From positions 1-64,000 of the forward strand of contig JAGNEJ010000003.1 of the NCBI GenBank assembly GCA_018003315.1: 64,000 nucleotides of DNA, written 5' to 3'. The position numbers and the translations under genes were made by a program. This document shows positions 1-64,000 of the stretch, one piece after another. Within the stretch, counting starts at the first letter, position 1. Every line of letters begins with the position of its first letter. Below the pieces are notes generated by a model. It worked only from the letters and a program-made list of their open reading frames with translations, had not been told where the DNA came from and did not search any database. This stretch comes from Verrucomicrobiales bacterium. Its GTDB lineage: Bacteria; Verrucomicrobiota; Verrucomicrobiia; Verrucomicrobiales; V1-33.

Positions 1-2
1 GT

Positions 3-119
3 GCGGCCATCGAGGCATTCATTGCGCGGACCAATGAGAATCCCCGCCCATTCATATGGCGCAAGCGAGAAGTCCGCGGAGCTCAACTGAGAAATACAAT
101 AATTAATTTATGCAATTAA
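3..119 (+). CDS. C-terminal end of an IS630-type transposase (5' part outside window)
   Basis: The reading frame is open from the window edge and ends at TAA 117-119. It encodes 38 residues containing FIARTNENPRPFIWRKREV, which looks like the final segment of IS630-family DDE transposases (a helix, then an N-P-[RK]-P-F-x-W stretch). The start and the DDE residues lie outside the window, so intactness cannot be judged. The sequence around the stop is AT-rich compared with its neighbours. The gene converges on the transglutaminase gene, whose stop codon is only 3 bases away. Family assignment is from motif memory and moderately secure. Confidence 0.55.
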   Translation, partial: AAIEAFIARTNENPRPFIWRKREVRGAQLRNTIINLCN

Positions 120-122
120 GCA

Positions 123-2336
123 CTAGGGCGCGCCCGGTTTGGCACGCTGCATTTCCCTGCGTTCGCGGCGAAATTCCTGAATGAGGCGCAGCCATCCGGT
201 TTCCGCGGCGGCATCCTCGGGGGCGTCCTCGTAGCGGGTTTGATAGTAGTAGCGGGACAGCGAATCGAAGCCCCCGGTGTAGAAGCGATCCTTCTTCATG
301 GCGGACTGCAGTTCCAACAGGGTGTCTCCGGGATCCCGCTGGTAACCGAATTCATCGCACATGCGGACAAATTCCGTGAAATAGGCAGGCTGTTTTTCGC
401 GTTTGGCGGCGGCACGCCGGGCTTTGGCTTCCGGGGAATTCTGCTCCCTGCGGCGGCGCAGCACCGCCCAGACCAGCACCGCGGCGAGGCTGGCAGCGAC
501 AAGGGCGGTGGCTAGCATCGGGGCATACACCGGAACCATGCTCTGGATCTGGTCGAGGAGAGTGGGGTCGGGTTCCTTGTTTTTCGTCTCCTCCTCGGCT
601 TTTTTCTCTTCCTCGGCGACCGATTGAAATCCTGCCAGGTCGATGCCACCCGGCGGAGGCTTTGCGGCATCCTCGCTGGAGGAGGCTCGGAGGTTGGGCG
701 GTGTGAAATCGCAGATGACCCAGCCGTGCTTTTCCAGGTAGATTTCCGTCCAGGAGTGGGCATGGCTGCCGAGGAACGTGTAAACGCTTGTTTTTGGGTC
801 CGCCTGTCCGCGCATGTAGCCGAAGGCCACCCGGGTGGGAATGTCGGCGCGCCGCAACAGGAGGGCGGCGGCAGTGGAAAAGAAATCGCAATAGCCTTTT
901 TTTTCTTCGAGGAGGAAATTTTCCAGCGGTTCGAGGTCCTTGGGATTCGCCACGGTGTCGCTGTAGGAAAAATGCGCTGCAAAATAAGCCCGCAGGGCGG
1001 CGACGGCCTCGCTGGTGCGGCGAGGCCCCGGAAAAATCTTGCGGGCTTGTTCGACGAGCAGGTCCCGGAGTTTTCCTTCCGGCAGGGCGGTGTAGCCGAC
1101 GAGCACGCCAGCGCGGCATTCCTCCGGCGGGATTTGATCGAAAAACTGCGGAGCGGAGCGGGCGTTGTATCGGACGTTGCCTGCGAATTCCGCCTGGTGC
1201 CAGTCGTCGGGCAGGGTGTAGATTTTCGAGAGTTCGAACTGTTCGATTCCTGCCAGCGCGGGCAGGGAGCCGCCGTCCGTGTCCACCAGAAAGAGGGTGT
1301 GCGCCACGCTGCGGGGGCCGGGAGTTGTCAGGGTGACGCGTCCGTCCTTGGTGCCGTCCTGTTCATCCAGCGACCAGAATCCATTTTCGGAAACGGCGGA
1401 CCATTTGTCCCGATCATAGCGACCCAAGGCCAGACTCCTGACATAAAGCGGGCCGTCTGCCGTGAGGCGTTCCAGGTCATCGCGGCGTTCGAACTGGAGA
1501 TGGAGGCGCGGCGACTTGGGAAGCTGCAGCGTGGCCCGGCGCGGCAGCGATGCCTCGCCGCCTGCGGCCGTCTGATCCGGTCCAGCGGTGGCATTTTGCC
1601 CGGTGGCGTTCAGGGCGGGATCGGGCGGCGGGCCGTTTTCCTTTGAGCGGTGCGGGGGCAGGTTCTGCGGTGGTGCAAATGGGTGCAGCCCGAGCCTGGG
1701 GGAGAGTTTTGCCAGTTGATCTGCCAGCGCCGGGAGCAGGGTGACAAAACCGAACAGCAGGAGGAGCGCCACAGCCCCGCCGGCCAGCAGGCGGGGCAGC
1801 AATGCCCGCGGGTCCAGCCGGGGCCGGGTCTCCGCCCGGCGCAGCCGAACCATCCGGCACAGTTCCCACCCTGCCAGGGCCAGCAGGGCGAGCAGCCCGG
1901 CCAGCAAATAGCGGTGCAGCAGCAGCAGTTTCAGATCCTCCGCGCGCATCACCACCCAGGCAGCGCCGAGCGCGGCATAGAAGGCAATGCTGAAAACGGT
2001 GAGGCGCAGCCGCGGCGCGGCCTTGTCGCGAGGTTTGCCGCGCTGGATGATTTCGTGAATCGCCTGGGTGGCGGCAAAAAAGTGGGTGACGGAAAGCAGG
2101 CCGATCCAGATGGCGCTGAGATTTCCCTGAAACTGCATGAGGGACAGGGCGAGGCTGAGCGCGGAGAAGAAAACTGCGACCCCCTCCGCCAGAGCGCCGG
2201 AACGCAAGCCCAGTGCGCCGTAGATGAGCAGCCCGGCCAGCGGCACGGCCATGAGCATGGGAGAACCGGTGGCATGAAAGGCGATGAATCCTTCCAGCAA
2301 CAGCAGCACGACATAACAGACGAGGCCGGCCTTCAT
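123..2336 (-). CDS. tgpA: Membrane-anchored transglutaminase-like protein (TgpA type)
   Basis: A 737-residue protein with the TgpA plan. Several N-terminal membrane helices (about residues 1-215) are followed by a disordered Pro/Asn-rich linker, an extracytoplasmic transglutaminase-like domain, one more helix (about 620-645) and a short C-terminal domain. The triad is visible as Cys483 (GYCDFFST), His527 (SHAHSWTE) and Asp543 (ICDFTPP). Family members are cysteine transamidases or proteases of the cell envelope. The start overlaps the stop of the upstream DUF58 gene by 4 bases, which implies translational coupling. The MoxR-type AAA ATPase that often accompanies this pair is not adjacent here. 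The substrate is unknown. Confidence 0.88.
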   Translation of the reverse strand: MKAGLVCYVVLLLLEGFIAFHATGSPMLMAVPLAGLLIYGALGLRSGALAEGVAVFFSALSLALSLMQFQGNLSAIWIGLLSVTHFFAATQAIHEIIQRGKPRDKAAPRLRLTVFSIAFYAALGAAWVVMRAEDLKLLLLHRYLLAGLLALLALAGWELCRMVRLRRAETRPRLDPRALLPRLLAGGAVALLLLFGFVTLLPALADQLAKLSPRLGLHPFAPPQNLPPHRSKENGPPPDPALNATGQNATAGPDQTAAGGEASLPRRATLQLPKSPRLHLQFERRDDLERLTADGPLYVRSLALGRYDRDKWSAVSENGFWSLDEQDGTKDGRVTLTTPGPRSVAHTLFLVDTDGGSLPALAGIEQFELSKIYTLPDDWHQAEFAGNVRYNARSAPQFFDQIPPEECRAGVLVGYTALPEGKLRDLLVEQARKIFPGPRRTSEAVAALRAYFAAHFSYSDTVANPKDLEPLENFLLEEKKGYCDFFSTAAALLLRRADIPTRVAFGYMRGQADPKTSVYTFLGSHAHSWTEIYLEKHGWVICDFTPPNLRASSSEDAAKPPPGGIDLAGFQSVAEEEKKAEEETKNKEPDPTLLDQIQSMVPVYAPMLATALVAASLAAVLVWAVLRRRREQNSPEAKARRAAAKREKQPAYFTEFVRMCDEFGYQRDPGDTLLELQSAMKKDRFYTGGFDSLSRYYYQTRYEDAPEDAAAETGWLRLIQEFRRERREMQRAKPGAP

Positions 2337-3517
2337 GCGGGGGCGGGGATTTCAGGCTGGGGAAGGCTGCGCCGGACGATCCGCGGCTGCTTTAACCGAA
2401 GATCGGAAACGCTCAGGCAGGTGACCAGACAGGGCAGTTCGGGCAGGTGCGCTTCCCATTCCTTGACCGGCACGTCGCTGAGCACAAAAACACGCTGGGA
2501 GCTGTCCACGCCATCCAGCACGCGCCGCAGGCCGCTGAGGTCCGCCTCCGGCGTTCGCCGCGCTTCGGCCAGCAGCCGCAGGGCGCTTTGGAGGTCCTCC
2601 TCCCGCGAGCCCATGGAAACAACGCGCCACCCGTTGAACGAGGCCGCGAGATCGACCGGAATGTGCTGGCCGTGCAGGTGCAGCAGCAGGCCGCAGAGCA
2701 TTTCCATGGCGCTTTCAAAGGCCTCGCCGTGGCGGTGCCGTCCGGGATTGAAGCTGTGAAAAACGGTGAGAAACCTGCTGGGAAGCCGCTTGTCATACTG
2801 CCGCACCATGATTTTTCCGCTGCGGGCGGTGGCCGGCCAGTCGATGTGCTTAATGCGGTCTCCGGGCTGAAATTCCCGCAGTCCATGGAAGTCCCCCGCG
2901 TAGTCATACTGGATGCTTTCGGCTTCATCCGCTTCCAGCAGGGAGGCAAATTCCGGATCGTCCAGAATGCGCGGCACGATGGGGCGGGGGAAAATGGTCA
3001 TTTCCAGGGTCTGCCTGGATTCCTCCCGCACCTTCCACAGGCCGAACGGGAAGGTGCTTTCCACCGCAGTGCGCAGGCGGTGCCGCACGCCCCGGCGCAG
3101 CAGGCGGGTCTGGAATTTCCGCTTCACCCGTGATCCTGCCTTGACCCAGCCGGCGTGCAGTCCCCGTTCTGCGGATCCGCCGATGCTGTCTTCGCAGTCG
3201 ATGGCGATGGCGTCCAGTTTCCTGCGGGAATTGTGCAGTTCCAGGGTAACCGGAAACAAATGGCCAGCGAAGGCGGATGCCGGCGTGGTGCGTCCCGCAG
3301 TCAGGCAGCGCAGGTTCCAACGGGCCAGCGGACGGGATGCTGCCAGCAGCAACAGTCCGCCGAGGCCCAGGTGCAGCAGGGCGGATTCCGGAAGCATATA
3401 ACCCGCCAGGGCCGCCAGCAAGGCCATCACCAGCAGGCCCCAGCCGCGTCCGGAAAGTTTCGTGAAGGATCCGGAATCCGGTTCGAGTGACCGAAACTGC
3501 TGCGGCTCGGGAGGCAT
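2333..3517 (-). CDS. DUF58 domain protein
   Basis: A 394-residue protein with two short hydrophobic segments near residues 30-65, a beta-rich middle part and the DUF58 signature GLREFQPGDRIKHIDWPATA, followed by a VWA-like C-terminal region (RFLTVFHSFNPG). DUF58 proteins are usually encoded with MoxR ATPases and transglutaminases and are thought to assist envelope protein assembly, but no biochemical role is settled. The gene overlaps the following transglutaminase gene by 4 bases and starts 20 bases after the end of the proline-rich membrane protein gene, so the three probably form one transcript. Confidence 0.88.
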   Translation of the reverse strand: MPPEPQQFRSLEPDSGSFTKLSGRGWGLLVMALLAALAGYMLPESALLHLGLGGLLLLAASRPLARWNLRCLTAGRTTPASAFAGHLFPVTLELHNSRRKLDAIAIDCEDSIGGSAERGLHAGWVKAGSRVKRKFQTRLLRRGVRHRLRTAVESTFPFGLWKVREESRQTLEMTIFPRPIVPRILDDPEFASLLEADEAESIQYDYAGDFHGLREFQPGDRIKHIDWPATARSGKIMVRQYDKRLPSRFLTVFHSFNPGRHRHGEAFESAMEMLCGLLLHLHGQHIPVDLAASFNGWRVVSMGSREEDLQSALRLLAEARRTPEADLSGLRRVLDGVDSSQRVFVLSDVPVKEWEAHLPELPCLVTCLSVSDLRLKQPRIVRRSLPQPEIPAPA

Positions 3518-3537
3518 GGCTCGGGCGACCCTGACCT

Positions 3538-4215
3538 TCAGTTGGCTCCGGTCATGTTCCAGGAGGCAATGTCATGGCGCACGCCTTTGCGCGAAAACCA
3601 GATCAGCAGGAACACCGGCAGCGCCATGCCCCAGACCACGCCGACCACCGCCCCCACTCCCGCTGCGGCGTCCATGAAGCCGGACAGGTTGATTTCCGGT
3701 GCGGTCTGACCGCTTTTTTTGCTTTGGGCTTCGACCACTTTCTGCTGCTGCTCCAGCATTTTGGGCAACATTTCCTTCTGCATGGCCATCTGCAGCGGGG
3801 CCTGCACCAGCACGAAGGCAATCTTGGCCACCGCCCACAGCAGCATGACGGAAACGCCGGCTTTGCGGCGCATCAACAGCAGGATGCCGCCCACCAGCAA
3901 CACCACGCCCAGCGCAGAGGCCAGAATGGGGAGCAGCGTGGTTGCCGCCCAATGGCGATCCATGAAATTTTTATCCACTCCGAACCCTTCCAGCATGCCG
4001 CTCAGCGCGGAGTTGGTGAAGAGGCCCACCAGGGAAGACAAGGCGGCAGCACCACCGAAAACCATGCCAATGACACCAATCGCGGTGGGCCAGCCGGATT
4101 TCTTTGGCACCAGCAATTCCGGTGGCATTTGCGGACCCGCACCGGGGGCAGAGTAGAGATTCTGCGGCGGCGCAGGCGGAAGCGGCGGTGGCGGTGGCGG
4201 CGGTTGGTCGTTCAT
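3538..4215 (-). CDS. Proline-rich membrane protein of unknown function
   Basis: A 225-residue protein. The first 25 residues are almost all proline (a run of seven prolines after MNDQ), followed by a cytoplasmic linker and four predicted membrane helices (around residues 43-65, 95-117, 120-142 and 185-210). A charged, lysine/glutamine-rich segment lies between the third and fourth helices. The architecture resembles DUF4190/DUF4064-like small membrane proteins found beside cell-envelope genes, but no domain can be named. It lies 20 bases upstream of the DUF58 gene in the same direction and probably belongs to that operon. Confidence 0.7.
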   Translation of the reverse strand: MNDQPPPPPPPLPPAPPQNLYSAPGAGPQMPPELLVPKKSGWPTAIGVIGMVFGGAAALSSLVGLFTNSALSGMLEGFGVDKNFMDRHWAATTLLPILASALGVVLLVGGILLLMRRKAGVSVMLLWAVAKIAFVLVQAPLQMAMQKEMLPKMLEQQQKVVEAQSKKSGQTAPEINLSGFMDAAAGVGAVVGVVWGMALPVFLLIWFSRKGVRHDIASWNMTGAN

Positions 4216-4308
4216 GGCTGAATACCTTGCCCACCCGCACGGCGGTTGACAATGGAATTGTTACCCGCCATGCGGCGGGAAATTCTACGTCAGGCCGCTG
4301 GCGCAAAA

Positions 4309-4944
4309 TCAGTCCACAAACATCCGTCCCTTGTATCGGGCATCCTCGAAGAACCGGGGGCTGTGCAGGTAGCTCTGGGGCGGATTGGGCAGCGGGCCGT
4401 CGTCCAGCACCGGCAGACTGCGCCCGGCGGTGGCGTCCTCCGGATGACTCGAAGCAATGTGCAGCGGGGCACCGGCGGGAACCATGGCGAAAATTTTCGC
4501 CGCACTTTTCATGGGGAGCCGGACGCAGCCGTGCGTGCACGGATAGGGTTTCACAAAACCCCAGTGCAGTCCGTAGGCGGGCTTGAATTCCATCCAGTAG
4601 GCCATCGGATATCCGCGGTCCGGCTCGCTCTGGCGGCGGCGGTTGGCCTCCTTGCGGTAGATGCGGAAATGACCGTGCGGGGTGGGATCACCAGGCGTCC
4701 CCACCGAACAGGGCGTGGCCAGCAGAACCCGGCTGCCTTCCATGACATAGACGCGCTGGGCACTGGTGCTCAGTTTCACGCTGACCGCGGCGGGATTTCT
4801 CGGACGATAGGCCACGGGGTCGAACTTGTCGGAGGTGGCGTGTCCGGAGGGGCCGGATTTGCAGCCGGCGGCCGCCAGGAGCAGCGCTCCTGCCGAAAGC
4901 GCACCGAGCAGGTGGCGGAATGGGGATGAATGGGAGTTTTTCAT
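4309..4944 (-). CDS. L,D-transpeptidase lipoprotein (YkuD fold)
   Basis: A 211-residue protein with a lipoprotein signal peptide ending at lipobox LAAAGC (Cys28), followed by a YkuD/ErfK domain. The catalytic signature is CTHGCVRLP with Cys140 and His138; an upstream histidine in the HGHFRIY segment completes the usual set. Such enzymes form 3-3 peptidoglycan cross-links or attach lipoproteins to meso-diaminopimelate. The protein should sit on the periplasmic side of a membrane. It lies 93 bases upstream of the proline-rich membrane protein gene on the same strand, so cotranscription with the envelope cluster is possible but not shown. Confidence 0.9.
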   Translation of the reverse strand: MKNSHSSPFRHLLGALSAGALLLAAAGCKSGPSGHATSDKFDPVAYRPRNPAAVSVKLSTSAQRVYVMEGSRVLLATPCSVGTPGDPTPHGHFRIYRKEANRRRQSEPDRGYPMAYWMEFKPAYGLHWGFVKPYPCTHGCVRLPMKSAAKIFAMVPAGAPLHIASSHPEDATAGRSLPVLDDGPLPNPPQSYLHSPRFFEDARYKGRMFVD

Positions 4945-5017
4945 GAATGGACAAGGTTATCCTCCCTTTCCCGGAATGACGCAAAAGGAAAGTGCGGGAG
5001 AATCGGACGCTCAGCGG

Positions 5018-8000
5018 CTATTCGGTTCGAACGCGGTAGAAATAGCGCTGGGCGCTTTCCGGATCGACGTACTCCGCCGCCCCATTGGCGGCGGGAACCA
5101 GCGTGGCGACCTCCTGCCAGCCTAGCAAATCAACGGAACGGTCCAGGAAATAGGTGCGTCCAGGAATGGCGGTGAGGTTGATCCGGTTGCCCGCTGGCAC
5201 TGCGGAAATCACGAAAGCACCGGGAACCAGGAGCGTCGGAATGGCCGGATCCGCGGTGCCGGGAGAACCCAGCTTGTCCGCGCTGGGCTGCCAACTGGAT
5301 GCCTGCCCCCAGGTGTCGTAGTCGGCGGTTTCATCGGCGATGACCAGGGTGCCGCCAGCGCCGTCCGCGGTGGGCTGCCAGGTGGGTTGGTAGGAAAAGT
5401 CGAGCACTTCCTCGCCGACGGCATCGACGATGCGCAGCCGCTCGCCCGCGTTGTCGAGGCTGCCCGCAAACGGTCCGACCACCGGCAGGCCCGCACCGTA
5501 GCGCGCAGCGAACGCTGCGGGGTTTTTCGCCACGACGACATGCGCCCCCGGCGAAAGCACCACCGCGCCAAAGGTGTAGGTGATGCCGTGGGTAAAATTG
5601 GCACCTTCCAGATTCAGCGGAGTCGCGCCGATGTTCTTCAGTTCGATGAATTCATATTCCCCCGCCTGATAGGCTCCTCCGGCTGAGGGATTATAGTTCA
5701 GTTCGGTGATGCGAAGCTGCGTCTGGGCGGCAGTGGGCATGACCGCGGTTGCCAGGGTGGCGACCAGACGGTCATCGTTCGGATTGGCGGGATCCACAGG
5801 GTCAACCAGGGTGATCGTTTCCCCGCGTGCGGAAATGGTTCCGGCAAAGTTCCCCTGCACGAAACGGTTCTCGCCGCCTTTGGGAGAAACGGCACGACTG
5901 CGAAAAGCGTAAGCCCGTCCCGCAGTAAAGAGGCTGGTCCCAGGCAGCAATACGGTTCCGCCTTGGAAGGTGTGGTCCACTCCTCCCGCGAGTTTCCAGC
6001 CGGAAATGTCCACGGCGAACGCATTGGGATTCGCGATCTCAATGTATTCCTCCTCCTGGTTCCCGCTGGTGGGAATCGCATCATAGGCGCCGAAATTCAC
6101 CAGGGCATTGGCTGGCTGTGCGGTGGGAATCTGCAGTCCTGTCCCGAGGCTGTTCGCGGCGGAATAGGTGGTGAACAGTTCGCCACGGCGGGTGTTCAGC
6201 CAGGTCTTGATGGCGGCTGGGCTGGCCGAGGGTTTATGCGGGGCAACCGGCGCCCAGAAGTAGTCTGCACGGCTTTCCAGGTAGCCGCCCGGCGTTGGCT
6301 GGAGGATCGTGTCCATGAGCGAGCGCAAACGCCGCAGGTAACGGTCGCGAAACGCGGGATCGTTGTAAACGGCCTCCCAGAGGTAATTCCATTGGTTGTT
6401 GGCATTGGCGCCGGGAGACTTGCGCCGGGCATAGTCGCCTTTGAAGGGATGGGTGTAGTAGGTGTCGTCCAGCGAGATGCCGAAGGTGCCGTCTTTGTCC
6501 CAGGGAAGAACGTGCCACTCACGGGAGTCGTTCGTGTCGCGGTACATGTAGAAATTCTTCCTGGTGTCGTCGCTGTCCCCGATGATGGCGCGGCAGGCGA
6601 GATAATTCACCAGGTTCGCAATGTTGGCATTGTCGTAAAGGTAGGTGGTCCGGCTGGCCAGGAAGGCAGGAGGGTTGTTCGGGGCGGCGGGATTCGGACC
6701 TGCGGAGGGATAGTTGTATCCGTCGGCGGCGTTGCGGATTCCGTTCACGAACGCCTGGAGGTCACTGAAGTCTTCAGCCTGGCGGGTTTTCTTTTCCACA
6801 CCGGTGGCGGTGTCCCAAAATACCGGATTCAGTCCGCTGCGCTGGTCCATTTTATAGAGCGCCCCTTCGTCATCGAGCTGGTGGCGGCGCAGGTAGCGTT
6901 CATCCACCTGTTCGACATAATAGGCAATGCCGCCCCGTCCGGAACCGCTGTCGAGCAGGCCGTTGACGCGCATCATGATGGGGAAACATTCCCCGGTGGC
7001 GGTGTGCGAGGCAGTTTTGAAAACTTCGTAAGCCACCGCCGGACGGATGAGCGTGGCGTCGGCGCTGTCTCCGGCGATGCCGCTGCTGAGGCTGGTGCCA
7101 TTGAGATTCGCCTCTTCCACGCGGCCCACCAGGGTGTTGATGTAGCAGTGGTCACCGGAGTTGAAATCGAACTTTTTCGAGCCGGACGAAGTGGCTCCTC
7201 CGCGGAGCCTGACAAAGATGTTGTCATGCAGTTCCCCGCCGAAATAAACGCTGCCGCGGGTTCCGCCGCGGGTTGCTGCAGCCGCCGTGTTTTGTGTGAA
7301 CCAGTACCAGACCGGAAGCGCCGTGGCAAAACCAGTGTCGGCGATCATGGTGCCAAAATATTCCCGTGATCCGGTGGGGCTGAGAAACAGGGGCCAGCGG
7401 CTGGTGCGCGCGGCTGTATCCTCTGCTACAAAATACCATCGGACCATGTTCCCGGCGGCAAAGTTCGTTTTCAGAATGGTCGCCCCGTAAACGCCGTCGC
7501 CCGCCGCACCGTCACCGTGAGCGCCATCGTCGAACATGGCCGTCTGCTGCAGCGCGGCGTAATTAACCCGCCAGTGGAGGGTCACACTGGCGACCGGGTC
7601 GAAAACAGGCGCTGCCCTGACGGTGATGTGCAGGTCGTCATTGACGGTCGGCTGCGCGGGGGAGGGGGAGAGCGTTTCGCTGGTCAGGGCGGGTCCGGGA
7701 TTGGCAGTGCCCAGGCCGTTGACATCGCCCGGCGAAGGAACGGGCAGGTAAACAGACTCCGCGGTGTAGGTGCCGACATCCGTGGCTTCAAGCTGCACCA
7801 CATTGAGAAAATCCGGATTTCCGGCGGCCAAATTCAGTCCGTGGATGGCCAGGACATTGCTGCCGGTTTGCAGGCTGCCAAGGTGCGGAGTGAGGTCGAA
7901 CGATTCATAAACCAACGCATCCTCCGTAGTGCTGCGGGCGGAAGCGGCGGAGTTCCAGTCGAGCACGGGCGGCTGATTTCCTCCGACCGTCGCGGCTCCA

Positions 8001-10225
8001 TTGAGATAGGCCTGAAAGCCGTCGTCATATTTCACCTTGAGGGTGAGCCGATCCACGGAACCAGGGTCCGGCAGGCTGAATGGCAGGCGGAAATAGGCAG
8101 TGCTGTTTGTGTTGAACATGGCGGCCTGCAGGTCACTGTTGATCAGGCCCGTGAACTGGGGCGTCCAGGTGTTGTTCAGGCCGGACTGATAGCGGGCGCT
8201 GATTTCCGCCGCCGTGAGGGCGCGGGGATGAATGGCCACTTCGTCGATCTCGCCCTGGAACAGGTAATCCGCCGCCACTTCGTTTCGTCCGGCTCCGATG
8301 CGCAGGCCGCGGGCCGTGTTCGGATTGAAGGTGGATAGCACACCGGTGCCCACCTGGCTGCCATTGACAAAAAAACGCTTGGTGACGCCGTCGTAGGTGC
8401 CCACCAGGTGGACCCACTGGCCGAGGACCACCGCGGGACCGGCGATGGGGTCCCAGACTCCGGTGCCACCGCTTCCGGTCCAGAACTGCCAGGTGTTGTT
8501 GCTGGCGGCGTAAAAAATGTAGCCGTAGGTTTTGGTGCCGTCGTCGTTCCGGGCGGAGACTGCGGCGCGATAGGTGCCGGTACCGCCCGTGGCCTTCGCC
8601 CAACACTCCACGGTGAAGATGGAGGGATTCAATGCGGCATGATAGGGTGTCTGGGCGTGGCCGGTGCCCGTCAGGGTGGCGCACTTGTTGTCGGCAGGGA
8701 ATCCCTGATAGGAAGCGGGTCGCGGCCCCGGGTTGCCGAGGGTGCCCGCCCCGTTCCAGGTGGCATTGGCCGCGGTCCCGGCGCTGCCCTGGTTCACCGC
8801 GGTGAACGTGGGTGCCGTGGCGGGATCCTTCAGCCTCCAGTAGCCGGACGGCGTCTGGTCGAGGATGCTGGCGCTTCCATCCGTGACCGCATCTCCAGAC
8901 ACCGCGGCGTCATACTGGGCCTGCACTTCGGCGTCGCTCAATTGGCGGTTCCACACCGCCACCTCGTCCACCTCCCCTGGAAACCAGTAATTGCCGCCGC
9001 CCTCGGTGGCTCCTCCGCCGATGCGCAGCGGACGGGCTGTGTTCGGACTGAAAGTCTGCCCGGTGGCGGTCGCGTAGGGGGCACCGTTGATGTAGAGCTT
9101 TTTCACTCCGGCGCCAGCCCCGCCGGCATAGGTTCCGGCGATGTGCGTCCAGGTGTTGTATTGAATGGCCGGACCGGCGAGATTTGACCACCCGCCACCA
9201 GTGCCGTGAACAAACTCCCAGCGGTCTCCCGACCCATTGGGCACCGCATAAACGATGTAGCCGCGCTGGGGAAAGTCATCGCGCGATGTCAGCGGGCTGC
9301 GGTGGGCATTGGTGGAGGAGGTCACCTTCACCCACAGCGAGAAGGAATACGCGCTCCCGTTGAGCGCCGCATTGTAGGGCACGTCCACCTTGTCATTGGT
9401 CCCGTCAAAGCGTGCTCCTTGATTGTCCGTTTCAAAGCCCGGATAGGCCGGGCTTTGCAGCGTGGCGACGTTCTGCACGATGCCGTTGAGGTAGCTGCCA
9501 TTGCCCGCAGCGCCCACGGAACCTGCATTGGCCGCATAGACCCCCATGATGCCGGATTCCTCCAGCCGGAAGTAGCCGGTTGGATCATCCGAAAGCACAT
9601 CGCCCACCAATCCCGTGCCAAATTCGTTTTGTCCGGAGACTTCGAATCCGATCCCGTTGACCGCACTGGTCCAGGCGGCATCCGCAAACCCCGGCTGCGT
9701 CCAGGTGGTCCCCAGCGATCCATCCGCAGGCACCAGCACTTTTCCAGAACTCCCGGGCTGCAGCAGATTCGTGACGGTTTTCTGGGCGGAGCCTCCGTAG
9801 CTGACATCGGCGAGCTGCGGCGGGTAGTAGGGGGCGAATTCCGTTGCCTTGGTTCCGTCTGGCCGGACCAGCGCCAGATATTCGCCATCGCCGCTGAGTT
9901 TGAAATTCGTGTGCAGATTCTGCCCTGGAGTGCGCCGGTCCTTGCCGGAGGCAAACACCACCAGATAGGCCTTTGCCGGAAGCGTCACTGCCGGAAATTT
10001 CCACTTGTTCGGATTGCCCGCATTGTCAGTTAGAGCCCAGTCGAGCAGGGACTCCGCTGCCGTGCCATCATTGTAAATTTCAATCCAGTCGGAAAAGTCG
10101 CCATTCTCGTCGTCGAGCACGGAATCGTTCGTCGCCATGAATTCGGTAATCCGGAGGGCGGCGGACACGGAAACCACTGACAGCAGCAGAAATGTCAGGA
10201 ACAACAGAGGCAGTCGAAGGCTCAT
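5018..10225 (-). CDS. Giant exported protein: lamin-tail, two LamG, CotH-kinase-like and two further lamin-tail domains
   Basis: A 1735-residue protein. Met at 10225 is chosen because it begins a clear signal peptide (LLFLTFLLLSVVSVSAALRI); the frame stays open upstream but those residues look non-coding and lie antisense to other genes. In order: lamin-tail domain (about 24-130, ITEFMATN...DWIEIYN), two LamG/concanavalin-like domains (about 208-430 and 448-680), a beta-rich stretch, a CotH-like kinase domain (about 990-1340, with YYVEQVDERYLRRH and EWHVLPWDKDGTFG), two more lamin-tail domains (about 1370-1490 and 1500-1610) and a C-terminal beta domain. CotH proteins phosphorylate other proteins; a secreted member with sugar-binding-like modules suggests a surface role. 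This is inference. It is probably monocistronic. Confidence 0.88.
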   Translation of the reverse strand: MSLRLPLLFLTFLLLSVVSVSAALRITEFMATNDSVLDDENGDFSDWIEIYNDGTAAESLLDWALTDNAGNPNKWKFPAVTLPAKAYLVVFASGKDRRTPGQNLHTNFKLSGDGEYLALVRPDGTKATEFAPYYPPQLADVSYGGSAQKTVTNLLQPGSSGKVLVPADGSLGTTWTQPGFADAAWTSAVNGIGFEVSGQNEFGTGLVGDVLSDDPTGYFRLEESGIMGVYAANAGSVGAAGNGSYLNGIVQNVATLQSPAYPGFETDNQGARFDGTNDKVDVPYNAALNGSAYSFSLWVKVTSSTNAHRSPLTSRDDFPQRGYIVYAVPNGSGDRWEFVHGTGGGWSNLAGPAIQYNTWTHIAGTYAGGAGAGVKKLYINGAPYATATGQTFSPNTARPLRIGGGATEGGGNYWFPGEVDEVAVWNRQLSDAEVQAQYDAAVSGDAVTDGSASILDQTPSGYWRLKDPATAPTFTAVNQGSAGTAANATWNGAGTLGNPGPRPASYQGFPADNKCATLTGTGHAQTPYHAALNPSIFTVECWAKATGGTGTYRAAVSARNDDGTKTYGYIFYAASNNTWQFWTGSGGTGVWDPIAGPAVVLGQWVHLVGTYDGVTKRFFVNGSQVGTGVLSTFNPNTARGLRIGAGRNEVAADYLFQGEIDEVAIHPRALTAAEISARYQSGLNNTWTPQFTGLINSDLQAAMFNTNSTAYFRLPFSLPDPGSVDRLTLKVKYDDGFQAYLNGAATVGGNQPPVLDWNSAASARSTTEDALVYESFDLTPHLGSLQTGSNVLAIHGLNLAAGNPDFLNVVQLEATDVGTYTAESVYLPVPSPGDVNGLGTANPGPALTSETLSPSPAQPTVNDDLHITVRAAPVFDPVASVTLHWRVNYAALQQTAMFDDGAHGDGAAGDGVYGATILKTNFAAGNMVRWYFVAEDTAARTSRWPLFLSPTGSREYFGTMIADTGFATALPVWYWFTQNTAAAATRGGTRGSVYFGGELHDNIFVRLRGGATSSGSKKFDFNSGDHCYINTLVGRVEEANLNGTSLSSGIAGDSADATLIRPAVAYEVFKTASHTATGECFPIMMRVNGLLDSGSGRGGIAYYVEQVDERYLRRHQLDDEGALYKMDQRSGLNPVFWDTATGVEKKTRQAEDFSDLQAFVNGIRNAADGYNYPSAGPNPAAPNNPPAFLASRTTYLYDNANIANLVNYLACRAIIGDSDDTRKNFYMYRDTNDSREWHVLPWDKDGTFGISLDDTYYTHPFKGDYARRKSPGANANNQWNYLWEAVYNDPAFRDRYLRRLRSLMDTILQPTPGGYLESRADYFWAPVAPHKPSASPAAIKTWLNTRRGELFTTYSAANSLGTGLQIPTAQPANALVNFGAYDAIPTSGNQEEEYIEIANPNAFAVDISGWKLAGGVDHTFQGGTVLLPGTSLFTAGRAYAFRSRAVSPKGGENRFVQGNFAGTISARGETITLVDPVDPANPNDDRLVATLATAVMPTAAQTQLRITELNYNPSAGGAYQAGEYEFIELKNIGATPLNLEGANFTHGITYTFGAVVLSPGAHVVVAKNPAAFAARYGAGLPVVGPFAGSLDNAGERLRIVDAVGEEVLDFSYQPTWQPTADGAGGTLVIADETADYDTWGQASSWQPSADKLGSPGTADPAIPTLLVPGAFVISAVPAGNRINLTAIPGRTYFLDRSVDLLGWQEVATLVPAANGAAEYVDPESAQRYFYRVRTE

Positions 10226-10356
10226 GGGGGATGCGGAGGTTCGGAAGTGGGGCGGGAACACAGAGGGGCAGACGAATACCAAAATGCGGCATTGGCCAGC
10301 CAGCCCATTGTTGTAGCGGGAACAATCGCAAACGTCCCTTTTCTGCCCCGCGCGCT

Positions 10357-10390
10357 GCCGGAAAAATTGATTCGCAATTTTCCTTCCGGC
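10357..10390. other. Hairpin-forming inverted repeat in a divergent intergenic region
   Basis: Seen directly: outer arms GCCGG (10357-10361) and CCGGC (10386-10390), and inner arms AAAATTG (10363-10369) and CAATTTT (10375-10381) around a 5-base loop. It lies between the divergent starts at 10225 (minus) and 10421 (plus). It could be an operator or an mRNA leader structure. There is no T-run, so it is not a typical terminator. Confidence 0.4.
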
Positions 10391-10420
10391 TGTCTCATTT
10401 CCCCATACCGACCGCACCCC

Positions 10421-10564
10421 ATGCTGACCGCTCACGAACGCAAACTGCTGCTGGCCACTCTTGCCGTTTTTCTGATTGGTGGAATGGTGCGGTGGTACCG
10501 GAAAAGCCAGGAACGGCCTCCACAGGATTTCCCGGCGCCTCCAACCGTGAGCCCACCCCAATAA
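10421..10564 (+). CDS. Small single-pass membrane protein
   Basis: Encodes 47 residues: a charged start (MLTAHERK), one hydrophobic helix (LLLATLAVFLIGGMV), then a basic WYRKSQE segment and a proline-rich tail. It ends 6 bases before the downstream gene of the Verrucomicrobia/Planctomycetes-restricted family and may be cotranscribed with it. No function can be given. No strong ribosome binding site is visible; in-frame starts further upstream exist but would add residues that do not look like protein. Confidence 0.5.
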   Translation: MLTAHERKLLLATLAVFLIGGMVRWYRKSQERPPQDFPAPPTVSPPQ

Positions 10565-10570
10565 ACCGCC

Positions 10571-10975
10571 ATGCCCAAAATTGATTTCGACAGCGCCGTG
10601 GAAAAGATCACGCAGCGCGACACGCGCTATGCGCCGGAGGCGTTTGCCCTGGTCAGAGATGCCCTGGACGAAATTTCCCGAAAATCCGCGACCTCCCAGG
10701 GCGAGGTGACGCATGTGCGCGGGCCGGAGCTTGCCGAGGGCTTCCGCCAGCATGCGCTCCGGCAGTTTGGACCCATGGTCCCCACCTTGTTGGAGATGTG
10801 GGGGATGCGCTGCACCCGGGACATCGGAGAAGTGGTGTTTCTGCTCATCGGGGCAGGCGTATTCAGCCGGAGCCCGGAGGATAAACTTGAGGACTTCGAC
10901 GGCCTCTTTGACTTTGAACAGGCATTCATCAAGCCGTTCCTCCCGTCGAGCGCCGGACCCGCGGTGCGAAAATGA
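10571..10975 (+). CDS. Minf_1886-type conserved protein (Verrucomicrobia/Planctomycetes-restricted)
   Basis: A 134-residue soluble protein. Features remembered for this family are visible in order: RDTRYAPEAFALVRDALD near residue 15, HVRGPELAEGFRQHALRQFG in the middle, and MWGMRCTRDIGEVVFLLI towards the end, followed by EDFDGLFDFEQAF. The family is defined by its taxonomic restriction (an uncharacterised Verruc_Plancto-restricted protein model); its function is unknown. It is preceded by a 47-residue membrane protein and followed 30 bases later by a two-component response regulator on the same strand. Confidence 0.85.
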   Translation: MPKIDFDSAVEKITQRDTRYAPEAFALVRDALDEISRKSATSQGEVTHVRGPELAEGFRQHALRQFGPMVPTLLEMWGMRCTRDIGEVVFLLIGAGVFSRSPEDKLEDFDGLFDFEQAFIKPFLPSSAGPAVRK

Positions 10976-11005
10976 CCCACACTTTCCCGCACCGGGAGTC
11001 CTGAC

Positions 11006-11686
11006 ATGAAAGCCCTCGTAGTCGAAGACGAAAAGAAAACGGCAAATTTCATCCGCAAGGCGCTGGAAGGCGAGCGTTTTGAAGTGGAGACGGTGTTTTC
11101 CGGCGATTCCGCCCTGCCGCTGGCCCTGGAACGGGCCTTTGATGTGATTGTCCTCGACATCATGCTCCCTGGAAAGGATGGCCTGAGCGTGCTGCGCGGG
11201 TTGCGGGAGCAGGGAAATTCCACGCCGGTGCTGCTGCTGTCGGCGCGCAGCCACGTCAATGAACGCGTGGCCGGACTCAAAGCCGGAGCGGACGACTATC
11301 TGCCAAAACCTTTCGCCCTGGAGGAACTCACCGCCCGGGTTCAGGTGCTGGTGCGCCGCGGGGGCGAAGCCAAAAGCATTCTCCTGCGCGTCGGCGATTT
11401 GGCGCTGGACACCATTTCCCGCACCGCCACGCGCAACAGCCGCCGGGTGGAACTGGCCGGACGCGAATACCGCCTGCTGGAGTTCCTCATGCGCAACGAG
11501 GGGAAAGTGTGCAGCCGGGCGCTGCTCCTGCAAAAAGTCTGGGATTATGATTTCGACCCCGGAACCAACCTCGTGGATGTCACCATCCGCCGGCTCCGGG
11601 ACAAGCTGGAACATCCCAGCGAACTTCCGCTTCTGCACACCGTCCGCGGTGTTGGCTATCAGATGCGCGCCCCCATTCACAACTGA
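11006..11686 (+). CDS. OmpR-family two-component response regulator
   Basis: A 226-residue protein with an N-terminal receiver domain (acidic pair in VVEDE, phospho-acceptor Asp in VIVLDIMLPG, conserved Lys in YLPKPF) and a C-terminal winged-helix DNA-binding domain (GREYRLLEFLMRNEG, then VDVTIRRLRDKL and TVRGVGYQM). It resembles the CusR/CopR/QseB subgroup. A GGGAG ribosome-binding-like sequence lies just before the start. The cognate kinase gene begins 12 bases downstream. No target or effector operon is adjacent, so the stimulus is unknown. Confidence 0.95.
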   Translation: MKALVVEDEKKTANFIRKALEGERFEVETVFSGDSALPLALERAFDVIVLDIMLPGKDGLSVLRGLREQGNSTPVLLLSARSHVNERVAGLKAGADDYLPKPFALEELTARVQVLVRRGGEAKSILLRVGDLALDTISRTATRNSRRVELAGREYRLLEFLMRNEGKVCSRALLLQKVWDYDFDPGTNLVDVTIRRLRDKLEHPSELPLLHTVRGVGYQMRAPIHN

Positions 11687-11698
11687 TCCGCCGCCTGC

Positions 11699-12811
11699 AT
11701 GACGGTGCGAAGCCGCCTCACCATCTGGTATGCGGGCGCTGTTTTCGTCTGCGGCGTCCTGTTTGCCGCCCACGGCTACCTGCACCTTTCCAGCCGCGAA
11801 GGGGACCGGCAAAAATCAGCGGTCGAAGAAGTCGAATTCCTTGTTTTGCTAGGATTGCCGCTGGCCCTGGCCGGACTCTTTGGCGGCTGGTGGCTGACGC
11901 GGCGCGCCCTGGACGACCTGCGGCGCATTACCGAAGTCGCCGCCAAAACCGATGCCGAAAACCTCCTTCACCAGATTCCCCGCAGCCGCAATGGGGATGA
12001 ATTCGACCGCCTGACCGAAGTGTTCAACGCCATGCGGCTGCGGCTTGCCCAATCGTTCCGGCAGAGTCGTGAATTCACCCTGCACGCCTCCCATGAGCTG
12101 AAGACGCCGCTAACCATCATGCGGGCGGAAGTGGAAACCGCCATCCGGGAGAATTCTGCAGCCGCTCCCCATCTGCTCGAGAGCCTGCGCGACATCCTGG
12201 AGGAAGTGGACCGCCTGGCCTACATCGTCAACAGCCTGACCCTCCTGGCCAAGGCGGACGCCGGCCTTTTTGAGCTGCGCCAAACCGCCGTGCAACTGGA
12301 CGCCCTCGTGCAGGACGCCATTTATGATGCGGGGGTTTTGGGACTTTCCCGCGACCTGAAAGTCAGCCTGGTGCAGTGCGATCCGGTTCAGGTGCTCGGA
12401 GACGCCCAGCGGCTGCGCCAAGTGCTGCTGAACCTCGTGGACAACGCCGTCAAGCACAACGAACCCGGCGGGTTCGTCCGGGTATCGCTGCAAAAGCACG
12501 GCTGCACCTGTCGCCTGCAAGTGGAAAATTCCGGTCCGGGCCTCGCACCTGACCTTCAGGACCGTGTTTTCGACCGCTTTTTCCGCGGCGATACCAGCCG
12601 GAGCCGCGCCGAGGACAGCGCGGGGCTTGGGCTGGCCATCAGCCGGTGGATCGTCGAATCCCACCAGGGAGAAATCACCTTCACCTCCGATCCCGGGAAG
12701 CTGACCACCGTCAGCATTGAGCTTCCCGTGGCTGCCTCCTCCTCCTCCTCCTCCTCCACCGCAGCCGCAGCAGCAATGCCGCCGGAATCCGACGCACCGG
12801 CGCAATCCTGA
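11699..12811 (+). CDS. Sensor histidine kinase with HAMP domain
   Basis: A 370-residue membrane kinase. Two helices (about residues 8-26 and 45-65) flank a very short periplasmic loop, so a large external sensor domain is missing. They are followed by HAMP, a dimerisation/phosphoacceptor domain with His in FTLHASHELKTPLT, and the ATPase domain with N-box LVDNAVKHN and G-boxes (ENSGPGLAPD, SAGLGLAIS). The tail carries seven consecutive serines, encoded by a CCT/TCC microsatellite, then an alanine run. It pairs with the response regulator 12 bases upstream. With such a short loop the signal may come from within the membrane or a partner; this is inference. Confidence 0.93.
   Translation: MTVRSRLTIWYAGAVFVCGVLFAAHGYLHLSSREGDRQKSAVEEVEFLVLLGLPLALAGLFGGWWLTRRALDDLRRITEVAAKTDAENLLHQIPRSRNGDEFDRLTEVFNAMRLRLAQSFRQSREFTLHASHELKTPLTIMRAEVETAIRENSAAAPHLLESLRDILEEVDRLAYIVNSLTLLAKADAGLFELRQTAVQLDALVQDAIYDAGVLGLSRDLKVSLVQCDPVQVLGDAQRLRQVLLNLVDNAVKHNEPGGFVRVSLQKHGCTCRLQVENSGPGLAPDLQDRVFDRFFRGDTSRSRAEDSAGLGLAISRWIVESHQGEITFTSDPGKLTTVSIELPVAASSSSSSSTAAAAAMPPESDAPAQS
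12735..12757 (+). repeat. CCT/TCC trinucleotide microsatellite
   Basis: Seven full CCT units plus CC, read as seven TCC serine codons near the C-terminus of the histidine kinase. Copy-number change would alter the serine-run length without shifting the frame. Confidence 0.9.
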
Positions 12812-12825
12812 CAAACATCGCACGG

Positions 12826-13839
12826 TCAGTCGCCGGCCAGCCTGGCCCTCACAAAATCCACCAGTGGAGCCACCCCGGAGTCGGGAAATGGCTGCCGTGC
12901 GGCGGCAATCGCGGATTCGGTTGCCCCACGTTGGAAGAATTTTCCTGCCTTCCAGACCCAGGCGTCCGCGGGATACGGTCCGACCAGTCGGGGGTCGCTC
13001 CACGTATGCAGGCTCACCAGCTTGGAGGAGAGCGCCGCTGCCATGTGCATGGGGCCGCTGTCCACGCTCACGGTAAATGCAGCACGGCGCATCAGCCAGC
13101 ACAGCTCAGGCAGGGTGGTTTGGTTCAGCAGGTTTGCGGTGTTGGTGGGAAGCGGCCCCAGGGGCTCCCCAGTTTCCAATTTTCCTGCCAGGAAAATTCG
13201 TTCCGGTGCCATTCGTTCGCAGAATTCCCGCACCTGTTCCGCACGGAGCGACTTGCCGCTGCCGCGGGAAAAGGGGTGCAGCAGCACAAATCGCCCCACC
13301 GGCACCGCATCTGGAGCCAGCGCCGGGGGACATGCCCCTTCCGGCATGGGGAATTCCAAGGGCCCCTCCCCGGCTCCGCAGGCTGCTGCCAGTGCCAGGT
13401 ATCGGTCCACCGCATGCATCGAGGCCCCCACCGGAACCCTGACATGATGCAGCAGCCCCGCACCCTCCCGGGAATCCGCCAGACCGACCACACACCGGGC
13501 ACCGCTTTTCCTTCCCAGAAACGCACTGCGGAACAGCCCTTGGAAATCCAAAGCCACGTCCGGATGCGGACGCTGGCGGAACGCGCCCAGCCAGCTCCGG
13601 AACCGCCACATGCCCGACAGTCCGCGAAATTTTCCGCGCGGAAACTCCACGACTTCCGCAACATCCGGATTGCCGCGCAGCAGCGGAGCCCACTCCGGAT
13701 TCACCAGCCACGAAAGCCTCACCTGGGGAAAGGTGCATTTTATCCGATGCACCGCGGGCAGCGCATGGACAATGTCTCCGAGGCTGCTCGGCTTGATGAC
13801 CAGAGCGGAGGCGACGGAACTGAAGTCGGGAAGATTCAT
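12826..13839 (-). CDS. Glycosyltransferase family 9 (heptosyltransferase-like)
   Basis: A 337-residue protein of the ADP-heptose:LPS heptosyltransferase family. It begins with the typical LVIKPSSLGDIVHALPAV strand-loop-helix, followed by a Rossmann-like N-terminal half. The C-terminal nucleotide-sugar half has LLHPFSRGSGKS and SVDSGPMHMAAALSSKLVSLH (conserved D-x-G-P-x-H motif). Members add heptose or similar sugars to the lipopolysaccharide core at the inner membrane. The gene starts 6 bases after the stop of the uracil-DNA glycosylase gene and is probably cotranscribed with it. The exact sugar donor cannot be told. Confidence 0.9.
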   Translation of the reverse strand: MNLPDFSSVASALVIKPSSLGDIVHALPAVHRIKCTFPQVRLSWLVNPEWAPLLRGNPDVAEVVEFPRGKFRGLSGMWRFRSWLGAFRQRPHPDVALDFQGLFRSAFLGRKSGARCVVGLADSREGAGLLHHVRVPVGASMHAVDRYLALAAACGAGEGPLEFPMPEGACPPALAPDAVPVGRFVLLHPFSRGSGKSLRAEQVREFCERMAPERIFLAGKLETGEPLGPLPTNTANLLNQTTLPELCWLMRRAAFTVSVDSGPMHMAAALSSKLVSLHTWSDPRLVGPYPADAWVWKAGKFFQRGATESAIAAARQPFPDSGVAPLVDFVRARLAGD

Positions 13840-13845
13840 TCCGCC

Positions 13846-14742
13846 TCAGCGCCTGTTGCCAAAAAAGCTCCGCTGTTTCTCTGAAATGGGCATCCCGGCT
13901 TTCTCCATCACCAGAAGCATGTCCTCCCACACTTTGCGCCGATCGGACAGGTCGGAACTGCGCAGCAGATAACTCGGATGGTAGGTGACCATGAGCGGAA
14001 TGCCCCGGTGCTCATGGAATCGCCCGCGCATCCGGCTAACCGAAACATCCGCCAAACCCAGCAGGCCCCGTGCAGCCGTGGCTCCCAGCGCCACGATGAC
14101 CCGCGGCTGCACGATCTGGATCTCCTCCAACACAAAGCCGATGCAGGATGCCAATTCTTCGTCATTCGGCGGACGGTTGTTCGTGGTCTGGTCGTCGGTT
14201 TTGGGCCGGAACTTGCAGACATTGGAAATATAAACATCCTCGCGGCGCAGTTCCATCGCCTGGAGGATTTTTGTCAGCAGTTCGCCGGCCTTGCCGACAA
14301 ACGGCTCCCGCTGCCGCTCCTCATCGATGCCGGGGCCTTCCCCAACCAACAGAATGGCCGCGTCCGGGTTCCCCACCGCAAACACCATCGTTTCCCGCAG
14401 CGACCCCAGCGCCCGGGCATCCGTGCCGACCTCCGCCCGCGCTTTTACTTCCGCCAGACGCCGGATTTTTTCCTCTTTCGTTAGGGGGACATTTGCCGGC
14501 GGCGGAGGCGGTGGCTGAATGGGAGGTGCAGGGACTGCTGGAGGCGGGGATTTCACCGGGACCGCCGCTGGTGCTGGCGCTTTGCCCTGCATCATGCCCC
14601 GCAGAACCAGACGGGCGCCCTGGCTCAACCAGACCCGCTTGCCTCCGCGGTCCACCCTCGCCTGCAAAAAATCCCGCAACAAACGCAGGGCCAGTTGGGG
14701 ATTTCCAACCGGAGGCGGAGCGGATTGGTCAGATTCCATCAT
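13846..14742 (-). CDS. Uracil-DNA glycosylase, family 4-like
   Basis: A 298-residue protein. Residues 1-110 are a basic N-terminal part plus a Pro/Ala linker. The UDG superfamily domain follows, with VGEGPGIDEERQREPFVGKAG, then VYISNVCKFRPK, and late motif VTYHPSYLLR. This fits the Fe-S type family 4/5 group; a possible cluster cysteine is in SNVCKFRP, but I did not verify all four ligands. The enzyme removes uracil arising from cytosine deamination. The long proline-rich N-terminal region is typical of verrucomicrobial versions. The start diverges from the PspA-like gene with 90 bases between. Confidence 0.88.
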   Translation of the reverse strand: MMESDQSAPPPVGNPQLALRLLRDFLQARVDRGGKRVWLSQGARLVLRGMMQGKAPAPAAVPVKSPPPAVPAPPIQPPPPPPANVPLTKEEKIRRLAEVKARAEVGTDARALGSLRETMVFAVGNPDAAILLVGEGPGIDEERQREPFVGKAGELLTKILQAMELRREDVYISNVCKFRPKTDDQTTNNRPPNDEELASCIGFVLEEIQIVQPRVIVALGATAARGLLGLADVSVSRMRGRFHEHRGIPLMVTYHPSYLLRSSDLSDRRKVWEDMLLVMEKAGMPISEKQRSFFGNRR

Positions 14743-14832
14743 TCAGGGGAAATTCTACTTGTTGTGCGGGGCGCGCTTTTCCATATATTCGGCCACACCC
14801 CACGCAACCACAAACAACGCAACCACATCACC

Positions 14833-15588
14833 ATGTTCCGCCGTCTCAAAAATCTGATCAAGGGCTTCTTCGGCCTGTTTGTGTCCGGATTGGAAAAGAA
14901 AAATCCGGAGGCGTTGCTGGAAGTGGAGAAGGAAAATCTGCGCGAGCAGATCTCAAAATTCAACCGCGGCCTCAGCGCCCACGCCGCGGTCTGTGAAAAA
15001 TTGATGAGCCAGGTGAAGACCTACGAAAGTCAGGAAACGGAGCTGCGGGCCAAAACGGTGGCCAACCTCCGGGCGGGCAACAAAGAACTGGCCGGGCAGT
15101 TCGCCCTGAAGCACCAGGGCGTCAAAAAGGATATGGAAGAATCGCGGCAGCAGTTGGAAAACGCCGAGAAAACCTACAAGGACTTGCTGTCCGCCCGCGA
15201 CACCAGCGTCAAGGCAGCGCGCGACAAGATCGAAGGACTAAAGCGCGACATCAGCGACATGAAAATCCAGAGTGCGGTTGCCGAACTCAACGAAATGGCT
15301 GCCGGCATGGTCAACGAAATCGGCGGCAGCGGAGACACCCTCAACCGCCTTTCTGAAATGGTGAAGGAGGAAAAGGAAAAGGCCGCCGGGCGCGCCCGGG
15401 TCGCCCGCGACAGCATCGACATGACCGAGATCCACGCCAAGGCCGGCGAACAGCGCGCCCTCGAAGATCTGGCCCTGGCTGATTTCGCTGCTGCCGAAGG
15501 CATTGCCCTCGAAGGTGCCTCCGCCAGCGGCCCCACTGGCACCGATGCCCCAGCCGAAAAAACCATGGGACCAGCGCAGACCAACTAG
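14833..15588 (+). CDS. pspA: PspA/IM30 family membrane-stress protein
   Basis: A 251-residue, almost entirely helical protein starting MFRRLKNLIKGFFGLF, an amphipathic start typical of PspA-like proteins, followed by long coiled-coil helices rich in Glu, Lys and Gln up to about residue 220 and an Ala/Gly/Pro tail. Met at 14833 is preferred; in-frame Mets further upstream precede sequence that overlaps the divergent promoter region. PspA and Vipp1 coat and stabilise damaged inner membranes. No pspBC or pspF partner is nearby; the convergent neighbour is an ABC permease gene. Confidence 0.8.
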   Translation: MFRRLKNLIKGFFGLFVSGLEKKNPEALLEVEKENLREQISKFNRGLSAHAAVCEKLMSQVKTYESQETELRAKTVANLRAGNKELAGQFALKHQGVKKDMEESRQQLENAEKTYKDLLSARDTSVKAARDKIEGLKRDISDMKIQSAVAELNEMAAGMVNEIGGSGDTLNRLSEMVKEEKEKAAGRARVARDSIDMTEIHAKAGEQRALEDLALADFAAAEGIALEGASASGPTGTDAPAEKTMGPAQTN

Positions 15589-15619
15589 GTCGCCATCCAG
15601 GAAGCGCGCTCCGAGGACA

Positions 15620-16738
15620 TCACTGCCGCAGCGCGTTGGCGGGGGACATCCTTGATCCGATCCACGCGGGGTAGAGCCCGCCCAGGGTTCCAAGAACCAG
15701 GGCCACCAGCATTCCCACTCCAAGCAGCGGTGCGGTGATTTCGGTCTCAAATTTGCCATGAATGAACGGCATGGCCTCCAGAATGTGCGCGGCCACCACA
15801 CCCAGCAGCACCCCAAAAACCCCGCCGAGGATGCTGAGCAGCAGCGACTCCATGAGGATCATTTTCAGGATGCGCCTCCGTTTCCACCCCAGGGCTAGCA
15901 GGACTCCGATTTCCTGCAGCCTTTCGAATACGGACATGAGAATCGTGTTCGTCACTCCGACCGCCCCGATGATGACCGCCAGCAGGGAAGTGCAGATGCC
16001 CATGCCTTTGGCCAACTGAACGGCCGTGCTCTGCTGGCTGAGGCCGCCGGGGCCAAAGGCCTTCAGATCCTTGAACTGGCTGTGAATGGCTGCCTGAATT
16101 TCCTCCCGATCCCGTGCCGAGGTGTCCGGTTTGAGCCAGACATCGATGAAATTGACCAGGCCGGGGCGGTTGGTCAGGCGCTGCATGTCCTCCAGACGCA
16201 TGACAATGGCGCCGTTCTCGGTGACCGCAGTGCTGGAAAAAATCCCGGCAACGGAAAATTCACCGGTCTCAACCTGCACGGCATCACCCGGCTTTTTCCC
16301 CAGTGCGTCCGCAAGCAACTGGCCGAGCATGATTTGACCCGGTGCATCCCCCTGCAGCCAGCTTCCATTGACCAGTTTCAGGTGCGCCCAAAGCGGTGAA
16401 TCCGCTTCCCAGCCCACCACCAGCGTGCTGGAGGAATCTTCCACGCTGAACACCTCGCAGAGGATTCCGGCCGATTTTTCGACCTGGGGCATGGCCCGCA
16501 GATCCTCGCGAATTTTTTCCGGAAAAGCGCCGGGAATGGCCCCGTGGGATTTGGCTTTGGTGACGATCAAGTCTGTACCGCGCGCCCTGAAAATGTTTGT
16601 CAGGCTGGTTTCGAATCCCCAGGCCAAACCAGTCAGGGAAACCACGGCGGCGATGCCGATGGCGATGCCGATCACGGTCAGCAGGCTGCGGGAGCGGCGG
16701 CGCAGCAGGTTTTTGATGACAAGAGTCAGGAAGGACAT
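15620..16738 (-). CDS. ABC transporter permease (MacB/FtsX type)
   Basis: A 372-residue permease with the MacB/LolC topology: one N-terminal helix (about 20-40), a large extracytoplasmic domain (about 45-250) and three C-terminal helices in the FtsX-like domain (starting TSLLAVIIGAVGVTNTILMS). The conserved ERLQEIGVLLALGWKRRRIL segment couples to the ATPase. The start overlaps the end of the ATPase gene by 13 bases, so the two form one transporter unit. Such pairs extrude peptides, macrolides or lipoproteins. No periplasmic adaptor gene is adjacent, and the substrate is not predictable. Confidence 0.92.
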   Translation of the reverse strand: MSFLTLVIKNLLRRRSRSLLTVIGIAIGIAAVVSLTGLAWGFETSLTNIFRARGTDLIVTKAKSHGAIPGAFPEKIREDLRAMPQVEKSAGILCEVFSVEDSSSTLVVGWEADSPLWAHLKLVNGSWLQGDAPGQIMLGQLLADALGKKPGDAVQVETGEFSVAGIFSSTAVTENGAIVMRLEDMQRLTNRPGLVNFIDVWLKPDTSARDREEIQAAIHSQFKDLKAFGPGGLSQQSTAVQLAKGMGICTSLLAVIIGAVGVTNTILMSVFERLQEIGVLLALGWKRRRILKMILMESLLLSILGGVFGVLLGVVAAHILEAMPFIHGKFETEITAPLLGVGMLVALVLGTLGGLYPAWIGSRMSPANALRQ

Positions 16739-17448
16739 GCTTGGCTGGCATTTTCCGGATGGAAGGAGTCGTCCACCACGCGGCCGTCAAGCATCCGCAG
16801 GGTGCGTCCGGCGATGGCGGCGACATCCGGGTCGTGAGTCACGATAACCAGTGTCATGGCGGAGGAATCGTGGAGGCCGCGCAGGACATCGAGGATTTTC
16901 CGGGCGCTGACACTGTCGAGATTTCCAGTGGGTTCATCCGCAAGCAGCATCCGCGGATGGTTGGCCAGGCTGCGGGCGATGGCGACGCGCTGCCGTTCGC
17001 CGCCGGACAGTTTTGCCGGCGGGTGGTGCAGCCGGTCTTCCAGTCCGAGCGACTCCAGCAGGCTGACGGCGCGGCGGCGGCGCTCTGCGGCGGACCATGG
17101 CATTTCGAACATGGGCACCTGCACGTTTTCGAGGGAGCTGAGGGTGGGCAGCAGATGAAAGGACTGGAAAACGAAGCCCACCACCCGGGACCGAAATTCT
17201 TCCGGGCATTTCAAATGCCGCAGATCGACCCCATCCACATGAAGGTCACCGGTGAATCCGGTGTCCAGCGCACCCAGCAGATTGAGCAGCGTGGACTTGC
17301 CGGAACCGCTCGGCCCCATGATGGAAACGCATTCACCTCGTGCAACGGAAAAGCTGACTCCCCGGAGCGCCTGCACGGCATCGCAATCGAACGAGCGGTG
17401 CAGGTTGCGGGCGTCGATCATTGGGGACTGCATCAGGGCACTGTTCAC
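16726..17448 (-). CDS. ABC transporter ATP-binding protein (MacB/LolD type)
   Basis: A 240-residue ATPase with Walker A GPSGSGKST, Q-loop VFQSFHLLPTL, signature LSGGERQRVAIARSLA, Walker B MLLADEPTGNLDS and H-loop VIVTHD. This is the LolD/MacB subgroup that powers mechanotransmission permeases. It overlaps the following permease gene by 13 bases. The annotated start is the first Met; an internal Met nine residues later (17421, MIDARNLHRSF) aligns better with family N-termini and is an equally good candidate. Confidence 0.93.
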   Translation of the reverse strand: MNSALMQSPMIDARNLHRSFDCDAVQALRGVSFSVARGECVSIMGPSGSGKSTLLNLLGALDTGFTGDLHVDGVDLRHLKCPEEFRSRVVGFVFQSFHLLPTLSSLENVQVPMFEMPWSAAERRRRAVSLLESLGLEDRLHHPPAKLSGGERQRVAIARSLANHPRMLLADEPTGNLDSVSARKILDVLRGLHDSSAMTLVIVTHDPDVAAIAGRTLRMLDGRVVDDSFHPENASQACPS

Positions 17449-17566
17449 GGCTTCGTTCAGTCTGACAAGAAGGCAAATCGGGGCCAGGCACTACCCGGTC
17501 CCCACCAGCTTGCGCAGCCGCCCTGACGGTGGTAATGGCCGCCAGCCGCCCTTACCAATACAACAC

Positions 17567-18325
17567 ATGCGCCCCCAGCGTTGGTTTTTCCTCTCCGACA
17601 AGCAAGAACAGATTCCGACCAGCGAGGATCAGATTCGCAGCCTCGCCTACAATGGGATCGTGCGCCCGCAAACGCTGGTCTGGCGGGAGGGCCTCACCGA
17701 ATGGGTTTCGGCGGGCGAACTGAAACCGGAATTGTTCAGCGGCCTGGGGGCTGCGCCCACTCCTACCGGTCCGGTCGAGGATGCGCCCATCACCAATCCC
17801 GCATCGGTCGGTCCCCGGCAGGCTGTCGGTGTGCCCCCCATTCCAACCGTCCGCACCGGCGGCATGGTGCGCAGCATTTTGGAAAACCTCGCTGTCCGCA
17901 CGCCGTGGATGCACGCCACGGCCGCATTGTGGATGCTCCTGAGCCTGGTGATGGCCGTTGCAAGCATCGTCAGGCTCGCCGCCATCCTGCTCGCCTCAGC
18001 AGCTTCCGAGCAGGGAGTGGACGGGGCGCCCAATGAGCGCACCGCCGCCACCGTGGCACTCATGACGGCAAAGACCGGCTACAAATTCCAGGTGATCGGC
18101 ACCAGCATTTTTTTCCTCATGCTTTATCTGCTCCTCCTCTGGATGGGAGCCACGCTGTTCCGGGCTGCCTCCCGGCTGAAAAGCGGCCATCTCCGGGCGG
18201 ACGCCGCAGAAATCGAAACCGGAGCCTCCCTGCTGGGCTCGTGGTTTGTCCGACTGACCGTTCTGACCCTGCTGTTCATGGGCTACCTGCTCTTCCGCAT
18301 CATCTCAGGCCTGGGGCTGGTTTGA
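17567..18325 (+). CDS. GYF_2-domain membrane protein
   Basis: A 252-residue protein. Residues 1-55 form a GYF_2-type domain (WFFLSDKQEQIPTSEDQIRS, then LVWREGLTEWVSAGEL), followed by a Pro-rich linker and three membrane helices (about 125-148, 175-200 and 225-248). GYF_2 domains are thought to bind proline-rich or other short peptides on the cytoplasmic side; proteins of this layout are common in Verrucomicrobia and Planctomycetes and uncharacterised. Met 17567 is chosen because the GYF domain begins immediately. It is the first of three closely spaced plus-strand genes with 12-base gaps. Confidence 0.8.
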   Translation: MRPQRWFFLSDKQEQIPTSEDQIRSLAYNGIVRPQTLVWREGLTEWVSAGELKPELFSGLGAAPTPTGPVEDAPITNPASVGPRQAVGVPPIPTVRTGGMVRSILENLAVRTPWMHATAALWMLLSLVMAVASIVRLAAILLASAASEQGVDGAPNERTAATVALMTAKTGYKFQVIGTSIFFLMLYLLLLWMGATLFRAASRLKSGHLRADAAEIETGASLLGSWFVRLTVLTLLFMGYLLFRIISGLGLV

Positions 18326-18337
18326 AAATATCCTCGC

Positions 18338-19324
18338 ATGTCCGAAATCATCCGCCCCTCTGAAAGCGCGCTGCGCCGGTACTTCAGAACGCGCAGCCGG
18401 CTGCTGCTCTTTGCCCTGCTTGTCTGGAGCGTGGCAGTGGAATTTGGCCCGCTCCATTGGATCGCCGATCTCGGTTCGCATTTTCGCTTTTTTTATGCAA
18501 TCGCCAGCCTGGTTCTGGGAGGCCTTCTGTTCAGCTTCCGGCATCGCCGCCTTGCCTTGCTGGCAGCGGTGCTGTGCGGCTGGCACACGCTGCGCCCTCC
18601 CGGCCTGGTAGAGTATGCGTTCACGGGCAAACCGCAGGCCGCGGCGCAAGGAACCCGCACGCATTCCCTGATTTCCTTCAACCTGCTCTACCGAAACACG
18701 CGGTTTGATGAAATTCGCGCCGCGCTGGAGGCGGAGGATCCGGATCTTCTGCTTTTGCTGGAGGCGTCTCCAGCCGCTGCCGCTGCCCTGAAACCGTTTG
18801 CCACCCGCTATCCGCACCAGCTTCAGAAACTCCACGACCATCCGTTTGGCATCTGGTTTCTCAGCAAATGGCCACTGCGTGACGCACGCATCATCACGCC
18901 CGTCAGAGACGAGGACGAAACGGTGGTTGCAGACATCGAACTGTCAGCACAGCGCCTGCGCTTTGTCGGCGCCCATCCGATTCCGCCCATGGGCCGGGCT
19001 TCCTGGTCCACCCAGGCTCGGCAGATGCAGGCGTATTCCGCGATGCTCGCCGAAGCACCCACAGCGCCGCGAATGCTTGCCGGCGACCTCAATGCCACTC
19101 CGTTTTCATCTCATTTTCAAAAACTGCTGCGCGATGCCAGTCTGCGCGATGCCGCGCTGGGGTGCGGATTCCGCCCCACCTGGTCGCCATTCTGGCCGCT
19201 GCCGGGCATTGCCATCGATCATGTCCTGGTTTCCGATGCCGTCCGCATCCACCAGCACCAGATCGGACCGGAACTCGGTTCGGACCACCGGTGGGTCAAA
19301 GTCGTCTTCTCCCTCTCACCCTAA
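18338..19324 (+). CDS. Membrane-anchored endonuclease/exonuclease/phosphatase (EEP) family protein
   Basis: A 328-residue protein with about three N-terminal membrane helices (residues 25-95), then an EEP domain. Metal-binding and catalytic motifs are SFNLLYRNTRFDEI (the Asn position), LLLLLEASP (Glu), LAGDLNATPFSSHF (D-x-N), IDHVLVSD and GSDHRWVKVVF (Asp-His). The fold hydrolyses phosphodiesters or phosphoesters of DNA, lipids or inositol phosphates; the membrane anchor with the active domain probably outside suggests an envelope or extracellular substrate. The gene lies 12 bases after the GYF_2 gene and 12 before a hypothetical gene. Confidence 0.88.
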   Translation: MSEIIRPSESALRRYFRTRSRLLLFALLVWSVAVEFGPLHWIADLGSHFRFFYAIASLVLGGLLFSFRHRRLALLAAVLCGWHTLRPPGLVEYAFTGKPQAAAQGTRTHSLISFNLLYRNTRFDEIRAALEAEDPDLLLLLEASPAAAAALKPFATRYPHQLQKLHDHPFGIWFLSKWPLRDARIITPVRDEDETVVADIELSAQRLRFVGAHPIPPMGRASWSTQARQMQAYSAMLAEAPTAPRMLAGDLNATPFSSHFQKLLRDASLRDAALGCGFRPTWSPFWPLPGIAIDHVLVSDAVRIHQHQIGPELGSDHRWVKVVFSLSP

Positions 19325-19336
19325 CACCTCTGCTTA

Positions 19337-19939
19337 ATGCCATTGGAACCCGTGCCGGACCTGCCCGCCTGCCCGTTTCTCCCAATCTCGGACGCGCCCC
19401 TCACAGCCGCCTGCGTGCAGGCGCTGGGCACCAACCGCGGGCCGGAATTTTATGAAGTCTCCCTGCGCTACGGGCAATGCCGCTGGCAGCAGGGCCTGCC
19501 TGCACAGGCGCTGCTGCAAATCAACCGCGCGCTGGGTGCGGATGTCCCGCCGGACCATCCCATCCTTGCCCGGTGGCCGCTTCCCTATCCAGCCGCTGCC
19601 TGGCTGCTGCGCCACCACTGTCCAGGGCAGTTTATTGGCAACCCGCGCCGGCACTATCAGCACCTGGCCACCCGCATGGTGGAGCCGCGCAGGGAGCTGC
19701 GCACCTGGCGGGCCTGGGCCTGCTGGCGCATTGCCTGCATTCTCCTCCCATCCATGCCGGCAGATGCGGCACAAATCGAAAAAGAAGGCGTGGCAGAACC
19801 GCTGGAGGACACCATCCGCGACCGCCTCGAACGCCTCGGCCATCCCGGCGAAGCCGCAGCCTGGCTGGCCCTGGTGCAGCGTTTGAAACGTTTCGTTTCG
19901 GACGAACCATCCCGTCTCAATCCAGCGCTTTGGCCCTGA
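19337..19939 (+). CDS. Conserved hypothetical protein
   Basis: A 200-residue soluble protein rich in Leu, Ala, Trp and Arg, predicted mostly helical, with a segment (FYEVSLRYGQCRWQQGLPAQ, then ALLQINRALGADV) that resembles a TPR-like helical pair. No signal peptide, membrane helix or catalytic motif is visible. It is the third gene in a run after the EEP gene with a 12-base gap. Its last 23 bases overlap the 3' end of the convergent DUF1080 gene. The function is unknown. Confidence 0.65.
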   Translation: MPLEPVPDLPACPFLPISDAPLTAACVQALGTNRGPEFYEVSLRYGQCRWQQGLPAQALLQINRALGADVPPDHPILARWPLPYPAAAWLLRHHCPGQFIGNPRRHYQHLATRMVEPRRELRTWRAWACWRIACILLPSMPADAAQIEKEGVAEPLEDTIRDRLERLGHPGEAAAWLALVQRLKRFVSDEPSRLNPALWP

Positions 19940-20516
19940 TGTTGCGGAACTCAACTTTCATCGCCAGCCCCCCGTGAATTTGCAGCCCGATCGGGCCGGG
20001 CTTGGCGTATTTCCCATCCTTGTATTCGGAGACTTTGTGGCCGTTGAGCCAAACCGTGTAGGTATCGCCCCTCGCCTGGATCCGGATTTTGTTCCAGTCG
20101 TCCTTTTTCAACAGTTTTTGCGCTTCCTTGGCCTGGCCAGCGTCAGGGTATTTGCCGACGTAAAAGGATCCGGTCATATCCTTCTTCAGGCTGCGTGAGA
20201 TGCCGATCTGCACCTGAATTTCGGGTTTCCGGAGCATGAAGCCGCTGTCGATTTCCCCGCTCCACCGCACTTCGGCTTCCACGACGACATCCCCGTATTC
20301 TTTTTCAGAATAGATCATGGAGCCCTTTTTGGCGGAGTCATTCTCTCCCACCAGCACTCCGTCCACCGCCTTCCAAAACGGATTGGGTTCCGGCGCCTTC
20401 CAGCCAGCAAGGTCCTTGCCATTGAAAATGGACGGCAGTTCCGGTTCATCCGCCCGCAGTTGGACGATGAGCAGCGAGCAGGCAGTGGCGAAGGTTAGGA
20501 TGCGGAGATTCCTCAT
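19917..20516 (-). CDS. 3-keto-disaccharide hydrolase-like protein (DUF1080), exported
   Basis: A 199-residue protein from Met 20516, chosen because it opens a signal peptide (MRNLRILTFATACSLLIVQLRA); a Met 12 codons earlier is possible. The single domain has the usual DUF1080 landmarks: FNGKDLAGWKAPEPNPFWKA, DGVLVGEN, YGDVVVEAEVRWSGEIDSGF, WNKIRIQARGDTYTVWLNGH and a late GPIGLQIHG. The family has a concanavalin-like fold; some members hydrolyse 3-keto-glycosides in the periplasm, and it is greatly expanded in Planctomycetes and Verrucomicrobia. No oxidoreductase partner is adjacent. Confidence 0.9.
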   Translation of the reverse strand: MRNLRILTFATACSLLIVQLRADEPELPSIFNGKDLAGWKAPEPNPFWKAVDGVLVGENDSAKKGSMIYSEKEYGDVVVEAEVRWSGEIDSGFMLRKPEIQVQIGISRSLKKDMTGSFYVGKYPDAGQAKEAQKLLKKDDWNKIRIQARGDTYTVWLNGHKVSEYKDGKYAKPGPIGLQIHGGLAMKVEFRNIRAKALD

Positions 20517-20571
20517 GCCGGTGACCATGCAGAAAAACCGCCGGCCTGACAATCAGGCGTTTAAGTATCCG

Positions 20572-21480
20572 TCACCCCTCCCGGGTGATCTCCGTTCCGA
20601 TGCCGGCCTCGGTGAAAATTTCCAGCAGCAGGGAGTGGGGGATGCGTCCGTCAATGAGGTGAACTTTCCGCACTCCGGCTTCCAGGGCTCGCAGCGCGGA
20701 ACGCACTTTGGGAATCATCCCCCCGGAAATGACCCGTTCCTGGATCAGGCTCTCCACCTGGGCAGGATTCAGACTGGGAATGAGGCTCGCGGGATCTCCC
20801 GGATGGCGCATCACCCCTAACACGTCGCTCACGTAGAGAAACTTCGCCGCCTTCAACCTGCCGGCCAGCGAGGCCGCCGCCAGGTCCGCATTGACATTCA
20901 GCGCATGGCCGCTGCCCTCCTCTGCAGCCACCGGGGAAATCACCGGCACCTTTTCCGCCTGGATCGTTTCCCGAACGGCCTCAATGGAAAAATCCGTCAC
21001 CTCACCAACATAGCCCAAGTCCACCTCCTGACCGTCCTCACCTCTGATCGGCGGGGATTTCCTGCCCAGGAACACGCTCATTCCGGAAAACCCCACCGCC
21101 CTTCCACCATAGCGGTTGATCGTCGCCACCAGGCCGGGGTTGATGACGCTGCTCAGGGTTTGCTCCACAATGGAAATGGCCGACGCATCCGTCACCCTCA
21201 GCCCGCCCACAAATCTGGCCTTCAGCCCCTGCTCCTCCATCGCTTTGGTGATGGCTTTGCCGCCGCCGTGGACCACGACCGGATTGATGCCGGCGACTTC
21301 CATGAAGACAATGTCGCGCAGCAACCCCTCGACCAGCTCAGGATCATCCATGGCACTGCCGCCGAATTTGATGAGGAACGTCTGCCCGCGAAACCGCTGC
21401 AGGTAGGGCAGCGCCTCAATCAGAACGGCAGCCTTGCCGATCTGGCTGGACAAGTGGGACGGGATGACGACGGAACTCAT
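20572..21480 (-). CDS. argB: Acetylglutamate kinase
   Basis: A 302-residue amino-acid kinase catalysing the second step of arginine biosynthesis, phosphorylation of N-acetyl-L-glutamate. Motifs: FLIKFGGSAMDD (phosphate-binding lysine), NPVVVHGGGKAI, FVGGLRVTDASA (substrate binding), LNVNADLAAASLAGRLKA and FLYVSDVLGVM. The length matches the arginine-inhibitable hexameric class, which carries an N-terminal extension helix; residues 1-25 here fit such a helix. The gene stands alone with no other arg gene in the window. It lies 56 bases from the DUF1080 start on the same strand. Confidence 0.96.
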   Translation of the reverse strand: MSSVVIPSHLSSQIGKAAVLIEALPYLQRFRGQTFLIKFGGSAMDDPELVEGLLRDIVFMEVAGINPVVVHGGGKAITKAMEEQGLKARFVGGLRVTDASAISIVEQTLSSVINPGLVATINRYGGRAVGFSGMSVFLGRKSPPIRGEDGQEVDLGYVGEVTDFSIEAVRETIQAEKVPVISPVAAEEGSGHALNVNADLAAASLAGRLKAAKFLYVSDVLGVMRHPGDPASLIPSLNPAQVESLIQERVISGGMIPKVRSALRALEAGVRKVHLIDGRIPHSLLLEIFTEAGIGTEITREG

Positions 21481-21723
21481 GAATGGGAGGGAAACTCAGT
21501 GCGCCATCCATAGCACACGCTGCCGGACACAAGGGGAAAATCTGCGTCCGCCCGCAGCCGCAATCAACCCAGCCTTGGCCGTAAATGAACTGAAGCGCAG
21601 TTGCGATGGTAGGCGTGGTCCGCCCGCATCCAACCGGCGGACGCAATGCGTTGAGATTTTCGTGGTCAGCCATTGCGAAACCCGTGCGCTGGTTTAGGAA
21701 AGCGTCCAAAGTCTCAGTCAACC

Positions 21724-22473
21724 ATGGCCGCTCCTGAAGGACCACGCGAATTCCCCGCCACCCGCTGGACCCAAGTCCGAAGGGCCTTGGCAGGCGATGA
21801 AAAAGAATCCGGATGCGCCATGGGCGAACTTTGTCGGGACTATTGGTATCCGCTTTATGCCTATGTCCGCCGCTCCGGGCAAAACCCGGACGAAGCCGAG
21901 GATCTGGTGCAGTCGTTTTTTCTCACCTTGCTGGCAAAGAAATACCTGGAAGACGCCAATCCAGCTAAAGGACGCCTCCGCACCTTCCTGCTCACCGCCC
22001 TGAAACGCTTCATGGCCAATGACTGGCGCAACCGCAACACGCTGAAACGCGGCGGCGGCGTCGAAATGGTCTCCATCGATGTGGACGAAGCCGAGGAACT
22101 CTACCGTCACGAACCTGCCGACTTCGCCAACCCCGAAGACCTCTACGAACACCGCTGGGTGCTCGCCCTCCTGCAAGGAGCCGTGGATCGGCTGCGCCTA
22201 TCCTATGCCGAAAGGGGCCGGGCGGATGCCTTCGACCTCATGCGGGACTTTCTTGATGACGATGGTCAAGCCGGTTATGCCGATCTTGGAAAGCAGATGG
22301 GAGTCACCGAAAATACAGCCCGGGCTGCGGTCTTTCGCCTGCGTCAGCAATACCGGCTCGCTCTCCAGGATGCCATCCGCGAAACACTCGACGACCCCAG
22401 CGACTCGTCCCTTCAGGAGGAACTAGGATATCTAAAAGATGTCCTGAGCCGCCAAGGCCGATCGTCCGCATAG
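21724..22473 (+). CDS. ECF-like RNA polymerase sigma factor
   Basis: A 249-residue sigma-70 family protein. Region 2 includes YWYPLYAYVRRSGQNPDEAEDLVQ-type sequence and FFLTLLAKKYL; region 4 helix-turn-helix includes YADLGKQMGVTENTARAAVF. The insertion between regions 2 and 4 (RNRNTLKRGGGVEMVSIDVDE) is characteristic of the large Planctomycetes/Verrucomicrobia ECF group, often encoded beside Ser/Thr kinases; none is adjacent here, nor is an anti-sigma gene. Met 21724 is chosen over an upstream in-frame Met because MAAPEG begins the family-like N-terminus. Confidence 0.88.
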   Translation: MAAPEGPREFPATRWTQVRRALAGDEKESGCAMGELCRDYWYPLYAYVRRSGQNPDEAEDLVQSFFLTLLAKKYLEDANPAKGRLRTFLLTALKRFMANDWRNRNTLKRGGGVEMVSIDVDEAEELYRHEPADFANPEDLYEHRWVLALLQGAVDRLRLSYAERGRADAFDLMRDFLDDDGQAGYADLGKQMGVTENTARAAVFRLRQQYRLALQDAIRETLDDPSDSSLQEELGYLKDVLSRQGRSSA

Positions 22474-22524
22474 CCCACTCCCGCATGCGCTAACTGAAAT
22501 GACGCAAGGCACTCCGCCGGGCAG

Positions 22525-23028
22525 TTATTTCCTGGATCGATAATCGGCCACCAGTTTTGCCGCCTCTTCCTGGCTGACTTTTTCGTAAAAGTCGTCGTTA
22601 AACATGCAGACTGGGCCGGTTCCACAGGATGCCAGACACTCGGCGAACTCGATGCTAAAAACGCCGTCAGCGCTCTTGGCGATTGGGTGGTGGTGGTCCA
22701 CATGAGAACGATCAATGCCCGCCGCCTTCGACAGGTCCTCCATCAGCTGGTAACTCCCCGACATGGCACACGAAAGTGTGCGGCAAACCCGGATGTGATA
22801 CTTGCCGGGCGCACTGCGGCGAAAGCCAGGATAGAATGTGACCACTTCCAAAACCTGCACCGGCTGCAAGGCGAGTTTTTCCGCGGTCCACTCAATGCTT
22901 TCCTCCGAAATATAGCCAAACTCCTGCTGCAGGAGATGCAGGACCGGCAGCACGGCACTGCGTTTGGAAACGGGATAGTGCGTGATGGCTTCGTCAATCT
23001 GGGAACGCAGGGCGGGCGAAAGATCCAT
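22525..23028 (-). CDS. nuoE: NADH-quinone oxidoreductase subunit E (24 kDa, thioredoxin-like [2Fe-2S])
   Basis: A 167-residue protein with an N-terminal helical bundle (PALRSQIDEAITHYPVSKRS) and a thioredoxin-like [2Fe-2S] domain. The four cluster cysteines are in CRTLSCAMSG and ECLASCGTGP. In complex I it passes electrons next to the flavin subunit NuoF; the same fold occurs in NAD-dependent hydrogenases and formate dehydrogenases. No nuoF, nuoD or nuoG gene is in the window, so this is a stand-alone copy here, and the partner complex is inferred. A CRP-type palindrome lies about 59 bases upstream. Confidence 0.93.
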   Translation of the reverse strand: MDLSPALRSQIDEAITHYPVSKRSAVLPVLHLLQQEFGYISEESIEWTAEKLALQPVQVLEVVTFYPGFRRSAPGKYHIRVCRTLSCAMSGSYQLMEDLSKAAGIDRSHVDHHHPIAKSADGVFSIEFAECLASCGTGPVCMFNDDFYEKVSQEEAAKLVADYRSRK

Positions 23029-23078
23029 AATCTCAGAACCCGATTATTCGCCGCGGCCCAAAGCGCGGCAACCCGAAT

Positions 23079-23096
23079 TTGTGAAAAATTTCACAA
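23079..23096. promoter_or_regulatory. 18-bp palindrome with CRP/FNR-type core (TGTGA-N6-TCACA)
   Basis: Seen directly: perfect 8-base arms TTGTGAAA and TTTCACAA separated by AA. The core equals the consensus TGTGA-N6-TCACA of CRP-like regulators. It is in the divergent region between nuoE (starts 23028, minus) and apaG (plus); its centre is about 59 bases from the nuoE start. A TTGACA hexamer lies 6 bases downstream on the plus strand but no good -10 follows. Binding is inference. Confidence 0.55.
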
Positions 23097-23173
23097 GCTC
23101 GATTGACACTGGTCAAACAACGGGTTTGTCGGGTAGAAGTGCGTCATTTGTTCACGGCGAAAAATACGAAAGA

Positions 23174-23560
23174 GTGACCGCAAAAATCAAAGAACTGCCC
23201 GGCCTCCAGGTTTCCATCGATGAGGTGCTCTACATGCCTGACCTCGATTCCCCCGCGGACCGACCCCATCCCTTTGTGTATTTCATCACCATCGCGAATC
23301 ACTCAGACACTCCGGTTACGGTCCGCGGGAGAAAATGGGTGCTACGGCAGGCGAATCGGGATGTGATCGTCGTCGAAGGGGACGGGGTGGTGGGCCAGTT
23401 TCCCCGACTCGCCTGCGGCGATGATTTTTCCTACAACAGTCGGCATTACGTCAGCCAAAGCGGAGAAGCGGAGGGGGCCTATTTCGTGGAAACCGACGAC
23501 GGACGCTTGTTCTGCGTTCGCATTCCCAAGTTTGACCTGAAACTGCCGGACTGGGTGTAA
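23174..23560 (+). CDS. apaG: ApaG domain protein
   Basis: A 128-residue protein with a GTG start chosen because it gives the usual ApaG length (about 125 residues). The all-beta ApaG fold is recognisable: LQVSIDEVLYMPD, FVYFITIANHSDTPVTVRGRKWVL, VEGDGVVGQFPRLACGDDFSYNS and IPKFDL. The frame is open upstream to 22982, but those residues overlap nuoE antisense and look non-coding; other near-by GTG/TTG starts are possible. ApaG was linked to cobalt/magnesium homeostasis in enterobacteria; its biochemical role is not established. A DUF2007 gene follows after 41 bases. Confidence 0.85.
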   Translation: MTAKIKELPGLQVSIDEVLYMPDLDSPADRPHPFVYFITIANHSDTPVTVRGRKWVLRQANRDVIVVEGDGVVGQFPRLACGDDFSYNSRHYVSQSGEAEGAYFVETDDGRLFCVRIPKFDLKLPDWV

Positions 23561-23601
23561 TTTCACGTGCGAAAGCCAACTCCCCACAGCATGGGTGGAC
23601 C

Positions 23602-23919
23602 ATGAAATCCGTTTTCATGGACGTAGATTCCACCCGCGTGGGCTACGCACAGTCGCTTTTGGAAGCAGCCGGCATTTCCTGTTTCGTCCGCAATGCCACT
23701 TCCCAGGCGCTTATCGGTGCGTCACTGACCGGAGCGCTGCGGCTGTTCGATCCGGAACTCTGCGTGTGGAACGACGCCGACCATGCAGAAGCGGTGCATA
23801 TTGTCCTGGCTGCCCTGGGACCGGGTGAAAACGGCCCCGACTGGCTCTGCCCTGCCTGTGGAGAAATGGCACCCCATGCTCACGATTCATGCTGGAATTG
23901 TCAGCATCCGCGCGGGTAA
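23602..23919 (+). CDS. DUF2007-type protein with C-terminal zinc ribbon
   Basis: A 105-residue protein. Residues 1-72 match the small ferredoxin-like DUF2007 domain (SLLEAAGISCFVRN, then ELCVWNDADHAEAVHIV), often described as a putative signal-transducing protein. The C-terminus has a zinc ribbon CPACGE...CWNCQH (two CxxC pairs). The combination suggests a small metal-binding adaptor, with function unknown. It lies 41 bases downstream of apaG and shares its orientation. The gene marks the left border of the remnant-rich accessory region. Confidence 0.8.
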   Translation: MKSVFMDVDSTRVGYAQSLLEAAGISCFVRNATSQALIGASLTGALRLFDPELCVWNDADHAEAVHIVLAALGPGENGPDWLCPACGEMAPHAHDSCWNCQHPRG

Positions 23920-24043
23920 ATTGTCGGTTAGGAATTCAATGCCCTGCTGGCGGGAGAATCATCCATTGGTGGGTACGATCCACACCTGGCAAGCGCTGCT
24001 CCAGGCATGTGGAACCGGGAAGCAGAAGCAGCCAGATCAACGC

Positions 24044-24730
24044 TCAACTTTTTTGCAAATCCCGCAGCGCATACAGCCCGGCATCCCGCTCCAGTATTCG
24101 CAGTCGCCGGGCACCGCTGGTGCGCTTCGGCCCAAATCGCTCCCGCGCACCGGCGAAGACTTCGTCAACAAACTCCCGGCTCCCCAACACCGCCCCCACC
24201 GTGAAATGCCGCACCCGCACCCGCAGCCGCACCACATCGGCCAGCCACAGCTTGCCCCCGGCTTTCAGCACGGCCTCGATCTGCTCCACCGCAAAGCCCT
24301 TCCTGCCAGGAGTCGTCCCGTCCGCTTTTACCTCCTGACCCTCCCAGCAAATCCATTTCCGATACACCGCCTGCGCCTCGTCCCACCGCATCGCCGCCGC
24401 AGTCTCCAGCTTCTGCCGCCGCAGAGCACCCACTGCCATCGCAATGCCCCGCCGAGCCAAGCGCCCGCCGCCCACCGCCTCCCCATAGCCACTCCACTCG
24501 TATTCCTTTGGATCACTCGCCAATCCTGCCCGCACCGGATTCAGATCAATGTAGGCCGCCATCGTCGCCACCGCATTGCCCGCTCCCTCCACCAGCACAC
24601 TGGCAAAACGCTCCTCCCACAGCGTCCCCTTGCGCCCGTGTTTCCGGTTGTACCATTTGGAAAACCCCAGCTTCAACGCCTGCACAAAGGCGCTGAGATC
24701 GAACATCCGCTTCCACAGCGCCGCCAGCAC
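24044..24730 (-). pseudogene. REP-associated tyrosine transposase (RAYT), N-terminal half missing
   Basis: Encodes 228 residues matching the C-terminal two thirds of RAYT / IS200-like transposases: RMFDLSAFVQALKLGFSKWY, KGTLWEERFASVLVEG, and MAAYIDLNPVRAGLASDPKEY, which carries the catalytic tyrosine helix, then a long C-terminal extension. The N-terminal domain with the His-x-His metal site (usually within NHFHLL) is absent, and upstream sequence in all frames does not restore it. The protein is therefore probably inactive as a nuclease, though an open frame of this length could still be expressed. A copy of a 25-bp repeat lies 54 bases upstream of the start. Confidence 0.75.
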
Positions 24731-24783
24731 GTTTGGAATCTCCCCCGCACACCCGTTGCTCCGCCACAGGCCAAACAGATCCT

Positions 24784-24808
24784 TCCGTTAAATTGTCTGA
24801 CATTATGT
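24784..24808. repeat. 25-bp direct repeat, left copy
   Basis: 22 of 25 bases match the copy at 26856-26880 in the same orientation, including 12 identical bases TCTGACATTATG at the right end. It lies just upstream of the truncated RAYT gene. The two copies bracket about 2.1 kb of small and damaged genes. Confidence 0.7.
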
Positions 24809-24842
24809 TTTATCAGTGGAATGTGATGAAGGAAGAAGGCCG

Positions 24843-25553
24843 TCAGCGTTTCATCAAGGCGGATTCGAGGGTGTGAAGCCGCCAGGATTGGAGGCATTTT
24901 TTGAGTTCGAGATAGTGGGACTCATACTTGGCGCAGGAGGCCGGAACCATGCGTCCGTCGGGGAAGCGATGGGACTTGCGTTCGGAAGTTTTCCTCTCTG
25001 CAATGGGCAGTGTGAATTCCCCAGCAACAGTGCTGAGCAGGCAGTTGCCGAGCAGAAAGAGCATGCCGCCAGCGTATTCGGAGGCAAGCCAGTCCTTCGT
25101 CTGCGCCATCTGAAGGGCGATGAGGAGCATTTGCTGCCGGATTTGGAAATGTTCGATGACGGCTGTCGGCTGGAGGGAGTGGCCGGTCGTTTTGGCATGG
25201 GCTTTCGCAGCCAAGCCCACGGACTCTCCTCCGGCGCGGGACGCGGGTGTGGGCACTGTGCCCAGAGAAATGATGAAGCGAAGGCTGACGTAGAACTGGA
25301 GTTCCAGCCAGACATGAGGGTTGCGAAATGGCGACTCAGAAGGAATGGCCTCCCAGGCGGAGCAGCCCAGGGAAAGCAGCTGCACCGTGTTCAGCGGGTG
25401 GCCTGAATCGCCGGTGGGGTGCATTCCCCGGAGTGCTGCGGTGAGGGAATCAATCGAGAGTGGTTCGTCATTTTGCGGCGCTTTGGAATGCGCTTTCATC
25501 CGGGTGGCCGGAGGGGCTTTGCCAAACAGAAGGGAGAGGAGTTTCCTGAACAT
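24843..25553 (-). CDS. Hypothetical protein
   Basis: A 236-residue protein with an amphipathic start (MFRKLLSLLFGKAPP), a variable linker and a mostly helical body (VWLELQFYVSLRFIISLG, then IRQQMLLIALQMAQTKDWLA). No enzyme motif, signal peptide or certain membrane helix is seen. It is not recognised. It lies inside the 24784-26880 repeat-bracketed segment, 23 bases downstream of the truncated DUF2130 gene on the same strand; the two and the YbjN gene may share a transcript. Confidence 0.6.
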   Translation of the reverse strand: MFRKLLSLLFGKAPPATRMKAHSKAPQNDEPLSIDSLTAALRGMHPTGDSGHPLNTVQLLSLGCSAWEAIPSESPFRNPHVWLELQFYVSLRFIISLGTVPTPASRAGGESVGLAAKAHAKTTGHSLQPTAVIEHFQIRQQMLLIALQMAQTKDWLASEYAGGMLFLLGNCLLSTVAGEFTLPIAERKTSERKSHRFPDGRMVPASCAKYESHYLELKKCLQSWRLHTLESALMKR

Positions 25554-25576
25554 GGCGGTTGCGAAAGCTGAAGTTT

Positions 25577-25990
25577 TTAGAGTTGAATGTGTTCCTTGTC
25601 TTCGGGTTCCTCCTGCAGGGCGACGAGTTCCTCTGCGGAGCCGTCCTCCGGCGCGGTCAGTTCCAGCACCGGGATGCCGGGCAGCGTAGCGCTGCCCACG
25701 ATGCCCTGGAGTTCGCCGTAAAGTGTGGCGGTGCCGCCGAGAACCCGGACCAGTTGCTTTTCCAGGCGCATCCGCTCGGAAACCTGGGCGTCCAGCTCGG
25801 TGCGGGCATTTTCCAGAGACTCCTTTTCAGAAGCAAGCTTCTTCCCACGGGCAGCCACGTCCTGCTCCAGTTTGCGCTGGCGCTGGGCGTATTCATTGGC
25901 CAATGGTTCGCGGATGCCGTGTGTCACCGCGGTCGTCGGCGGAATGGTGCCGTGACAGTTCGGGCAGGTGATGGTGGCTTCGGTGTTCAT
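25577..25990 (-). CDS. Internally deleted DUF2130-like protein (zinc ribbon plus coiled coil)
   Basis: A 137-residue protein. Residues 1-15 give one half of a zinc ribbon (ATITCPNCHG), as at the start of DUF2130 proteins, followed by a coiled coil rich in Glu, Lys and Gln (about 25-85) and then LYGELQGIVGSATLPGIPVLEL, which matches the extreme C-terminus of that family (LYGDLQGI...). Full-length DUF2130 proteins are roughly 400-450 residues and have a globular middle domain that is missing here. Met 25990 is chosen because it directly precedes the ribbon; in-frame Mets up to 26029 are possible. Function unknown. Confidence 0.6.
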   Translation of the reverse strand: MNTEATITCPNCHGTIPPTTAVTHGIREPLANEYAQRQRKLEQDVAARGKKLASEKESLENARTELDAQVSERMRLEKQLVRVLGGTATLYGELQGIVGSATLPGIPVLELTAPEDGSAEELVALQEEPEDKEHIQL

Positions 25991-26063
25991 GGCGGACATG
26001 GGTTTGGAAATGGGTTTGGCTACTGGCATGCGGGTGGCGCGTGGCGGCGCGTGGTGGAGCGGT

Positions 26064-26597
26064 TCAGTTCAATTCGGTAAGGCGGTTGAACGGCAGACAA
26101 TCAGGTGCTTCCGCTTCATCTTTCACCGGGCGCTCATCTCCCTCCACAATGGTCCGGAGCGTCCGGGTGACGGAGCCGCCGACAAGGGCAAACGCTGCCA
26201 GGTGCTCCGCAGCGTTGTGAAAAATCCCCAGGGCGCTGACGATGATTTCCCCGGCCTGATCCTCAAGCGGCAGGGAGGGCTCCACCGCCGCACCAAGGCG
26301 GAAGGAAATGCGCCCGTCCTTCGGATCCATGGAGTGGCAGCCAAAACGGGAGATCCCGTTGAGGCGGTTCAGCAGATCCAGCACTGCGGGCCGAAAGCGC
26401 CGCGCCACCGAGACCGGAAGCTCGCAGACGGCCTGCACCGCCAGTGGCGCCTCCTCGCATACCACCCTCCCGCAGATGGTGATGTTCCTGACTTCCACAA
26501 GGAAGGAAAAACACGACACCTCCGGGTGGGCCTCGACATTGAAATCGTTGGCGGAAAAGAAATCGCGGACGGCATGGAAGAGGTCAGTCTTGTTCAT
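26064..26597 (-). CDS. YbjN domain-containing protein
   Basis: A 177-residue protein of the YbjN fold, related to type III secretion chaperone-like folds: DLFHAVRDFFSANDFNVE, then FLVEVRNITICGRVVCEE, LLNRLNGISRFGCHSMD with following GRISFRLG, and a C-terminal helix pair. YbjN-type proteins are implicated in general stress and motility in enterobacteria, but no mechanism is established. Met 26597 is preferred as it begins the domain; a Met 26 codons upstream would add an unstructured Pro/Cys-rich piece. It lies 73 bases upstream of the DUF2130-like gene on the same strand. Confidence 0.72.
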   Translation of the reverse strand: MNKTDLFHAVRDFFSANDFNVEAHPEVSCFSFLVEVRNITICGRVVCEEAPLAVQAVCELPVSVARRFRPAVLDLLNRLNGISRFGCHSMDPKDGRISFRLGAAVEPSLPLEDQAGEIIVSALGIFHNAAEHLAAFALVGGSVTRTLRTIVEGDERPVKDEAEAPDCLPFNRLTELN

Positions 26598-26731
26598 GCG
26601 CAGAGTTTCGCACAAAACAGGCGGCTCTGCGCATTCCGGGATGTCCGGGGATGTGGAGAGCGTTGGATGGCTCATCCCGGATTCGTGTGGGAAAATGTCT
26701 GCGAAACGGGCTTTTTTGAGGAGATTGGAGG

Positions 26732-26833
26732 ATGACGGAGAACGACCTCGAACAGATGCTGGGTCTGGTGGAACCTTGGCAGGTTACTTCTTTGGAGATT
26801 GACCATGCGGCCCGCAAGGCGCTGCCGCTTTGA
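26732..26833 (+). pseudogene. ISL3-type transposase N-terminal stub
   Basis: A 33-codon frame (MTENDLEQMLGLVEPWQVTS, continuing LEIDHAARKA, then LPL and TGA) matches the extreme N-terminus of ISL3-family transposases, which begin with a short helix, L-G-L-x-x-P-W-x-V and a beta strand ending in A-R-K. The rest of the roughly 400-residue protein is missing, and the sequence changes character after the Lys codon. A well-placed AGGAGATTGGAGG purine-rich stretch precedes the ATG. This is a deletion remnant. Confidence 0.55.
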
Positions 26834-26855
26834 AAAACGCACCGTTTTCCCCGTT

Positions 26856-26880
26856 TTCCGTTATTTTATCTGACATTATG
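26856..26880. repeat. 25-bp direct repeat, right copy
   Basis: Matches 24784-24808 at 22 of 25 positions, same orientation, with identical TCTGACATTATG at its right end. It lies directly after the ISL3 transposase stub and 44 bases from the end of the exported-protein operon. Confidence 0.7.
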
Positions 26881-26923
26881 ATGCGTTGGCTTGCGTTGGC
26901 TTGTGCTCGATCACTGTGCGTGT

Positions 26924-27358
26924 TTACGGTTGTTTGAGGCGGAAGTAGCGGCGCGGCCCGTTGGCTATGGGCCAGAGGTGTGACCCACCGGTGCTGGCGG
27001 AGGGAATTTGGAAAGTGAAGGTCCAGGTTTGGAGATTTGGAGATTGCTGGAGAGTGCAACCCGCTGCGGCTGCGGTCCATGTGAGGCGCACATGAGTGGC
27101 GCTCTCGCGGGTAATGGTGAGCACGGGGCCGCCCGGTTCGGCGACGGTGCCGGGCCAGAAGCCGCCTTGCACAGCCGAAACACCGCCGGTGCTTTTGGAT
27201 GCCGTGGCATCTGCCTGACCGATGGTGCCTGTGACCTTCCAGTCGCCGCCGGTGGATCTGCCGCCGCCGCCATCGAGCGTGTAACTTTTGATGTCCCACG
27301 GGCCGCCGGATTGCGCCGCGGCGCTGCCGGTGAGGAGGATGATGCAGAGGGTTTTCAT
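26924..27358 (-). CDS. Small exported beta-rich protein
   Basis: A 144-residue protein with a short signal peptide (MKTLCIILLTGSAAAQ) and two recognisable parts. One is the repeat-like exported module common in Verrucomicrobia, SYTLDGGGGRSTGGDWKVTG continuing to IGQADA and GGFWPG; the other is a fibronectin-like beta domain ending LQQSPNLQTWTF and RRYFRLKQP, typical of verrucomicrobial surface proteins. It is the last gene of a four-gene minus-strand run and starts 4 bases after the metalloprotease gene. Upstream in-frame extension is antisense-like and rejected. No enzymatic role is visible. Confidence 0.75.
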   Translation of the reverse strand: MKTLCIILLTGSAAAQSGGPWDIKSYTLDGGGGRSTGGDWKVTGTIGQADATASKSTGGVSAVQGGFWPGTVAEPGGPVLTITRESATHVRLTWTAAAAGCTLQQSPNLQTWTFTFQIPSASTGGSHLWPIANGPRRYFRLKQP

Positions 27359-27362
27359 GGGT

Positions 27363-28682
27363 TTAGTTTCCGCGGACACTGAAGGTGCCGGACTGCGCGC
27401 CGGGAATGTTCGCGCCGCGGGTGGCGCGGATGGTGCAGGGTTTGTTGAGTCGCAGTGTGGTGCCCAGGGTGTAGGTGCCGGGCCGCCCGAGGACGATGTC
27501 GCCGGCCTGGAGCGAAGCGTTGTTCTGAGTGGCGCTGGCAAAACCGCCATAGGGCCGCCTGCTACTGCCAAGGGGTGCAACGGGATCGGTGATCGGCCCC
27601 CCGTAAAACCACCAACGCCCCGTGGCGGTGGGCGTGCGGGTGGAAAAGGCGGCCATGCTGTCGGCCACTTTGTCGAGTTGCTGTTCTGTAAAGAGCCACT
27701 GCTCCTCCGGCGGTGCACCTTTGTGGTAGCTAAGGAGGTTCTGCCAGACGAGCCGGATTTCCGCCTGCCGCACAGCGTCCAGCGGTTGCCAGTTGGGTGG
27801 GCCTATGAGCCATTTGAGCTGCGCAATTTTACCCATCACCGCCACCTGAGCCGTCTGACCTGCATTGAGTCCGGGGTAGTCCACGCCGTAGAGTGCCTGG
27901 CTCACGCTGTTGTGATAGGTGAGATAGACGCCCCCGAATATGGGTGGAATCAGCGGCTCCGTTATGCTCCAGGCATCGGTCGGAGTATCGGTGAGATCGT
28001 CGTCTCCCAGCGTATTCTCGTTCGCCGTGCCTCCGGTTTTACTGTTGAACGGGTGCAAGAGACTGGCCCAGTGCCCCCACTCGTGCAGGAAAAGCGACCG
28101 GTCACCCAAATTCGAGAGGTAGAAGAGGTTGTCGCTGCAGTTCGAGGGATTCGGGAAGGAACCGACTCCGCCCGAATATTCGGGCCAGATGAGGTACACG
28201 TTGCAGGCGCTGCTGCGATAGGAGAAGGCGGACTTGTTGTCGCAGATGGCCTCGCGCCACATGCCGGCCAGTTCTTCACCGACATCGATGGTTTCGTTGA
28301 AGGGGCCGTCCGGGGTGCGGGACCGGTTCGTGAGATTGGCCGGAGGTTCGTGCATCCACGTGGAAGGGGTGGGATCGTTGTTGTCGTTCCACCACTGCCG
28401 CCAGGAAATCGGCTGTACAGTGGTCCAGGTGGTGGGATCAGAGTAGAAACGCCGGAAAGGCAGGGGGACGCTTGGGTTGAGGCGCACCACTTCCTCCAGC
28501 TTGAAGCGCAGGCCGCGACCCTGACGGTCGAGCACCCGGTTGGCATTGGTTACGGCATTTTGGGCGGCCGTTTGCACCGCCTGGTCATCAGTGGTGCCAA
28601 AGTATTTTACCGAGATGCGCACCTCGACGTGGCCGGCGCGCAGAAATCCGGCGGTGGCCAGCAGCAGAAAAAGGAACTTCAT
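27363..28682 (-). CDS. Exported zinc metalloprotease, M43/pappalysin-like
   Basis: A 439-residue protein with a signal peptide (MKFLFLLLATAGFLRA) and a zincin motif HEWGHWASLLH (His200, Glu201, His204, His210) followed, at the spacing seen in M43 cytophagalysins, by GDDDLTDTPTDA. The usual metzincin Gly at the eighth motif position is Ser. A family Met-turn was not confidently located. Four cysteines in the middle could form disulfides. It probably cleaves proteins outside the cell; whether it acts on neighbours of the same operon is unknown. Spacing is 18 bases from the upstream tail-fibre-like gene and 4 to the next gene. Confidence 0.78.
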   Translation of the reverse strand: MKFLFLLLATAGFLRAGHVEVRISVKYFGTTDDQAVQTAAQNAVTNANRVLDRQGRGLRFKLEEVVRLNPSVPLPFRRFYSDPTTWTTVQPISWRQWWNDNNDPTPSTWMHEPPANLTNRSRTPDGPFNETIDVGEELAGMWREAICDNKSAFSYRSSACNVYLIWPEYSGGVGSFPNPSNCSDNLFYLSNLGDRSLFLHEWGHWASLLHPFNSKTGGTANENTLGDDDLTDTPTDAWSITEPLIPPIFGGVYLTYHNSVSQALYGVDYPGLNAGQTAQVAVMGKIAQLKWLIGPPNWQPLDAVRQAEIRLVWQNLLSYHKGAPPEEQWLFTEQQLDKVADSMAAFSTRTPTATGRWWFYGGPITDPVAPLGSSRRPYGGFASATQNNASLQAGDIVLGRPGTYTLGTTLRLNKPCTIRATRGANIPGAQSGTFSVRGN

Positions 28683-28700
28683 ACGTTAGGCAAACGAAGG

Positions 28701-30161
28701 TTACTGGAGCGTGACGAGCACGAGCACGAGACCTGTGCCTTTGTCGAGGTTGCTCATGGCCTTTCCGAGGATGGCGCCGCGGGCTTTTTCGTAGTCCTTT
28801 GCCTTCATGGCGTGGCCGGGGGTGGAGGAAGTGGTGAGCAGGTCGCCGGGCCTGACCTTTCCAAACGACGCATCCGCCTTCACATAGACACGGCCACTGA
28901 GTGCGACGTGGTGGTCGCCCTCCATGACCCCCTCCTGGTGCAAGCGCAGGCCGGGTTTCACGCCTCCGGCACCGCTAATGATGCCGGCCACGCGCTTGTC
29001 GTAGCTTTTGGTACTCTTCATCAGATGACCGGCGTTGTCTTCATCGATGACCACCACCGTGCCGGGATCCATCTCCTCAGAATTCGTCATTTCGAATGGC
29101 TCGGCCACATCCGCACCGCCGCGTATGGTCATCACGGTTGTGGAGATTTCTCCCACAAGATACATGTCGCCGTTTGGAGAAAAGGCGACCACGTCGCTTC
29201 CGTTGCTGCTGTTCCAGAAAGCAAGCTGCCCCACACCACCGTTGTTTCGGGAATACATGGCCCATTCCTGCGCGGAGTTGTTGCGGTTCACCACATTCAC
29301 GCCGCTCTCACTGCCTCGGGCGGTGAGCGTGCCGTTGCCGCTGAGCGTCATCACCGTGGTCCCGCCGCTTCCGGCATTGTTCGCGACATCGGAATGAGTG
29401 CCATTCTTGAACCACGCAAACTGCCCGGCGGTGCGGAAATACTGCGTGTTTGCCTGCACGCCGATGCCGTAGTCGCTATTGTAAAGATTGAGCATCTGCC
29501 GCGTCTGATTGCCAAAGTTGACCGTCGTCCCGTTGTCGATGCCCAGCGCCCCCGTCATGGTGCCGCCGGACTTTTGGAGGAATGCAGTGGAATCCAGCCC
29601 GTCGAACAAATCCGAGTTCAGGTTAGGCACCTTCGTGGTGTGACTGACATGGAACGGCGGCGTGCCCACCAGACTGGAAAAGCTGGCGCCTCCATTGCCA
29701 AACGTCAGCGGGGCATTGGTCGTGCCGCCGCCTATCTGCGCTGCCGGCAGCGTGCCGGTGATCTGTGCCGCGGGCACACTGCCGCTCACTGTCGCAGCGT
29801 TGCCGGCGGTCAGGGCATACGGCGTCCACGTCACCTGCTGGCGCGGCGTCAGCAGCGTGTAAGTCGCACCAGCATCGCTGCTGATTTCGATGTTCATGAA
29901 GCGCGCCGTTCCCGGAAAATCCGCTGAGGTGAAGCTGACGGGCGTCACCGTGAAGACACCACCCGTCACCGTCACGCCAGAGACCACCTCCGTGCGTATG
30001 GGCGTGCCACCCGTGAGGGCTGCATACAATCCCAATCGGATATGCACGGTGCCAGTGTAGGCGGCCCCGTTGTTCTCAAGGCGTCCCTGGTAGGTAAACG
30101 GTGTCTGCGCGGGCAGGTGCAGTATGGTGCAGAGTAGAGTGGTGGGCAGGAGTCGTTTCAT
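28701..30161 (-). CDS. Exported tail-fibre-like repeat protein
   Basis: A 486-residue protein with a signal peptide (MKRLLPTTLLCTILHLPAQ), then a beta module FTYQGRLENNGAAYTGTVHI...TPRQQVTWTPYAL that is frequent in Planctomycetes and Verrucomicrobia surface proteins, low-complexity Gly/Thr/Ala repeats (AQITGTLPAAQIGGGTTN) like phage tail fibres, and a C-terminal module: GGADVAEPFE, PGTVVVIDEDNAGHL, KRVAGIISGAGG, VALSGRVYVKADASFG, GDLLTTSSTPGHAMKA, GLVLVLVTLQ. This end module occurs at the C-terminus of tail-fibre-like and other large bacterial proteins. An adhesive or receptor-binding role is inference. It is cotranscribed with the transglutaminase-like and metalloprotease genes (gaps 25 and 18 bases). 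Confidence 0.75.
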   Translation of the reverse strand: MKRLLPTTLLCTILHLPAQTPFTYQGRLENNGAAYTGTVHIRLGLYAALTGGTPIRTEVVSGVTVTGGVFTVTPVSFTSADFPGTARFMNIEISSDAGATYTLLTPRQQVTWTPYALTAGNAATVSGSVPAAQITGTLPAAQIGGGTTNAPLTFGNGGASFSSLVGTPPFHVSHTTKVPNLNSDLFDGLDSTAFLQKSGGTMTGALGIDNGTTVNFGNQTRQMLNLYNSDYGIGVQANTQYFRTAGQFAWFKNGTHSDVANNAGSGGTTVMTLSGNGTLTARGSESGVNVVNRNNSAQEWAMYSRNNGGVGQLAFWNSSNGSDVVAFSPNGDMYLVGEISTTVMTIRGGADVAEPFEMTNSEEMDPGTVVVIDEDNAGHLMKSTKSYDKRVAGIISGAGGVKPGLRLHQEGVMEGDHHVALSGRVYVKADASFGKVRPGDLLTTSSTPGHAMKAKDYEKARGAILGKAMSNLDKGTGLVLVLVTLQ

Positions 30162-30186
30162 GGGGCGTGGTGTTGACGGACTTTCG

Positions 30187-30792
30187 CTAGACGTTCGCGG
30201 GGGTGAGGTCGAAGAGCATCCGAGTATCAGATGAGGCGCGCATGGCATCGAGCACGGTGGGCAGCGGGGCGCAATGCACATGGGGGTAATCCACCTCTCC
30301 GCGGTCCGGGCTGATGGCATAAGCGAGCTGTTCGTTCTGCGGGGAGAATTGGGAATTCACTCCCGGCTTATTGCCGCGCGGATCGACCCGAAACCAGCCG
30401 TGGGGTTCCAGGTAAAGCGCATTGAGGCCATGCAGGCCAAAACTCTCGCCTGTGGCACTTTGACGGAGCACGCGTTGATAGCAGAACCCTGCGGGGATGC
30501 CCATGCCGCGCAGCAATGCCGCAAGCAGATGGGACTTGGCGAAACAGATGCCGCAGCGGTGCTGGAGGACATCCTCGGAGTGAACGGTCACCCGGGGGTC
30601 CTTGGTGTCAAAGGAATGAAGCACCTCATCACGCACAGCTTCAAATGCCAAACGAGCACATGCTTCGAGTGAATTGCCTGCCGCTTTGATTTCTGAAATT
30701 TTGGCGCGAATGAGTGGCGAGCGGAAGGAAATGACGGGCGGAATTTCGCCGAGGTAATCCTCAAGGTGTTCGGATTCCAACTGGAGCTGCAT
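30187..30792 (-). CDS. Transglutaminase-like cysteine protein (cytoplasmic)
   Basis: A 201-residue single-domain transglutaminase-like protein. The presumed triad is Cys in HRCGICFAKS, His in GLHGLNALYL and Asp in WFRVDPRGNKPG. No signal peptide is seen when the start is placed at 30792 (MQLQLESEHLEDYLGE); an in-frame extension upstream does not look coding. It is the first gene of the exported-protein operon, 25 bases from the tail-fibre-like gene. The family includes peptidases and amide-forming enzymes; its association with three exported proteins suggests modification of one of them, but that is inference. Confidence 0.8.
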   Translation of the reverse strand: MQLQLESEHLEDYLGEIPPVISFRSPLIRAKISEIKAAGNSLEACARLAFEAVRDEVLHSFDTKDPRVTVHSEDVLQHRCGICFAKSHLLAALLRGMGIPAGFCYQRVLRQSATGESFGLHGLNALYLEPHGWFRVDPRGNKPGVNSQFSPQNEQLAYAISPDRGEVDYPHVHCAPLPTVLDAMRASSDTRMLFDLTPANV

Positions 30793-30952
30793 GGGGCACC
30801 TTGTCCGGCATCTCCTGCCTTGCAACCACAGGATGCCGTAACCACGGAACAGATTCCTCCCCGAGCCACCCCGCAGCAACCATGCGGGGAGTGCTGCCGA
30901 CTGGTGCGCATCACCACTCGCCAAGCGCCCCGCTCACTCGCTCCCACCAGAA

Positions 30953-30988
30953 ACGGCAACAGGCGACCACCGGGCCGCCTGTTGCCGT
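30953..30988 (-). terminator. Perfect 13-bp hairpin, possible minus-strand terminator
   Basis: Seen directly: arms ACGGCAACAGGCG (30953-30965) and CGCCTGTTGCCGT (30976-30988), loop of 10 bases. Read on the minus strand it is followed by TTTCTGG, only three Ts, so termination would be weak. It lies between the small gene ending at 31026 and the operon starting at 30792. Confidence 0.45.
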
Positions 30989-31025
30989 GAAACGAAACGG
31001 AATCGAAACTCGAACGGGTAACGGC

Positions 31026-31220
31026 CTATTTTGCCGCGACACGGCGCCGCGCCTCCTCGAGGCATTCGGCTAAAAACAATCCTAACGGATCGTATTGGCT
31101 GACTTGACTGCCAAGAAGCGCGAGGTTGGCCCTTCCTGTGGCAGTGCGGCGGGTTCCGGTCCTGGACGAGGAACGGCGGGAGCTTGGGCGGTCGAGGGTT
31201 GCAATGCGGTTGAGGTGCAT
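31026..31220 (-). CDS. Possible small protein (64 residues)
   Basis: The frame gives a basic, Ser/Arg-rich first half and a more protein-like second half ending SQYDPLGLFLAECLEEARRR. There is no ribosome binding site, no recognisable domain and no support beyond the open frame and the hairpin 37 bases downstream. It could be a genuine small basic protein or chance. Confidence 0.25.
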   Translation of the reverse strand: MHLNRIATLDRPSSRRSSSRTGTRRTATGRANLALLGSQVSQYDPLGLFLAECLEEARRRVAAK

Positions 31221-31516
31221 GACGCGGGTATCAGGTTGGTGGTTGCGGATTGGGTTGAGTAGGTGCGCTCGCTCGATAAAAATTAGTTAATGCAGCGGCA
31301 ATTTAGTCTCCACTTCTTGGAAATCGAGCCTAAATTAGCTCAAAACAAAATTTTCATCAAAGCGATGGTTGGTTTTTATCACTTGCAAACTCATTGCGCA
31401 AGAAAATTCGCGCTAATGAAAGTAATTTCTCTCTAATTTAGTAAAATCCAATGAGTTTTCGGTTGCGATGGCAAAATTTTTCTCTAAATTTGAATTGTTT
31501 CAAAATTTTCCACGAC
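31221..31516. promoter_or_regulatory. AT-rich upstream region of the winged-helix-like gene
   Basis: About 300 bases without a convincing gene, much richer in A and T than the flanks from about 31270 on. It contains CTAAATTAG at 31330-31338 and its reverse complement CTAATTTAG at 31433-31441, plus a related AATTTAG near 31300. These could be operator half-sites for the gene that follows. A reading frame starting at 31451 runs into that gene but encodes low-complexity residues. Confidence 0.4.
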
Positions 31517-32014
31517 ATGCCGAGCGAATACTTTTTCCGAGCGTTGGATGCGGTCTATGGGACTCCCGATGAGGATTTGCCGTATCTCTATGGGGTGCTG
31601 ACAAAGGAAATGAGTCGCCGGGGAATGCGGATGCCGGAAACGGGTGGGCTGACGCCGCAGGAAGAACTGGCAGGCAAGGCGATGGTGACCCTGCAGCGAG
31701 GAGACAATCTGGTTGGATGGGAAATGGCATTGTTGGCGGGAGTGGTGACGTTGTTTGGCACCCAGTTTGGCAAGGGTGAAGTCGAGGCCTTCGCCAGCCG
31801 GGATGTGACCAACGAGCTGAACCGGGTGCAGAAAACCATCGCGAACATCACCTCGGTGATGGACACGCTGCAGGAGCGGGGTCTGGTGGAGACCGTGGAA
31901 GGCGATGCGAAAAAGGGAGCGCACAAGAGCTTCAAGGTGACCGCCAAGGGCGAAGCGGAGACGATGCGGATCTGGCAGCGGGTTTGCGGCACGGAGAAAC
32001 GGGGGATCGCCTGA
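31517..32014 (+). CDS. Winged-helix-like protein of unknown function
   Basis: A 165-residue protein. Residues 1-45 are helical (EYFFRALDAVYG), and the C-terminal part looks like a winged helix: WEMALLAGVVTLFGTQF, then FASRDVTNELNRVQKTIANI, TSVMDTLQERGLVE and a basic wing KGAHKSFKVTAKGEAE. A recognisable relative is encoded at 63584-64000 with the same order ALLA...F-[AS]-S-R...[VI]-A-x-ITS. Met 31517 is preferred to an in-frame Met at 31451, whose residues come from the AT-rich leader. The protein is not adjacent to an obvious target; the sulfatase gene is 80 bases downstream. Confidence 0.65.
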   Translation: MPSEYFFRALDAVYGTPDEDLPYLYGVLTKEMSRRGMRMPETGGLTPQEELAGKAMVTLQRGDNLVGWEMALLAGVVTLFGTQFGKGEVEAFASRDVTNELNRVQKTIANITSVMDTLQERGLVETVEGDAKKGAHKSFKVTAKGEAETMRIWQRVCGTEKRGIA

Positions 32015-32094
32015 CAAACGGCATCACCGACGGGTGGAGCGAAAGCCGCGAATGTGCGATTGCCCGGCAGCGGGCAGTTTGCTGAAGTTCGGAG

Positions 32095-33426
32095 ATGCAA
32101 ACGCTGATTTGTCTGCTGCTGCTTTGTGGGATGGTCGTGCCGTCGAAAGCTGCGGGTAACCCCAACGTGGTCTTCATTATTTCCGATGACCAGGCGTGGA
32201 CCGACTATGGATTCATGGGGCACCCGGAAGTGGAAACACCCCACCTGGACAAACTTTCCCGGCAAAGCCTCACCTTCACTCACGGGTATGTGCCCACCAG
32301 CCTCTGCTGTCCGTCGCTTGCGGCCCTGCTCACGGGAAAATTTCCCCATGAGACCAAGGTGACAGGAAATGAACCGCCGCGCCCCAGGGATGCGAACGGC
32401 AAGCCATCGAGTCAGGCGTATCAGGACCCTGGATTTCTCGAACAGGTGGCCACGCTCAACGGATTCATCACCGCCCATCCGCGATTGCCCGCGGAACTGG
32501 CCAAAGCAGGATATTTGAGCTTCCAGTCTGGCAAATGGTGGGCGGGGAATTTTTCCAGCGGCGGCTTCACCCACGGGATGAGCCATGGTTCGGCAGCCAA
32601 GGGCGGACGTCATGGGGATGTGGGATTGGAAATCGGACGCAAAACCCTGCAACCGATTTTTGATTTCCTGGCCGAAGCGCAGCGGCAGCAGCGTCCCTTT
32701 TTTCTCTGGTATGCGCCGATGCTTCCGCACCAGCCGCATGATCCACCCCCGCGCCTGCTGGAAAAATACCAGAAACGAACCCCATCGCTTCCTGTGGCCA
32801 AATACTGGGCGATGTGTGAGTTGTTCGACGAAACCTGCGGCCAACTGCTGACCCATTTGGAACAGCAGAACCTTGCCGACCATACGCTGGTCGTTTTCCT
32901 CAGCGACAATGGATGGATTCAGGATCCGGAGCGGCCCCGGTTCCGCGCCGACTCCAAACTCAGCCAGTATGACGGCGGCTTGCGCACCCCCATCCTGATC
33001 CGCTGGCCAGGCAGGGTCACGCCGGAAATCAATGCCACGCCAGTCAGCAGTGTGGACCTTGCCCCGACGATTTACCGTGCAGCCGGTCTGGCCGTGCCCG
33101 CAGGTCTGTCCGGAATCAACCTGCTGGATGCCGCGGCGGTGAGGAGGCGCAGTCCCGTTTTCGGCGAATGCTTTCTACACAATGCCGTGGATATCCAAAA
33201 TCCGGCCGCAAACCTGACCTACCGCTGGTGCGTGGCCGGAGACTGGAAATTGATCCTGCCCAACGCCGCCAATATCGCCGCTCCCAACAAACCCGGACGA
33301 AGCATTGGTCCGGAGCTTTATGACCTGGCCCGCGATCCGCTGGAGGATAAAAACCTGGCGGACGAAAAACCGGAAAAAGTCAGGGAATTGACCGGACGAA
33401 TCGACGCGTGGTGGAAGCCGCAATGA
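32095..33426 (+). CDS. Exported sulfatase with altered formylglycine motif
   Basis: A 443-residue alkaline-phosphatase-superfamily sulfatase with a signal peptide (MQTLICLLLLCGMVVPSKA), metal-binding N-terminus NVVFIISDDQAWTDYGFMG and the activation segment TSLCCPSLAALLTG. The FGly position would be Cys71, but the canonical C-x-P-S-R reads C-C-P-S-L, with Leu75 replacing the Arg that the maturase and active site normally use. Later metal and sulfate motifs are present (MLPHQPHDPP, VVFLSDNGWI, SQYDGGLRTPILIRWPG). Members desulfate polysaccharides or glycosaminoglycans. No maturase gene is adjacent. Whether the Leu variant is active is uncertain. Confidence 0.92.
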   Translation: MQTLICLLLLCGMVVPSKAAGNPNVVFIISDDQAWTDYGFMGHPEVETPHLDKLSRQSLTFTHGYVPTSLCCPSLAALLTGKFPHETKVTGNEPPRPRDANGKPSSQAYQDPGFLEQVATLNGFITAHPRLPAELAKAGYLSFQSGKWWAGNFSSGGFTHGMSHGSAAKGGRHGDVGLEIGRKTLQPIFDFLAEAQRQQRPFFLWYAPMLPHQPHDPPPRLLEKYQKRTPSLPVAKYWAMCELFDETCGQLLTHLEQQNLADHTLVVFLSDNGWIQDPERPRFRADSKLSQYDGGLRTPILIRWPGRVTPEINATPVSSVDLAPTIYRAAGLAVPAGLSGINLLDAAAVRRRSPVFGECFLHNAVDIQNPAANLTYRWCVAGDWKLILPNAANIAAPNKPGRSIGPELYDLARDPLEDKNLADEKPEKVRELTGRIDAWWKPQ

Positions 33427-33441
33427 TCTGCCGGAGCACCC

Positions 33442-34533
33442 TCACGCCCCCGGTTTGGTCAGCTCCAGCACCCGGGGTTCACCATTGTCCACGCCGTCGA
33501 AGATCACCAGCGTCTTGATGCTGGTATCGGTTTCCCCCAGAACCAGCAGGCCCTCAGCCTTTGCTTTCCCTCCGGGCAGGGTGGAGAGCTTCAGCAGCGG
33601 CGCGGCATTGCCAGGACGCCACCACCAGAGGACGTATTCGCGCGCTTCATCGTAGTCGATGGACTGGGGAAATTTCTTGGATGGTTCGGGGCCGGCATTT
33701 CCTGCCAGGACGAGGAATCCATCCTTCATCGGAGCAAGCTCCCGGATGCCGAATCCAGCGCCGAGAGCAATTTCATGAATGGCAACTTCGGGCATGGCCT
33801 CTGTGAACAGCGGCTCTGCCGCGGTTTCCAAAACGAAGGCATTGCCATTGCGGTTCGGCCCCCTGACGCCGATGAAGAGGCGTCCGGTCTTGCAGGCGAG
33901 TCCTTCGATGTTGAAGCCCCGCTGCTGGAGCGGACGAGCAACGGAATCGGCAAATGGCGACTGGCGCAGCCACGGCAGCAGGCTGGTGGACTTGATTCCG
34001 GTGGCCTGGGGGACACCGGAGGCATCCGCCGGAATGCGGAAGACAAAGCATCGGTCATTTTGAAACTCACCCTTCTTTTTGCTGGCCCCGTGCGACCCCA
34101 CCGCATAGTAGCATGCCGCTTCGGGATTGGCGGCCGCGCCTTCCAGGTCGGCTTCCGTGGCTCCGCTAACGGAAAAAAGCGGAATCATCTCCCCGGCGGT
34201 GATGGTGCTTTTCTCAGGAGAAACGAGAATGGCCTGCGCCGCCCGCAATTCATCGCTGACCATGATGCCGTGGCCGCTGGCACCCATGACGGCGAGTGCG
34301 CTCAAGTCGGCAGACTCCGAAAAAGCACCGGCCATGACGAATGCCGGATACTGTGAAAGGTCCTGCACCACGGACGCATTCTTGGCTTTGCCGGGAGCCG
34401 AAGCGGACCCCGCCTTCTGGCGGTCGCAGGAACTGGTGGCGAAGAGCAGCACTGGCAGGAAGGACAAACGCAGGAAGGTTGCGGTCCAATCCGGATGCAG
34501 ACGGGCTGAATGAGGGGCGGCGGGGGCGTTCAT
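33442..34533 (-). CDS. DUF3616 lipoprotein
   Basis: A 363-residue protein with a lipobox FATSSC (Cys36) after an N-terminal extension, then a beta-propeller-like DUF3616 domain: ASGHGIMVSDE, DLEGAAANPEAACYYAVGSHG, NIEGLACKTGRLFIGVRGP, GIRELAPMKDGFLVLAGNAG and KAEGLLVLGE. The four-bladed spacing suits a propeller with possible phytase- or esterase-like relatives, but no activity is established. Its start overlaps the end of the DUF1501 gene by 4 bases, so the two are translationally coupled. The sulfatase gene converges on it from the other strand. Confidence 0.85.
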   Translation of the reverse strand: MNAPAAPHSARLHPDWTATFLRLSFLPVLLFATSSCDRQKAGSASAPGKAKNASVVQDLSQYPAFVMAGAFSESADLSALAVMGASGHGIMVSDELRAAQAILVSPEKSTITAGEMIPLFSVSGATEADLEGAAANPEAACYYAVGSHGASKKKGEFQNDRCFVFRIPADASGVPQATGIKSTSLLPWLRQSPFADSVARPLQQRGFNIEGLACKTGRLFIGVRGPNRNGNAFVLETAAEPLFTEAMPEVAIHEIALGAGFGIRELAPMKDGFLVLAGNAGPEPSKKFPQSIDYDEAREYVLWWWRPGNAAPLLKLSTLPGGKAKAEGLLVLGETDTSIKTLVIFDGVDNGEPRVLELTKPGA

Positions 34534-36005
34534 GCCAGAATTTCGGCGATGATTTCGCCATGGTCAATTTCCAAGCGACGCCGGTCCGGAATTTCCAGAC
34601 GGCGGGAATCGAGCCCAAGCAGATGGAGGGTGGTGGCGTGAATGTCAGTGATATAGTGACGGTTTTCGACGGCATGAAAGCCCAGATCGTCCGTGGCACC
34701 GTGCTGCGTGCCGCCCTTGATGCCGGCACCGGCAAACCAGGCGCAAAAGCCCTGGGGATGATGGTCGCGTCCGCTGTCCTGGGCACCGGGAGTGCGTCCG
34801 AATTCCGTGCCGAAAACCACCAGCGTGTCTTTGAGCAACCCACGCTGCTTCAGATCCTTCAATAGCCCGGCAATCGGCTGGTCAACCTGCGCCGACAGCG
34901 TGCCGTGGTTGGCTTTGATGCCGGAATGAGCATCCCAGGCCCCACCGCCTCCGCCGCCGTGAAACAACTGGACAAAGCGCACGCCCCTTTCGACCAGCCG
35001 TCGTGCGGCCAGACACTGCCGGGCAAAATCACGGCATTCCGCACGGTGGAAGCCATAGAGGCTGCGCGTGGATTCGCTTTCCTTGTCCAAATCCAGGGTC
35101 TCGGGCACTGCCGCCTGCATTTGATAGGCCAGTTCGTAGCTTTTGATTCTGGCGCGCAGCTCCCGGTCCTCGGGGTAGTCGATTCCGGAGAGCGCATTGA
35201 GCTTCCCCAGCAGGCTGAGTTCCGCCAGTTGCTCCTCGCGCGTCGGTCCTGCTGGCCCGGCGGAAAGAAACGGAAGCGGGTGCGCTGGGTCGGTGGAAAA
35301 GCGCACCCCGGCATGTTCCGGCCCCAGGTAGCCCGCGCCATGCGTCCAGGCTCCGCCGCAGCAGTCGCCGGTCGGCGTTCCCAACACCACGTATTCCGGC
35401 AGGTTTTGATTCAGGCTGCCCAGACCATAACATGCCCAGGAACCGATGGTGGGCAGGCCGCCTTCCCGGACATGCCTGCCGGTGTGCCAGGTGAGCTGGG
35501 CACCGTGGTCATTGTCCTTGGTCCAGAGGGAACGCACCACCGCAAGGTCATCCGCACAGGTGCCGATCTGTTCAAACCAGTCCCCCACCACCAATCCGCT
35601 CTGACCATGCGCCCGGTATCCGCATTGCAGAGGCATGATGACCTTGCGGTTGCCGTGGCTGGGGTTGCCGCCCACGATGTTCTTTTGCGCCGTTTTCAGG
35701 ACATCCTTGTAGGGCGTGTCCTCTATCGACTTTCCACCATGCACGTTCAGGGCAGGCTTCACGTCAAAACTCTCCACATGGCTGACCCCGCCGCAGAGGA
35801 AAATCCAAATCACCGACCTGGCCTTCGGTTGAAAATGCGGAAGCCCGTTCGGCGGCCCCCACGGCTGGTGAAATCCTCCCGTGGCCGCTGCGGACCGCTG
35901 ATGCCCGCCTAACAGGGCCGTGAGGGCGACACCGGTGAAGCCCAGACCGGTATCGGCCAGAAAAGTCCTGCGGGTAACTCCGCGGCAGCGGAAGGATGCA
36001 TTCAT
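34530..36005 (-). CDS. DUF1501 protein with Tat signal
   Basis: A 491-residue alkaline-phosphatase-like DUF1501 protein. Met 36005 opens a twin-arginine signal (TRRTFLADTGLGFTGVALTA); the frame continues upstream but that part is antisense to another gene and lacks protein character. Domain landmarks: SVIWIFLCGGVSHVESFDVK, MPLQCGYRAHGQSGLVVGDW, HGGGGGGAWDAHSGIK, DTLVVFGTEFGRTPGAQ and HHPQGFCAWFAGAGIKGG. In Planctomycetes and Verrucomicrobia such genes normally follow a DUF1549/DUF1553 cytochrome-like gene; that partner is missing and a DUF3616 gene is coupled instead. Substrate unknown. Confidence 0.92.
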   Translation of the reverse strand: MNASFRCRGVTRRTFLADTGLGFTGVALTALLGGHQRSAAATGGFHQPWGPPNGLPHFQPKARSVIWIFLCGGVSHVESFDVKPALNVHGGKSIEDTPYKDVLKTAQKNIVGGNPSHGNRKVIMPLQCGYRAHGQSGLVVGDWFEQIGTCADDLAVVRSLWTKDNDHGAQLTWHTGRHVREGGLPTIGSWACYGLGSLNQNLPEYVVLGTPTGDCCGGAWTHGAGYLGPEHAGVRFSTDPAHPLPFLSAGPAGPTREEQLAELSLLGKLNALSGIDYPEDRELRARIKSYELAYQMQAAVPETLDLDKESESTRSLYGFHRAECRDFARQCLAARRLVERGVRFVQLFHGGGGGGAWDAHSGIKANHGTLSAQVDQPIAGLLKDLKQRGLLKDTLVVFGTEFGRTPGAQDSGRDHHPQGFCAWFAGAGIKGGTQHGATDDLGFHAVENRHYITDIHATTLHLLGLDSRRLEIPDRRRLEIDHGEIIAEILA

Positions 36006-36230
36006 GAGGTCATGCCCGGGCAGCCCCTGGCAGATCGGTTGGATGGACAGGCAACATGCCGCGAGTCCCGCGGCGCACAAGGGGCGCAATGGCGGAATAC
36101 AAAAACCGGCATGCCAGTCTGGAAACGCCTCGTCAACCCATGGCTCGGGGTGGCGCGGCGCTGCAGGTGGATGGGAAAAACAGCGCGGTCCCGTCCTTGA
36201 GACTTCACTGGAGCCGCCTAATTTCCGGGC

Positions 36231-36674
36231 ATGATCCTGATCGACGACTCCGCCATTTATTTTGAAATTCCAGCCCGCGATTCCTTGGGACGCGACGCGG
36301 TGACGGGAAAACTGCGCGGCACGCAGGAAAAGGTTTATTTTCACTGGCGGCTCAAGGATCGCACGTTTCGCAAATTGGAAGGGGACATGAAAACCGTGGA
36401 AATGAACTACGAGGATGTGGAAAGCGTTCGCTATCGGACCACCATCGGGTTCCTCAATCCCCGGCTCATTTTTCAGGTGGCCGACCCGCATTTGCTGGAG
36501 GAAGTGCCCGGCGTGGCGGTCGGCAGGGCGGTCCTGCTGTTGGAAAAACGGAGCAGGCAGGATGCGAAAAAATTCATCAAGCTTGTGGAGTTCAAAAAAG
36601 TGGAGGCGGAAGCGGCGCGGCTGGATGCCCGGCTCACGGAAGTGGGAAAATCGGGCAGTGAGCCCTCCACTTGA
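36231..36674 (+). CDS. Conserved hypothetical protein
   Basis: A 147-residue soluble protein, beta-rich at the start (MILIDDSAIYFEIPARDSLG) and helical at the end (ARLDARLTEVGKSGSE). A central FRKLEGDMKTVEMNYEDVES strand-helix part suggests a PH-like or barrel fold, but this cannot be confirmed by eye. No signal peptide. The 225 bases between it and the divergent DUF1501 start hold no convincing gene. It stands alone, 117 bases before the lipoprotein gene. Confidence 0.65.
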   Translation: MILIDDSAIYFEIPARDSLGRDAVTGKLRGTQEKVYFHWRLKDRTFRKLEGDMKTVEMNYEDVESVRYRTTIGFLNPRLIFQVADPHLLEEVPGVAVGRAVLLLEKRSRQDAKKFIKLVEFKKVEAEAARLDARLTEVGKSGSEPST

Positions 36675-36791
36675 ATTTCAGGGTGTACGCACATTTCCGC
36701 ACTCCCCGCGTGACGTTGGGAGAAAGCGCACTAAAATACCCTTTGCGGCAGGCTCATCCGCCGCTGTCACAGCACCCACCAACAACCAAAC

Positions 36792-37331
36792 ATGAAAGCA
36801 ACCAAACCACTCATCCTCCTTGCTGCGTGCAGCACGGGTTTCCTCGCCTCCTGCAAAAAAGAGGAGACCAAGCCCGCTACCTCCACCACGACATCCTCCA
36901 CCACCCCGGCTTCGAGTGACACGTTCAGCAACCCCGAGGCCAACAACTATCTGGCGGAAGGAAAAAAGGTCGTGGCCGACATCGCCGATGCCATCAAAAA
37001 CAAGGACATGACGAAGATTCAGCCCTTGATCGACAAGGGTAAGGAATGGGGTGAGAAAGCGAAGGAAATGGTCGCCAAACTCAAGCCCGAAGAAGCCGCC
37101 AAATGGGGCGAAAAGGTGCAGGAAATCACCAAGGAGTACAGCGCCAAAATCCTGGAATGGGGCAAAGCCAAAGCTGGCAGCGTCCTGGATGCAGTGAAGG
37201 AAAAACTGCCCGGATTGACGCCGGCTGAGACTCCGCCAGCCCCGGCACCGGAACCGACACCAGCACCAGCACCGGCACCGGCACCGGCTCCAGCACCAGC
37301 CCCGGCACCGACTCCGGCACCACCGCAGTAG
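36792..37331 (+). CDS. Lipoprotein with Pro-Ala-rich C-terminus
   Basis: A 179-residue protein with lipobox LASC (Cys21), a Ser/Thr-rich linker, a helical central part (ADIADAIKNKDMTKIQPLID, GKEWGEKAKEMVAKLKPEEA) and a 30-residue tail of alternating Pro and Ala with a few Glu and Thr. Such tails act as rigid spacers across the periplasm or cell wall in some proteins; that role here is inference. It ends just before a strong rho-independent terminator (37369-37401), so it is probably a monocistronic unit. Confidence 0.78.
   Translation: MKATKPLILLAACSTGFLASCKKEETKPATSTTTSSTTPASSDTFSNPEANNYLAEGKKVVADIADAIKNKDMTKIQPLIDKGKEWGEKAKEMVAKLKPEEAAKWGEKVQEITKEYSAKILEWGKAKAGSVLDAVKEKLPGLTPAETPPAPAPEPTPAPAPAPAPAPAPAPAPTPAPPQ
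37235..37326 (+). repeat. Degenerate hexanucleotide repeat encoding the Pro-Ala tail
   Basis: Units close to CCAGCACCGGCA encode the Pro-Ala tail of the lipoprotein. Copies differ at synonymous positions, so recent slippage is not obvious. Confidence 0.8.
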
Positions 37332-37368
37332 GCGGCTCCCTGGTTCCAGGGAGATCGTTGATTCGTCA

Positions 37369-37401
37369 GCGGCACGGGAGGCAGCTTCCCGTGCCGCTTT
37401 T
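37369..37401 (+). terminator. Rho-independent terminator
   Basis: Arms GCGGCACGGGA (37369-37379) and TCCCGTGCCGC (37387-37397), 7-base loop, then TTTT. It ends the plus-strand lipoprotein transcript. Confidence 0.85.
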
Positions 37402-37485
37402 GCGTTCTAAACCGTTAGAAACTTCCTTGCGAAGGGAACTGTCAGAATTTCGATGCCATGGCTTCGAAATCTGAACAGACGGTGG

Positions 37486-37516
37486 AAAAAAAACCGCCAT
37501 TCGCCATGCATGGCGG
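37486..37516 (-). terminator. Rho-independent terminator of the peptide-transporter operon
   Basis: On the minus strand: arms CCGCCAT (37516-37510) and ATGGCGG (37500-37494), 9-base loop, then eight Ts (37493-37486). It lies 22 bases after the stop of the last operon gene. Confidence 0.85.
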
Positions 37517-37538
37517 AACGGATGCCAGGACTGGATGA

Positions 37539-38513
37539 CTATTCGATGCAGCAGGGGCAGCGGGCGACGAAGTGTCCGGGGGATATTTCTTCGAATGGAA
37601 TCGGCTTGCCGATGCTTTCTCCATACCGGGGAGCCTGGACGCGGTGGCCGAAGGCGCATCCAGGCGGCGGGTTGATGGGGGAGGGAATGTCCCCTGCGAG
37701 GCGCAGGGGGTTGCGCTTCACCGCGGGATCCGGCACGGGAATGGCGGAGATGAGCGCCTTGGTGTAGGCGTGGCGCGGATGGCGGTAAACGTCTTCCGAA
37801 GGTCCCATTTCCATGATTTTTCCCAGATACATGATGGCGATGCGGTCGCTGATGTGTTTGACGACGGCCAGGTTGTGCGAAATGAACAGGTAGCTCATGC
37901 CCATCTGCCGCTGCAGGTCCATGAGCAGGTTGAGCACCTGGCTTTGCACGCTGACATCCAGTGCGGAGACCGGTTCGTCGCAGACGACTAACTTCGGCTG
38001 CAGCGCAATCGCCCGGGCGATGCCAATGCGCTGCCGCTGGCCGCCGGAAAATTCGAAGGGAAATTTTCCCGCGGCATCCGCCGACAGGCCAACTTTGGCC
38101 AGCAGGTCCTGCACATTTTGCTGCCGCTGCTGCCGTCCCCCCAGACCCTGGATGACAAACGGCTCCTCGAGAATGCCGCCGACGGTGTGGCGGGCATTGA
38201 GCGACTCCGCGGGGTCCTGGAAAATCATCTGAAATTCGCGGGCCATTTTCCGCAGCCGCCCGCGCGAGGCGGTGGCGAGTTCCTGTCCGCCAAAGCGGAC
38301 GCTGCCGGAGGTTGGTGCCAGCAGCCGGACCACGGCTTTTCCCAGCGTGGTCTTGCCGCAGCCGGACTCGCCGATGATCCCCAATGTTTCGCCGCTGTTG
38401 AGATGAAAGGACACGCCGTCCACGGCCTTGCACCGGCCGATTTCCTTGAGAAAGACACCGCCGCGGACCGGAAAGTGAACGTGGAGATTGGAAACTGTCA
38501 GCAATGGGGACAC
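37539..38513 (-). CDS. oppF: Oligopeptide ABC transporter ATP-binding protein (OppF type)
   Basis: A 324-residue ATPase with a GTG start chosen because it sits 23 bases after the preceding gene and begins VSPLLTVSNLHVHFPVR as OppF homologues do; the frame is open much further upstream but that part is antisense noise. Motifs: Walker A GESGCGKTT, Q-loop MIFQDPAESLN, signature FSGGQRQRIGIARAI, Walker B LVVCDEPVSALD and the C-terminal oligopeptide signature with clustered cysteines (CAFGHR, CPCC). It couples ATP to peptide import with the OppD-type ATPase and two permeases. It ends 22 bases before a terminator. Confidence 0.92.
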   Translation of the reverse strand: MSPLLTVSNLHVHFPVRGGVFLKEIGRCKAVDGVSFHLNSGETLGIIGESGCGKTTLGKAVVRLLAPTSGSVRFGGQELATASRGRLRKMAREFQMIFQDPAESLNARHTVGGILEEPFVIQGLGGRQQRQQNVQDLLAKVGLSADAAGKFPFEFSGGQRQRIGIARAIALQPKLVVCDEPVSALDVSVQSQVLNLLMDLQRQMGMSYLFISHNLAVVKHISDRIAIMYLGKIMEMGPSEDVYRHPRHAYTKALISAIPVPDPAVKRNPLRLAGDIPSPINPPPGCAFGHRVQAPRYGESIGKPIPFEEISPGHFVARCPCCIE

Positions 38514-38536
38514 AGCAGGGCGGGTTTGGAATCTGG

Positions 38537-39517
<981 letters not shown>

Positions 39518-39541
39518 GCGGATAAAGTCTGAGGTGGGGAA

Positions 39542-41512
39542 TTACCGATCCTTGAATTTGTCGAAGACGAGTTCCACGGGATCACCGGCGGTCTTTCCGG
39601 ATTTGAACTCCTGCAGGGTCTTTTCCTTTTCGGCTTGGTCGATCCAGTGGACATACGCCGACTCGGGCAGGTCGCACATCATGACATTGAAGTCTTCCGG
39701 CCACTTCAGCCATTTCCAGTAACCGCAGCGCAGGAAATTGATGTTCCAGCCGGGGATCCAGCAGGCCTGGTCGTAGATCATGCGCGAGGCCTCATGGGAA
39801 AGACGCTCGATGTCTTCGATGGTGGCCGCCTTTTCATAGGCATCCACCACCTTGTCCAGTTCCGGGTCCGCCGTCATCGTGATGTTGTTGGTGCTGGTTT
39901 TTGGCTTGCGGGTTCCGTCCGGGTTGAGCTTGAAAGATTTGTCAGGATTCTTTTCGTAGGCGTTGTCGGAATGAAAGCCTTCCCAGTAGCGGGGATAGGG
40001 CGGGGTGGAATTCCAGGCCATCAGTGTCATGTCGTGTTTTTTTTCGAGGATTTTTTTGAAGCACGAGGTGTTGTCGAGCACTTCGATCTTCAGGTCCACG
40101 CCGCATTTTCTGGCATCCTCCTGCAGGCGCAGCGCATACTGCTTGTGCGTGGGCGGGGCCGCCCGGACCAGCAACTCCACGCTCAGTCGCTGGCCTTTGT
40201 CGTTTTTCAAAATGCCATCCCCGTCCACCGCGGTGAACCCCGCCTCGGCAAACTGTTTGCGGGCGGTTTCGACGCTGAACGGACGGGCGCGGATCGAACT
40301 TTCGGTGAAGCGCCCGTAGCCGTCAGAAGTGGTGTTCAGCCGTCCGTAATCGCCGCGCATGTCCACGTCGATCACCTTCTGGATGTTCATGGCATGCTGC
40401 AGGCCCAGCCGCACCCTGACATCGGAGAGCAGCGGTTTGGAGCAGTTGATGTACAGGCCGTAGGGCGGCCGGGGAAACTGGTTGTAAAACGTGGTCTTGA
40501 TGATGCCGCCCCGGTTGAATTCGTCGATGTCCATTTTCTCATACCAGTAGCGCGGCGAATTCAAAGGGAAGTAGTCCATGCCCCCCTTGCGGAAGACTTC
40601 AAAGGCCTTGTCCATGTTCCCGATCACTGTGTAAACGACCCGGTCGGGATTGTAGCGAAAGCGATAGTATTTCTTGTCCCGCGCCCACCAGTCCTTGATC
40701 CGGGCGAGGACGATCTTCCGGTTCTTGATGGTTTCTTCCAGGTCGATGCGGTAGGCACCAGTGGTGGGGTTGACCCGCCAGTTGAAACGCTCCACGTAGT
40801 CCGGGCCGAAATCGCGGTAAAATTTCCGGCAGTAGGGGACCAGACTGGTCCAGTAAACCGGATCGGCCTTCGGTTCGGCCAGGGTGACGCTGATGGTCAG
40901 GTCATCATAACAGGTGATGCCGCTGTACTTGGTGGAGTAGTGGTTTTTCGCCCACGGGTCCTGGAGGTAGTCGTTGGTTTGCAGATAGAAGAGAAAGAAA
41001 AAATCCGCTGCGCGGCACGGTTCCTGGCGGATTTCCAGAGTGCGCGGGTCCTGCATGGTGAAGGCGGCATCCGGATCAATGCGAAAATAGACGGTGCGCT
41101 TGTCCGGCCCCACCGCCCACTGCCGGGCGATGCCCGGAAAATAGGCTCCCTGCACGTTAGGGTGGCTGTTGACGAGCGGCACGTAAATGTTGTCCCAATG
41201 TTCGCCGCGGAAGCTTCCGTTGGATTCCGGTCCGTCCACGCGGTAGGTCGAGGGGTATTGATCGATGAAATACTGGAAGGTGCCGCCCTTCACCGCCTTG
41301 GGCGATCCGATCTCCGGCAAGTCGCCGCCGTCTTCCCATTTGAGGTCTGCAGGCAGATCCGCCGGGGTGGCAAAATGATAGAATTCGGGCTTGGACCGGT
41401 AGTGGGCTTCGATTTCCGCCGAATTGTCGTAGGGGGGGAAGCGGTCATCCTGCGCCTGGCGGCTGCAGGCCGTCAGCAGGGCGAGGAGAAATGCGGCAAG
41501 GCAGCGGCGCAT
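39542..41512 (-). CDS. yejA: Peptide-binding lipoprotein of the transporter (family 5, YejA-like)
   Basis: A 656-residue family 5 solute-binding protein with lipobox LLTAC (Cys16). The first part carries the YejA-type phrases SPKAVKGGTFQYFIDQYPST and HWDNIYVPLVNSHPN; later DPYWTSLVPYCRKFY-like and YGLYINCSKPLLSDVRVRLG segments fit the two-lobed fold. YejA-type proteins bind peptides, including microcin C in enterobacteria. It ends 24 bases before the OppD-type gene. It is slightly longer than E. coli YejA (about 600 residues). Confidence 0.92.
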   Translation of the reverse strand: MRRCLAAFLLALLTACSRQAQDDRFPPYDNSAEIEAHYRSKPEFYHFATPADLPADLKWEDGGDLPEIGSPKAVKGGTFQYFIDQYPSTYRVDGPESNGSFRGEHWDNIYVPLVNSHPNVQGAYFPGIARQWAVGPDKRTVYFRIDPDAAFTMQDPRTLEIRQEPCRAADFFFLFYLQTNDYLQDPWAKNHYSTKYSGITCYDDLTISVTLAEPKADPVYWTSLVPYCRKFYRDFGPDYVERFNWRVNPTTGAYRIDLEETIKNRKIVLARIKDWWARDKKYYRFRYNPDRVVYTVIGNMDKAFEVFRKGGMDYFPLNSPRYWYEKMDIDEFNRGGIIKTTFYNQFPRPPYGLYINCSKPLLSDVRVRLGLQHAMNIQKVIDVDMRGDYGRLNTTSDGYGRFTESSIRARPFSVETARKQFAEAGFTAVDGDGILKNDKGQRLSVELLVRAAPPTHKQYALRLQEDARKCGVDLKIEVLDNTSCFKKILEKKHDMTLMAWNSTPPYPRYWEGFHSDNAYEKNPDKSFKLNPDGTRKPKTSTNNITMTADPELDKVVDAYEKAATIEDIERLSHEASRMIYDQACWIPGWNINFLRCGYWKWLKWPEDFNVMMCDLPESAYVHWIDQAEKEKTLQEFKSGKTAGDPVELVFDKFKDR

Positions 41513-41522
41513 GAGAGAGGGA

Positions 41523-43118
41523 TCAGCGGTAAGTGGTGAATTTCTTTGGATCGAACGCCTCGCGGATGGCCTCGCCGATGAACGTGACGAGCAGGAGGAC
41601 CACCACCAGGGCGAAAAATCCTGTCAGGACGATCCACGGTGCATTGAGGTTGTTAGTGCCTTCGCGGAGGATGTTTCCCCAACTGGGCGAACCGGCTGGC
41701 AGCCCGAAGGCGAGGAAGTCCAGCGCCGTGAGGCTGAAAATGAGGTGGTCGATGGTGAACGGGATGAGCGTGGTGATGATGGCCAGGGAGTTGGGCAGGA
41801 TGTGTTTGAAAATGAGCCTGCCGGTGCCAGCCCCCTGGAGCCGGGCTCCGGCCACGTAGTCCCGGGCCTTTTCCCGGAAGGCAGCGGTGCGCATGTAGGC
41901 GGCGATGCCCATCCAGCCGAACACCGCGAGCAGGGTGACGACCATCATGGGGGTGGGATTGGGCAGCACGCTGCGCACCAGGATGACGACGAAGAGAAAG
42001 GGAATCGCCGTCCAGATTTCCACCAACCGCTGGCCGCCGAGGTCCGTCCAGCCGCCAAAATAGCCCATGACACAACCCACGACGATGCCCACGAAATACA
42101 CAAAGAGTACAAAGTAAACGGAGGTGCCGACGATCATCTGAAAGCCGCCGAATGCCACCGCCAGCAGATCATTGCCGCCGGGGTCGGTGCCCAGGAAATG
42201 CCGCTGGGTCCAGGACGGGGCCGTGGGAGCCGGGCGGATGTGGTGCAGGGCTGTGCCAGACTGGGCGTCGAGGCTGGCAAAGTCGGTTTCCGGCACCAGA
42301 ACTTTGCGTTCCTGCTCCACGCCGTGGGCAAAGACGAGCTTTTCTACCGGGGTGCCATCCCGGTTTCGCCCTTCGCAATCACCGTGGTAAAGCCCGTCCT
42401 TCATCCGGAATTCGCGACGGCGCAAATCCGGCTTGTCCTTGAAGGTAGTGTAGGCCACCCCGGTGAACGGTCGGCCATCGTGCCCCAGATATTTCCCCTC
42501 CCGCTGTTCCAGAATGTCGATGACAGGAGGCGTGTCGCCTTTCGCATCATACGGGACCAGCGGCATCAGCACCCAGTTCCCCTGGTTCTCCTCGCGGCAG
42601 CGCCGCTGCAGGCTGCGGTAGTCGGTTTCCGCAGCCGGTGGTTCCATGCGGAAAGCGCCGCCGGGAATCGGCGCCTTTTCCAGAAACGGACAGCGCAGTT
42701 TTCCCTCATAGGAAACCAGCAGCGCTCGTTTTCCCACCAGCAGGTTGTCCAGACCTGCCAGCAGCACGAACGCCGAAAGCACCCACAGGGAAACATAACC
42801 GCGCCGGATGGCCTTGAAGCGCTTCCACTGTTTGACGGTGAGCGGATTGACCGGACGCTTGGGCCGCACCAGCAGCCACAGTCCCGCCACGGCAAGCGCC
42901 GCACGCACCCCATGGGCAAACCATACGTCAAATGCAGGGGGCATTTCCTTGTTCGCCACCAGGCCAGCCACCATCCGGAAAAATTCCGAAACAGCACCGG
43001 AGAGGATGTCCACCCATTTCACCAAGGGCAATTCCAGTCCGAGCAACGGACTGCCCGGAAGCTGGCAGGACAGCGAAAGCAGCGCGAGACAGATGAAGAC
43101 AAGGCCGGTGATGCGCAT
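41523..43118 (-). CDS. yejE: Peptide ABC permease (YejE type) with extra extracytoplasmic MORN-like segment
   Basis: A 531-residue permease; the E. coli protein has about 340. The extra length lies between the N-terminal helices (an additional pair near residues 70-85 and 112-130) and the core. It includes a segment at about residues 208-268 (42310-42500) with GRPFTGVAYTTFKDKPDLRR and MKDGLYHGDCEGRNRDGTPV, resembling MORN/YwqK repeats (fTG.a...y..g.l.....y.dG...G....y...G). The core carries the permease EAA loop AREYVAGARLQGAG-like segment and C-terminal helices. It lies 11 bases after the YejB-type stop side and forms the same operon. The inserted segment would face the periplasm. Confidence 0.88.
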   Translation of the reverse strand: MRITGLVFICLALLSLSCQLPGSPLLGLELPLVKWVDILSGAVSEFFRMVAGLVANKEMPPAFDVWFAHGVRAALAVAGLWLLVRPKRPVNPLTVKQWKRFKAIRRGYVSLWVLSAFVLLAGLDNLLVGKRALLVSYEGKLRCPFLEKAPIPGGAFRMEPPAAETDYRSLQRRCREENQGNWVLMPLVPYDAKGDTPPVIDILEQREGKYLGHDGRPFTGVAYTTFKDKPDLRRREFRMKDGLYHGDCEGRNRDGTPVEKLVFAHGVEQERKVLVPETDFASLDAQSGTALHHIRPAPTAPSWTQRHFLGTDPGGNDLLAVAFGGFQMIVGTSVYFVLFVYFVGIVVGCVMGYFGGWTDLGGQRLVEIWTAIPFLFVVILVRSVLPNPTPMMVVTLLAVFGWMGIAAYMRTAAFREKARDYVAGARLQGAGTGRLIFKHILPNSLAIITTLIPFTIDHLIFSLTALDFLAFGLPAGSPSWGNILREGTNNLNAPWIVLTGFFALVVVLLLVTFIGEAIREAFDPKKFTTYR

Positions 43119-43136
43119 GGGGAAACGGGGACGGGA

Positions 43137-44447
43137 CTACTCGAAACGGATCCGGGGATTCAGCCAGGCCACGATGAGATCGGAAAGCACATTGCCCACC
43201 ATCATCAGCAGGCCGGAAAGGAAAATGATGGCGAGGGTGATGGTGTAGTCGCGGTCCACCAGGGCGTTGTAGCCCAGCAGGCCGAAGCCGAAAATGTCGA
43301 AGACCGTTTCGATGAGCATCGACCCGCCGACCAGCAGGGTGATGTTCTGGCCAAAGGTGGTGCCGATGGGAATGAGCGAGTTGCGCATGGCATGGCCGAT
43401 GACCGAACGGCTGAACGAAGACCCTTTGGCCACCGCGGTCCTCACATAATCGGCCGCCAGGTTGTCGAGCAGGCTGTTCTTCATAAGCATGGTGGTCATG
43501 GCGAAAGCGCCGATGAGGTAGCAGATGAGCGGCAGCACCGCGTGGTGTGCCAGGTCCTTGATTTTTCCCGCCAGCGGCAGGGAGTCGCACTGTTCGCTCG
43601 TGAACCCTCCGATGGGAAATAGCTCGATGCGGAAGGCGAAGAGCAGAACCAGAATCGTCCCCAAGGCAAAACCGGGAATCGAATACCCCAGGAAAATGCC
43701 CACCGATGAGGCTGAGTCGATGAACGTGCGGTGCTTGATGGCCTTGAGTACACCCAGGGGGATGCAGATGCAGTAAGTCAGGATCATGGTGATGATCCCA
43801 TAAAACAGGGAAATGGGAAACCGCTCCCGGATCAGCGACCACACCGGATCCCCCATCGTCAGGCTGTTGCGGAATTCCCACTGGAGCACCCCCGCAAACT
43901 TCGTCCGGTAGGCGACCGCATGGATTTCCCGCGGTCCCCCGCCTTCGCCACCGCCGGTAGTCGCTCCCTCCTGCCGCACATGCCAGCCTTCCGGTGTGGA
44001 ACCATCTTCCAGTTGCAGGGAGAGCATTTGGTCGCGGTCCACGAAAATTCTGGCTTTTTTAGACACCAAACTCCCGTCGGCCCCCCGCATGGGTAGGAAT
44101 ATTTCCTTCGCACTGGATTTTTCCTCCCCCTGCGGCAGGGGAATCTCCGTCGCATCCCGGTGCATCACTTCACTGGGAATGATGCCCCACCACATGAGAA
44201 AGGCGGGCACCAGCGGCTTGTCGAGCAGGAAACTGCGCTTCAAGGCAATGAGTTGATCCTCATTGAGTACCGAAGCCTGCGCCAGGCTCCTGCCCGCGGA
44301 ATGCCCCTCCTGCGCCATCATCGCCTTCTGCATCCGCTGCTCCAGCGGCCCGCCCGGCAAAATCCGCGTCAGCGCAAACACGACAAACGTCACCCCCAAC
44401 AGCGTCAGGGGAATGAGCAGCAACCGGCGGATAAAATAGGATCGCAT
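43137..44447 (-). CDS. yejB: Peptide ABC permease (YejB type) with enlarged extracytoplasmic loop
   Basis: A 436-residue permease, first gene of the operon. The N-terminal helix (LLLIPLTLLGVTFVVFALTR) is followed by an extracytoplasmic loop of about 170 residues with a Gly-rich stretch (EGATTGGGEGGGPREI) before the core helices; E. coli YejB is about 364 residues. The cytoplasmic coupling segment is AADYVRTAVAKGSSFSRSVI. Permeases YejB and YejE form the membrane channel. The next gene begins 19 bases downstream. The 431 bases upstream of the start probably hold the operon promoter. Confidence 0.9.
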   Translation of the reverse strand: MRSYFIRRLLLIPLTLLGVTFVVFALTRILPGGPLEQRMQKAMMAQEGHSAGRSLAQASVLNEDQLIALKRSFLLDKPLVPAFLMWWGIIPSEVMHRDATEIPLPQGEEKSSAKEIFLPMRGADGSLVSKKARIFVDRDQMLSLQLEDGSTPEGWHVRQEGATTGGGEGGGPREIHAVAYRTKFAGVLQWEFRNSLTMGDPVWSLIRERFPISLFYGIITMILTYCICIPLGVLKAIKHRTFIDSASSVGIFLGYSIPGFALGTILVLLFAFRIELFPIGGFTSEQCDSLPLAGKIKDLAHHAVLPLICYLIGAFAMTTMLMKNSLLDNLAADYVRTAVAKGSSFSRSVIGHAMRNSLIPIGTTFGQNITLLVGGSMLIETVFDIFGFGLLGYNALVDRDYTITLAIIFLSGLLMMVGNVLSDLIVAWLNPRIRFE

Positions 44448-44878
44448 GCGGAAATTCCGTGCAGTCTGCCCGCGGCCACCGGAGGAATCAACCCCGAACT
44501 GTTCGACATCCTGTTGCGCGACATCCTGATTTTTGAAAGCGCGAAACCTGATTGAGAATCAACTCGTTGCAATGGGAGTGGTCTTTGCACGAAATCCCAC
44601 CGACGATCGCAAGGTTTTTTCGATAATTTGCCAGGGGAATTGTTTTCTGGTCCTGGGCATCCTGCGGCGCTGCGCATGGGCATCTGCTACGAATGGCGGC
44701 GCATCCCGCAAACCCCTCCCCTTGATCCCGTACAAAAATCCGTCGTGGTGAACGCCAACGAAAGCACAAAAATCTCCTTCTGGTTGCCTCCACGTTGTGG
44801 TAATTTCACGGGACATATATCCGCAGCGGCACGCTGCGGCCAAACGGCGGTTTTTGCATCCTCCAACTCCTGCTTTCC
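44448..44878. other. Divergent intergenic region without a convincing gene
   Basis: 431 bases between the peptide-transporter operon (minus) and the DUF1800 gene (plus). Short frames on both strands lack protein character and ribosome binding sites. It should contain both promoters; no clear -35/-10 pair or palindrome was found by eye. Confidence 0.5.
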
Positions 44879-47800
44879 ATGAATCGGCATCCCCTAGCCT
44901 GTGCAGCGCTGTTGCCGCTGCTAACTCCCGGTTTTGTTGCCGCCCAGGGTTTCCCAGGGCTCGATGCGAACGGAAACCAGATGAGCGACCTGTTTGAGGC
45001 GCTTTATCCAGGGCTGATTCCGGATGCCGATGACGACAACGATGGACAGACCAACCGGCAGGAATCCATCAGCGGAACCGACCCGCGGGACGGAAGGTGG
45101 CGACTGGATTTTGGAACTGTGACGCAGCACCCATTGGTGATTTCCGCTGCGTTCGCGACCGCGATCGGGAAGCAGTACCAGCTTCAGATGGCGGGAGATT
45201 TGGCGGGCCCTTGGACCAATGAAGGCCAGCCGATGATGGGAACCGGCGGCACCATGATCGGCTCCTCCCCGAACACTGGGCAGCGGATGTTCCTGCGCCT
45301 GCAGGTGAGGGACGTGGATTCCGACGGGGATGGCGTTTCTGACTGGGAGGAGCACCTGGCCGGCACGGATACCCAGAACACCGACTCCAACGACGACGGG
45401 ATCCTGGATCGGGAAACGGTCTCCCGGCACCTGGGCTTGGCCAGCGTGGTGAATGTGCTGGCGGTGGATTCCAGGGGCGCGGAGAGCGGCGATCCAGTGC
45501 AGTTCCAGATTCTCCGTTCCGGCGGCTACGCTCCCATCACGGTCTCGCTCGCCTACGGAGGCACGGCCACACCAGGCAGCGATTTCACCGCCGGGCCGTC
45601 CGCCGTCTATCTGGGACCGGGAGTGTCTTCGGCCTTGGTCACCCTGACGCCGCTGGCCGATGCCGTTTCCGAGCCGGGCGGAGAAACGCTGACGGTGAAC
45701 GTGCAGCCGGGTGCAGGTTATACCGTGGGTTCACTGAATTCTGCTGCGGCCGCGCTCAGTGAAATCAACCAGGGCATCGGCTTGACCGGTCACTATTTCA
45801 ATGACCCGAGCACGGCCACCAACGCCTACAATGCCAGTGATCCCTACACCGGCGGCGGACATTTTGATCCCGCCACGCTCATGGAGACGCGGCTTGATCC
45901 TGTCATCTCCTTTGACTGGGCCTCAGGCCGTCCCTACAATCCGTCACTCGGCGGCGATGACGACTATCATTCCGTGTACTGGACAGGAAAAGTGGAAGCT
46001 CCAACGACCGATGCCTACACCTTTTATGTCCAGTGCAACACTGGGAGCCGCCTGTGGATCGACGGCCAACTGATCACCTTTTACAACACCTCCACCAATG
46101 CGGACTATGCGCCGGATCAAGTGTGGAATGCCTTCAGCGGCACGGAGCTGCGCAGCCGCCCGGTCAACCTGCAGGCCGGACGCCAGTATGATTTGAAGCT
46201 GGAATACCACGATGAGGGCGGCAGTTCCTCTGCCTACCTGCGCTGGTCCGCGTCCACTGTCACCAAGGCCGTCATTCCCTCGACGCGGCTCTACCCCACG
46301 CCCCTGCCGCCGGAATTTTCTGCCGAGCCGTTCGCCGTGGCGTTTGTGGGCGGACCGTTTTCCTATCAAATCACCGCTGTCAATGGATCCCTCACCGGAT
46401 ACAGCGCGGACGGGCTGCCGGAGGGCCTGACGCTGAACCCGTCCACCGGACTCATCAGCGGAAGCCCTACGGGAGCCGTGGGCCTGTATTTTCCGGTAGT
46501 GACCGCCTCAAACGCCACCGGAACCGGCGGCACCACCCTGACATTGCTGGTGGTGCAAAGCGGCGGCGGTCTGAGCCGGGAGGTCTGGACCGGCGTCACC
46601 GGACGCCTGGTGGATTTGCCGCTCCACACCGCCCCGTCCAGCACTTCCCAGGTGAACACCTTCCAAGCTCCGGCGAATAGCGGGGATCAGTTTGGCGAAC
46701 GCATCCGGGGAACCCTCATCGCCCCGGAAACGGGGAACTACACCTTTTTTGTGTCCTCCGACGAGAATGCGGAACTGCACGTCAGTTCCTCCGCGGAAGT
46801 CGGTCAGGTGTTGAAGCGTGCCTTTGTCGTCAACGGCAGCGGCATCACCCCCGGCACCTGGAGCGCCCAGGCGAACCAGAAATCACTGCCGGTAAAACTG
46901 AAAGCCGGGCAGCGGTATTTTATTGAATGTGTGCGCAGGGAAACTTCCGGAAACGACCATCTGGACGTGGGCTGGCTGCGTCCGGGGCAAGCGGGGGCAG
47001 TTCCATTGGAAATCATTCCGGGCTGGGCGCTCACGCCCTATCAACCGCCGACCGTCGGCGGTGCGGAAGGCACGCTGTACGCCGCCACGCTCACCCCGCA
47101 GGTGGGCGCGATGACCCTCGGCAGCGGGGTGGCGCTATTGCGTGTCAATGCGGACAAAACCGGGGCGGATTTGACCGTTTCCTGGGCGAACCTAACTGGT
47201 CCGATCACCAACAGTCACATTCACGATGCCCGCAGCGTTCCTGGGCCGGTGGGGGCGATTTTGTTCGACGTGGATGATGCGGACCCTGACCGCCTGCTTC
47301 CCGGCGGAGATGGGCTTGACCCGACGGAAGTGTACCACTGGGACATCATGGCGACCGGACAGCACACCTACGCGGACGTCGTCGCCGCTCTGGAAACGGG
47401 CAATGCCTTTCTGAATCTGCACACCGGAGCCTATCCAACAGGTGAAATCAAAGGGTTCTTCCAGCCGGTGGTCGGCAGCCAGTTTTTCGTGCCCCCGTCC
47501 GCCCCCCCCGCAGCGGAACTCACGCTTCCCGCCGACCCGGTGCAGCGCCAACGCGTTATTGTCCGCTTTCTCCAGCAGGCCACGTTCGGGGCCGCGCCGG
47601 ACCGGGATGGCAGCACCGACGCCAGTCCGGCCAATGCGCCCTTCAACGGATGGCAGCCGGACAGCATTGAAGCAGTCGATTCGCTGGGCTACGCCGCTTG
47701 GATCGATGCCCAACTGGCCATGAGCCCGGGCCCTGACCCGGAAACCGTCATTGCCCAAACCCTGCCGCCGACCACGGTTTACCAGGCACCCAGCGCTTCC

Positions 47801-50581
47801 CGCCGCACGGCAAATGCCACCATCACCGAATACAACGGCAGCGGTCCCATGGCCACGCTCATCCGGCAATACTATGAAAAATACCCCCGCTCTGCGCCCG
47901 AGCCCGACGGCACCCAGACCGAGGACGATGAGGAAATCTGGCGATCCTGGTGGAAGCTGGCCTGCACCGCACCGGACCAGTTGCGGCACCGGATCGCTTT
48001 CGCCCTCAGCCAGATTCTGGTCGTGTCGGAGGACGGTGAATTCGATGAGGAGGCCCGCAGAATCGGCCACTATTACGACCTGCTCTACTACCATGGCCTG
48101 GACAATTTCCGCACGCTGCTGGAACGCGTGACGCTCAATCCCGTGATGGGCGGCTATCTGGACATGCTCGACAACCAGAAGGCCAACCCCGTCACCGGCT
48201 ACATTCCCAATGAAAATTACGCCCGGGAAATCATGCAGTTGTTTACCATCGGACTGCGCCGCCTGCATCCGGACGGCAGTTCCGTCCTGAGTTCATCGGG
48301 CCTGCCCATTCCAACCTACAGCCAGGACGATGTCGTGGGGCTGGCCGCTACCTTCACCGGCTGGCAGCGCGCCGCCGCTCCTGGAAACTGGATTCTCCCC
48401 ATGGCGGTGAATTCCCCCAGCCGGCACGATTTCACGGAAAAAGCCCTGCTGGAACGCACCATCATCCCAACGTCTGCGGTGCAGGATGCTGCGCAGTGCG
48501 GCCTGGAACTCGCCCAGTCGCACGACGTGCTGTTCCACCACCCGAACATTGGACCATTCATCTGCCGCCAGTTGATTCAACGCCTGGTGACCGCCAATCC
48601 CAGCAAGGGCTATCTCTACCGGGTGGCCAAAGTCTTCGCCGACAATGGAACCGGCATCCGCGGCGACATGAAAGCCGTGGTTAGGGCGCTGCTGCTGGAT
48701 CCGGAAGCGCGCAATGCCGCGATCCGGCTGCAGCCGGGATTCGGCCACCAGAAGGAACCGGTCATCCGCGGCACTCAGGTCATCCGCGCTTTCAAGGGCT
48801 TCAGCCTGGCGGAGTCAAAACCACAATGGGCCAACGCCAAGGAACTGCGCATGGCCATTTTTTCCCCAGCCGCGAATGTGGACCTCAGCCAGCCCCTGCC
48901 GCAGCGCACCAGCCGCTACCCGGACAGCACCAACCGCACGCTGGCCACTGCCATTGCCGACACGCCCACCACGGGGTCCGTCACCATTGCGCTGAGCAGT
49001 GCACCCAGTGTCGCCATCACCTCGGGAATGATCCTGCGCATCCATTCGGAAGACTTTCTGGTCACCGCGGTCAATTCAGCGACAAACTTCACTGCGGACC
49101 GCGCTCAGTTCGGTTCCGCCGCTGCCGCCCATGCCGCCGGAACCACGGTTTTCCGGGTGAGCACCTTCAACGACAACTTCATCGATGAATCCCTGGACCC
49201 GGATGGAGCCGGTCCCCTCCCAACCGCCAGCTTCAGCCTCATCGTCCAGCCAGGCAGCGTCGTGCTGCTGCGCCGCCAGAGCGCCGGGTCCGTGGGGACC
49301 ACCTCCAACGGAGAAACCATCTCCCCCGAAAACGGAGCCTACGAAGTCTCACCCGATGGGGCCAACCCTGGCCGATTCAAACTGGTGCGCACCGCGGATG
49401 GCGACACCGGCGCAGAAGTTAGTCAGGCTTCGATCATGGTCAGCACCTGCCGCAGGGACGATGGCAGCTTGAGCGACAATCGGCTGTATTACCAGCAGAT
49501 GGCGGTCGCCACCATCGGAACAGACGCCCAATACTGGGTCAACCAAAGCCAGACCAGTGTCAGCAAGGGCACCGCAGTCTATGCACCAGCGGTGAACATC
49601 CCCGTGGCCACGCCTCTGGCTTCCACCACCGGCTCCAGCCGCAGCGCGACCCTAACCGAAAACATCGGGGGCACCAACTATGCATTCAACCTGGTCACGG
49701 GAAATGTGATTCTGCTGCTCAGACAGACGGCGAATGCAGGCTACGTGGACAGCGACGGCAGCACTTCCTCACCGGAAAACGGACTCTACACCGTGACCAA
49801 CAACCCTTCCAATTCCGCTCAGGTGATTTTTGTCCGCTCCAGCAACACAAACACGGCTGCAGAAATGCTCAACGCCCGCGTCAGCGTCACTCAAATGCGA
49901 ATGAATGACGGATCACTCTACCCGCCGACTGCCGCTTCGACGGCGGAACAGCCATCGCCCATTTTCCGGCAGGAACTCGCTGTGACCACCCTGGAGAGCG
50001 ATCCGGTCCGTTGGAGCCTGCAGGCACCCAACGCCACGCCCAACCTCGCCGGATCCAATCTGCGGGAGGCCTGGGGAATCGGAAATACCGGAAACGGCGA
50101 CTTCGAACAGACGCCGCTGCAGTCGCCTACGGTCTTCAATTTTTACGAACCGGACTACGTCTTTCTGGGCCATACCGGCAATGCAGGCCTCTATGCGCCG
50201 GAATTCCAAATCACCAGCGAATCCTCCGTCGTCACCTCCGCCAACTGGTACGTCGATCTGACCCGCCCAAATTCGACCAATACCGCCACCCGGGGCGCAC
50301 CCTTCAGTTACGGCCAGGGCTTCAACTATGGCGATCCCTTCAAGCGCGATGTCAAGTTAGACCTAACCAGCGAACGCGCTCTGGCCAGCGATCCCGGCGC
50401 CCTCCTCGACCACCTGGAAACCCTGCTCATGCCGGACCAGATGGCTCCGCGGTTGAAAACGCTGATCCAGGATTTCCTCAACTCCCAGACCGCTTCCGCC
50501 ACCGACGCCGACAAGATGGCCCGCCTCGGCGAAGCGCTCTGGCTCATTACCCTGACACCCGAATTCATCACCCAGAAGTAG
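44879..50581 (+). CDS. Giant exported DUF1800 protein with Calx-beta, PA14, CHRD and tail-fibre-like inserts
   Basis: A 1900-residue protein with a signal peptide (LACAALLPLLTPGFVAAQG). In order: two calcium-type TSP3-like motifs (DADDDNDGQTNRQE; DVDSDGDGVSDWEE), Calx-beta (about 185-297), PA14 (301-473), Ig-like PIG domain (478-560), second PA14-like domain (566-711), CHRD (730-864) and DUF1800 from about 888 (RVIVRFLQQATFG, HRIAFALSQILVVS, NYAREIMQLFTIGLRRLHPD). DUF1800 is interrupted at about 1355-1710 by a beta segment and two homologous repeats resembling phage tail fibre modules (VVLLRRQ...ENGAYEV; VILLLRQ...ENGLYTV), then resumes to LWLITLTPEFITQ. The DUF1501 partner gene starts 66 bases later. 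Surface function inferred. Confidence 0.9.
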   Translation: MNRHPLACAALLPLLTPGFVAAQGFPGLDANGNQMSDLFEALYPGLIPDADDDNDGQTNRQESISGTDPRDGRWRLDFGTVTQHPLVISAAFATAIGKQYQLQMAGDLAGPWTNEGQPMMGTGGTMIGSSPNTGQRMFLRLQVRDVDSDGDGVSDWEEHLAGTDTQNTDSNDDGILDRETVSRHLGLASVVNVLAVDSRGAESGDPVQFQILRSGGYAPITVSLAYGGTATPGSDFTAGPSAVYLGPGVSSALVTLTPLADAVSEPGGETLTVNVQPGAGYTVGSLNSAAAALSEINQGIGLTGHYFNDPSTATNAYNASDPYTGGGHFDPATLMETRLDPVISFDWASGRPYNPSLGGDDDYHSVYWTGKVEAPTTDAYTFYVQCNTGSRLWIDGQLITFYNTSTNADYAPDQVWNAFSGTELRSRPVNLQAGRQYDLKLEYHDEGGSSSAYLRWSASTVTKAVIPSTRLYPTPLPPEFSAEPFAVAFVGGPFSYQITAVNGSLTGYSADGLPEGLTLNPSTGLISGSPTGAVGLYFPVVTASNATGTGGTTLTLLVVQSGGGLSREVWTGVTGRLVDLPLHTAPSSTSQVNTFQAPANSGDQFGERIRGTLIAPETGNYTFFVSSDENAELHVSSSAEVGQVLKRAFVVNGSGITPGTWSAQANQKSLPVKLKAGQRYFIECVRRETSGNDHLDVGWLRPGQAGAVPLEIIPGWALTPYQPPTVGGAEGTLYAATLTPQVGAMTLGSGVALLRVNADKTGADLTVSWANLTGPITNSHIHDARSVPGPVGAILFDVDDADPDRLLPGGDGLDPTEVYHWDIMATGQHTYADVVAALETGNAFLNLHTGAYPTGEIKGFFQPVVGSQFFVPPSAPPAAELTLPADPVQRQRVIVRFLQQATFGAAPDRDGSTDASPANAPFNGWQPDSIEAVDSLGYAAWIDAQLAMSPGPDPETVIAQTLPPTTVYQAPSASRRTANATITEYNGSGPMATLIRQYYEKYPRSAPEPDGTQTEDDEEIWRSWWKLACTAPDQLRHRIAFALSQILVVSEDGEFDEEARRIGHYYDLLYYHGLDNFRTLLERVTLNPVMGGYLDMLDNQKANPVTGYIPNENYAREIMQLFTIGLRRLHPDGSSVLSSSGLPIPTYSQDDVVGLAATFTGWQRAAAPGNWILPMAVNSPSRHDFTEKALLERTIIPTSAVQDAAQCGLELAQSHDVLFHHPNIGPFICRQLIQRLVTANPSKGYLYRVAKVFADNGTGIRGDMKAVVRALLLDPEARNAAIRLQPGFGHQKEPVIRGTQVIRAFKGFSLAESKPQWANAKELRMAIFSPAANVDLSQPLPQRTSRYPDSTNRTLATAIADTPTTGSVTIALSSAPSVAITSGMILRIHSEDFLVTAVNSATNFTADRAQFGSAAAAHAAGTTVFRVSTFNDNFIDESLDPDGAGPLPTASFSLIVQPGSVVLLRRQSAGSVGTTSNGETISPENGAYEVSPDGANPGRFKLVRTADGDTGAEVSQASIMVSTCRRDDGSLSDNRLYYQQMAVATIGTDAQYWVNQSQTSVSKGTAVYAPAVNIPVATPLASTTGSSRSATLTENIGGTNYAFNLVTGNVILLLRQTANAGYVDSDGSTSSPENGLYTVTNNPSNSAQVIFVRSSNTNTAAEMLNARVSVTQMRMNDGSLYPPTAASTAEQPSPIFRQELAVTTLESDPVRWSLQAPNATPNLAGSNLREAWGIGNTGNGDFEQTPLQSPTVFNFYEPDYVFLGHTGNAGLYAPEFQITSESSVVTSANWYVDLTRPNSTNTATRGAPFSYGQGFNYGDPFKRDVKLDLTSERALASDPGALLDHLETLLMPDQMAPRLKTLIQDFLNSQTASATDADKMARLGEALWLITLTPEFITQK

Positions 50582-50647
50582 CGGCCGTTTCCGCCCTGTT
50601 CCGGGAAACCTTTCCCTAACAAATAAGCCTTTGTCCCGATTCCCGCC

Positions 50648-52252
50648 ATGACCTCTGCAGAAATTCTCTCCCGCCGTCATTTTCTCCGCCGTGCCGCCGG
50701 ATTCGGCGCCGGGCTCGGCGCGTTTCACACGCTGTTCGATCTCCGGCTGATCAACAATGCGCTCGCTTCCGTCAACGTGGACGACTACAAGGCGCTCATC
50801 TGCGTTTTCCTGGCGGGAGGAAACGACGGCTTCAACACGCTGGTGCCTGCGCCGGCGGATGCGCGTTATGCCGGTTACAAATCCATTCGGGGACCAGGAC
50901 TCGCCCTCTGGGAAGACCAGGCTGCCGCCATCGCGGCAACCACCGGTACCACCAACGTCAACCAGTTCTGGGCGGCCCCCATCAGCAATGCCAGCACGGG
51001 CAGCCATTCCTATGCAGTGCACAGCAACATGTCCGTGGGACTGACCAGCGGCACCGCACACCCATCGGTGAAGAGCCTGTTCGATTCCGGAAAACTGGCG
51101 TTCGTCGCCAACACCGGAGTGCTCGTGGAACCGCTGACCCGCGCGCAGTTTCAGGGAAAGACCCGCCAGCGTCCGCCCCAGCTTTTCTCCCACAACGACC
51201 AGGTCAACCAATGGCAGACCTCCGTGCCGGATCAAATCAGCCGCACCGGCTGGGGAGGACGCACCATCGACAAGCTGCGCGAGGAGCTGGCCCGGCAGGG
51301 AATTCCGTCCGGCAGCATCTCGCTCAGCGTTTCCCTGGCGGGCAGCAACACCTGGGAAGTGGGTGACGTTGTCAATCAGTTCCAGGTGAACTCCTCATCC
51401 GGTGCCGTCAGTTTTACCGGCTACCTGCCACTGGCATCACGCGCCGGTGGCAATCCCCTGAGTGTGGCTCGTTCCGTTCTCATCGACAAAATTTTGCGCG
51501 ATCCTGCCAGCGGTGGAGACAGCCAACTGGCCGCAGAGCGGCTGAACCTCGCGCTCAACGACTACCGGGATGTGAATGAACGCTCCATCAACAACGGTGC
51601 CGCACTCAGCGCGGCGATGACCCGGCTCACCGCCGGAAATCCGGACGCTGCCGCCGGTGCCGCCATTGATGCCAGCTTTGGCATCGGCGTGGGCGGCTTG
51701 ACTTTTTCCAACATGCGGGACCTGGAGCGCCAACTGCACACCGTCGCCCGCATCATTTCCCAGCGCAGCTTTCTCTCCATGCGCCGCCAGATCTTTTTCT
51801 GTCAGATTGGAGGATTCGACAACCACAATGACCCGCCCACCACTCACGCCGGCCTGCTCAACACCCTGAGCCGGGCCTTGGGGAAATTCTACGCCGCCAC
51901 CCAGGCACTGGGAGTGGACAACAAAGTGACGACCTTCACCGCTTCCGATTTCGGACGCACGTTCAAGAGCAACAGCATCGGCACCGACCACGCCTGGGGC
52001 AGCAACGCCATCGTCCTGGGCGGCGCGGTGCAGGGCGGACGCATCTTTGGCACCTATCCAACGCTGCAGCTAGGCGGGCCGGATGACACCGACGGCGGCT
52101 CCAGTCCCACCGGGCGCTTCATCCCCACCACCTCCACCGATGAATATGCCGCCACACTGGCACGGTGGTTCGGGTTGGGCGAATCGGAACTCGATGTGGT
52201 CTTCCCCAACCTCAACCGCTTTGCCTCCCGCAATCTTGGTTTCCTGGCATGA
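50648..52252 (+). CDS. DUF1501 protein with Tat signal, partner of the DUF1800 gene
   Basis: A 534-residue protein with a twin-arginine leader (LSRRHFLRRAAGFGAGLGAF) and a DUF1501 alkaline-phosphatase-like domain: LICVFLAGGNDGFNTLVPAP, QLFSHNDQVNQWQTSVPD, QIFFCQIGGFDNHNDPPTTH, TFTASDFGRTFKSNS and DHAWGSNAIVLGGAVQGG, ending with PTSTDEYAATLARWFG-like sequence. DUF1800-DUF1501 gene pairs are a recurrent arrangement in Proteobacteria, Planctomycetes and Verrucomicrobia with unknown biochemistry; both products are exported. The gap to the DUF1800 gene is 66 bases and the orientation is the same, so an operon is likely. Confidence 0.93.
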   Translation: MTSAEILSRRHFLRRAAGFGAGLGAFHTLFDLRLINNALASVNVDDYKALICVFLAGGNDGFNTLVPAPADARYAGYKSIRGPGLALWEDQAAAIAATTGTTNVNQFWAAPISNASTGSHSYAVHSNMSVGLTSGTAHPSVKSLFDSGKLAFVANTGVLVEPLTRAQFQGKTRQRPPQLFSHNDQVNQWQTSVPDQISRTGWGGRTIDKLREELARQGIPSGSISLSVSLAGSNTWEVGDVVNQFQVNSSSGAVSFTGYLPLASRAGGNPLSVARSVLIDKILRDPASGGDSQLAAERLNLALNDYRDVNERSINNGAALSAAMTRLTAGNPDAAAGAAIDASFGIGVGGLTFSNMRDLERQLHTVARIISQRSFLSMRRQIFFCQIGGFDNHNDPPTTHAGLLNTLSRALGKFYAATQALGVDNKVTTFTASDFGRTFKSNSIGTDHAWGSNAIVLGGAVQGGRIFGTYPTLQLGGPDDTDGGSSPTGRFIPTTSTDEYAATLARWFGLGESELDVVFPNLNRFASRNLGFLA

Positions 52253-52326
52253 TCCGCCTCGGAGAAATTGTCAGTCCGCTAGGGAATCCGGGCCGCATCG
52301 GCCCGCCGTTGCTTTGAACGCCGGGG

Positions 52327-53382
52327 ATGAGCCTTTCAGACCAAGACATCAAGGCCGAACTGCGCCGCCAGGCATTCGCGCTGGGTTTCGCAGAATTCCG
52401 CATCGCCCCCGTGGAGGGTCCGGCGGCCCATGCCGAAGCATTCCAGCAATGGATCGACGCAGGGCTGCATGGCGACATGGCGTGGCTGGCCAGAAACCCC
52501 CACCGCCGCAAGGACCCGCGGGAAGTCCTGCCGGGAGTCAAATCGATGGTGGTGGTGGCCATGAACTACCTGCCGCCGGAAATCGCGCCCGTGCCCTGGA
52601 AGGCCGCCACCGGCATCATTTCACGCTACGCCTGGGGATACGACTATCATGATGTCATGGAGGCAAAGCTGCGGCAACTCTGCGTCACCCTAACGGAATT
52701 CGGAGGAGTGCAAAAGCCCTATGTGGACACCGGGCCGGTGCTGGAAAAGGACTGGGCCACCACTGCAGGACTTGGCTGGAACGGCAAGAGCACCATCCAG
52801 ATTCACGAAAAACTGGGAGCCTGGTTTTTCCTCGGAGAAATTCTGACAACGTTGGACCTTCCACCGGACGCCCCGGTGGCGGACCGCTGCGGCTCCTGCA
52901 TCCGCTGCATCACCGCCTGTCCCACCGGTGCCATCGACCGGCCCCGCCACGTGGACGCCCCGCGCTGCATTTCCTACCTGACGATCGAGCACAAGGGCAG
53001 CATCCCTCTGCAGTGGCGGCGCGCCATCGGCACAAGGATTTACGGCTGCGATGACTGTCTGGCCGTCTGCCCATGGAACCGCTTCGCTGAAGCATCCCGG
53101 GAAGCAGCCTTTGCCGCCAGGGAATTTGTGGCCCAGCCCTTGCGCGAATTTCTCGCCCTAACCGATGAACAGTTCCGCGTCCTGTTCCGGGGCAACCCCA
53201 TCAAGCGCATCAAGCGCCCGGCCTTTCTCCGCAATGTCTGCGTGGCGCTGGGCAATGCGGGCACCGCGGACGATCTGCCGACTCTGCAGCTCGCCGCACT
53301 GGATTCCCATCCGCTCATCGCCGAACATGCCGCCTGGGCCATTGAGGAAATTCAGGAACGGCTGCGCGCGGCAGGGGGATGA
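52327..53382 (+). CDS. queG: Epoxyqueuosine reductase
   Basis: A 351-residue cobalamin- and Fe-S-dependent enzyme that performs the last step of queuosine biosynthesis in tRNA. The N-terminal part includes [20 protein letters not shown] and [11 protein letters not shown]; two 4Fe-4S clusters are in [17 protein letters not shown] and [14 protein letters not shown]; the C-terminal HEAT-like part ends at residue 351. The length is normal for the QueG family. The stop codon overlaps an ATG of the frame leading into hemL (ATGA), suggesting coupling. Other queuosine genes are not in the window. Confidence 0.95.
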
Positions 53383-53429
53383 CTTTTCCCGCAGTTGCAC
53401 GCTGCGCCCTGCCGTTGAACAATCCGGAC

Positions 53430-54713
53430 ATGTCGCAATCCTCAGAGCTTTTCGCCCAGGCCCGCCAACTCATCCCGGGCGGCGTCAACAGCCCCGTCCG
53501 TGCCTTCCGCAACGTCGGAGGCGAACCTTTTTTTGTCCGCCGCGCCAATGGCTGCAGGCTGTGGGATGCCGATGGGCGCGAGTACATCGACTACGTCCTG
53601 ACCTGGGGGCCCGCCATCCTCGGTCATGCCCCGCCTTCGCTGATCGCCGCCGTGCAGGCTGCCGCGGCAGACGGCCTCAGTTTCGGCATTCCCAATGCGC
53701 ACGAGGTGGAAATGGCGCGCCTCATCTGCGAGTGGGTGCCTTCCATTGAAAAGGTGCGCATGGTCAACAGCGGCACGGAAGCCACCATGAGCGCGGTCCG
53801 GCTCGCCCGGGGATTCACCAAGCGCGATCGCATCGTGAAATTTGCCGGCTGCTACCACGGTCATGTGGATTCCCTGCTGGTGGCGGCGGGCAGCGGAGCC
53901 CTGACACACGGACGTCCCGACAGCGCCGGTGTACCGCAGGCATTTGCCGATCTCACCACCGTCCTGCCATTCAATGATTTTGACGCCCTGGAAAAAACCT
54001 TCCGCGCGCAGGGCGACCAGATTGCCGCTGTCATCCTGGAGCCCGTGCCCGCCAATGCCGGTCTCTATCTGCCAAAGGACGGTTACCTGGCCTTTCTGCG
54101 GGAATTGACCCTGCGCCACGGTGCCCTGCTCATTTTTGATGAAGTCATGACCGGTTTCCGCGTCGCCAAAGGCGGCTGCCAGGAACTCTGCGGCGTCCTG
54201 CCGGACCTGACCGCACTGGGCAAAGTCATCGGCGGCGGCCTGCCCGTCGGTGCATTCGGCGGACGGGCGGAAATCATGGATCAGCTTGCACCCGACGGCC
54301 CGGTGTACCAGGCTGGCACCTTGTCAGGAAATCCCCTGGCCATGGTCGCCGGAATCACTCAGTTGCTGGAATTGGAAAAATCCTCGGCCTGGAACCGGCT
54401 GGAACGGATCGGAGCCGAACTGGAGACCGGCATCCGCCAGATTCTGCAGGAAACCGGACATCCGCTGACCTTCAACCGCATCGGCAGCCTGTTCTGCCTT
54501 TATTTCACAACGCATCCGGTCTGGAACCTTGAGGATGCCAAACGCGGAGATGCAGATGCTTTTCGGAAATTCTTTCATGGATGCCTGGCGGACGGTATTT
54601 ATTTCGCTCCGTCTCCCTATGAGGCCGGATTCCTCTCCACCGCGCATCGCCCCGAGGACATTTCCAAAACGCTCGAAGTGGTCCGGAAACAGTTGAAGGC
54701 AGTCCTGGGCTGA
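53430..54713 (+). CDS. hemL: Glutamate-1-semialdehyde 2,1-aminomutase
   Basis: A 427-residue PLP enzyme that converts glutamate-1-semialdehyde to 5-aminolevulinate in the C5 pathway of tetrapyrrole synthesis. N-terminus [20 protein letters not shown] matches HemL and supports Met 53430; an in-frame ATG at 53379 overlaps the queG stop (ATGA) and could be used instead. The PLP lysine is Lys265 in [19 protein letters not shown]; other motifs are [36 protein letters not shown] and [12 protein letters not shown]. The C-terminal part is complete. No other heme gene is present here. Confidence 0.95.
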
Positions 54714-54748
54714 ACGCCTGGCGGCACCTCCACAGTCGGCGCATGGCC

Positions 54749-57700
54749 CTAACCAACCAATCTGCGCAGAAACGTTCCGGTGCGGCTGTCCTTGGAGTTG
54801 GCGATCTCCTCCGGCGCTCCCGCGGCGACGATGGTTCCTCCGTCCTCGCCAGCCTCCGGGCCCAGATCCAGGACGAAATCGGCGCTGGCGATGAGTTCGA
54901 GGTGGTGTTCGATGACGACCACGGTGTGGCCTTCGTCCACCAGGCGCTGCAGCAGGGCCAGCAGCCGCTGCACGTCCGCCGGATGCAGCCCGATGGTGGG
55001 TTCCTCGATGAGATAGAGGTTGCTCTTCGGCCGCTGGTTTTTGCGCAACCGGGTGTGTTCGGCCCGGGACTCGCCGCGGGAAAGTTCCGCTACGAGTTTG
55101 ATGCGCTGCGCCTCACCGCCGCTGAGCGTGGGACTGGCCTGGCCCAATTGCAGGTAACCGAGTCCGGTTTCCCGCAGCAGGTGCAGGGTGCGGCGGATTT
55201 TCGGGTGGCTGGCAAAGAAATCTGCGGCCTCGTCGATGCCCAGGCTGCACACCTCGCCGATGGTTTTGCCGTTGTAGTCGATCTCCAGTGTGGCCGCATT
55301 GTAGCGCAGTCCGTGGCAGTCGCTGCACTTGGTGTAGCTGGCTGGGAGGAAGGTCATTTCGTGCTTGATGATTCCGTTGCCACCGCACGTTTCACAGCGC
55401 CCACCTTCGGTATTGAAGGAAAACCTGCTGGCCGTAAACCCGCGAGCCCTCGCTGCCGGAGTCGCCGCAAACAGCGCCCGGATCTCGTCAAAGAGCTTCA
55501 GATAGGTGGCCGGCGTGGACCGGGACGTTTTGCCGATCGGGGATTGATCCACTTCATACACGCCCTCCAACTGTTCACACCCGCTGATGCTGTCGAATGC
55601 CCGAACCTTCCGCTTCACCACCCTGTTCAGCACTCCCTGCACAGCCGGAAACAGGCAGCCGCGCATCAGGCTGCTTTTGCCGGAGCCCGAAATCCCACAG
55701 ATCACCGTCAGTCTTCCAATGGGAATCGCAGCATCAATCGATTTCAAATTGTTCGCGCGGGCGCCTTTCAGCCGAATCCACCCATCCGCCGCATCCGCTC
55801 CGGGAATCGGGCGGCGGGCGAACTGGCGTCTGTCCGATGCCGTGCTGGAAATGAACGGTCCGGTGACGGATCGGGGGTTTTGCATGATTTCCCGGGGAGT
55901 TCCCTGGGCGATCACCTTGCCGCCAAAACGCCCGGCACCGGGACCGAGATCGATGATGTGGTCGGCCCGCAGCATCGTTTCCTCGTCATGCTCCACCACC
56001 AGCAGGCTGTTTCCTTTGTCCCGCAGTGCCGTTAGTGTCTGCAGCAGCCGGGCATTGTCGCGCGGGTGCAGGCCGATGGTCGGTTCGTCCAGGACATACA
56101 GCACTCCCCGCAAATTAGAGCCCAACTGAGCCGCCAGGCGGATGCGCTGGCTTTCCCCGCCGCTCAAGGTGGTGGCGCTCCGGTTCAATGCCAGATAGCC
56201 CAGTCCCACATCCTCCAGAAACTTCAACCGCTGCTCGATTTCCACCCGGATGTCGCGGGCGATCACCTCCTGGGTGCCGGAAAATTTGAACCCGTCCAGA
56301 ACGCTCCGCGCCGTGCTGACGGGAAGTGCGGTCACCGCGCCCAGCTCCCTGCCCAGCACCTGCACGGCTCGGCCCTCCTCGTTGAGCCGGGTGCCCTGGC
56401 AGGCGGAACAGGGCGCCAGTTCCTCGTCATCCGCATGTTCCAGTCGCTGGTCTTCGGTCAGCTCCGCCTCGAGCATGGAATTCGCCCGGCTGACATCAAG
56501 CGCGGACCGCCCTTTCCTGACAAATCCGTAGCCGCGGCAGTTCGGGCACCACCCGTGAGGACTGTTGAAGGAAAACAGCCGCGGGTCCAGCAGATCGAAC
56601 GAACGCGAACACTCCGGACAGGTGCGCTGGCTGCTGAACACTTTCGGCAGGTTGAACGCATCCACCACCCGCAGCACGCCCCGGCCCAGATTCAATGCCT
56701 TGGCAACCATCCGTTCGATTTCCCTCAGCCGGGTGTCCTTGCCAGCCTTGCCGACTACCAGGTCGATGTGGTGCTCCTTGAAGCGCTGCAGCCGCTGGAA
56801 CTTCTCCACCGGAACGACGCGTCCGTCGATGTAGAGTTCCTCACACTGCTGGCGTCCGGCCAACTGCGCGATCTTGTCATGGAACCCCTTCCGTCCGCGA
56901 ATGACCGGTGCCATGATCCGCAGCGGAGTCTTCGCCGCCAGTTCCGCCAGTTCCCTGGCGATGGCGCCGGCGCTCTGCTCCCGCACCGGCACCCGGCACT
57001 TGGGACAGAACTGCACGCCCACCTTTGACCACAGCAGCCGCAGGAAGTGATAGACTTCAGTGACCGTGGCCACGGTTGATTTCGCACCGCCGCGGGTGAT
57101 CCGCTGTTCGATGGCGACGGTTGGGGGCAGTCCAGAAATGTGGTCCACATCGGGCCGTTCCATCTGCTCCACAAACTGCCGCGCATAGGTGGACATGCTG
57201 TCCAGGAACCTCCGCTGCCCCTCGGCAAATACCAGATCAAACGCCAGGGTGGATTTCCCGGACCCTGACAATCCCGTGACCACCACAAACTGATCCCGCG
57301 GGATCAGGACATCGATGTTCTTCAAATTGTGCTCCCTGGCACCGTGAATGGCAATGGCGTTGGCCGCTGCTGCCGTGGGCCTTGGCGGCTGGCGCCCTTT
57401 GTTCGTTTTCTCCCGGACTGGACTCTCCCGCAGTTGCCGCAGGGCTGCCCCCGTGTGGGACCCCTTGCACTGCATGACCTCTTCCGGAGTTCCGCAGGCC
57501 ACGACATGCCCGCCGTCCTCGCCCGCCTCGGGACCGAGATCAATGACCCAGTCCGCGCACCGGATCACGTCAAGGTTGTGTTCGATGACAATGATGCCCT
57601 GGCCGCGGCTGACAATTTCCTGGAAGACTTCCAGCAGCAGGGATACGTCGTCAAAATGCAGTCCGGTGGTGGGCTCGTCGAAAATCAGCAGCGATGGTTT

Positions 57701-60400
57701 CCCGCCCTCTCCCATTTCTCCGGAGGATTCCTCCAGCATGTGGCCGACCAGCTTCAATCGCTGGCTTTCGCCGCCTGACAGGGTGTTCAGCGGCTGGCCG
57801 AGCCGCAGATAGCCGAGTCCCACCGCTGAAAGCCGCCGCAGTGCTTCCGCGATTTTCAGGCATTTGGGTTCCTGCCGCCGCGTTCCAAAAAAGGCGATGG
57901 CCTCGGTCACGGTGAAGTCCAGCACATCGCAGATACTGCAGCCGTCCAGACGGATGCGCAGCGCTTCCTGCTTGTAGCGCCGCCCCTCACATTCCGGACA
58001 CTGCACGTAGAGGTCGGAGAGGAACTGCATTTCCACCTTCTCGTGTCCGTTGCCCCCGCAGCGTTCGCAGCGGCCCGCACCGGAGTTGAAACTGAAGTAT
58101 CCGGCCGTCAGGTTTTCGGACTCGGCTTCCGGCGTCTCCGCAAACACCTGACGGATCCATTCGAACGCGCCCACATACACCGCCGGAGTGCTCCGCGGGG
58201 TGCGGCTCAGCGGGCTTTGATCGACCATGATCACCCTGCCCACTTTTTCAGCGCCCTGGATTTCCCTGCAGGCGCCCGGTTCGTTTTCGCTGGTCCGCCC
58301 CTGCAATCGAATCAGGTTTTCAAACAGCACGTCGCGGATCAGCGTGCTCTTTCCGCTTCCGGAGACGCCGGTCACGCAGACAAAACGGCCCAGCGGAATG
58401 GCAACGTCCAGTTTTTTAAGGTTGTGATGGGAGGCCCTGACAATTTTCAGCGCCTGCTTCATGTCCACCGTCCGGCGCACTTCCGGTTCCTGAATCCATT
58501 TTCTGCCCAGCAGATAGTCCGCTGTCAGGGAGATCCCCGGCAGGCCCGGAAATTTGTCAGGATGACCGTTGAAAACCAACTGGCCTCCGTCCTCGCCGCG
58601 CCCAGGACCGATGTCGATGAGATTGTCCGCTGCACGAATGATGGATTCCTCATGCTCCACCACCAGCAGGGTGTTCCCCTTGGCGGTCAGCTGCCGCATC
58701 ACCTCGATGAGCCTGCCGGTATCGCGGGGGTGCAGGCCGACGCTGGGTTCGTCCAGCACAAACAGGGTGTTCACCAGCGAAGCCCCCAGACAGGTGGTCA
58801 GGTTCACCCGCTGTGTTTCCCCGCCGGAAAGAGTCCGGGTGCTCCGGTCCAGGCTGAGGTAGCCCAGGCCCACACGCTCCAGATACTGCAGGCGGCTGAG
58901 GATTTCCCGCTGCAGCAGGTCCGCCGTGGCGTCCCCTGCAGGAAACGGAACTGCCTCCACCAGCGGCATCAGTTTGCGCACCGGCATCCGCCACCACTCC
59001 GGCAGCGTCCTGCCGCCAATGCGGAAAGCCAGTGCTTCCGGCTGGAGGCGTCCGCCCTGACAGGCCTTGCAGTCCGTGTAGCTGCGAAAGCGGCTGAGAA
59101 ACACCCGATAGTGCATCTTGTAAGCCCGCTTTTCCAGCCAGTCGAAAAACCCGGTCACGCCATACCAGGCCCCGGCGTTCCAAGCTGCTTCCGGATCGCT
59201 CCGGTAGTCCGGATCGCCGTTGATGATCCAATGCTGATCCTCCTCCGGCAGTTCGTCGAACGGTGTGGTTAGGGAAATCCCGCGGAGCTTGGCGCATTTC
59301 TCCAAGTCCTTCTGGGATTCCGCAAAAATCTGCCCCGTGAACGCCTTCACGGCTCCCTCGCGAATGGACAGCGACTTGTCAGGCAACGCCCGCTGGATGT
59401 CGATGCCGATGGTCCGCCCGAACCCGCGGCAGGCGGGGCAGGCGCCAATGGGATTGTTGAAGGAAAACAGTGCGGGCGACGGCTCGCGCAGGTGGATGTC
59501 GCAGTCCGCACAATGCCACCCGGAGGAAAAAGCCCGCGCCGTGCCAGTGTCCGGATCCACCAGGGTCAGCCGGCCTTTTCCCAGACGGAAAGCGGTTTCC
59601 AGCGCCTCGTGCAGCCGGGCGGGATCCTTTCCCACCTTGAGCCGATCCTGCACCACCGGCACCACTGCGGGAAGGGTTGTTTTTTGATAGGATTTCGGCT
59701 CGTCCGTGCGGTGCACGGTTCCAAACAGCCAGACGCGGAGGTAACCCTGGCTCTGGAGAAATTCGAAAAATTCCGCCGGTTTGGTTTTGGGCGGACAGGG
59801 AACCGGAATGGTCACCAGCACGGACTTTCCCGCAAACTCCCGCCCGGCGGCAGCAGCAATGCCCGCAGGTGTGTCCGGACGTACTTCCTGGCCGCAGCCG
59901 GGACACGCGCCAACCGCCAACCGCGGAAACAGCAGCTTCAAGTAGTCGTTGATTTCCGTCATCGTCCCAACCGTGGACCGGGTGGTGCGCACGCTGTTCT
60001 GCTGTTCGATGGCGATGGCCGGCGGTATGCCACGGATGTCTTCGACCTGCGGCTTGTCCATGCGGTCGAAAAACTGCCGGGTGTAGGGCGAAAACGTCTC
60101 CACATACCGCCGCTGCCCTTCTGCATACACCGTCTGCACCGCGAGGGAGGATTTCCCGCTGCCGCTGGGGCCGGTGACCACATTCAACTGGCCGAGGGGG
60201 ATGTCGAGGTCAATGGAGCGCAGGTTGTTCTGGCGCGCCCCGCGGATTTCGATCACTCCCTGGCCGGGCCGTGGCGTCAGTTCCGTCGCCGGTCCGGATG
60301 GGAGTTCGGTGTTCCGTTTTCCCTTCCGGGCATCACCGGTCGCCGCCGAAGATTTCGATGCTTTGGCGGTGTTTTTTGCAGCGCGTTTCCGGGCGGACAT
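54749..60400 (-). CDS. uvrA: Double-length UvrA-type excinuclease ATPase (tandem fusion)
   Basis: An 1883-residue protein, about twice normal UvrA (about 940). It consists of two UvrA units: four Walker A sites near residues 77-84 (GPSGSGKSS), about 680 (GVSGSGKST), about 1043 (GLSGSGKST) and about 1570 (GISGSGKSS), each unit having signature and Walker B sequences such as TLSGGETQRV and LFVLDEPSVGLHP. Zinc modules are seen in both units (CPGCGQ, CADCDIH, CPACRGFG, CERCGGNG; CPKCRVP, CPECSRSF, CPNCRGYG, CETCGGNG). Met 60400 is chosen because it starts a basic linker before the first unit; earlier Mets are not supported. UvrA dimers load UvrB on damaged DNA; here a built-in pseudo-dimer is likely. 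Confidence 0.93.
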   Translation of the reverse strand: MSARKRAAKNTAKASKSSAATGDARKGKRNTELPSGPATELTPRPGQGVIEIRGARQNNLRSIDLDIPLGQLNVVTGPSGSGKSSLAVQTVYAEGQRRYVETFSPYTRQFFDRMDKPQVEDIRGIPPAIAIEQQNSVRTTRSTVGTMTEINDYLKLLFPRLAVGACPGCGQEVRPDTPAGIAAAAGREFAGKSVLVTIPVPCPPKTKPAEFFEFLQSQGYLRVWLFGTVHRTDEPKSYQKTTLPAVVPVVQDRLKVGKDPARLHEALETAFRLGKGRLTLVDPDTGTARAFSSGWHCADCDIHLREPSPALFSFNNPIGACPACRGFGRTIGIDIQRALPDKSLSIREGAVKAFTGQIFAESQKDLEKCAKLRGISLTTPFDELPEEDQHWIINGDPDYRSDPEAAWNAGAWYGVTGFFDWLEKRAYKMHYRVFLSRFRSYTDCKACQGGRLQPEALAFRIGGRTLPEWWRMPVRKLMPLVEAVPFPAGDATADLLQREILSRLQYLERVGLGYLSLDRSTRTLSGGETQRVNLTTCLGASLVNTLFVLDEPSVGLHPRDTGRLIEVMRQLTAKGNTLLVVEHEESIIRAADNLIDIGPGRGEDGGQLVFNGHPDKFPGLPGISLTADYLLGRKWIQEPEVRRTVDMKQALKIVRASHHNLKKLDVAIPLGRFVCVTGVSGSGKSTLIRDVLFENLIRLQGRTSENEPGACREIQGAEKVGRVIMVDQSPLSRTPRSTPAVYVGAFEWIRQVFAETPEAESENLTAGYFSFNSGAGRCERCGGNGHEKVEMQFLSDLYVQCPECEGRRYKQEALRIRLDGCSICDVLDFTVTEAIAFFGTRRQEPKCLKIAEALRRLSAVGLGYLRLGQPLNTLSGGESQRLKLVGHMLEESSGEMGEGGKPSLLIFDEPTTGLHFDDVSLLLEVFQEIVSRGQGIIVIEHNLDVIRCADWVIDLGPEAGEDGGHVVACGTPEEVMQCKGSHTGAALRQLRESPVREKTNKGRQPPRPTAAAANAIAIHGAREHNLKNIDVLIPRDQFVVVTGLSGSGKSTLAFDLVFAEGQRRFLDSMSTYARQFVEQMERPDVDHISGLPPTVAIEQRITRGGAKSTVATVTEVYHFLRLLWSKVGVQFCPKCRVPVREQSAGAIARELAELAAKTPLRIMAPVIRGRKGFHDKIAQLAGRQQCEELYIDGRVVPVEKFQRLQRFKEHHIDLVVGKAGKDTRLREIERMVAKALNLGRGVLRVVDAFNLPKVFSSQRTCPECSRSFDLLDPRLFSFNSPHGWCPNCRGYGFVRKGRSALDVSRANSMLEAELTEDQRLEHADDEELAPCSACQGTRLNEEGRAVQVLGRELGAVTALPVSTARSVLDGFKFSGTQEVIARDIRVEIEQRLKFLEDVGLGYLALNRSATTLSGGESQRIRLAAQLGSNLRGVLYVLDEPTIGLHPRDNARLLQTLTALRDKGNSLLVVEHDEETMLRADHIIDLGPGAGRFGGKVIAQGTPREIMQNPRSVTGPFISSTASDRRQFARRPIPGADAADGWIRLKGARANNLKSIDAAIPIGRLTVICGISGSGKSSLMRGCLFPAVQGVLNRVVKRKVRAFDSISGCEQLEGVYEVDQSPIGKTSRSTPATYLKLFDEIRALFAATPAARARGFTASRFSFNTEGGRCETCGGNGIIKHEMTFLPASYTKCSDCHGLRYNAATLEIDYNGKTIGEVCSLGIDEAADFFASHPKIRRTLHLLRETGLGYLQLGQASPTLSGGEAQRIKLVAELSRGESRAEHTRLRKNQRPKSNLYLIEEPTIGLHPADVQRLLALLQRLVDEGHTVVVIEHHLELIASADFVLDLGPEAGEDGGTIVAAGAPEEIANSKDSRTGTFLRRLVG

Positions 60401-60529
60401 GCTGTCGGGTTGAAGAAAATTGAAGGGTTTTGCGATTAAAGGCGGCGGGCTGTTTTTGACAAGGCAAGTTGGGCATGATTTTTGCGGTCCAGGCATCCAT
60501 TGGCTGGTCCGGACCCCGTGCCCGCCCAT

Positions 60530-60560
60530 AAAAAAACAGCGGGACCGACTCCGGTCCCGC
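60530..60560 (-). terminator. Rho-independent terminator of sod
   Basis: On the minus strand: arms GCGGGACCG and CGGTCCCGC (60560-60552 and 60547-60539), 4-base loop, CTG, then seven Ts (60536-60530). It lies 26 bases after the superoxide dismutase stop. Confidence 0.88.
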
Positions 60561-60586
60561 CGCGTTGCAGGCAGAATCGCTCAGAA

Positions 60587-61195
60587 TCAGGCGGAGGCGA
60601 AACGGGCAGCCACCGCGTCCCAGTCCACCACATTCCACCAGGCATCCACATAATCCGCTCTGCGGTTTTGATAGTGGAGGTAGTAGGCGTGCTCCCACAC
60701 GTCGAGCCCCAGCAGCGGCAGGCCGGAGCCGTCCATGAGCGGGTTGTCCTGGTTCGCTGTCGAAACGACGGCCACTTTGCCGTCCTTGGCCACCAGCCAG
60801 GCCCAGCCGGAACCGAAACGCCCGACGGACGCTTTTTTGAACTCATCCTTGAATTTGTCAAAGCTGCCGAAGGCCGCATCGATGGCCTCGCCGAGTTTTC
60901 CGGATGGCGCACCTCCTTTGCCCGGGCCCATCAGTTTCCAGAAAAGGGAGTGGTTCCAATGGCCGCCTCCGTTGTTGCGCACGGCATTGCGGATCGTTTC
61001 CGGAACCTGGGCAATGTTTTTGCAAAGGACCTCAAGACTCATGGCTTCAAGATCGGCATGGCCGGTCAGGGCGTTGTTGAGGTTCGTCACATAAGCCTGG
61101 TGGTGCTTGGTGCGGTGGATGTTCATCGTTTTCGCATCGACGTGCGGCTCCAAGGCATCTTCAGCGTAGGGCAGTTCGGGCAGGGTATGGGGCAT
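60587..61195 (-). CDS. sod: Superoxide dismutase (Fe/Mn family)
   Basis: A 202-residue enzyme. Metal ligands of the family are visible: His in [17 protein letters not shown], His in [14 protein letters not shown], and Asp/His in [20 protein letters not shown]. It starts with [18 protein letters not shown], typical of the family. Phrases GSGWAWLV and DVWEHAYY suit a manganese or cambialistic enzyme, but the metal cannot be fixed by eye. It is cytoplasmic, dismutates superoxide, and is monocistronic with its own terminator. Confidence 0.96.
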
Positions 61196-61292
61196 GGTGT
61201 TATTCGCCGGGTTGGCAGGTTGAGGTGAATGTCAGAGAAGCGTGGAGGATAGTGCGTCCTCCCGCATTGTCAAAACACGGCAAAACCGCGGA

Positions 61293-62486
61293 TCAACGGC
61301 CGGTGATTTCCCGGCGGGCTTCCACGAAGGCTGCTGCGGCCTTCTCAAGCAGTTCCGGCGCATGTGCCGCGGAAACCTGGGTGCGCACCCGAGCCGCCCC
61401 CTGCGGGACCACCGGGTAGAAAAAGCCGATGGCATAGACGCCCCTGTCGAGAAGTCGGCGGGCCATTTCCTGGGCGATTTTGGCATCGCCAAGCATGACC
61501 GGAACAATGGGATGCCGCCCCTCGTGGACCTCAAATCCCCCGTCACGCAGCAGGCGGCACCAGAGCCGGGTGTTGTCCCAGAGGCGCTGGCGAAGCTCCC
61601 CGCTGCGCTGCACGATTTCCAGCGCCTTGAGTGACCCCGCCACAATGGCCGGAGCGACGGTGTTCGAAAAAAGATAGGGTCGGGAGCGCTGGCGCAGCAG
61701 ATCGATGATTTCCCTGCGCCCGCTGGCATAACCGCCGCTGGCACCGCCGAGCGCCTTGCCCAGCGTCCCGGTGATGATGTCCACCCTGCCCATGACCCCG
61801 GCGTGTTCATGGGTGCCACGTCCGCCTTCGCCCATGAAGCCGACGGCATGCGAATCATCCACCATGACCATCGCCTGGAATTTGTCCGCAAGACTGCAGA
61901 TCTCCCGCAGCGGGGCGACCACTCCATCCATGCTGAATGCGCCATCCGTCGCAATGAGTTTGAACCTGGCACCGGCGGCGTCAGCCGCCTGCAACTGGGC
62001 CTCCAGTTCCGCCATGTTGCCGTTGGCGTAGCGAAAGCGCTTCGCCTTGCACAGTCGGATGCCGTCGATGATCGAAGCATGGTTCAGGGCATCGCTGATG
62101 ACGGCATCCTGATCGGTTAGAAGCGTCTCAAAAAGCCCGCCGTTTGCATCGAAACAAGACGTGTAAAGAATGGTGTCCTCCGTCCCGAGGAAGTTGCTCA
62201 GTGCCTTTTCCAATTCCTGATGCAGTGACTGCGTGCCGCAGATGAACCGGACCGAAGCCATGCCATACCCCCAGCGTTCCAAGGCTTCACGGGCGGCACA
62301 TTCAATTTCCGGATGGTGGGCCAGCCCCAGGTAGTTGTTGGCGCACATGTTGATGACCTCCCGTCCATCCTCCAGGCGGATGACGGCGTCCTGGGTGCCG
62401 GCGATGCGGCGCTCCTCCTTCCAGAGTCCGGCAGTGCGGATTCCCTCAAGCAGTGAATTCAAATGCAGCTGGAATGCGGCGTTCAT
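61293..62486 (-). CDS. kbl: Glycine C-acetyltransferase (2-amino-3-ketobutyrate CoA ligase)
   Basis: A 397-residue alpha-oxoamine synthase; E. coli Kbl has 398. Met 62486 aligns exactly with family N-termini ([17 protein letters not shown]); a Met four codons earlier is possible. Motifs: [49 protein letters not shown] and the PLP lysine in [15 protein letters not shown]. It cleaves 2-amino-3-ketobutyrate with CoA to glycine and acetyl-CoA in threonine degradation. The usual threonine dehydrogenase partner tdh is not adjacent. 97 bases separate its stop from the sod start. Confidence 0.95.
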
Positions 62487-62643
62487 GACGGCTTCCATTG
62501 GCTGCTTCCTGCGCCCTTTGCACGCAAAAAATGAGTTTCATCCCGTCACGGATATTCAAGCGCCCGACACTCCGCCGCCTGTCCCGTTCCGCCCCTGGCC
62601 GGTTTTTCCCAGACCGCCCAGGGGGATGCGTGCGATCCGACGC

Positions 62644-63426
62644 TCACTCGTCTTCAGACCCATCAAACGCGTAGGAAATCCAATCATAGGAATCAGTGTT
62701 GTGATAGATCTCCTCTCGCAGGTCGCGGCACAGCCCATTGAGCCCCGGATTGATAAACTGGTGATCGATCCCCAGGAGGGCGAGATCGCGGCGCAGTCCG
62801 TGCTTGCTGTCGGCCGGAATGATCATCTTGCTCAGGACGAGCCGGTCGGACCCGGATTTATAGATCTGCTCGAAGGTTTGCGGCGCGGCATCCCCGAGCG
62901 GGAGCGGGTGGGAGAGAAAGCAGACCCGCTGGTTGCGCATCCCCGCATCCAACCGCCTGGGCAGGTAGAGTCGGGACTGGTCGGGAATTTGCTCGAAATC
63001 GTGGGCGATGGTGAAGTTGCTCTCGCCGGGCATGATGCGCCAGACCACGCCATCCTTGCACGGAAACGCAGGATCCGTCGCATAGAAAAGTGCAACCAAG
63101 GCGTTCTCCGACCAACTGGACAGCCGTGTCGGCAGCCCGTGCTGCGCCCCGAGGGCCATCCACTCGAGTTCGCTCGCTGGATCGTAGGGCAACTCTCCGC
63201 GGGCCTGCTGCTTCAGACTGATGAGAAAGGCCGCTTCCAGCTCCGTCCAGGTCTGGTGCCCGCTCTTTGCCATATCCTCGCGGTAGAGCGAAGGAATAAG
63301 ACTCCATTCGGCCGACGCCTGCCCCCGATAGACGGGTTTCCGCTGGAAGCCCAACCTCGGCACCATTTCCTCGCGGAAAGACTCGAGCGTTGACACCTCA
63401 AACGTTTCAATTTTCCTTGTCTTCAT
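62644..63426 (-). CDS. FRG-domain protein
   Basis: A 260-residue protein with the FRG domain: VYRGQASAEWSLIPSLYR (the F/Y-R-G motif), ELEAAFLISLKQQA, EWMALGAQHGLPTRLSSWSE, ALVALFYATD and a C-terminal helical part. An ACAGGAGATCAA sequence just upstream of ATG is a good ribosome binding site, supporting this start. FRG domains are enriched in bacterial and phage defence-like loci; some may be nucleotide-modifying, but no activity is settled. The divergent neighbour is a winged-helix-like gene sharing an AT-rich upstream region. Confidence 0.88.
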   Translation of the reverse strand: MKTRKIETFEVSTLESFREEMVPRLGFQRKPVYRGQASAEWSLIPSLYREDMAKSGHQTWTELEAAFLISLKQQARGELPYDPASELEWMALGAQHGLPTRLSSWSENALVALFYATDPAFPCKDGVVWRIMPGESNFTIAHDFEQIPDQSRLYLPRRLDAGMRNQRVCFLSHPLPLGDAAPQTFEQIYKSGSDRLVLSKMIIPADSKHGLRRDLALLGIDHQFINPGLNGLCRDLREEIYHNTDSYDWISYAFDGSEDE

Positions 63427-63583
63427 TTGATCTCCTGTGGTTTAGTTTCGTGAAAAATTTGTGAAAACCTTGTTGACTGGGACGCAAAATCGGGAAATTT
63501 ACAAAAAATACTCGCGGATAGAGGAGTATTCTCATATTTGAGTGAAAAGACAAGCAAAAAAACGAGGCAAATTTGATAAAAAA
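63427..63583. promoter_or_regulatory. AT-rich divergent promoter region
   Basis: 157 bases between the FRG gene (minus) and the winged-helix-like gene (plus), far more AT-rich than the surroundings. It includes a near-direct repeat GTGAAAA-ATTT-GTGAAAA at about 63448-63465. It resembles the AT-rich region before the related gene at 31517. Confidence 0.45.
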
Positions 63584-64000
63584 ATGAGATTACAAGATCG
63601 GAATGACTTGCTTGCCTTGATTTCGAACATGGAATTGTCGGAACTTTACTCGCTTGAGATGGCGCTGCAGGTGGCGATCCGGCTCCGCAGACAGGCGACG
63701 CTCTCGACTGACCACTCCGAAGAGTCACCACACGAAGGAGAAGGTCCCGCCCTGCATGACGAAGCTCGGACCATCCTTGAAAACCACTCTGTTCACGATC
63801 TGACGCTGGCAGATCAAGCGCTCCTCGCCGCCCTGATCCTTCACGACGCCTATCAACAGGACACCTTCTCAAGTCGGGCCATCAATGATGTCATCGTGGA
63901 ATGCGGACGCCCCCGCGTCGCCCACATCACTTCGGCGATCGCCGGTCTGACAGGCCGCGCCTACATCAGGGCGGAGGAAAAATCCCTTTCCCTGACTAAC
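63584..64000 (+). CDS. Winged-helix-like protein related to the one at 31517 (3' end outside window)
   Basis: 139 residues are read with no stop before the window end. From Met 63584: a helical N-terminus (ELSELYSLEMALQVAIRLRR), an acidic linker, then LADQALLAALILHDAY, FSSRAINDVIVEC, VAHITSAIAGLTGRAYIRAE and EKSLSLT. The last part follows the same order as residues 70-155 of the 31517 protein, including F-[SA]-S-R, A-x-ITS and a final S-x-[SK]-[LV]-T strand. An in-frame GTG at 63542 would add 14 basic residues. A DNA-binding role for the FRG gene or its own promoter is inference. Confidence 0.6.
   Translation, partial: MRLQDRNDLLALISNMELSELYSLEMALQVAIRLRRQATLSTDHSEESPHEGEGPALHDEARTILENHSVHDLTLADQALLAALILHDAYQQDTFSSRAINDVIVECGRPRVAHITSAIAGLTGRAYIRAEEKSLSLTN

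What the first reader, a model, noticed from the sequence alone, without database searches (positions are those of the whole stretch)
26924..30792. Compact operon joining a transglutaminase-like enzyme, a tail-fibre-like protein, an M43-type protease and a small exported protein
Four minus-strand genes have gaps of only 25, 18 and 4 bases. The second to fourth products have signal peptides; the first is cytoplasmic with a Cys/His/Asp triad. A tail-fibre-like exported protein next to a HEWGHWASLLH protease and an amide-chemistry enzyme looks like a self-contained surface or secreted system, possibly adhesin maturation or a delivered effector set. I do not recall this combination as a named system. 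The cassette lies beside transposase remnants, which suggests a mobile or variable locus.
Basis: partly seen in the sequence, partly recalled or inferred. Interest (0 to 1): 0.62.

Follow-up and report, generated by a model that had tools for sequence, protein, structure and literature searches.

The report
Surface-fibre operon with swappable enzyme
An uncultured bacterium of the Verrucomicrobiota carries a small gene set for an exported phage-like fibre, an exported protein-cutting enzyme and a small partner protein; relatives keep the fibre and partner but exchange the enzyme for quite different ones that share a common end piece, which suggests an undescribed way of arming a surface fibre with interchangeable enzymes.

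Summary
The four minus-strand genes and their gaps (25, 18, 4 bp) are real. The first gene, the transglutaminase-like one, does not belong to the conserved unit: it is absent beside related cassettes, has no clear orthologue in 12 family genomes, and is a stand-alone family elsewhere. The other three form a unit: fibre, exported hydrolase, small 'GTIGQ' protein. Eleven fibres with the same C-terminal tip were found in sampled Verrucomicrobiota; in all ten with sequence downstream, an exported hydrolase follows within 27 bp. Its class changes: M43 (window and four other loci), M4, M6, M12B, beta-lactamase-fold hydrolase plus a nuclease-like protein. All share a ~75-residue tail, the first coil of a right-handed beta-helix, which ends the protein in most; in other proteins a long helix follows it. 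The fibre's N-terminal domain also occurs on S74- or FGE-tipped fibres, which carry the same small partner (14 of 14 full-length copies lie next to such a fibre) but no tail-bearing hydrolase. The fibre resembles Bdellovibrio MAT fibres without meeting their cut-off; its tip probably has a phage-decoration-protein fold. Best reading: a trimeric surface fibre whose tip carries an exchangeable enzyme, docked by the tail. The cassette is well supported; docking is inferred.

The parts
28701..30161 (-). exported fibre gene, 486 aa
   Evidence: ORF; 60% identical to the G001 fibre at the head of the same gene order
30108..30161 (-). probable Sec signal peptide of the fibre (residues 1-18)
   Evidence: read from sequence; equivalent signal-like N-termini in related fibres
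29802..30098 (-). fibre N-terminal 'YQGxL' beta domain (about residues 22-120), shared with S74-, FGE- and otherwise-tipped fibres; weakly like the MAT N-terminal domain
   Evidence: HMM of this domain finds the other fibres at 4e-15 to 1e-34; NF053851 E 0.03 here, 3.8e-5 in the G357 fibre; AlphaFold strands with pLDDT about 75-87 for residues 21-80, falling to 46 by residue 110
29142..29801 (-). fibre stalk (about residues 121-340), variable in length among relatives
   Evidence: alignments A2 and A9; monomer model not confident there
28704..29141 (-). fibre C-terminal tip domain (residues 341-486)
   Evidence: conserved in 11 sampled Verrucomicrobiota fibres; homologous C-termini in IMG/VR contigs; fold search hits phage decoration proteins
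27363..28682 (-). exported M43-like metalloprotease, 439 aa
   Evidence: zinc motif and alignment to homologues; Pfam M43 in homologues
28053..28085 (-). zinc-binding motif HEWGHWASLLH (residues 200-210)
   Evidence: sequence; His200, Glu201, His204, His210 invariant
27723..27740 (-). Met-turn-like NLLSYH (residues 315-320); Met replaced by Leu, whereas all five related M43 proteins have NLMSYH or NVMSYH
27366..27632 (-). C-terminal tail of the protease (residues 351-439), the first coil of a right-handed beta-helix
   Evidence: tail HMM and leave-one-class-out tests
26924..27358 (-). small exported GTIGQ partner protein, 144 aa
   Evidence: full-length relatives, 14 of 14 next to a YQGxL fibre
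30187..30792 (-). transglutaminase-like gene upstream, probably co-transcribed but not a conserved part
21673..22473 (+). ECF-type sigma factor gene near the cassette (possible regulator, not shown)
   Evidence: homologues lie within 10 kb of 5 of 6 cassettes in the order

Best explanation
Genes 2-4 encode one secreted, surface-exposed apparatus. The fibre is exported, trimerises, is held at the cell side by its N-terminal domain (probably with the small GTIGQ protein), and projects a C-terminal tip with the fold of phage decoration proteins. The M43-like protease is exported with it and docks on the tip through its C-terminal tail, a solitary first coil of a beta-helix that leaves an open strand edge. 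The fibre finds a surface or polymer and the enzyme acts there. Over evolution the enzyme slot is refilled with other exported hydrolases that carry the same tail. Shown: the conserved three-gene unit, the exchange of enzyme class, the shared tail, the link of tail to tip type, and the link of small protein to fibre. Inferred: trimer, surface location, docking, target. The transglutaminase-like gene is a neighbour, not a part.
For: (1) All 10 fibres of this tip type with downstream sequence are followed within -4 to 27 bp by a hydrolase gene with an export signal. (2) Classes: M43 in five loci (window, G001, G275, G662, G636; only G275 and G662 pass the Pfam cut-off, the rest by homology or sub-threshold match), M4 (2e-31), M6 (6e-25), M12B (3e-17), beta-lactamase fold (G357, G453), plus a borderline exo/endonuclease-phosphatase match (G453). 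(3) A tail HMM trained without a class still finds it: M6 1e-9, M4 8e-8, serine hydrolase 1e-7, M12B 1.5e-7, nuclease-like 1e-6, Runella 2e-7; in 291 ORFs it hits only the cassette hydrolases, next best 0.18. (4) In other proteins the motif opens a long beta-helix. (5) On the tip tree M43 and the serine hydrolase each occur on both sides of a 99/99 branch. (6) S74-, FGE- and otherwise-tipped fibres share the N-terminal domain and the small protein but no tail-bearing hydrolase. (7) 14 of 14 full-length small proteins lie next to such a fibre. (8) A relative in Runella follows its fibre and carries the tail plus a type IX sorting domain, which argues for an extracellular protein.
Against: No direct evidence of interaction, trimer or location. 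The fibre model has mean pLDDT 50 (only the two end domains are usable) and the protease model 32, so neither tests docking. The G275 tail is not recovered when M43 tails are left out (E 7.2). Tails of G636 and G662 are followed by a further extension of about 100 residues and the nuclease-like protein carries the tail at its N-terminus, so the tail need not be terminal. The gpD-like fold rests on one low-confidence model; the tool does not print the aligned segment, and a profile search of PDB sequences found nothing.
Confidence: 0.55

Rival explanations
1. Co-regulated but physically separate secreted proteins: the genes form an exoprotein operon, fibre for adhesion and hydrolase for feeding. 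The tail is a secretion, stability or retention signal and does not bind the fibre.
For: No interaction data. One tail is N-terminal and two are followed by an extension. Unrelated exported hydrolases are plausible feeding enzymes.
Against: The tail-bearing hydrolase goes with one tip type only, although S74- and FGE-tipped fibres share N-terminal domain and small partner. A general secretion signal should also occur on exported proteins away from fibres; among 291 ORFs it did not, though that set is small and neighbourhood-biased.
Confidence: 0.27
2. Interbacterial effector set: the fibre targets a competitor or prey cell and the hydrolase is the toxic part.
For: Similarity to MAT fibres of a predator; exchange of an effector part recalls polymorphic toxins; a sister fibre contains a whole VgrG.
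Against: No immunity-like gene follows the hydrolase; M43, M4 and M6 peptidases are ordinary degradative exoenzymes; no delivery machine is encoded beside it.
Confidence: 0.1
3. Adhesin maturation: the protease processes the neighbouring fibre.
For: Immediate adjacency; some fibre families are processed by proteolysis.
Against: The slot is filled by several unrelated hydrolase classes, two of them not obviously proteolytic, while the tip stays over 50% identical.
Confidence: 0.06

Closest known systems
Mosaic adhesive trimer (MAT) fibres of Bdellovibrio bacteriovorus (PMC10769870)
   Same: signal peptide, conserved N-terminal beta-rich domain of about 130 residues, long stalk, exchanged C-terminal tips including S74 and non-S74; weak profile similarity to NF053851 (3.8e-5 to 0.03)
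   Different: all scores are far below the NCBIfam cut-off (60 bits); the tip differs from those I read of; no hydrolase or GTIGQ partner is mentioned in the passages I read (I did not read the whole paper)
Phage capsid decoration proteins (gpD-like beta-tulip fold)
   Same: predicted fold: cyanophage Pam3 8hdt_G (E 8e-4), phiCD508, XM1, lambda gpD 1c5e (probability 0.99)
   Different: here apparently the end domain of an exported fibre, not a capsid protein; no sequence match in the PDB
Peptidase_S74 / Peptidase_G2 self-cleaving chaperone tips of phage fibres
   Same: same C-terminal position on fibres; the Runella relative matches Peptidase_G2 at 3e-4; homologous tips end giant proteins on viral contigs
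   Different: window match E 0.1, below cut-off; self-cleavage not tested
Peptidase family M43 (pappalysin/ulilysin type)
   Same: HExxHxxxxxH and a Met-turn-like motif; two homologues pass the Pfam cut-off
   Different: position 8 of the zinc motif is Asn or Ser instead of the usual Gly (usual form from memory), Met-turn Met is Leu in the window protein, extra C-terminal tail
Stand-alone 'transglutaminase family protein' (PF01841), as on Priestia, Synechocystis and Acinetobacter plasmids
   Same: gene 1 is 42% identical over its full length to the Priestia protein
   Different: here it happens to lie upstream of a fibre operon

Membership tests
MAT fibre superfamily | N-terminal MAT domain above the curated cut-off (NF053851, 60 bits) | tested here: not met
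   14.1 bits in the window fibre, 23.6 at best in the G357 fibre
MAT fibre superfamily | signal peptide directly followed by a beta-rich domain of about 130 residues | tested here: met
   sequence; strands in the model
MAT fibre superfamily | conserved base with exchanged tips | tested here: met
   N-terminal HMM finds S74-, FGE- and VgrG-bearing fibres at 4e-15 to 1e-34
MAT fibre superfamily | trimeric, displayed on the cell surface | not testable with these tools
   only monomer prediction available
Peptidase M43 | zinc motif HExxHxxGxxH | tested here: inconclusive
   all metal-binding and catalytic residues present, Gly replaced by Ser or Asn
Peptidase M43 | Pfam PF05572 above gathering score | tested here: not met
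   window protein 14.8 vs 23 bits; homologues P0010 26.1 and L115 25.7 pass
Peptidase M43 | Met-turn methionine | tested here: not met
   NLLSYH in the window, NLMSYH or NVMSYH in five homologues
Peptidase_G2 / S74 tip | Pfam match above gathering score at the fibre C-terminus | tested here: not met
   G2 E 0.1, 12.4 vs 25 bits; no S74 match
Phage decoration (gpD-like) fold | structural similarity of the tip to solved decoration proteins | tested here: inconclusive
   best E 8e-4, many hits of one kind, but one model with mean pLDDT 50; aligned segment not shown
Transglutaminase-like superfamily (PF01841), gene 1 | Transglut_core above gathering score | tested here: met
   49.2 vs 23 bits

The most novel reading that the evidence does not exclude
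A two-part display system in which a phage-decoration-like fibre tip is a generic socket and a solitary beta-helix coil is the plug, letting bacteria of more than one phylum fit one kind of surface fibre with unrelated exported enzymes.
Probability: 0.35. Interest if true: 0.8.

Novelty: new variant of a known kind. Interest (0 to 1): 0.6.

Why it matters
If the tail binds the tip, this would be a natural plug-and-socket for putting enzymes on bacterial surface fibres: it would explain a recurring cassette of unannotated genes, give a function to an unnamed small exported protein family, and offer a short tag for enzyme display. Even without docking, it identifies a fibre family related to the predator MAT fibres in Verrucomicrobiota, with a constant partner gene.

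Tried and rejected
Transglutaminase as part of the system: rejected. Conserved neighbourhood by protease alone: the window's M43 subfamily is rare, and the only other genome-contig hit besides the sister genome was a Saprospiraceae M43 protein in a different context; switching to the fibre tip as query revealed the cassette. Tail as a common C-terminal domain: the phylum-wide hits were the starts of long beta-helices. Structure of the protease: model useless. PDB sequence search for fibre, tip and transglutaminase: nothing useful. Annotated phage records: one partial stalk match only. Promoter consensus, tRNA and Rfam scans: nothing; terminator-like sites at chance level. Distant fibre relatives on Streptomyces, Rhodococcus and Paraburkholderia plasmids lack clear signal peptides and have mixed neighbours, so they were not counted. 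Literature: no description of the combination found, but only open-licence papers are held.

Full report
OBSERVATION. The window lies in a 5.1 Mb Verrucomicrobiota genome assembly (G000, contig C142). Signal peptides on genes 2-4 were read by eye. Gene 1 is a transglutaminase-like protein without a signal peptide. No tRNA lies in the window and no Rfam family within 20000-36000.

GENE 1 IS NOT PART OF THE UNIT. In the sister species G001 the fibre (60% identical) is followed by two M43-like proteases and the small protein, with a divergent kinase gene upstream and no transglutaminase. A search of 13 family genomes found only weak, partial matches outside the window genome (best 1e-7, residues 67-149). 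Full-length relatives (mostly 41-48% identity) lie on plasmids of Priestia, Synechocystis, Acinetobacter and others; the three neighbourhoods read hold unrelated genes. The 25-bp gap still makes co-transcription likely.

THE THREE-GENE CASSETTE. Using the fibre tip as query in the phylum draw (388 genomes), 57 relatives, 240 genomes of the order and 288 of another class (the draws overlap), I found eleven close relatives: window; G000:C120, a second copy in the same genome; G001; G275; G357; G249; G453; G607; G609; G636; G662. The G609 contig ends 263 bp after the fibre. In the other ten the next gene downstream is a hydrolase with an export signal (by eye): 18 bp away in the window, overlapping by 4 in G000:C120, then 9 (G001, assuming a GTG start), 23 (G275), 27 (G357), 6 (G249), 9 (G453), 13 (G607), 15 (G636) and 19 bp (G662). 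Classes by Pfam: M4 in G000:C120, M6 in G249, M12B in G607, beta-lactamase fold in G357, and in G453 a borderline exo/endonuclease-phosphatase match followed by a beta-lactamase-fold hydrolase; M43 in the window, G001 (two), G275, G636 and G662, of which G275 and G662 pass the Pfam cut-off. More distant relatives of the tip (G302, G156, G081) do not show this arrangement.

THE SHARED TAIL. These hydrolases share a region of about 75 residues (...PY.S...A....GDtI.i..G.Y.....l.Kp..i.a..G...i) that resembles the beginning of a right-handed beta-helix. Of the other proteins among the 30 best phylum-wide hits, those whose frame could be followed continue for about 300 residues or more after the motif; two placements were ambiguous in the script and one ran off its contig. 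In the cassette hydrolases it ends the protein, except in G636 and G662 (an extension follows), in Runella (a type IX sorting domain follows) and in the nuclease-like protein (N-terminal). Leave-one-class-out HMMs recover the held-out proteins at 1e-9 to 5e-3, except G275 at 7.2. Among 291 ORFs of the fetched loci only cassette hydrolases were hit, the next best at 0.18; the hits there include the training sequences.

EXCHANGE OF THE ENZYME. A tree of tip domains has a 7-member clade (99/99) holding M4, M6, M12B, M43 (window, G001), a beta-lactamase-fold case (G453) and G609; outside it lie M43 (G275, G636, G662), the other beta-lactamase-fold case (G357) and Runella. At least two classes occur on both sides, so enzyme and fibre have not simply co-descended. 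Within the clade most branching is unresolved.

THE SMALL PARTNER. Profile A13, run on 12 chosen genomes and 57 relatives, found 14 full-length copies. All 14 lie next to a signal-peptide fibre with the YQGxL N-terminal domain (one of them with the fibre on the other side, one after an intervening tail-less M12B protease): six with the tip described here, the rest with S74, FGE-sulfatase or unidentified tips. In G275, G453 and G607 a larger protein with a similar motif lies at the cassette (by eye only). An HMM of the N-terminal domain built from fibres of this tip finds the others at 4e-15 to 1e-34. None of the S74- or FGE-tipped operons examined has a tail-bearing hydrolase.

FOLD OF THE FIBRE. 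The AlphaFold monomer is confident only at the two ends. Foldseek against the PDB returned mostly phage capsid-decoration proteins at the top (Pam3 8e-4; phiCD508; XM1; lambda gpD probability 0.99) and, in the viral set, mostly uncharacterised phage proteins and a tail protein. The length of the alignments suggests the C-terminal domain, but the segment is not printed. The protease model is unusable.

MECHANISM. Shown: a conserved operon of fibre, exported hydrolase and small protein; exchange of hydrolase class with retention of the tail; restriction of tail-bearing hydrolases to one tip type in the loci seen. Inferred: the tail docks on the tip. A solitary beta-helix coil exposes strand edges that commonly pair with a partner (general structural knowledge), and the tip is the fibre part that correlates with presence of the tail. 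The small protein correlates with the N-terminal domain, so it probably acts at the base. Surface or secreted location follows from signal peptides and from the type IX sorting domain in Runella. The target is unknown.

KNOWN RELATIVES. Bdellovibrio MAT fibres have the same plan (signal peptide, beta-rich base of about 130 residues, stalk, exchanged tips; PMC10769870). Our fibres score at most 23.6 of the required 60 bits, so they are MAT-like, not MAT members by that test.

SCORE. The association is strong and cross-checked, the mechanism plausible but untested, the organisms known only from sequence here. Interest 0.6.

Noticed in passing
L144:4997-8500 (G662:C281): A signal-peptide YQGxL fibre that contains a complete VgrG (TIGR03361, 1e-134) followed by an S74 chaperone: an exported fibre with a type VI spike inside.
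   Followed up: partly
window 21673-22473; L043:12209-12973; L107:2983-3807; L005:6939-7685; L015:3738-4478: An ECF-type sigma factor gene lies within 10 kb of 5 of 6 cassettes in the order; from 3-33 copies per genome I estimate by hand about 0.26 expected by chance. Ser/Thr kinase genes, several with WD40-like repeats, often sit with it.
   Followed up: partly
L139:8283-9815 (G054): A YQGxL fibre whose tip is an FGE-sulfatase domain (2e-47), followed directly by the small GTIGQ protein.
   Followed up: partly
L092:6150-6869 (Paraburkholderia plasmid): Two genes after a fibre-tip relative lies a small metalloprotease-like protein (HEFGHMLGLPDE) with no evident signal peptide; possibly a cytoplasmic version of the pairing.
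   Followed up: no
L013 (CALQSQ010000002.1): The sister genome's record is labelled Akkermansia muciniphila (a metagenome bin) although it is placed in the window's genus; the label was not checked and may be wrong.
   Followed up: no
window 24044-24730: Weak match to an IS200/REP-associated transposase, apparently without its N-terminus.
   Followed up: no
window 30953-30988: 16-nt inverted repeat (94% complementary) with a 4-nt loop upstream of gene 1; may end or insulate a transcript.
   Followed up: no
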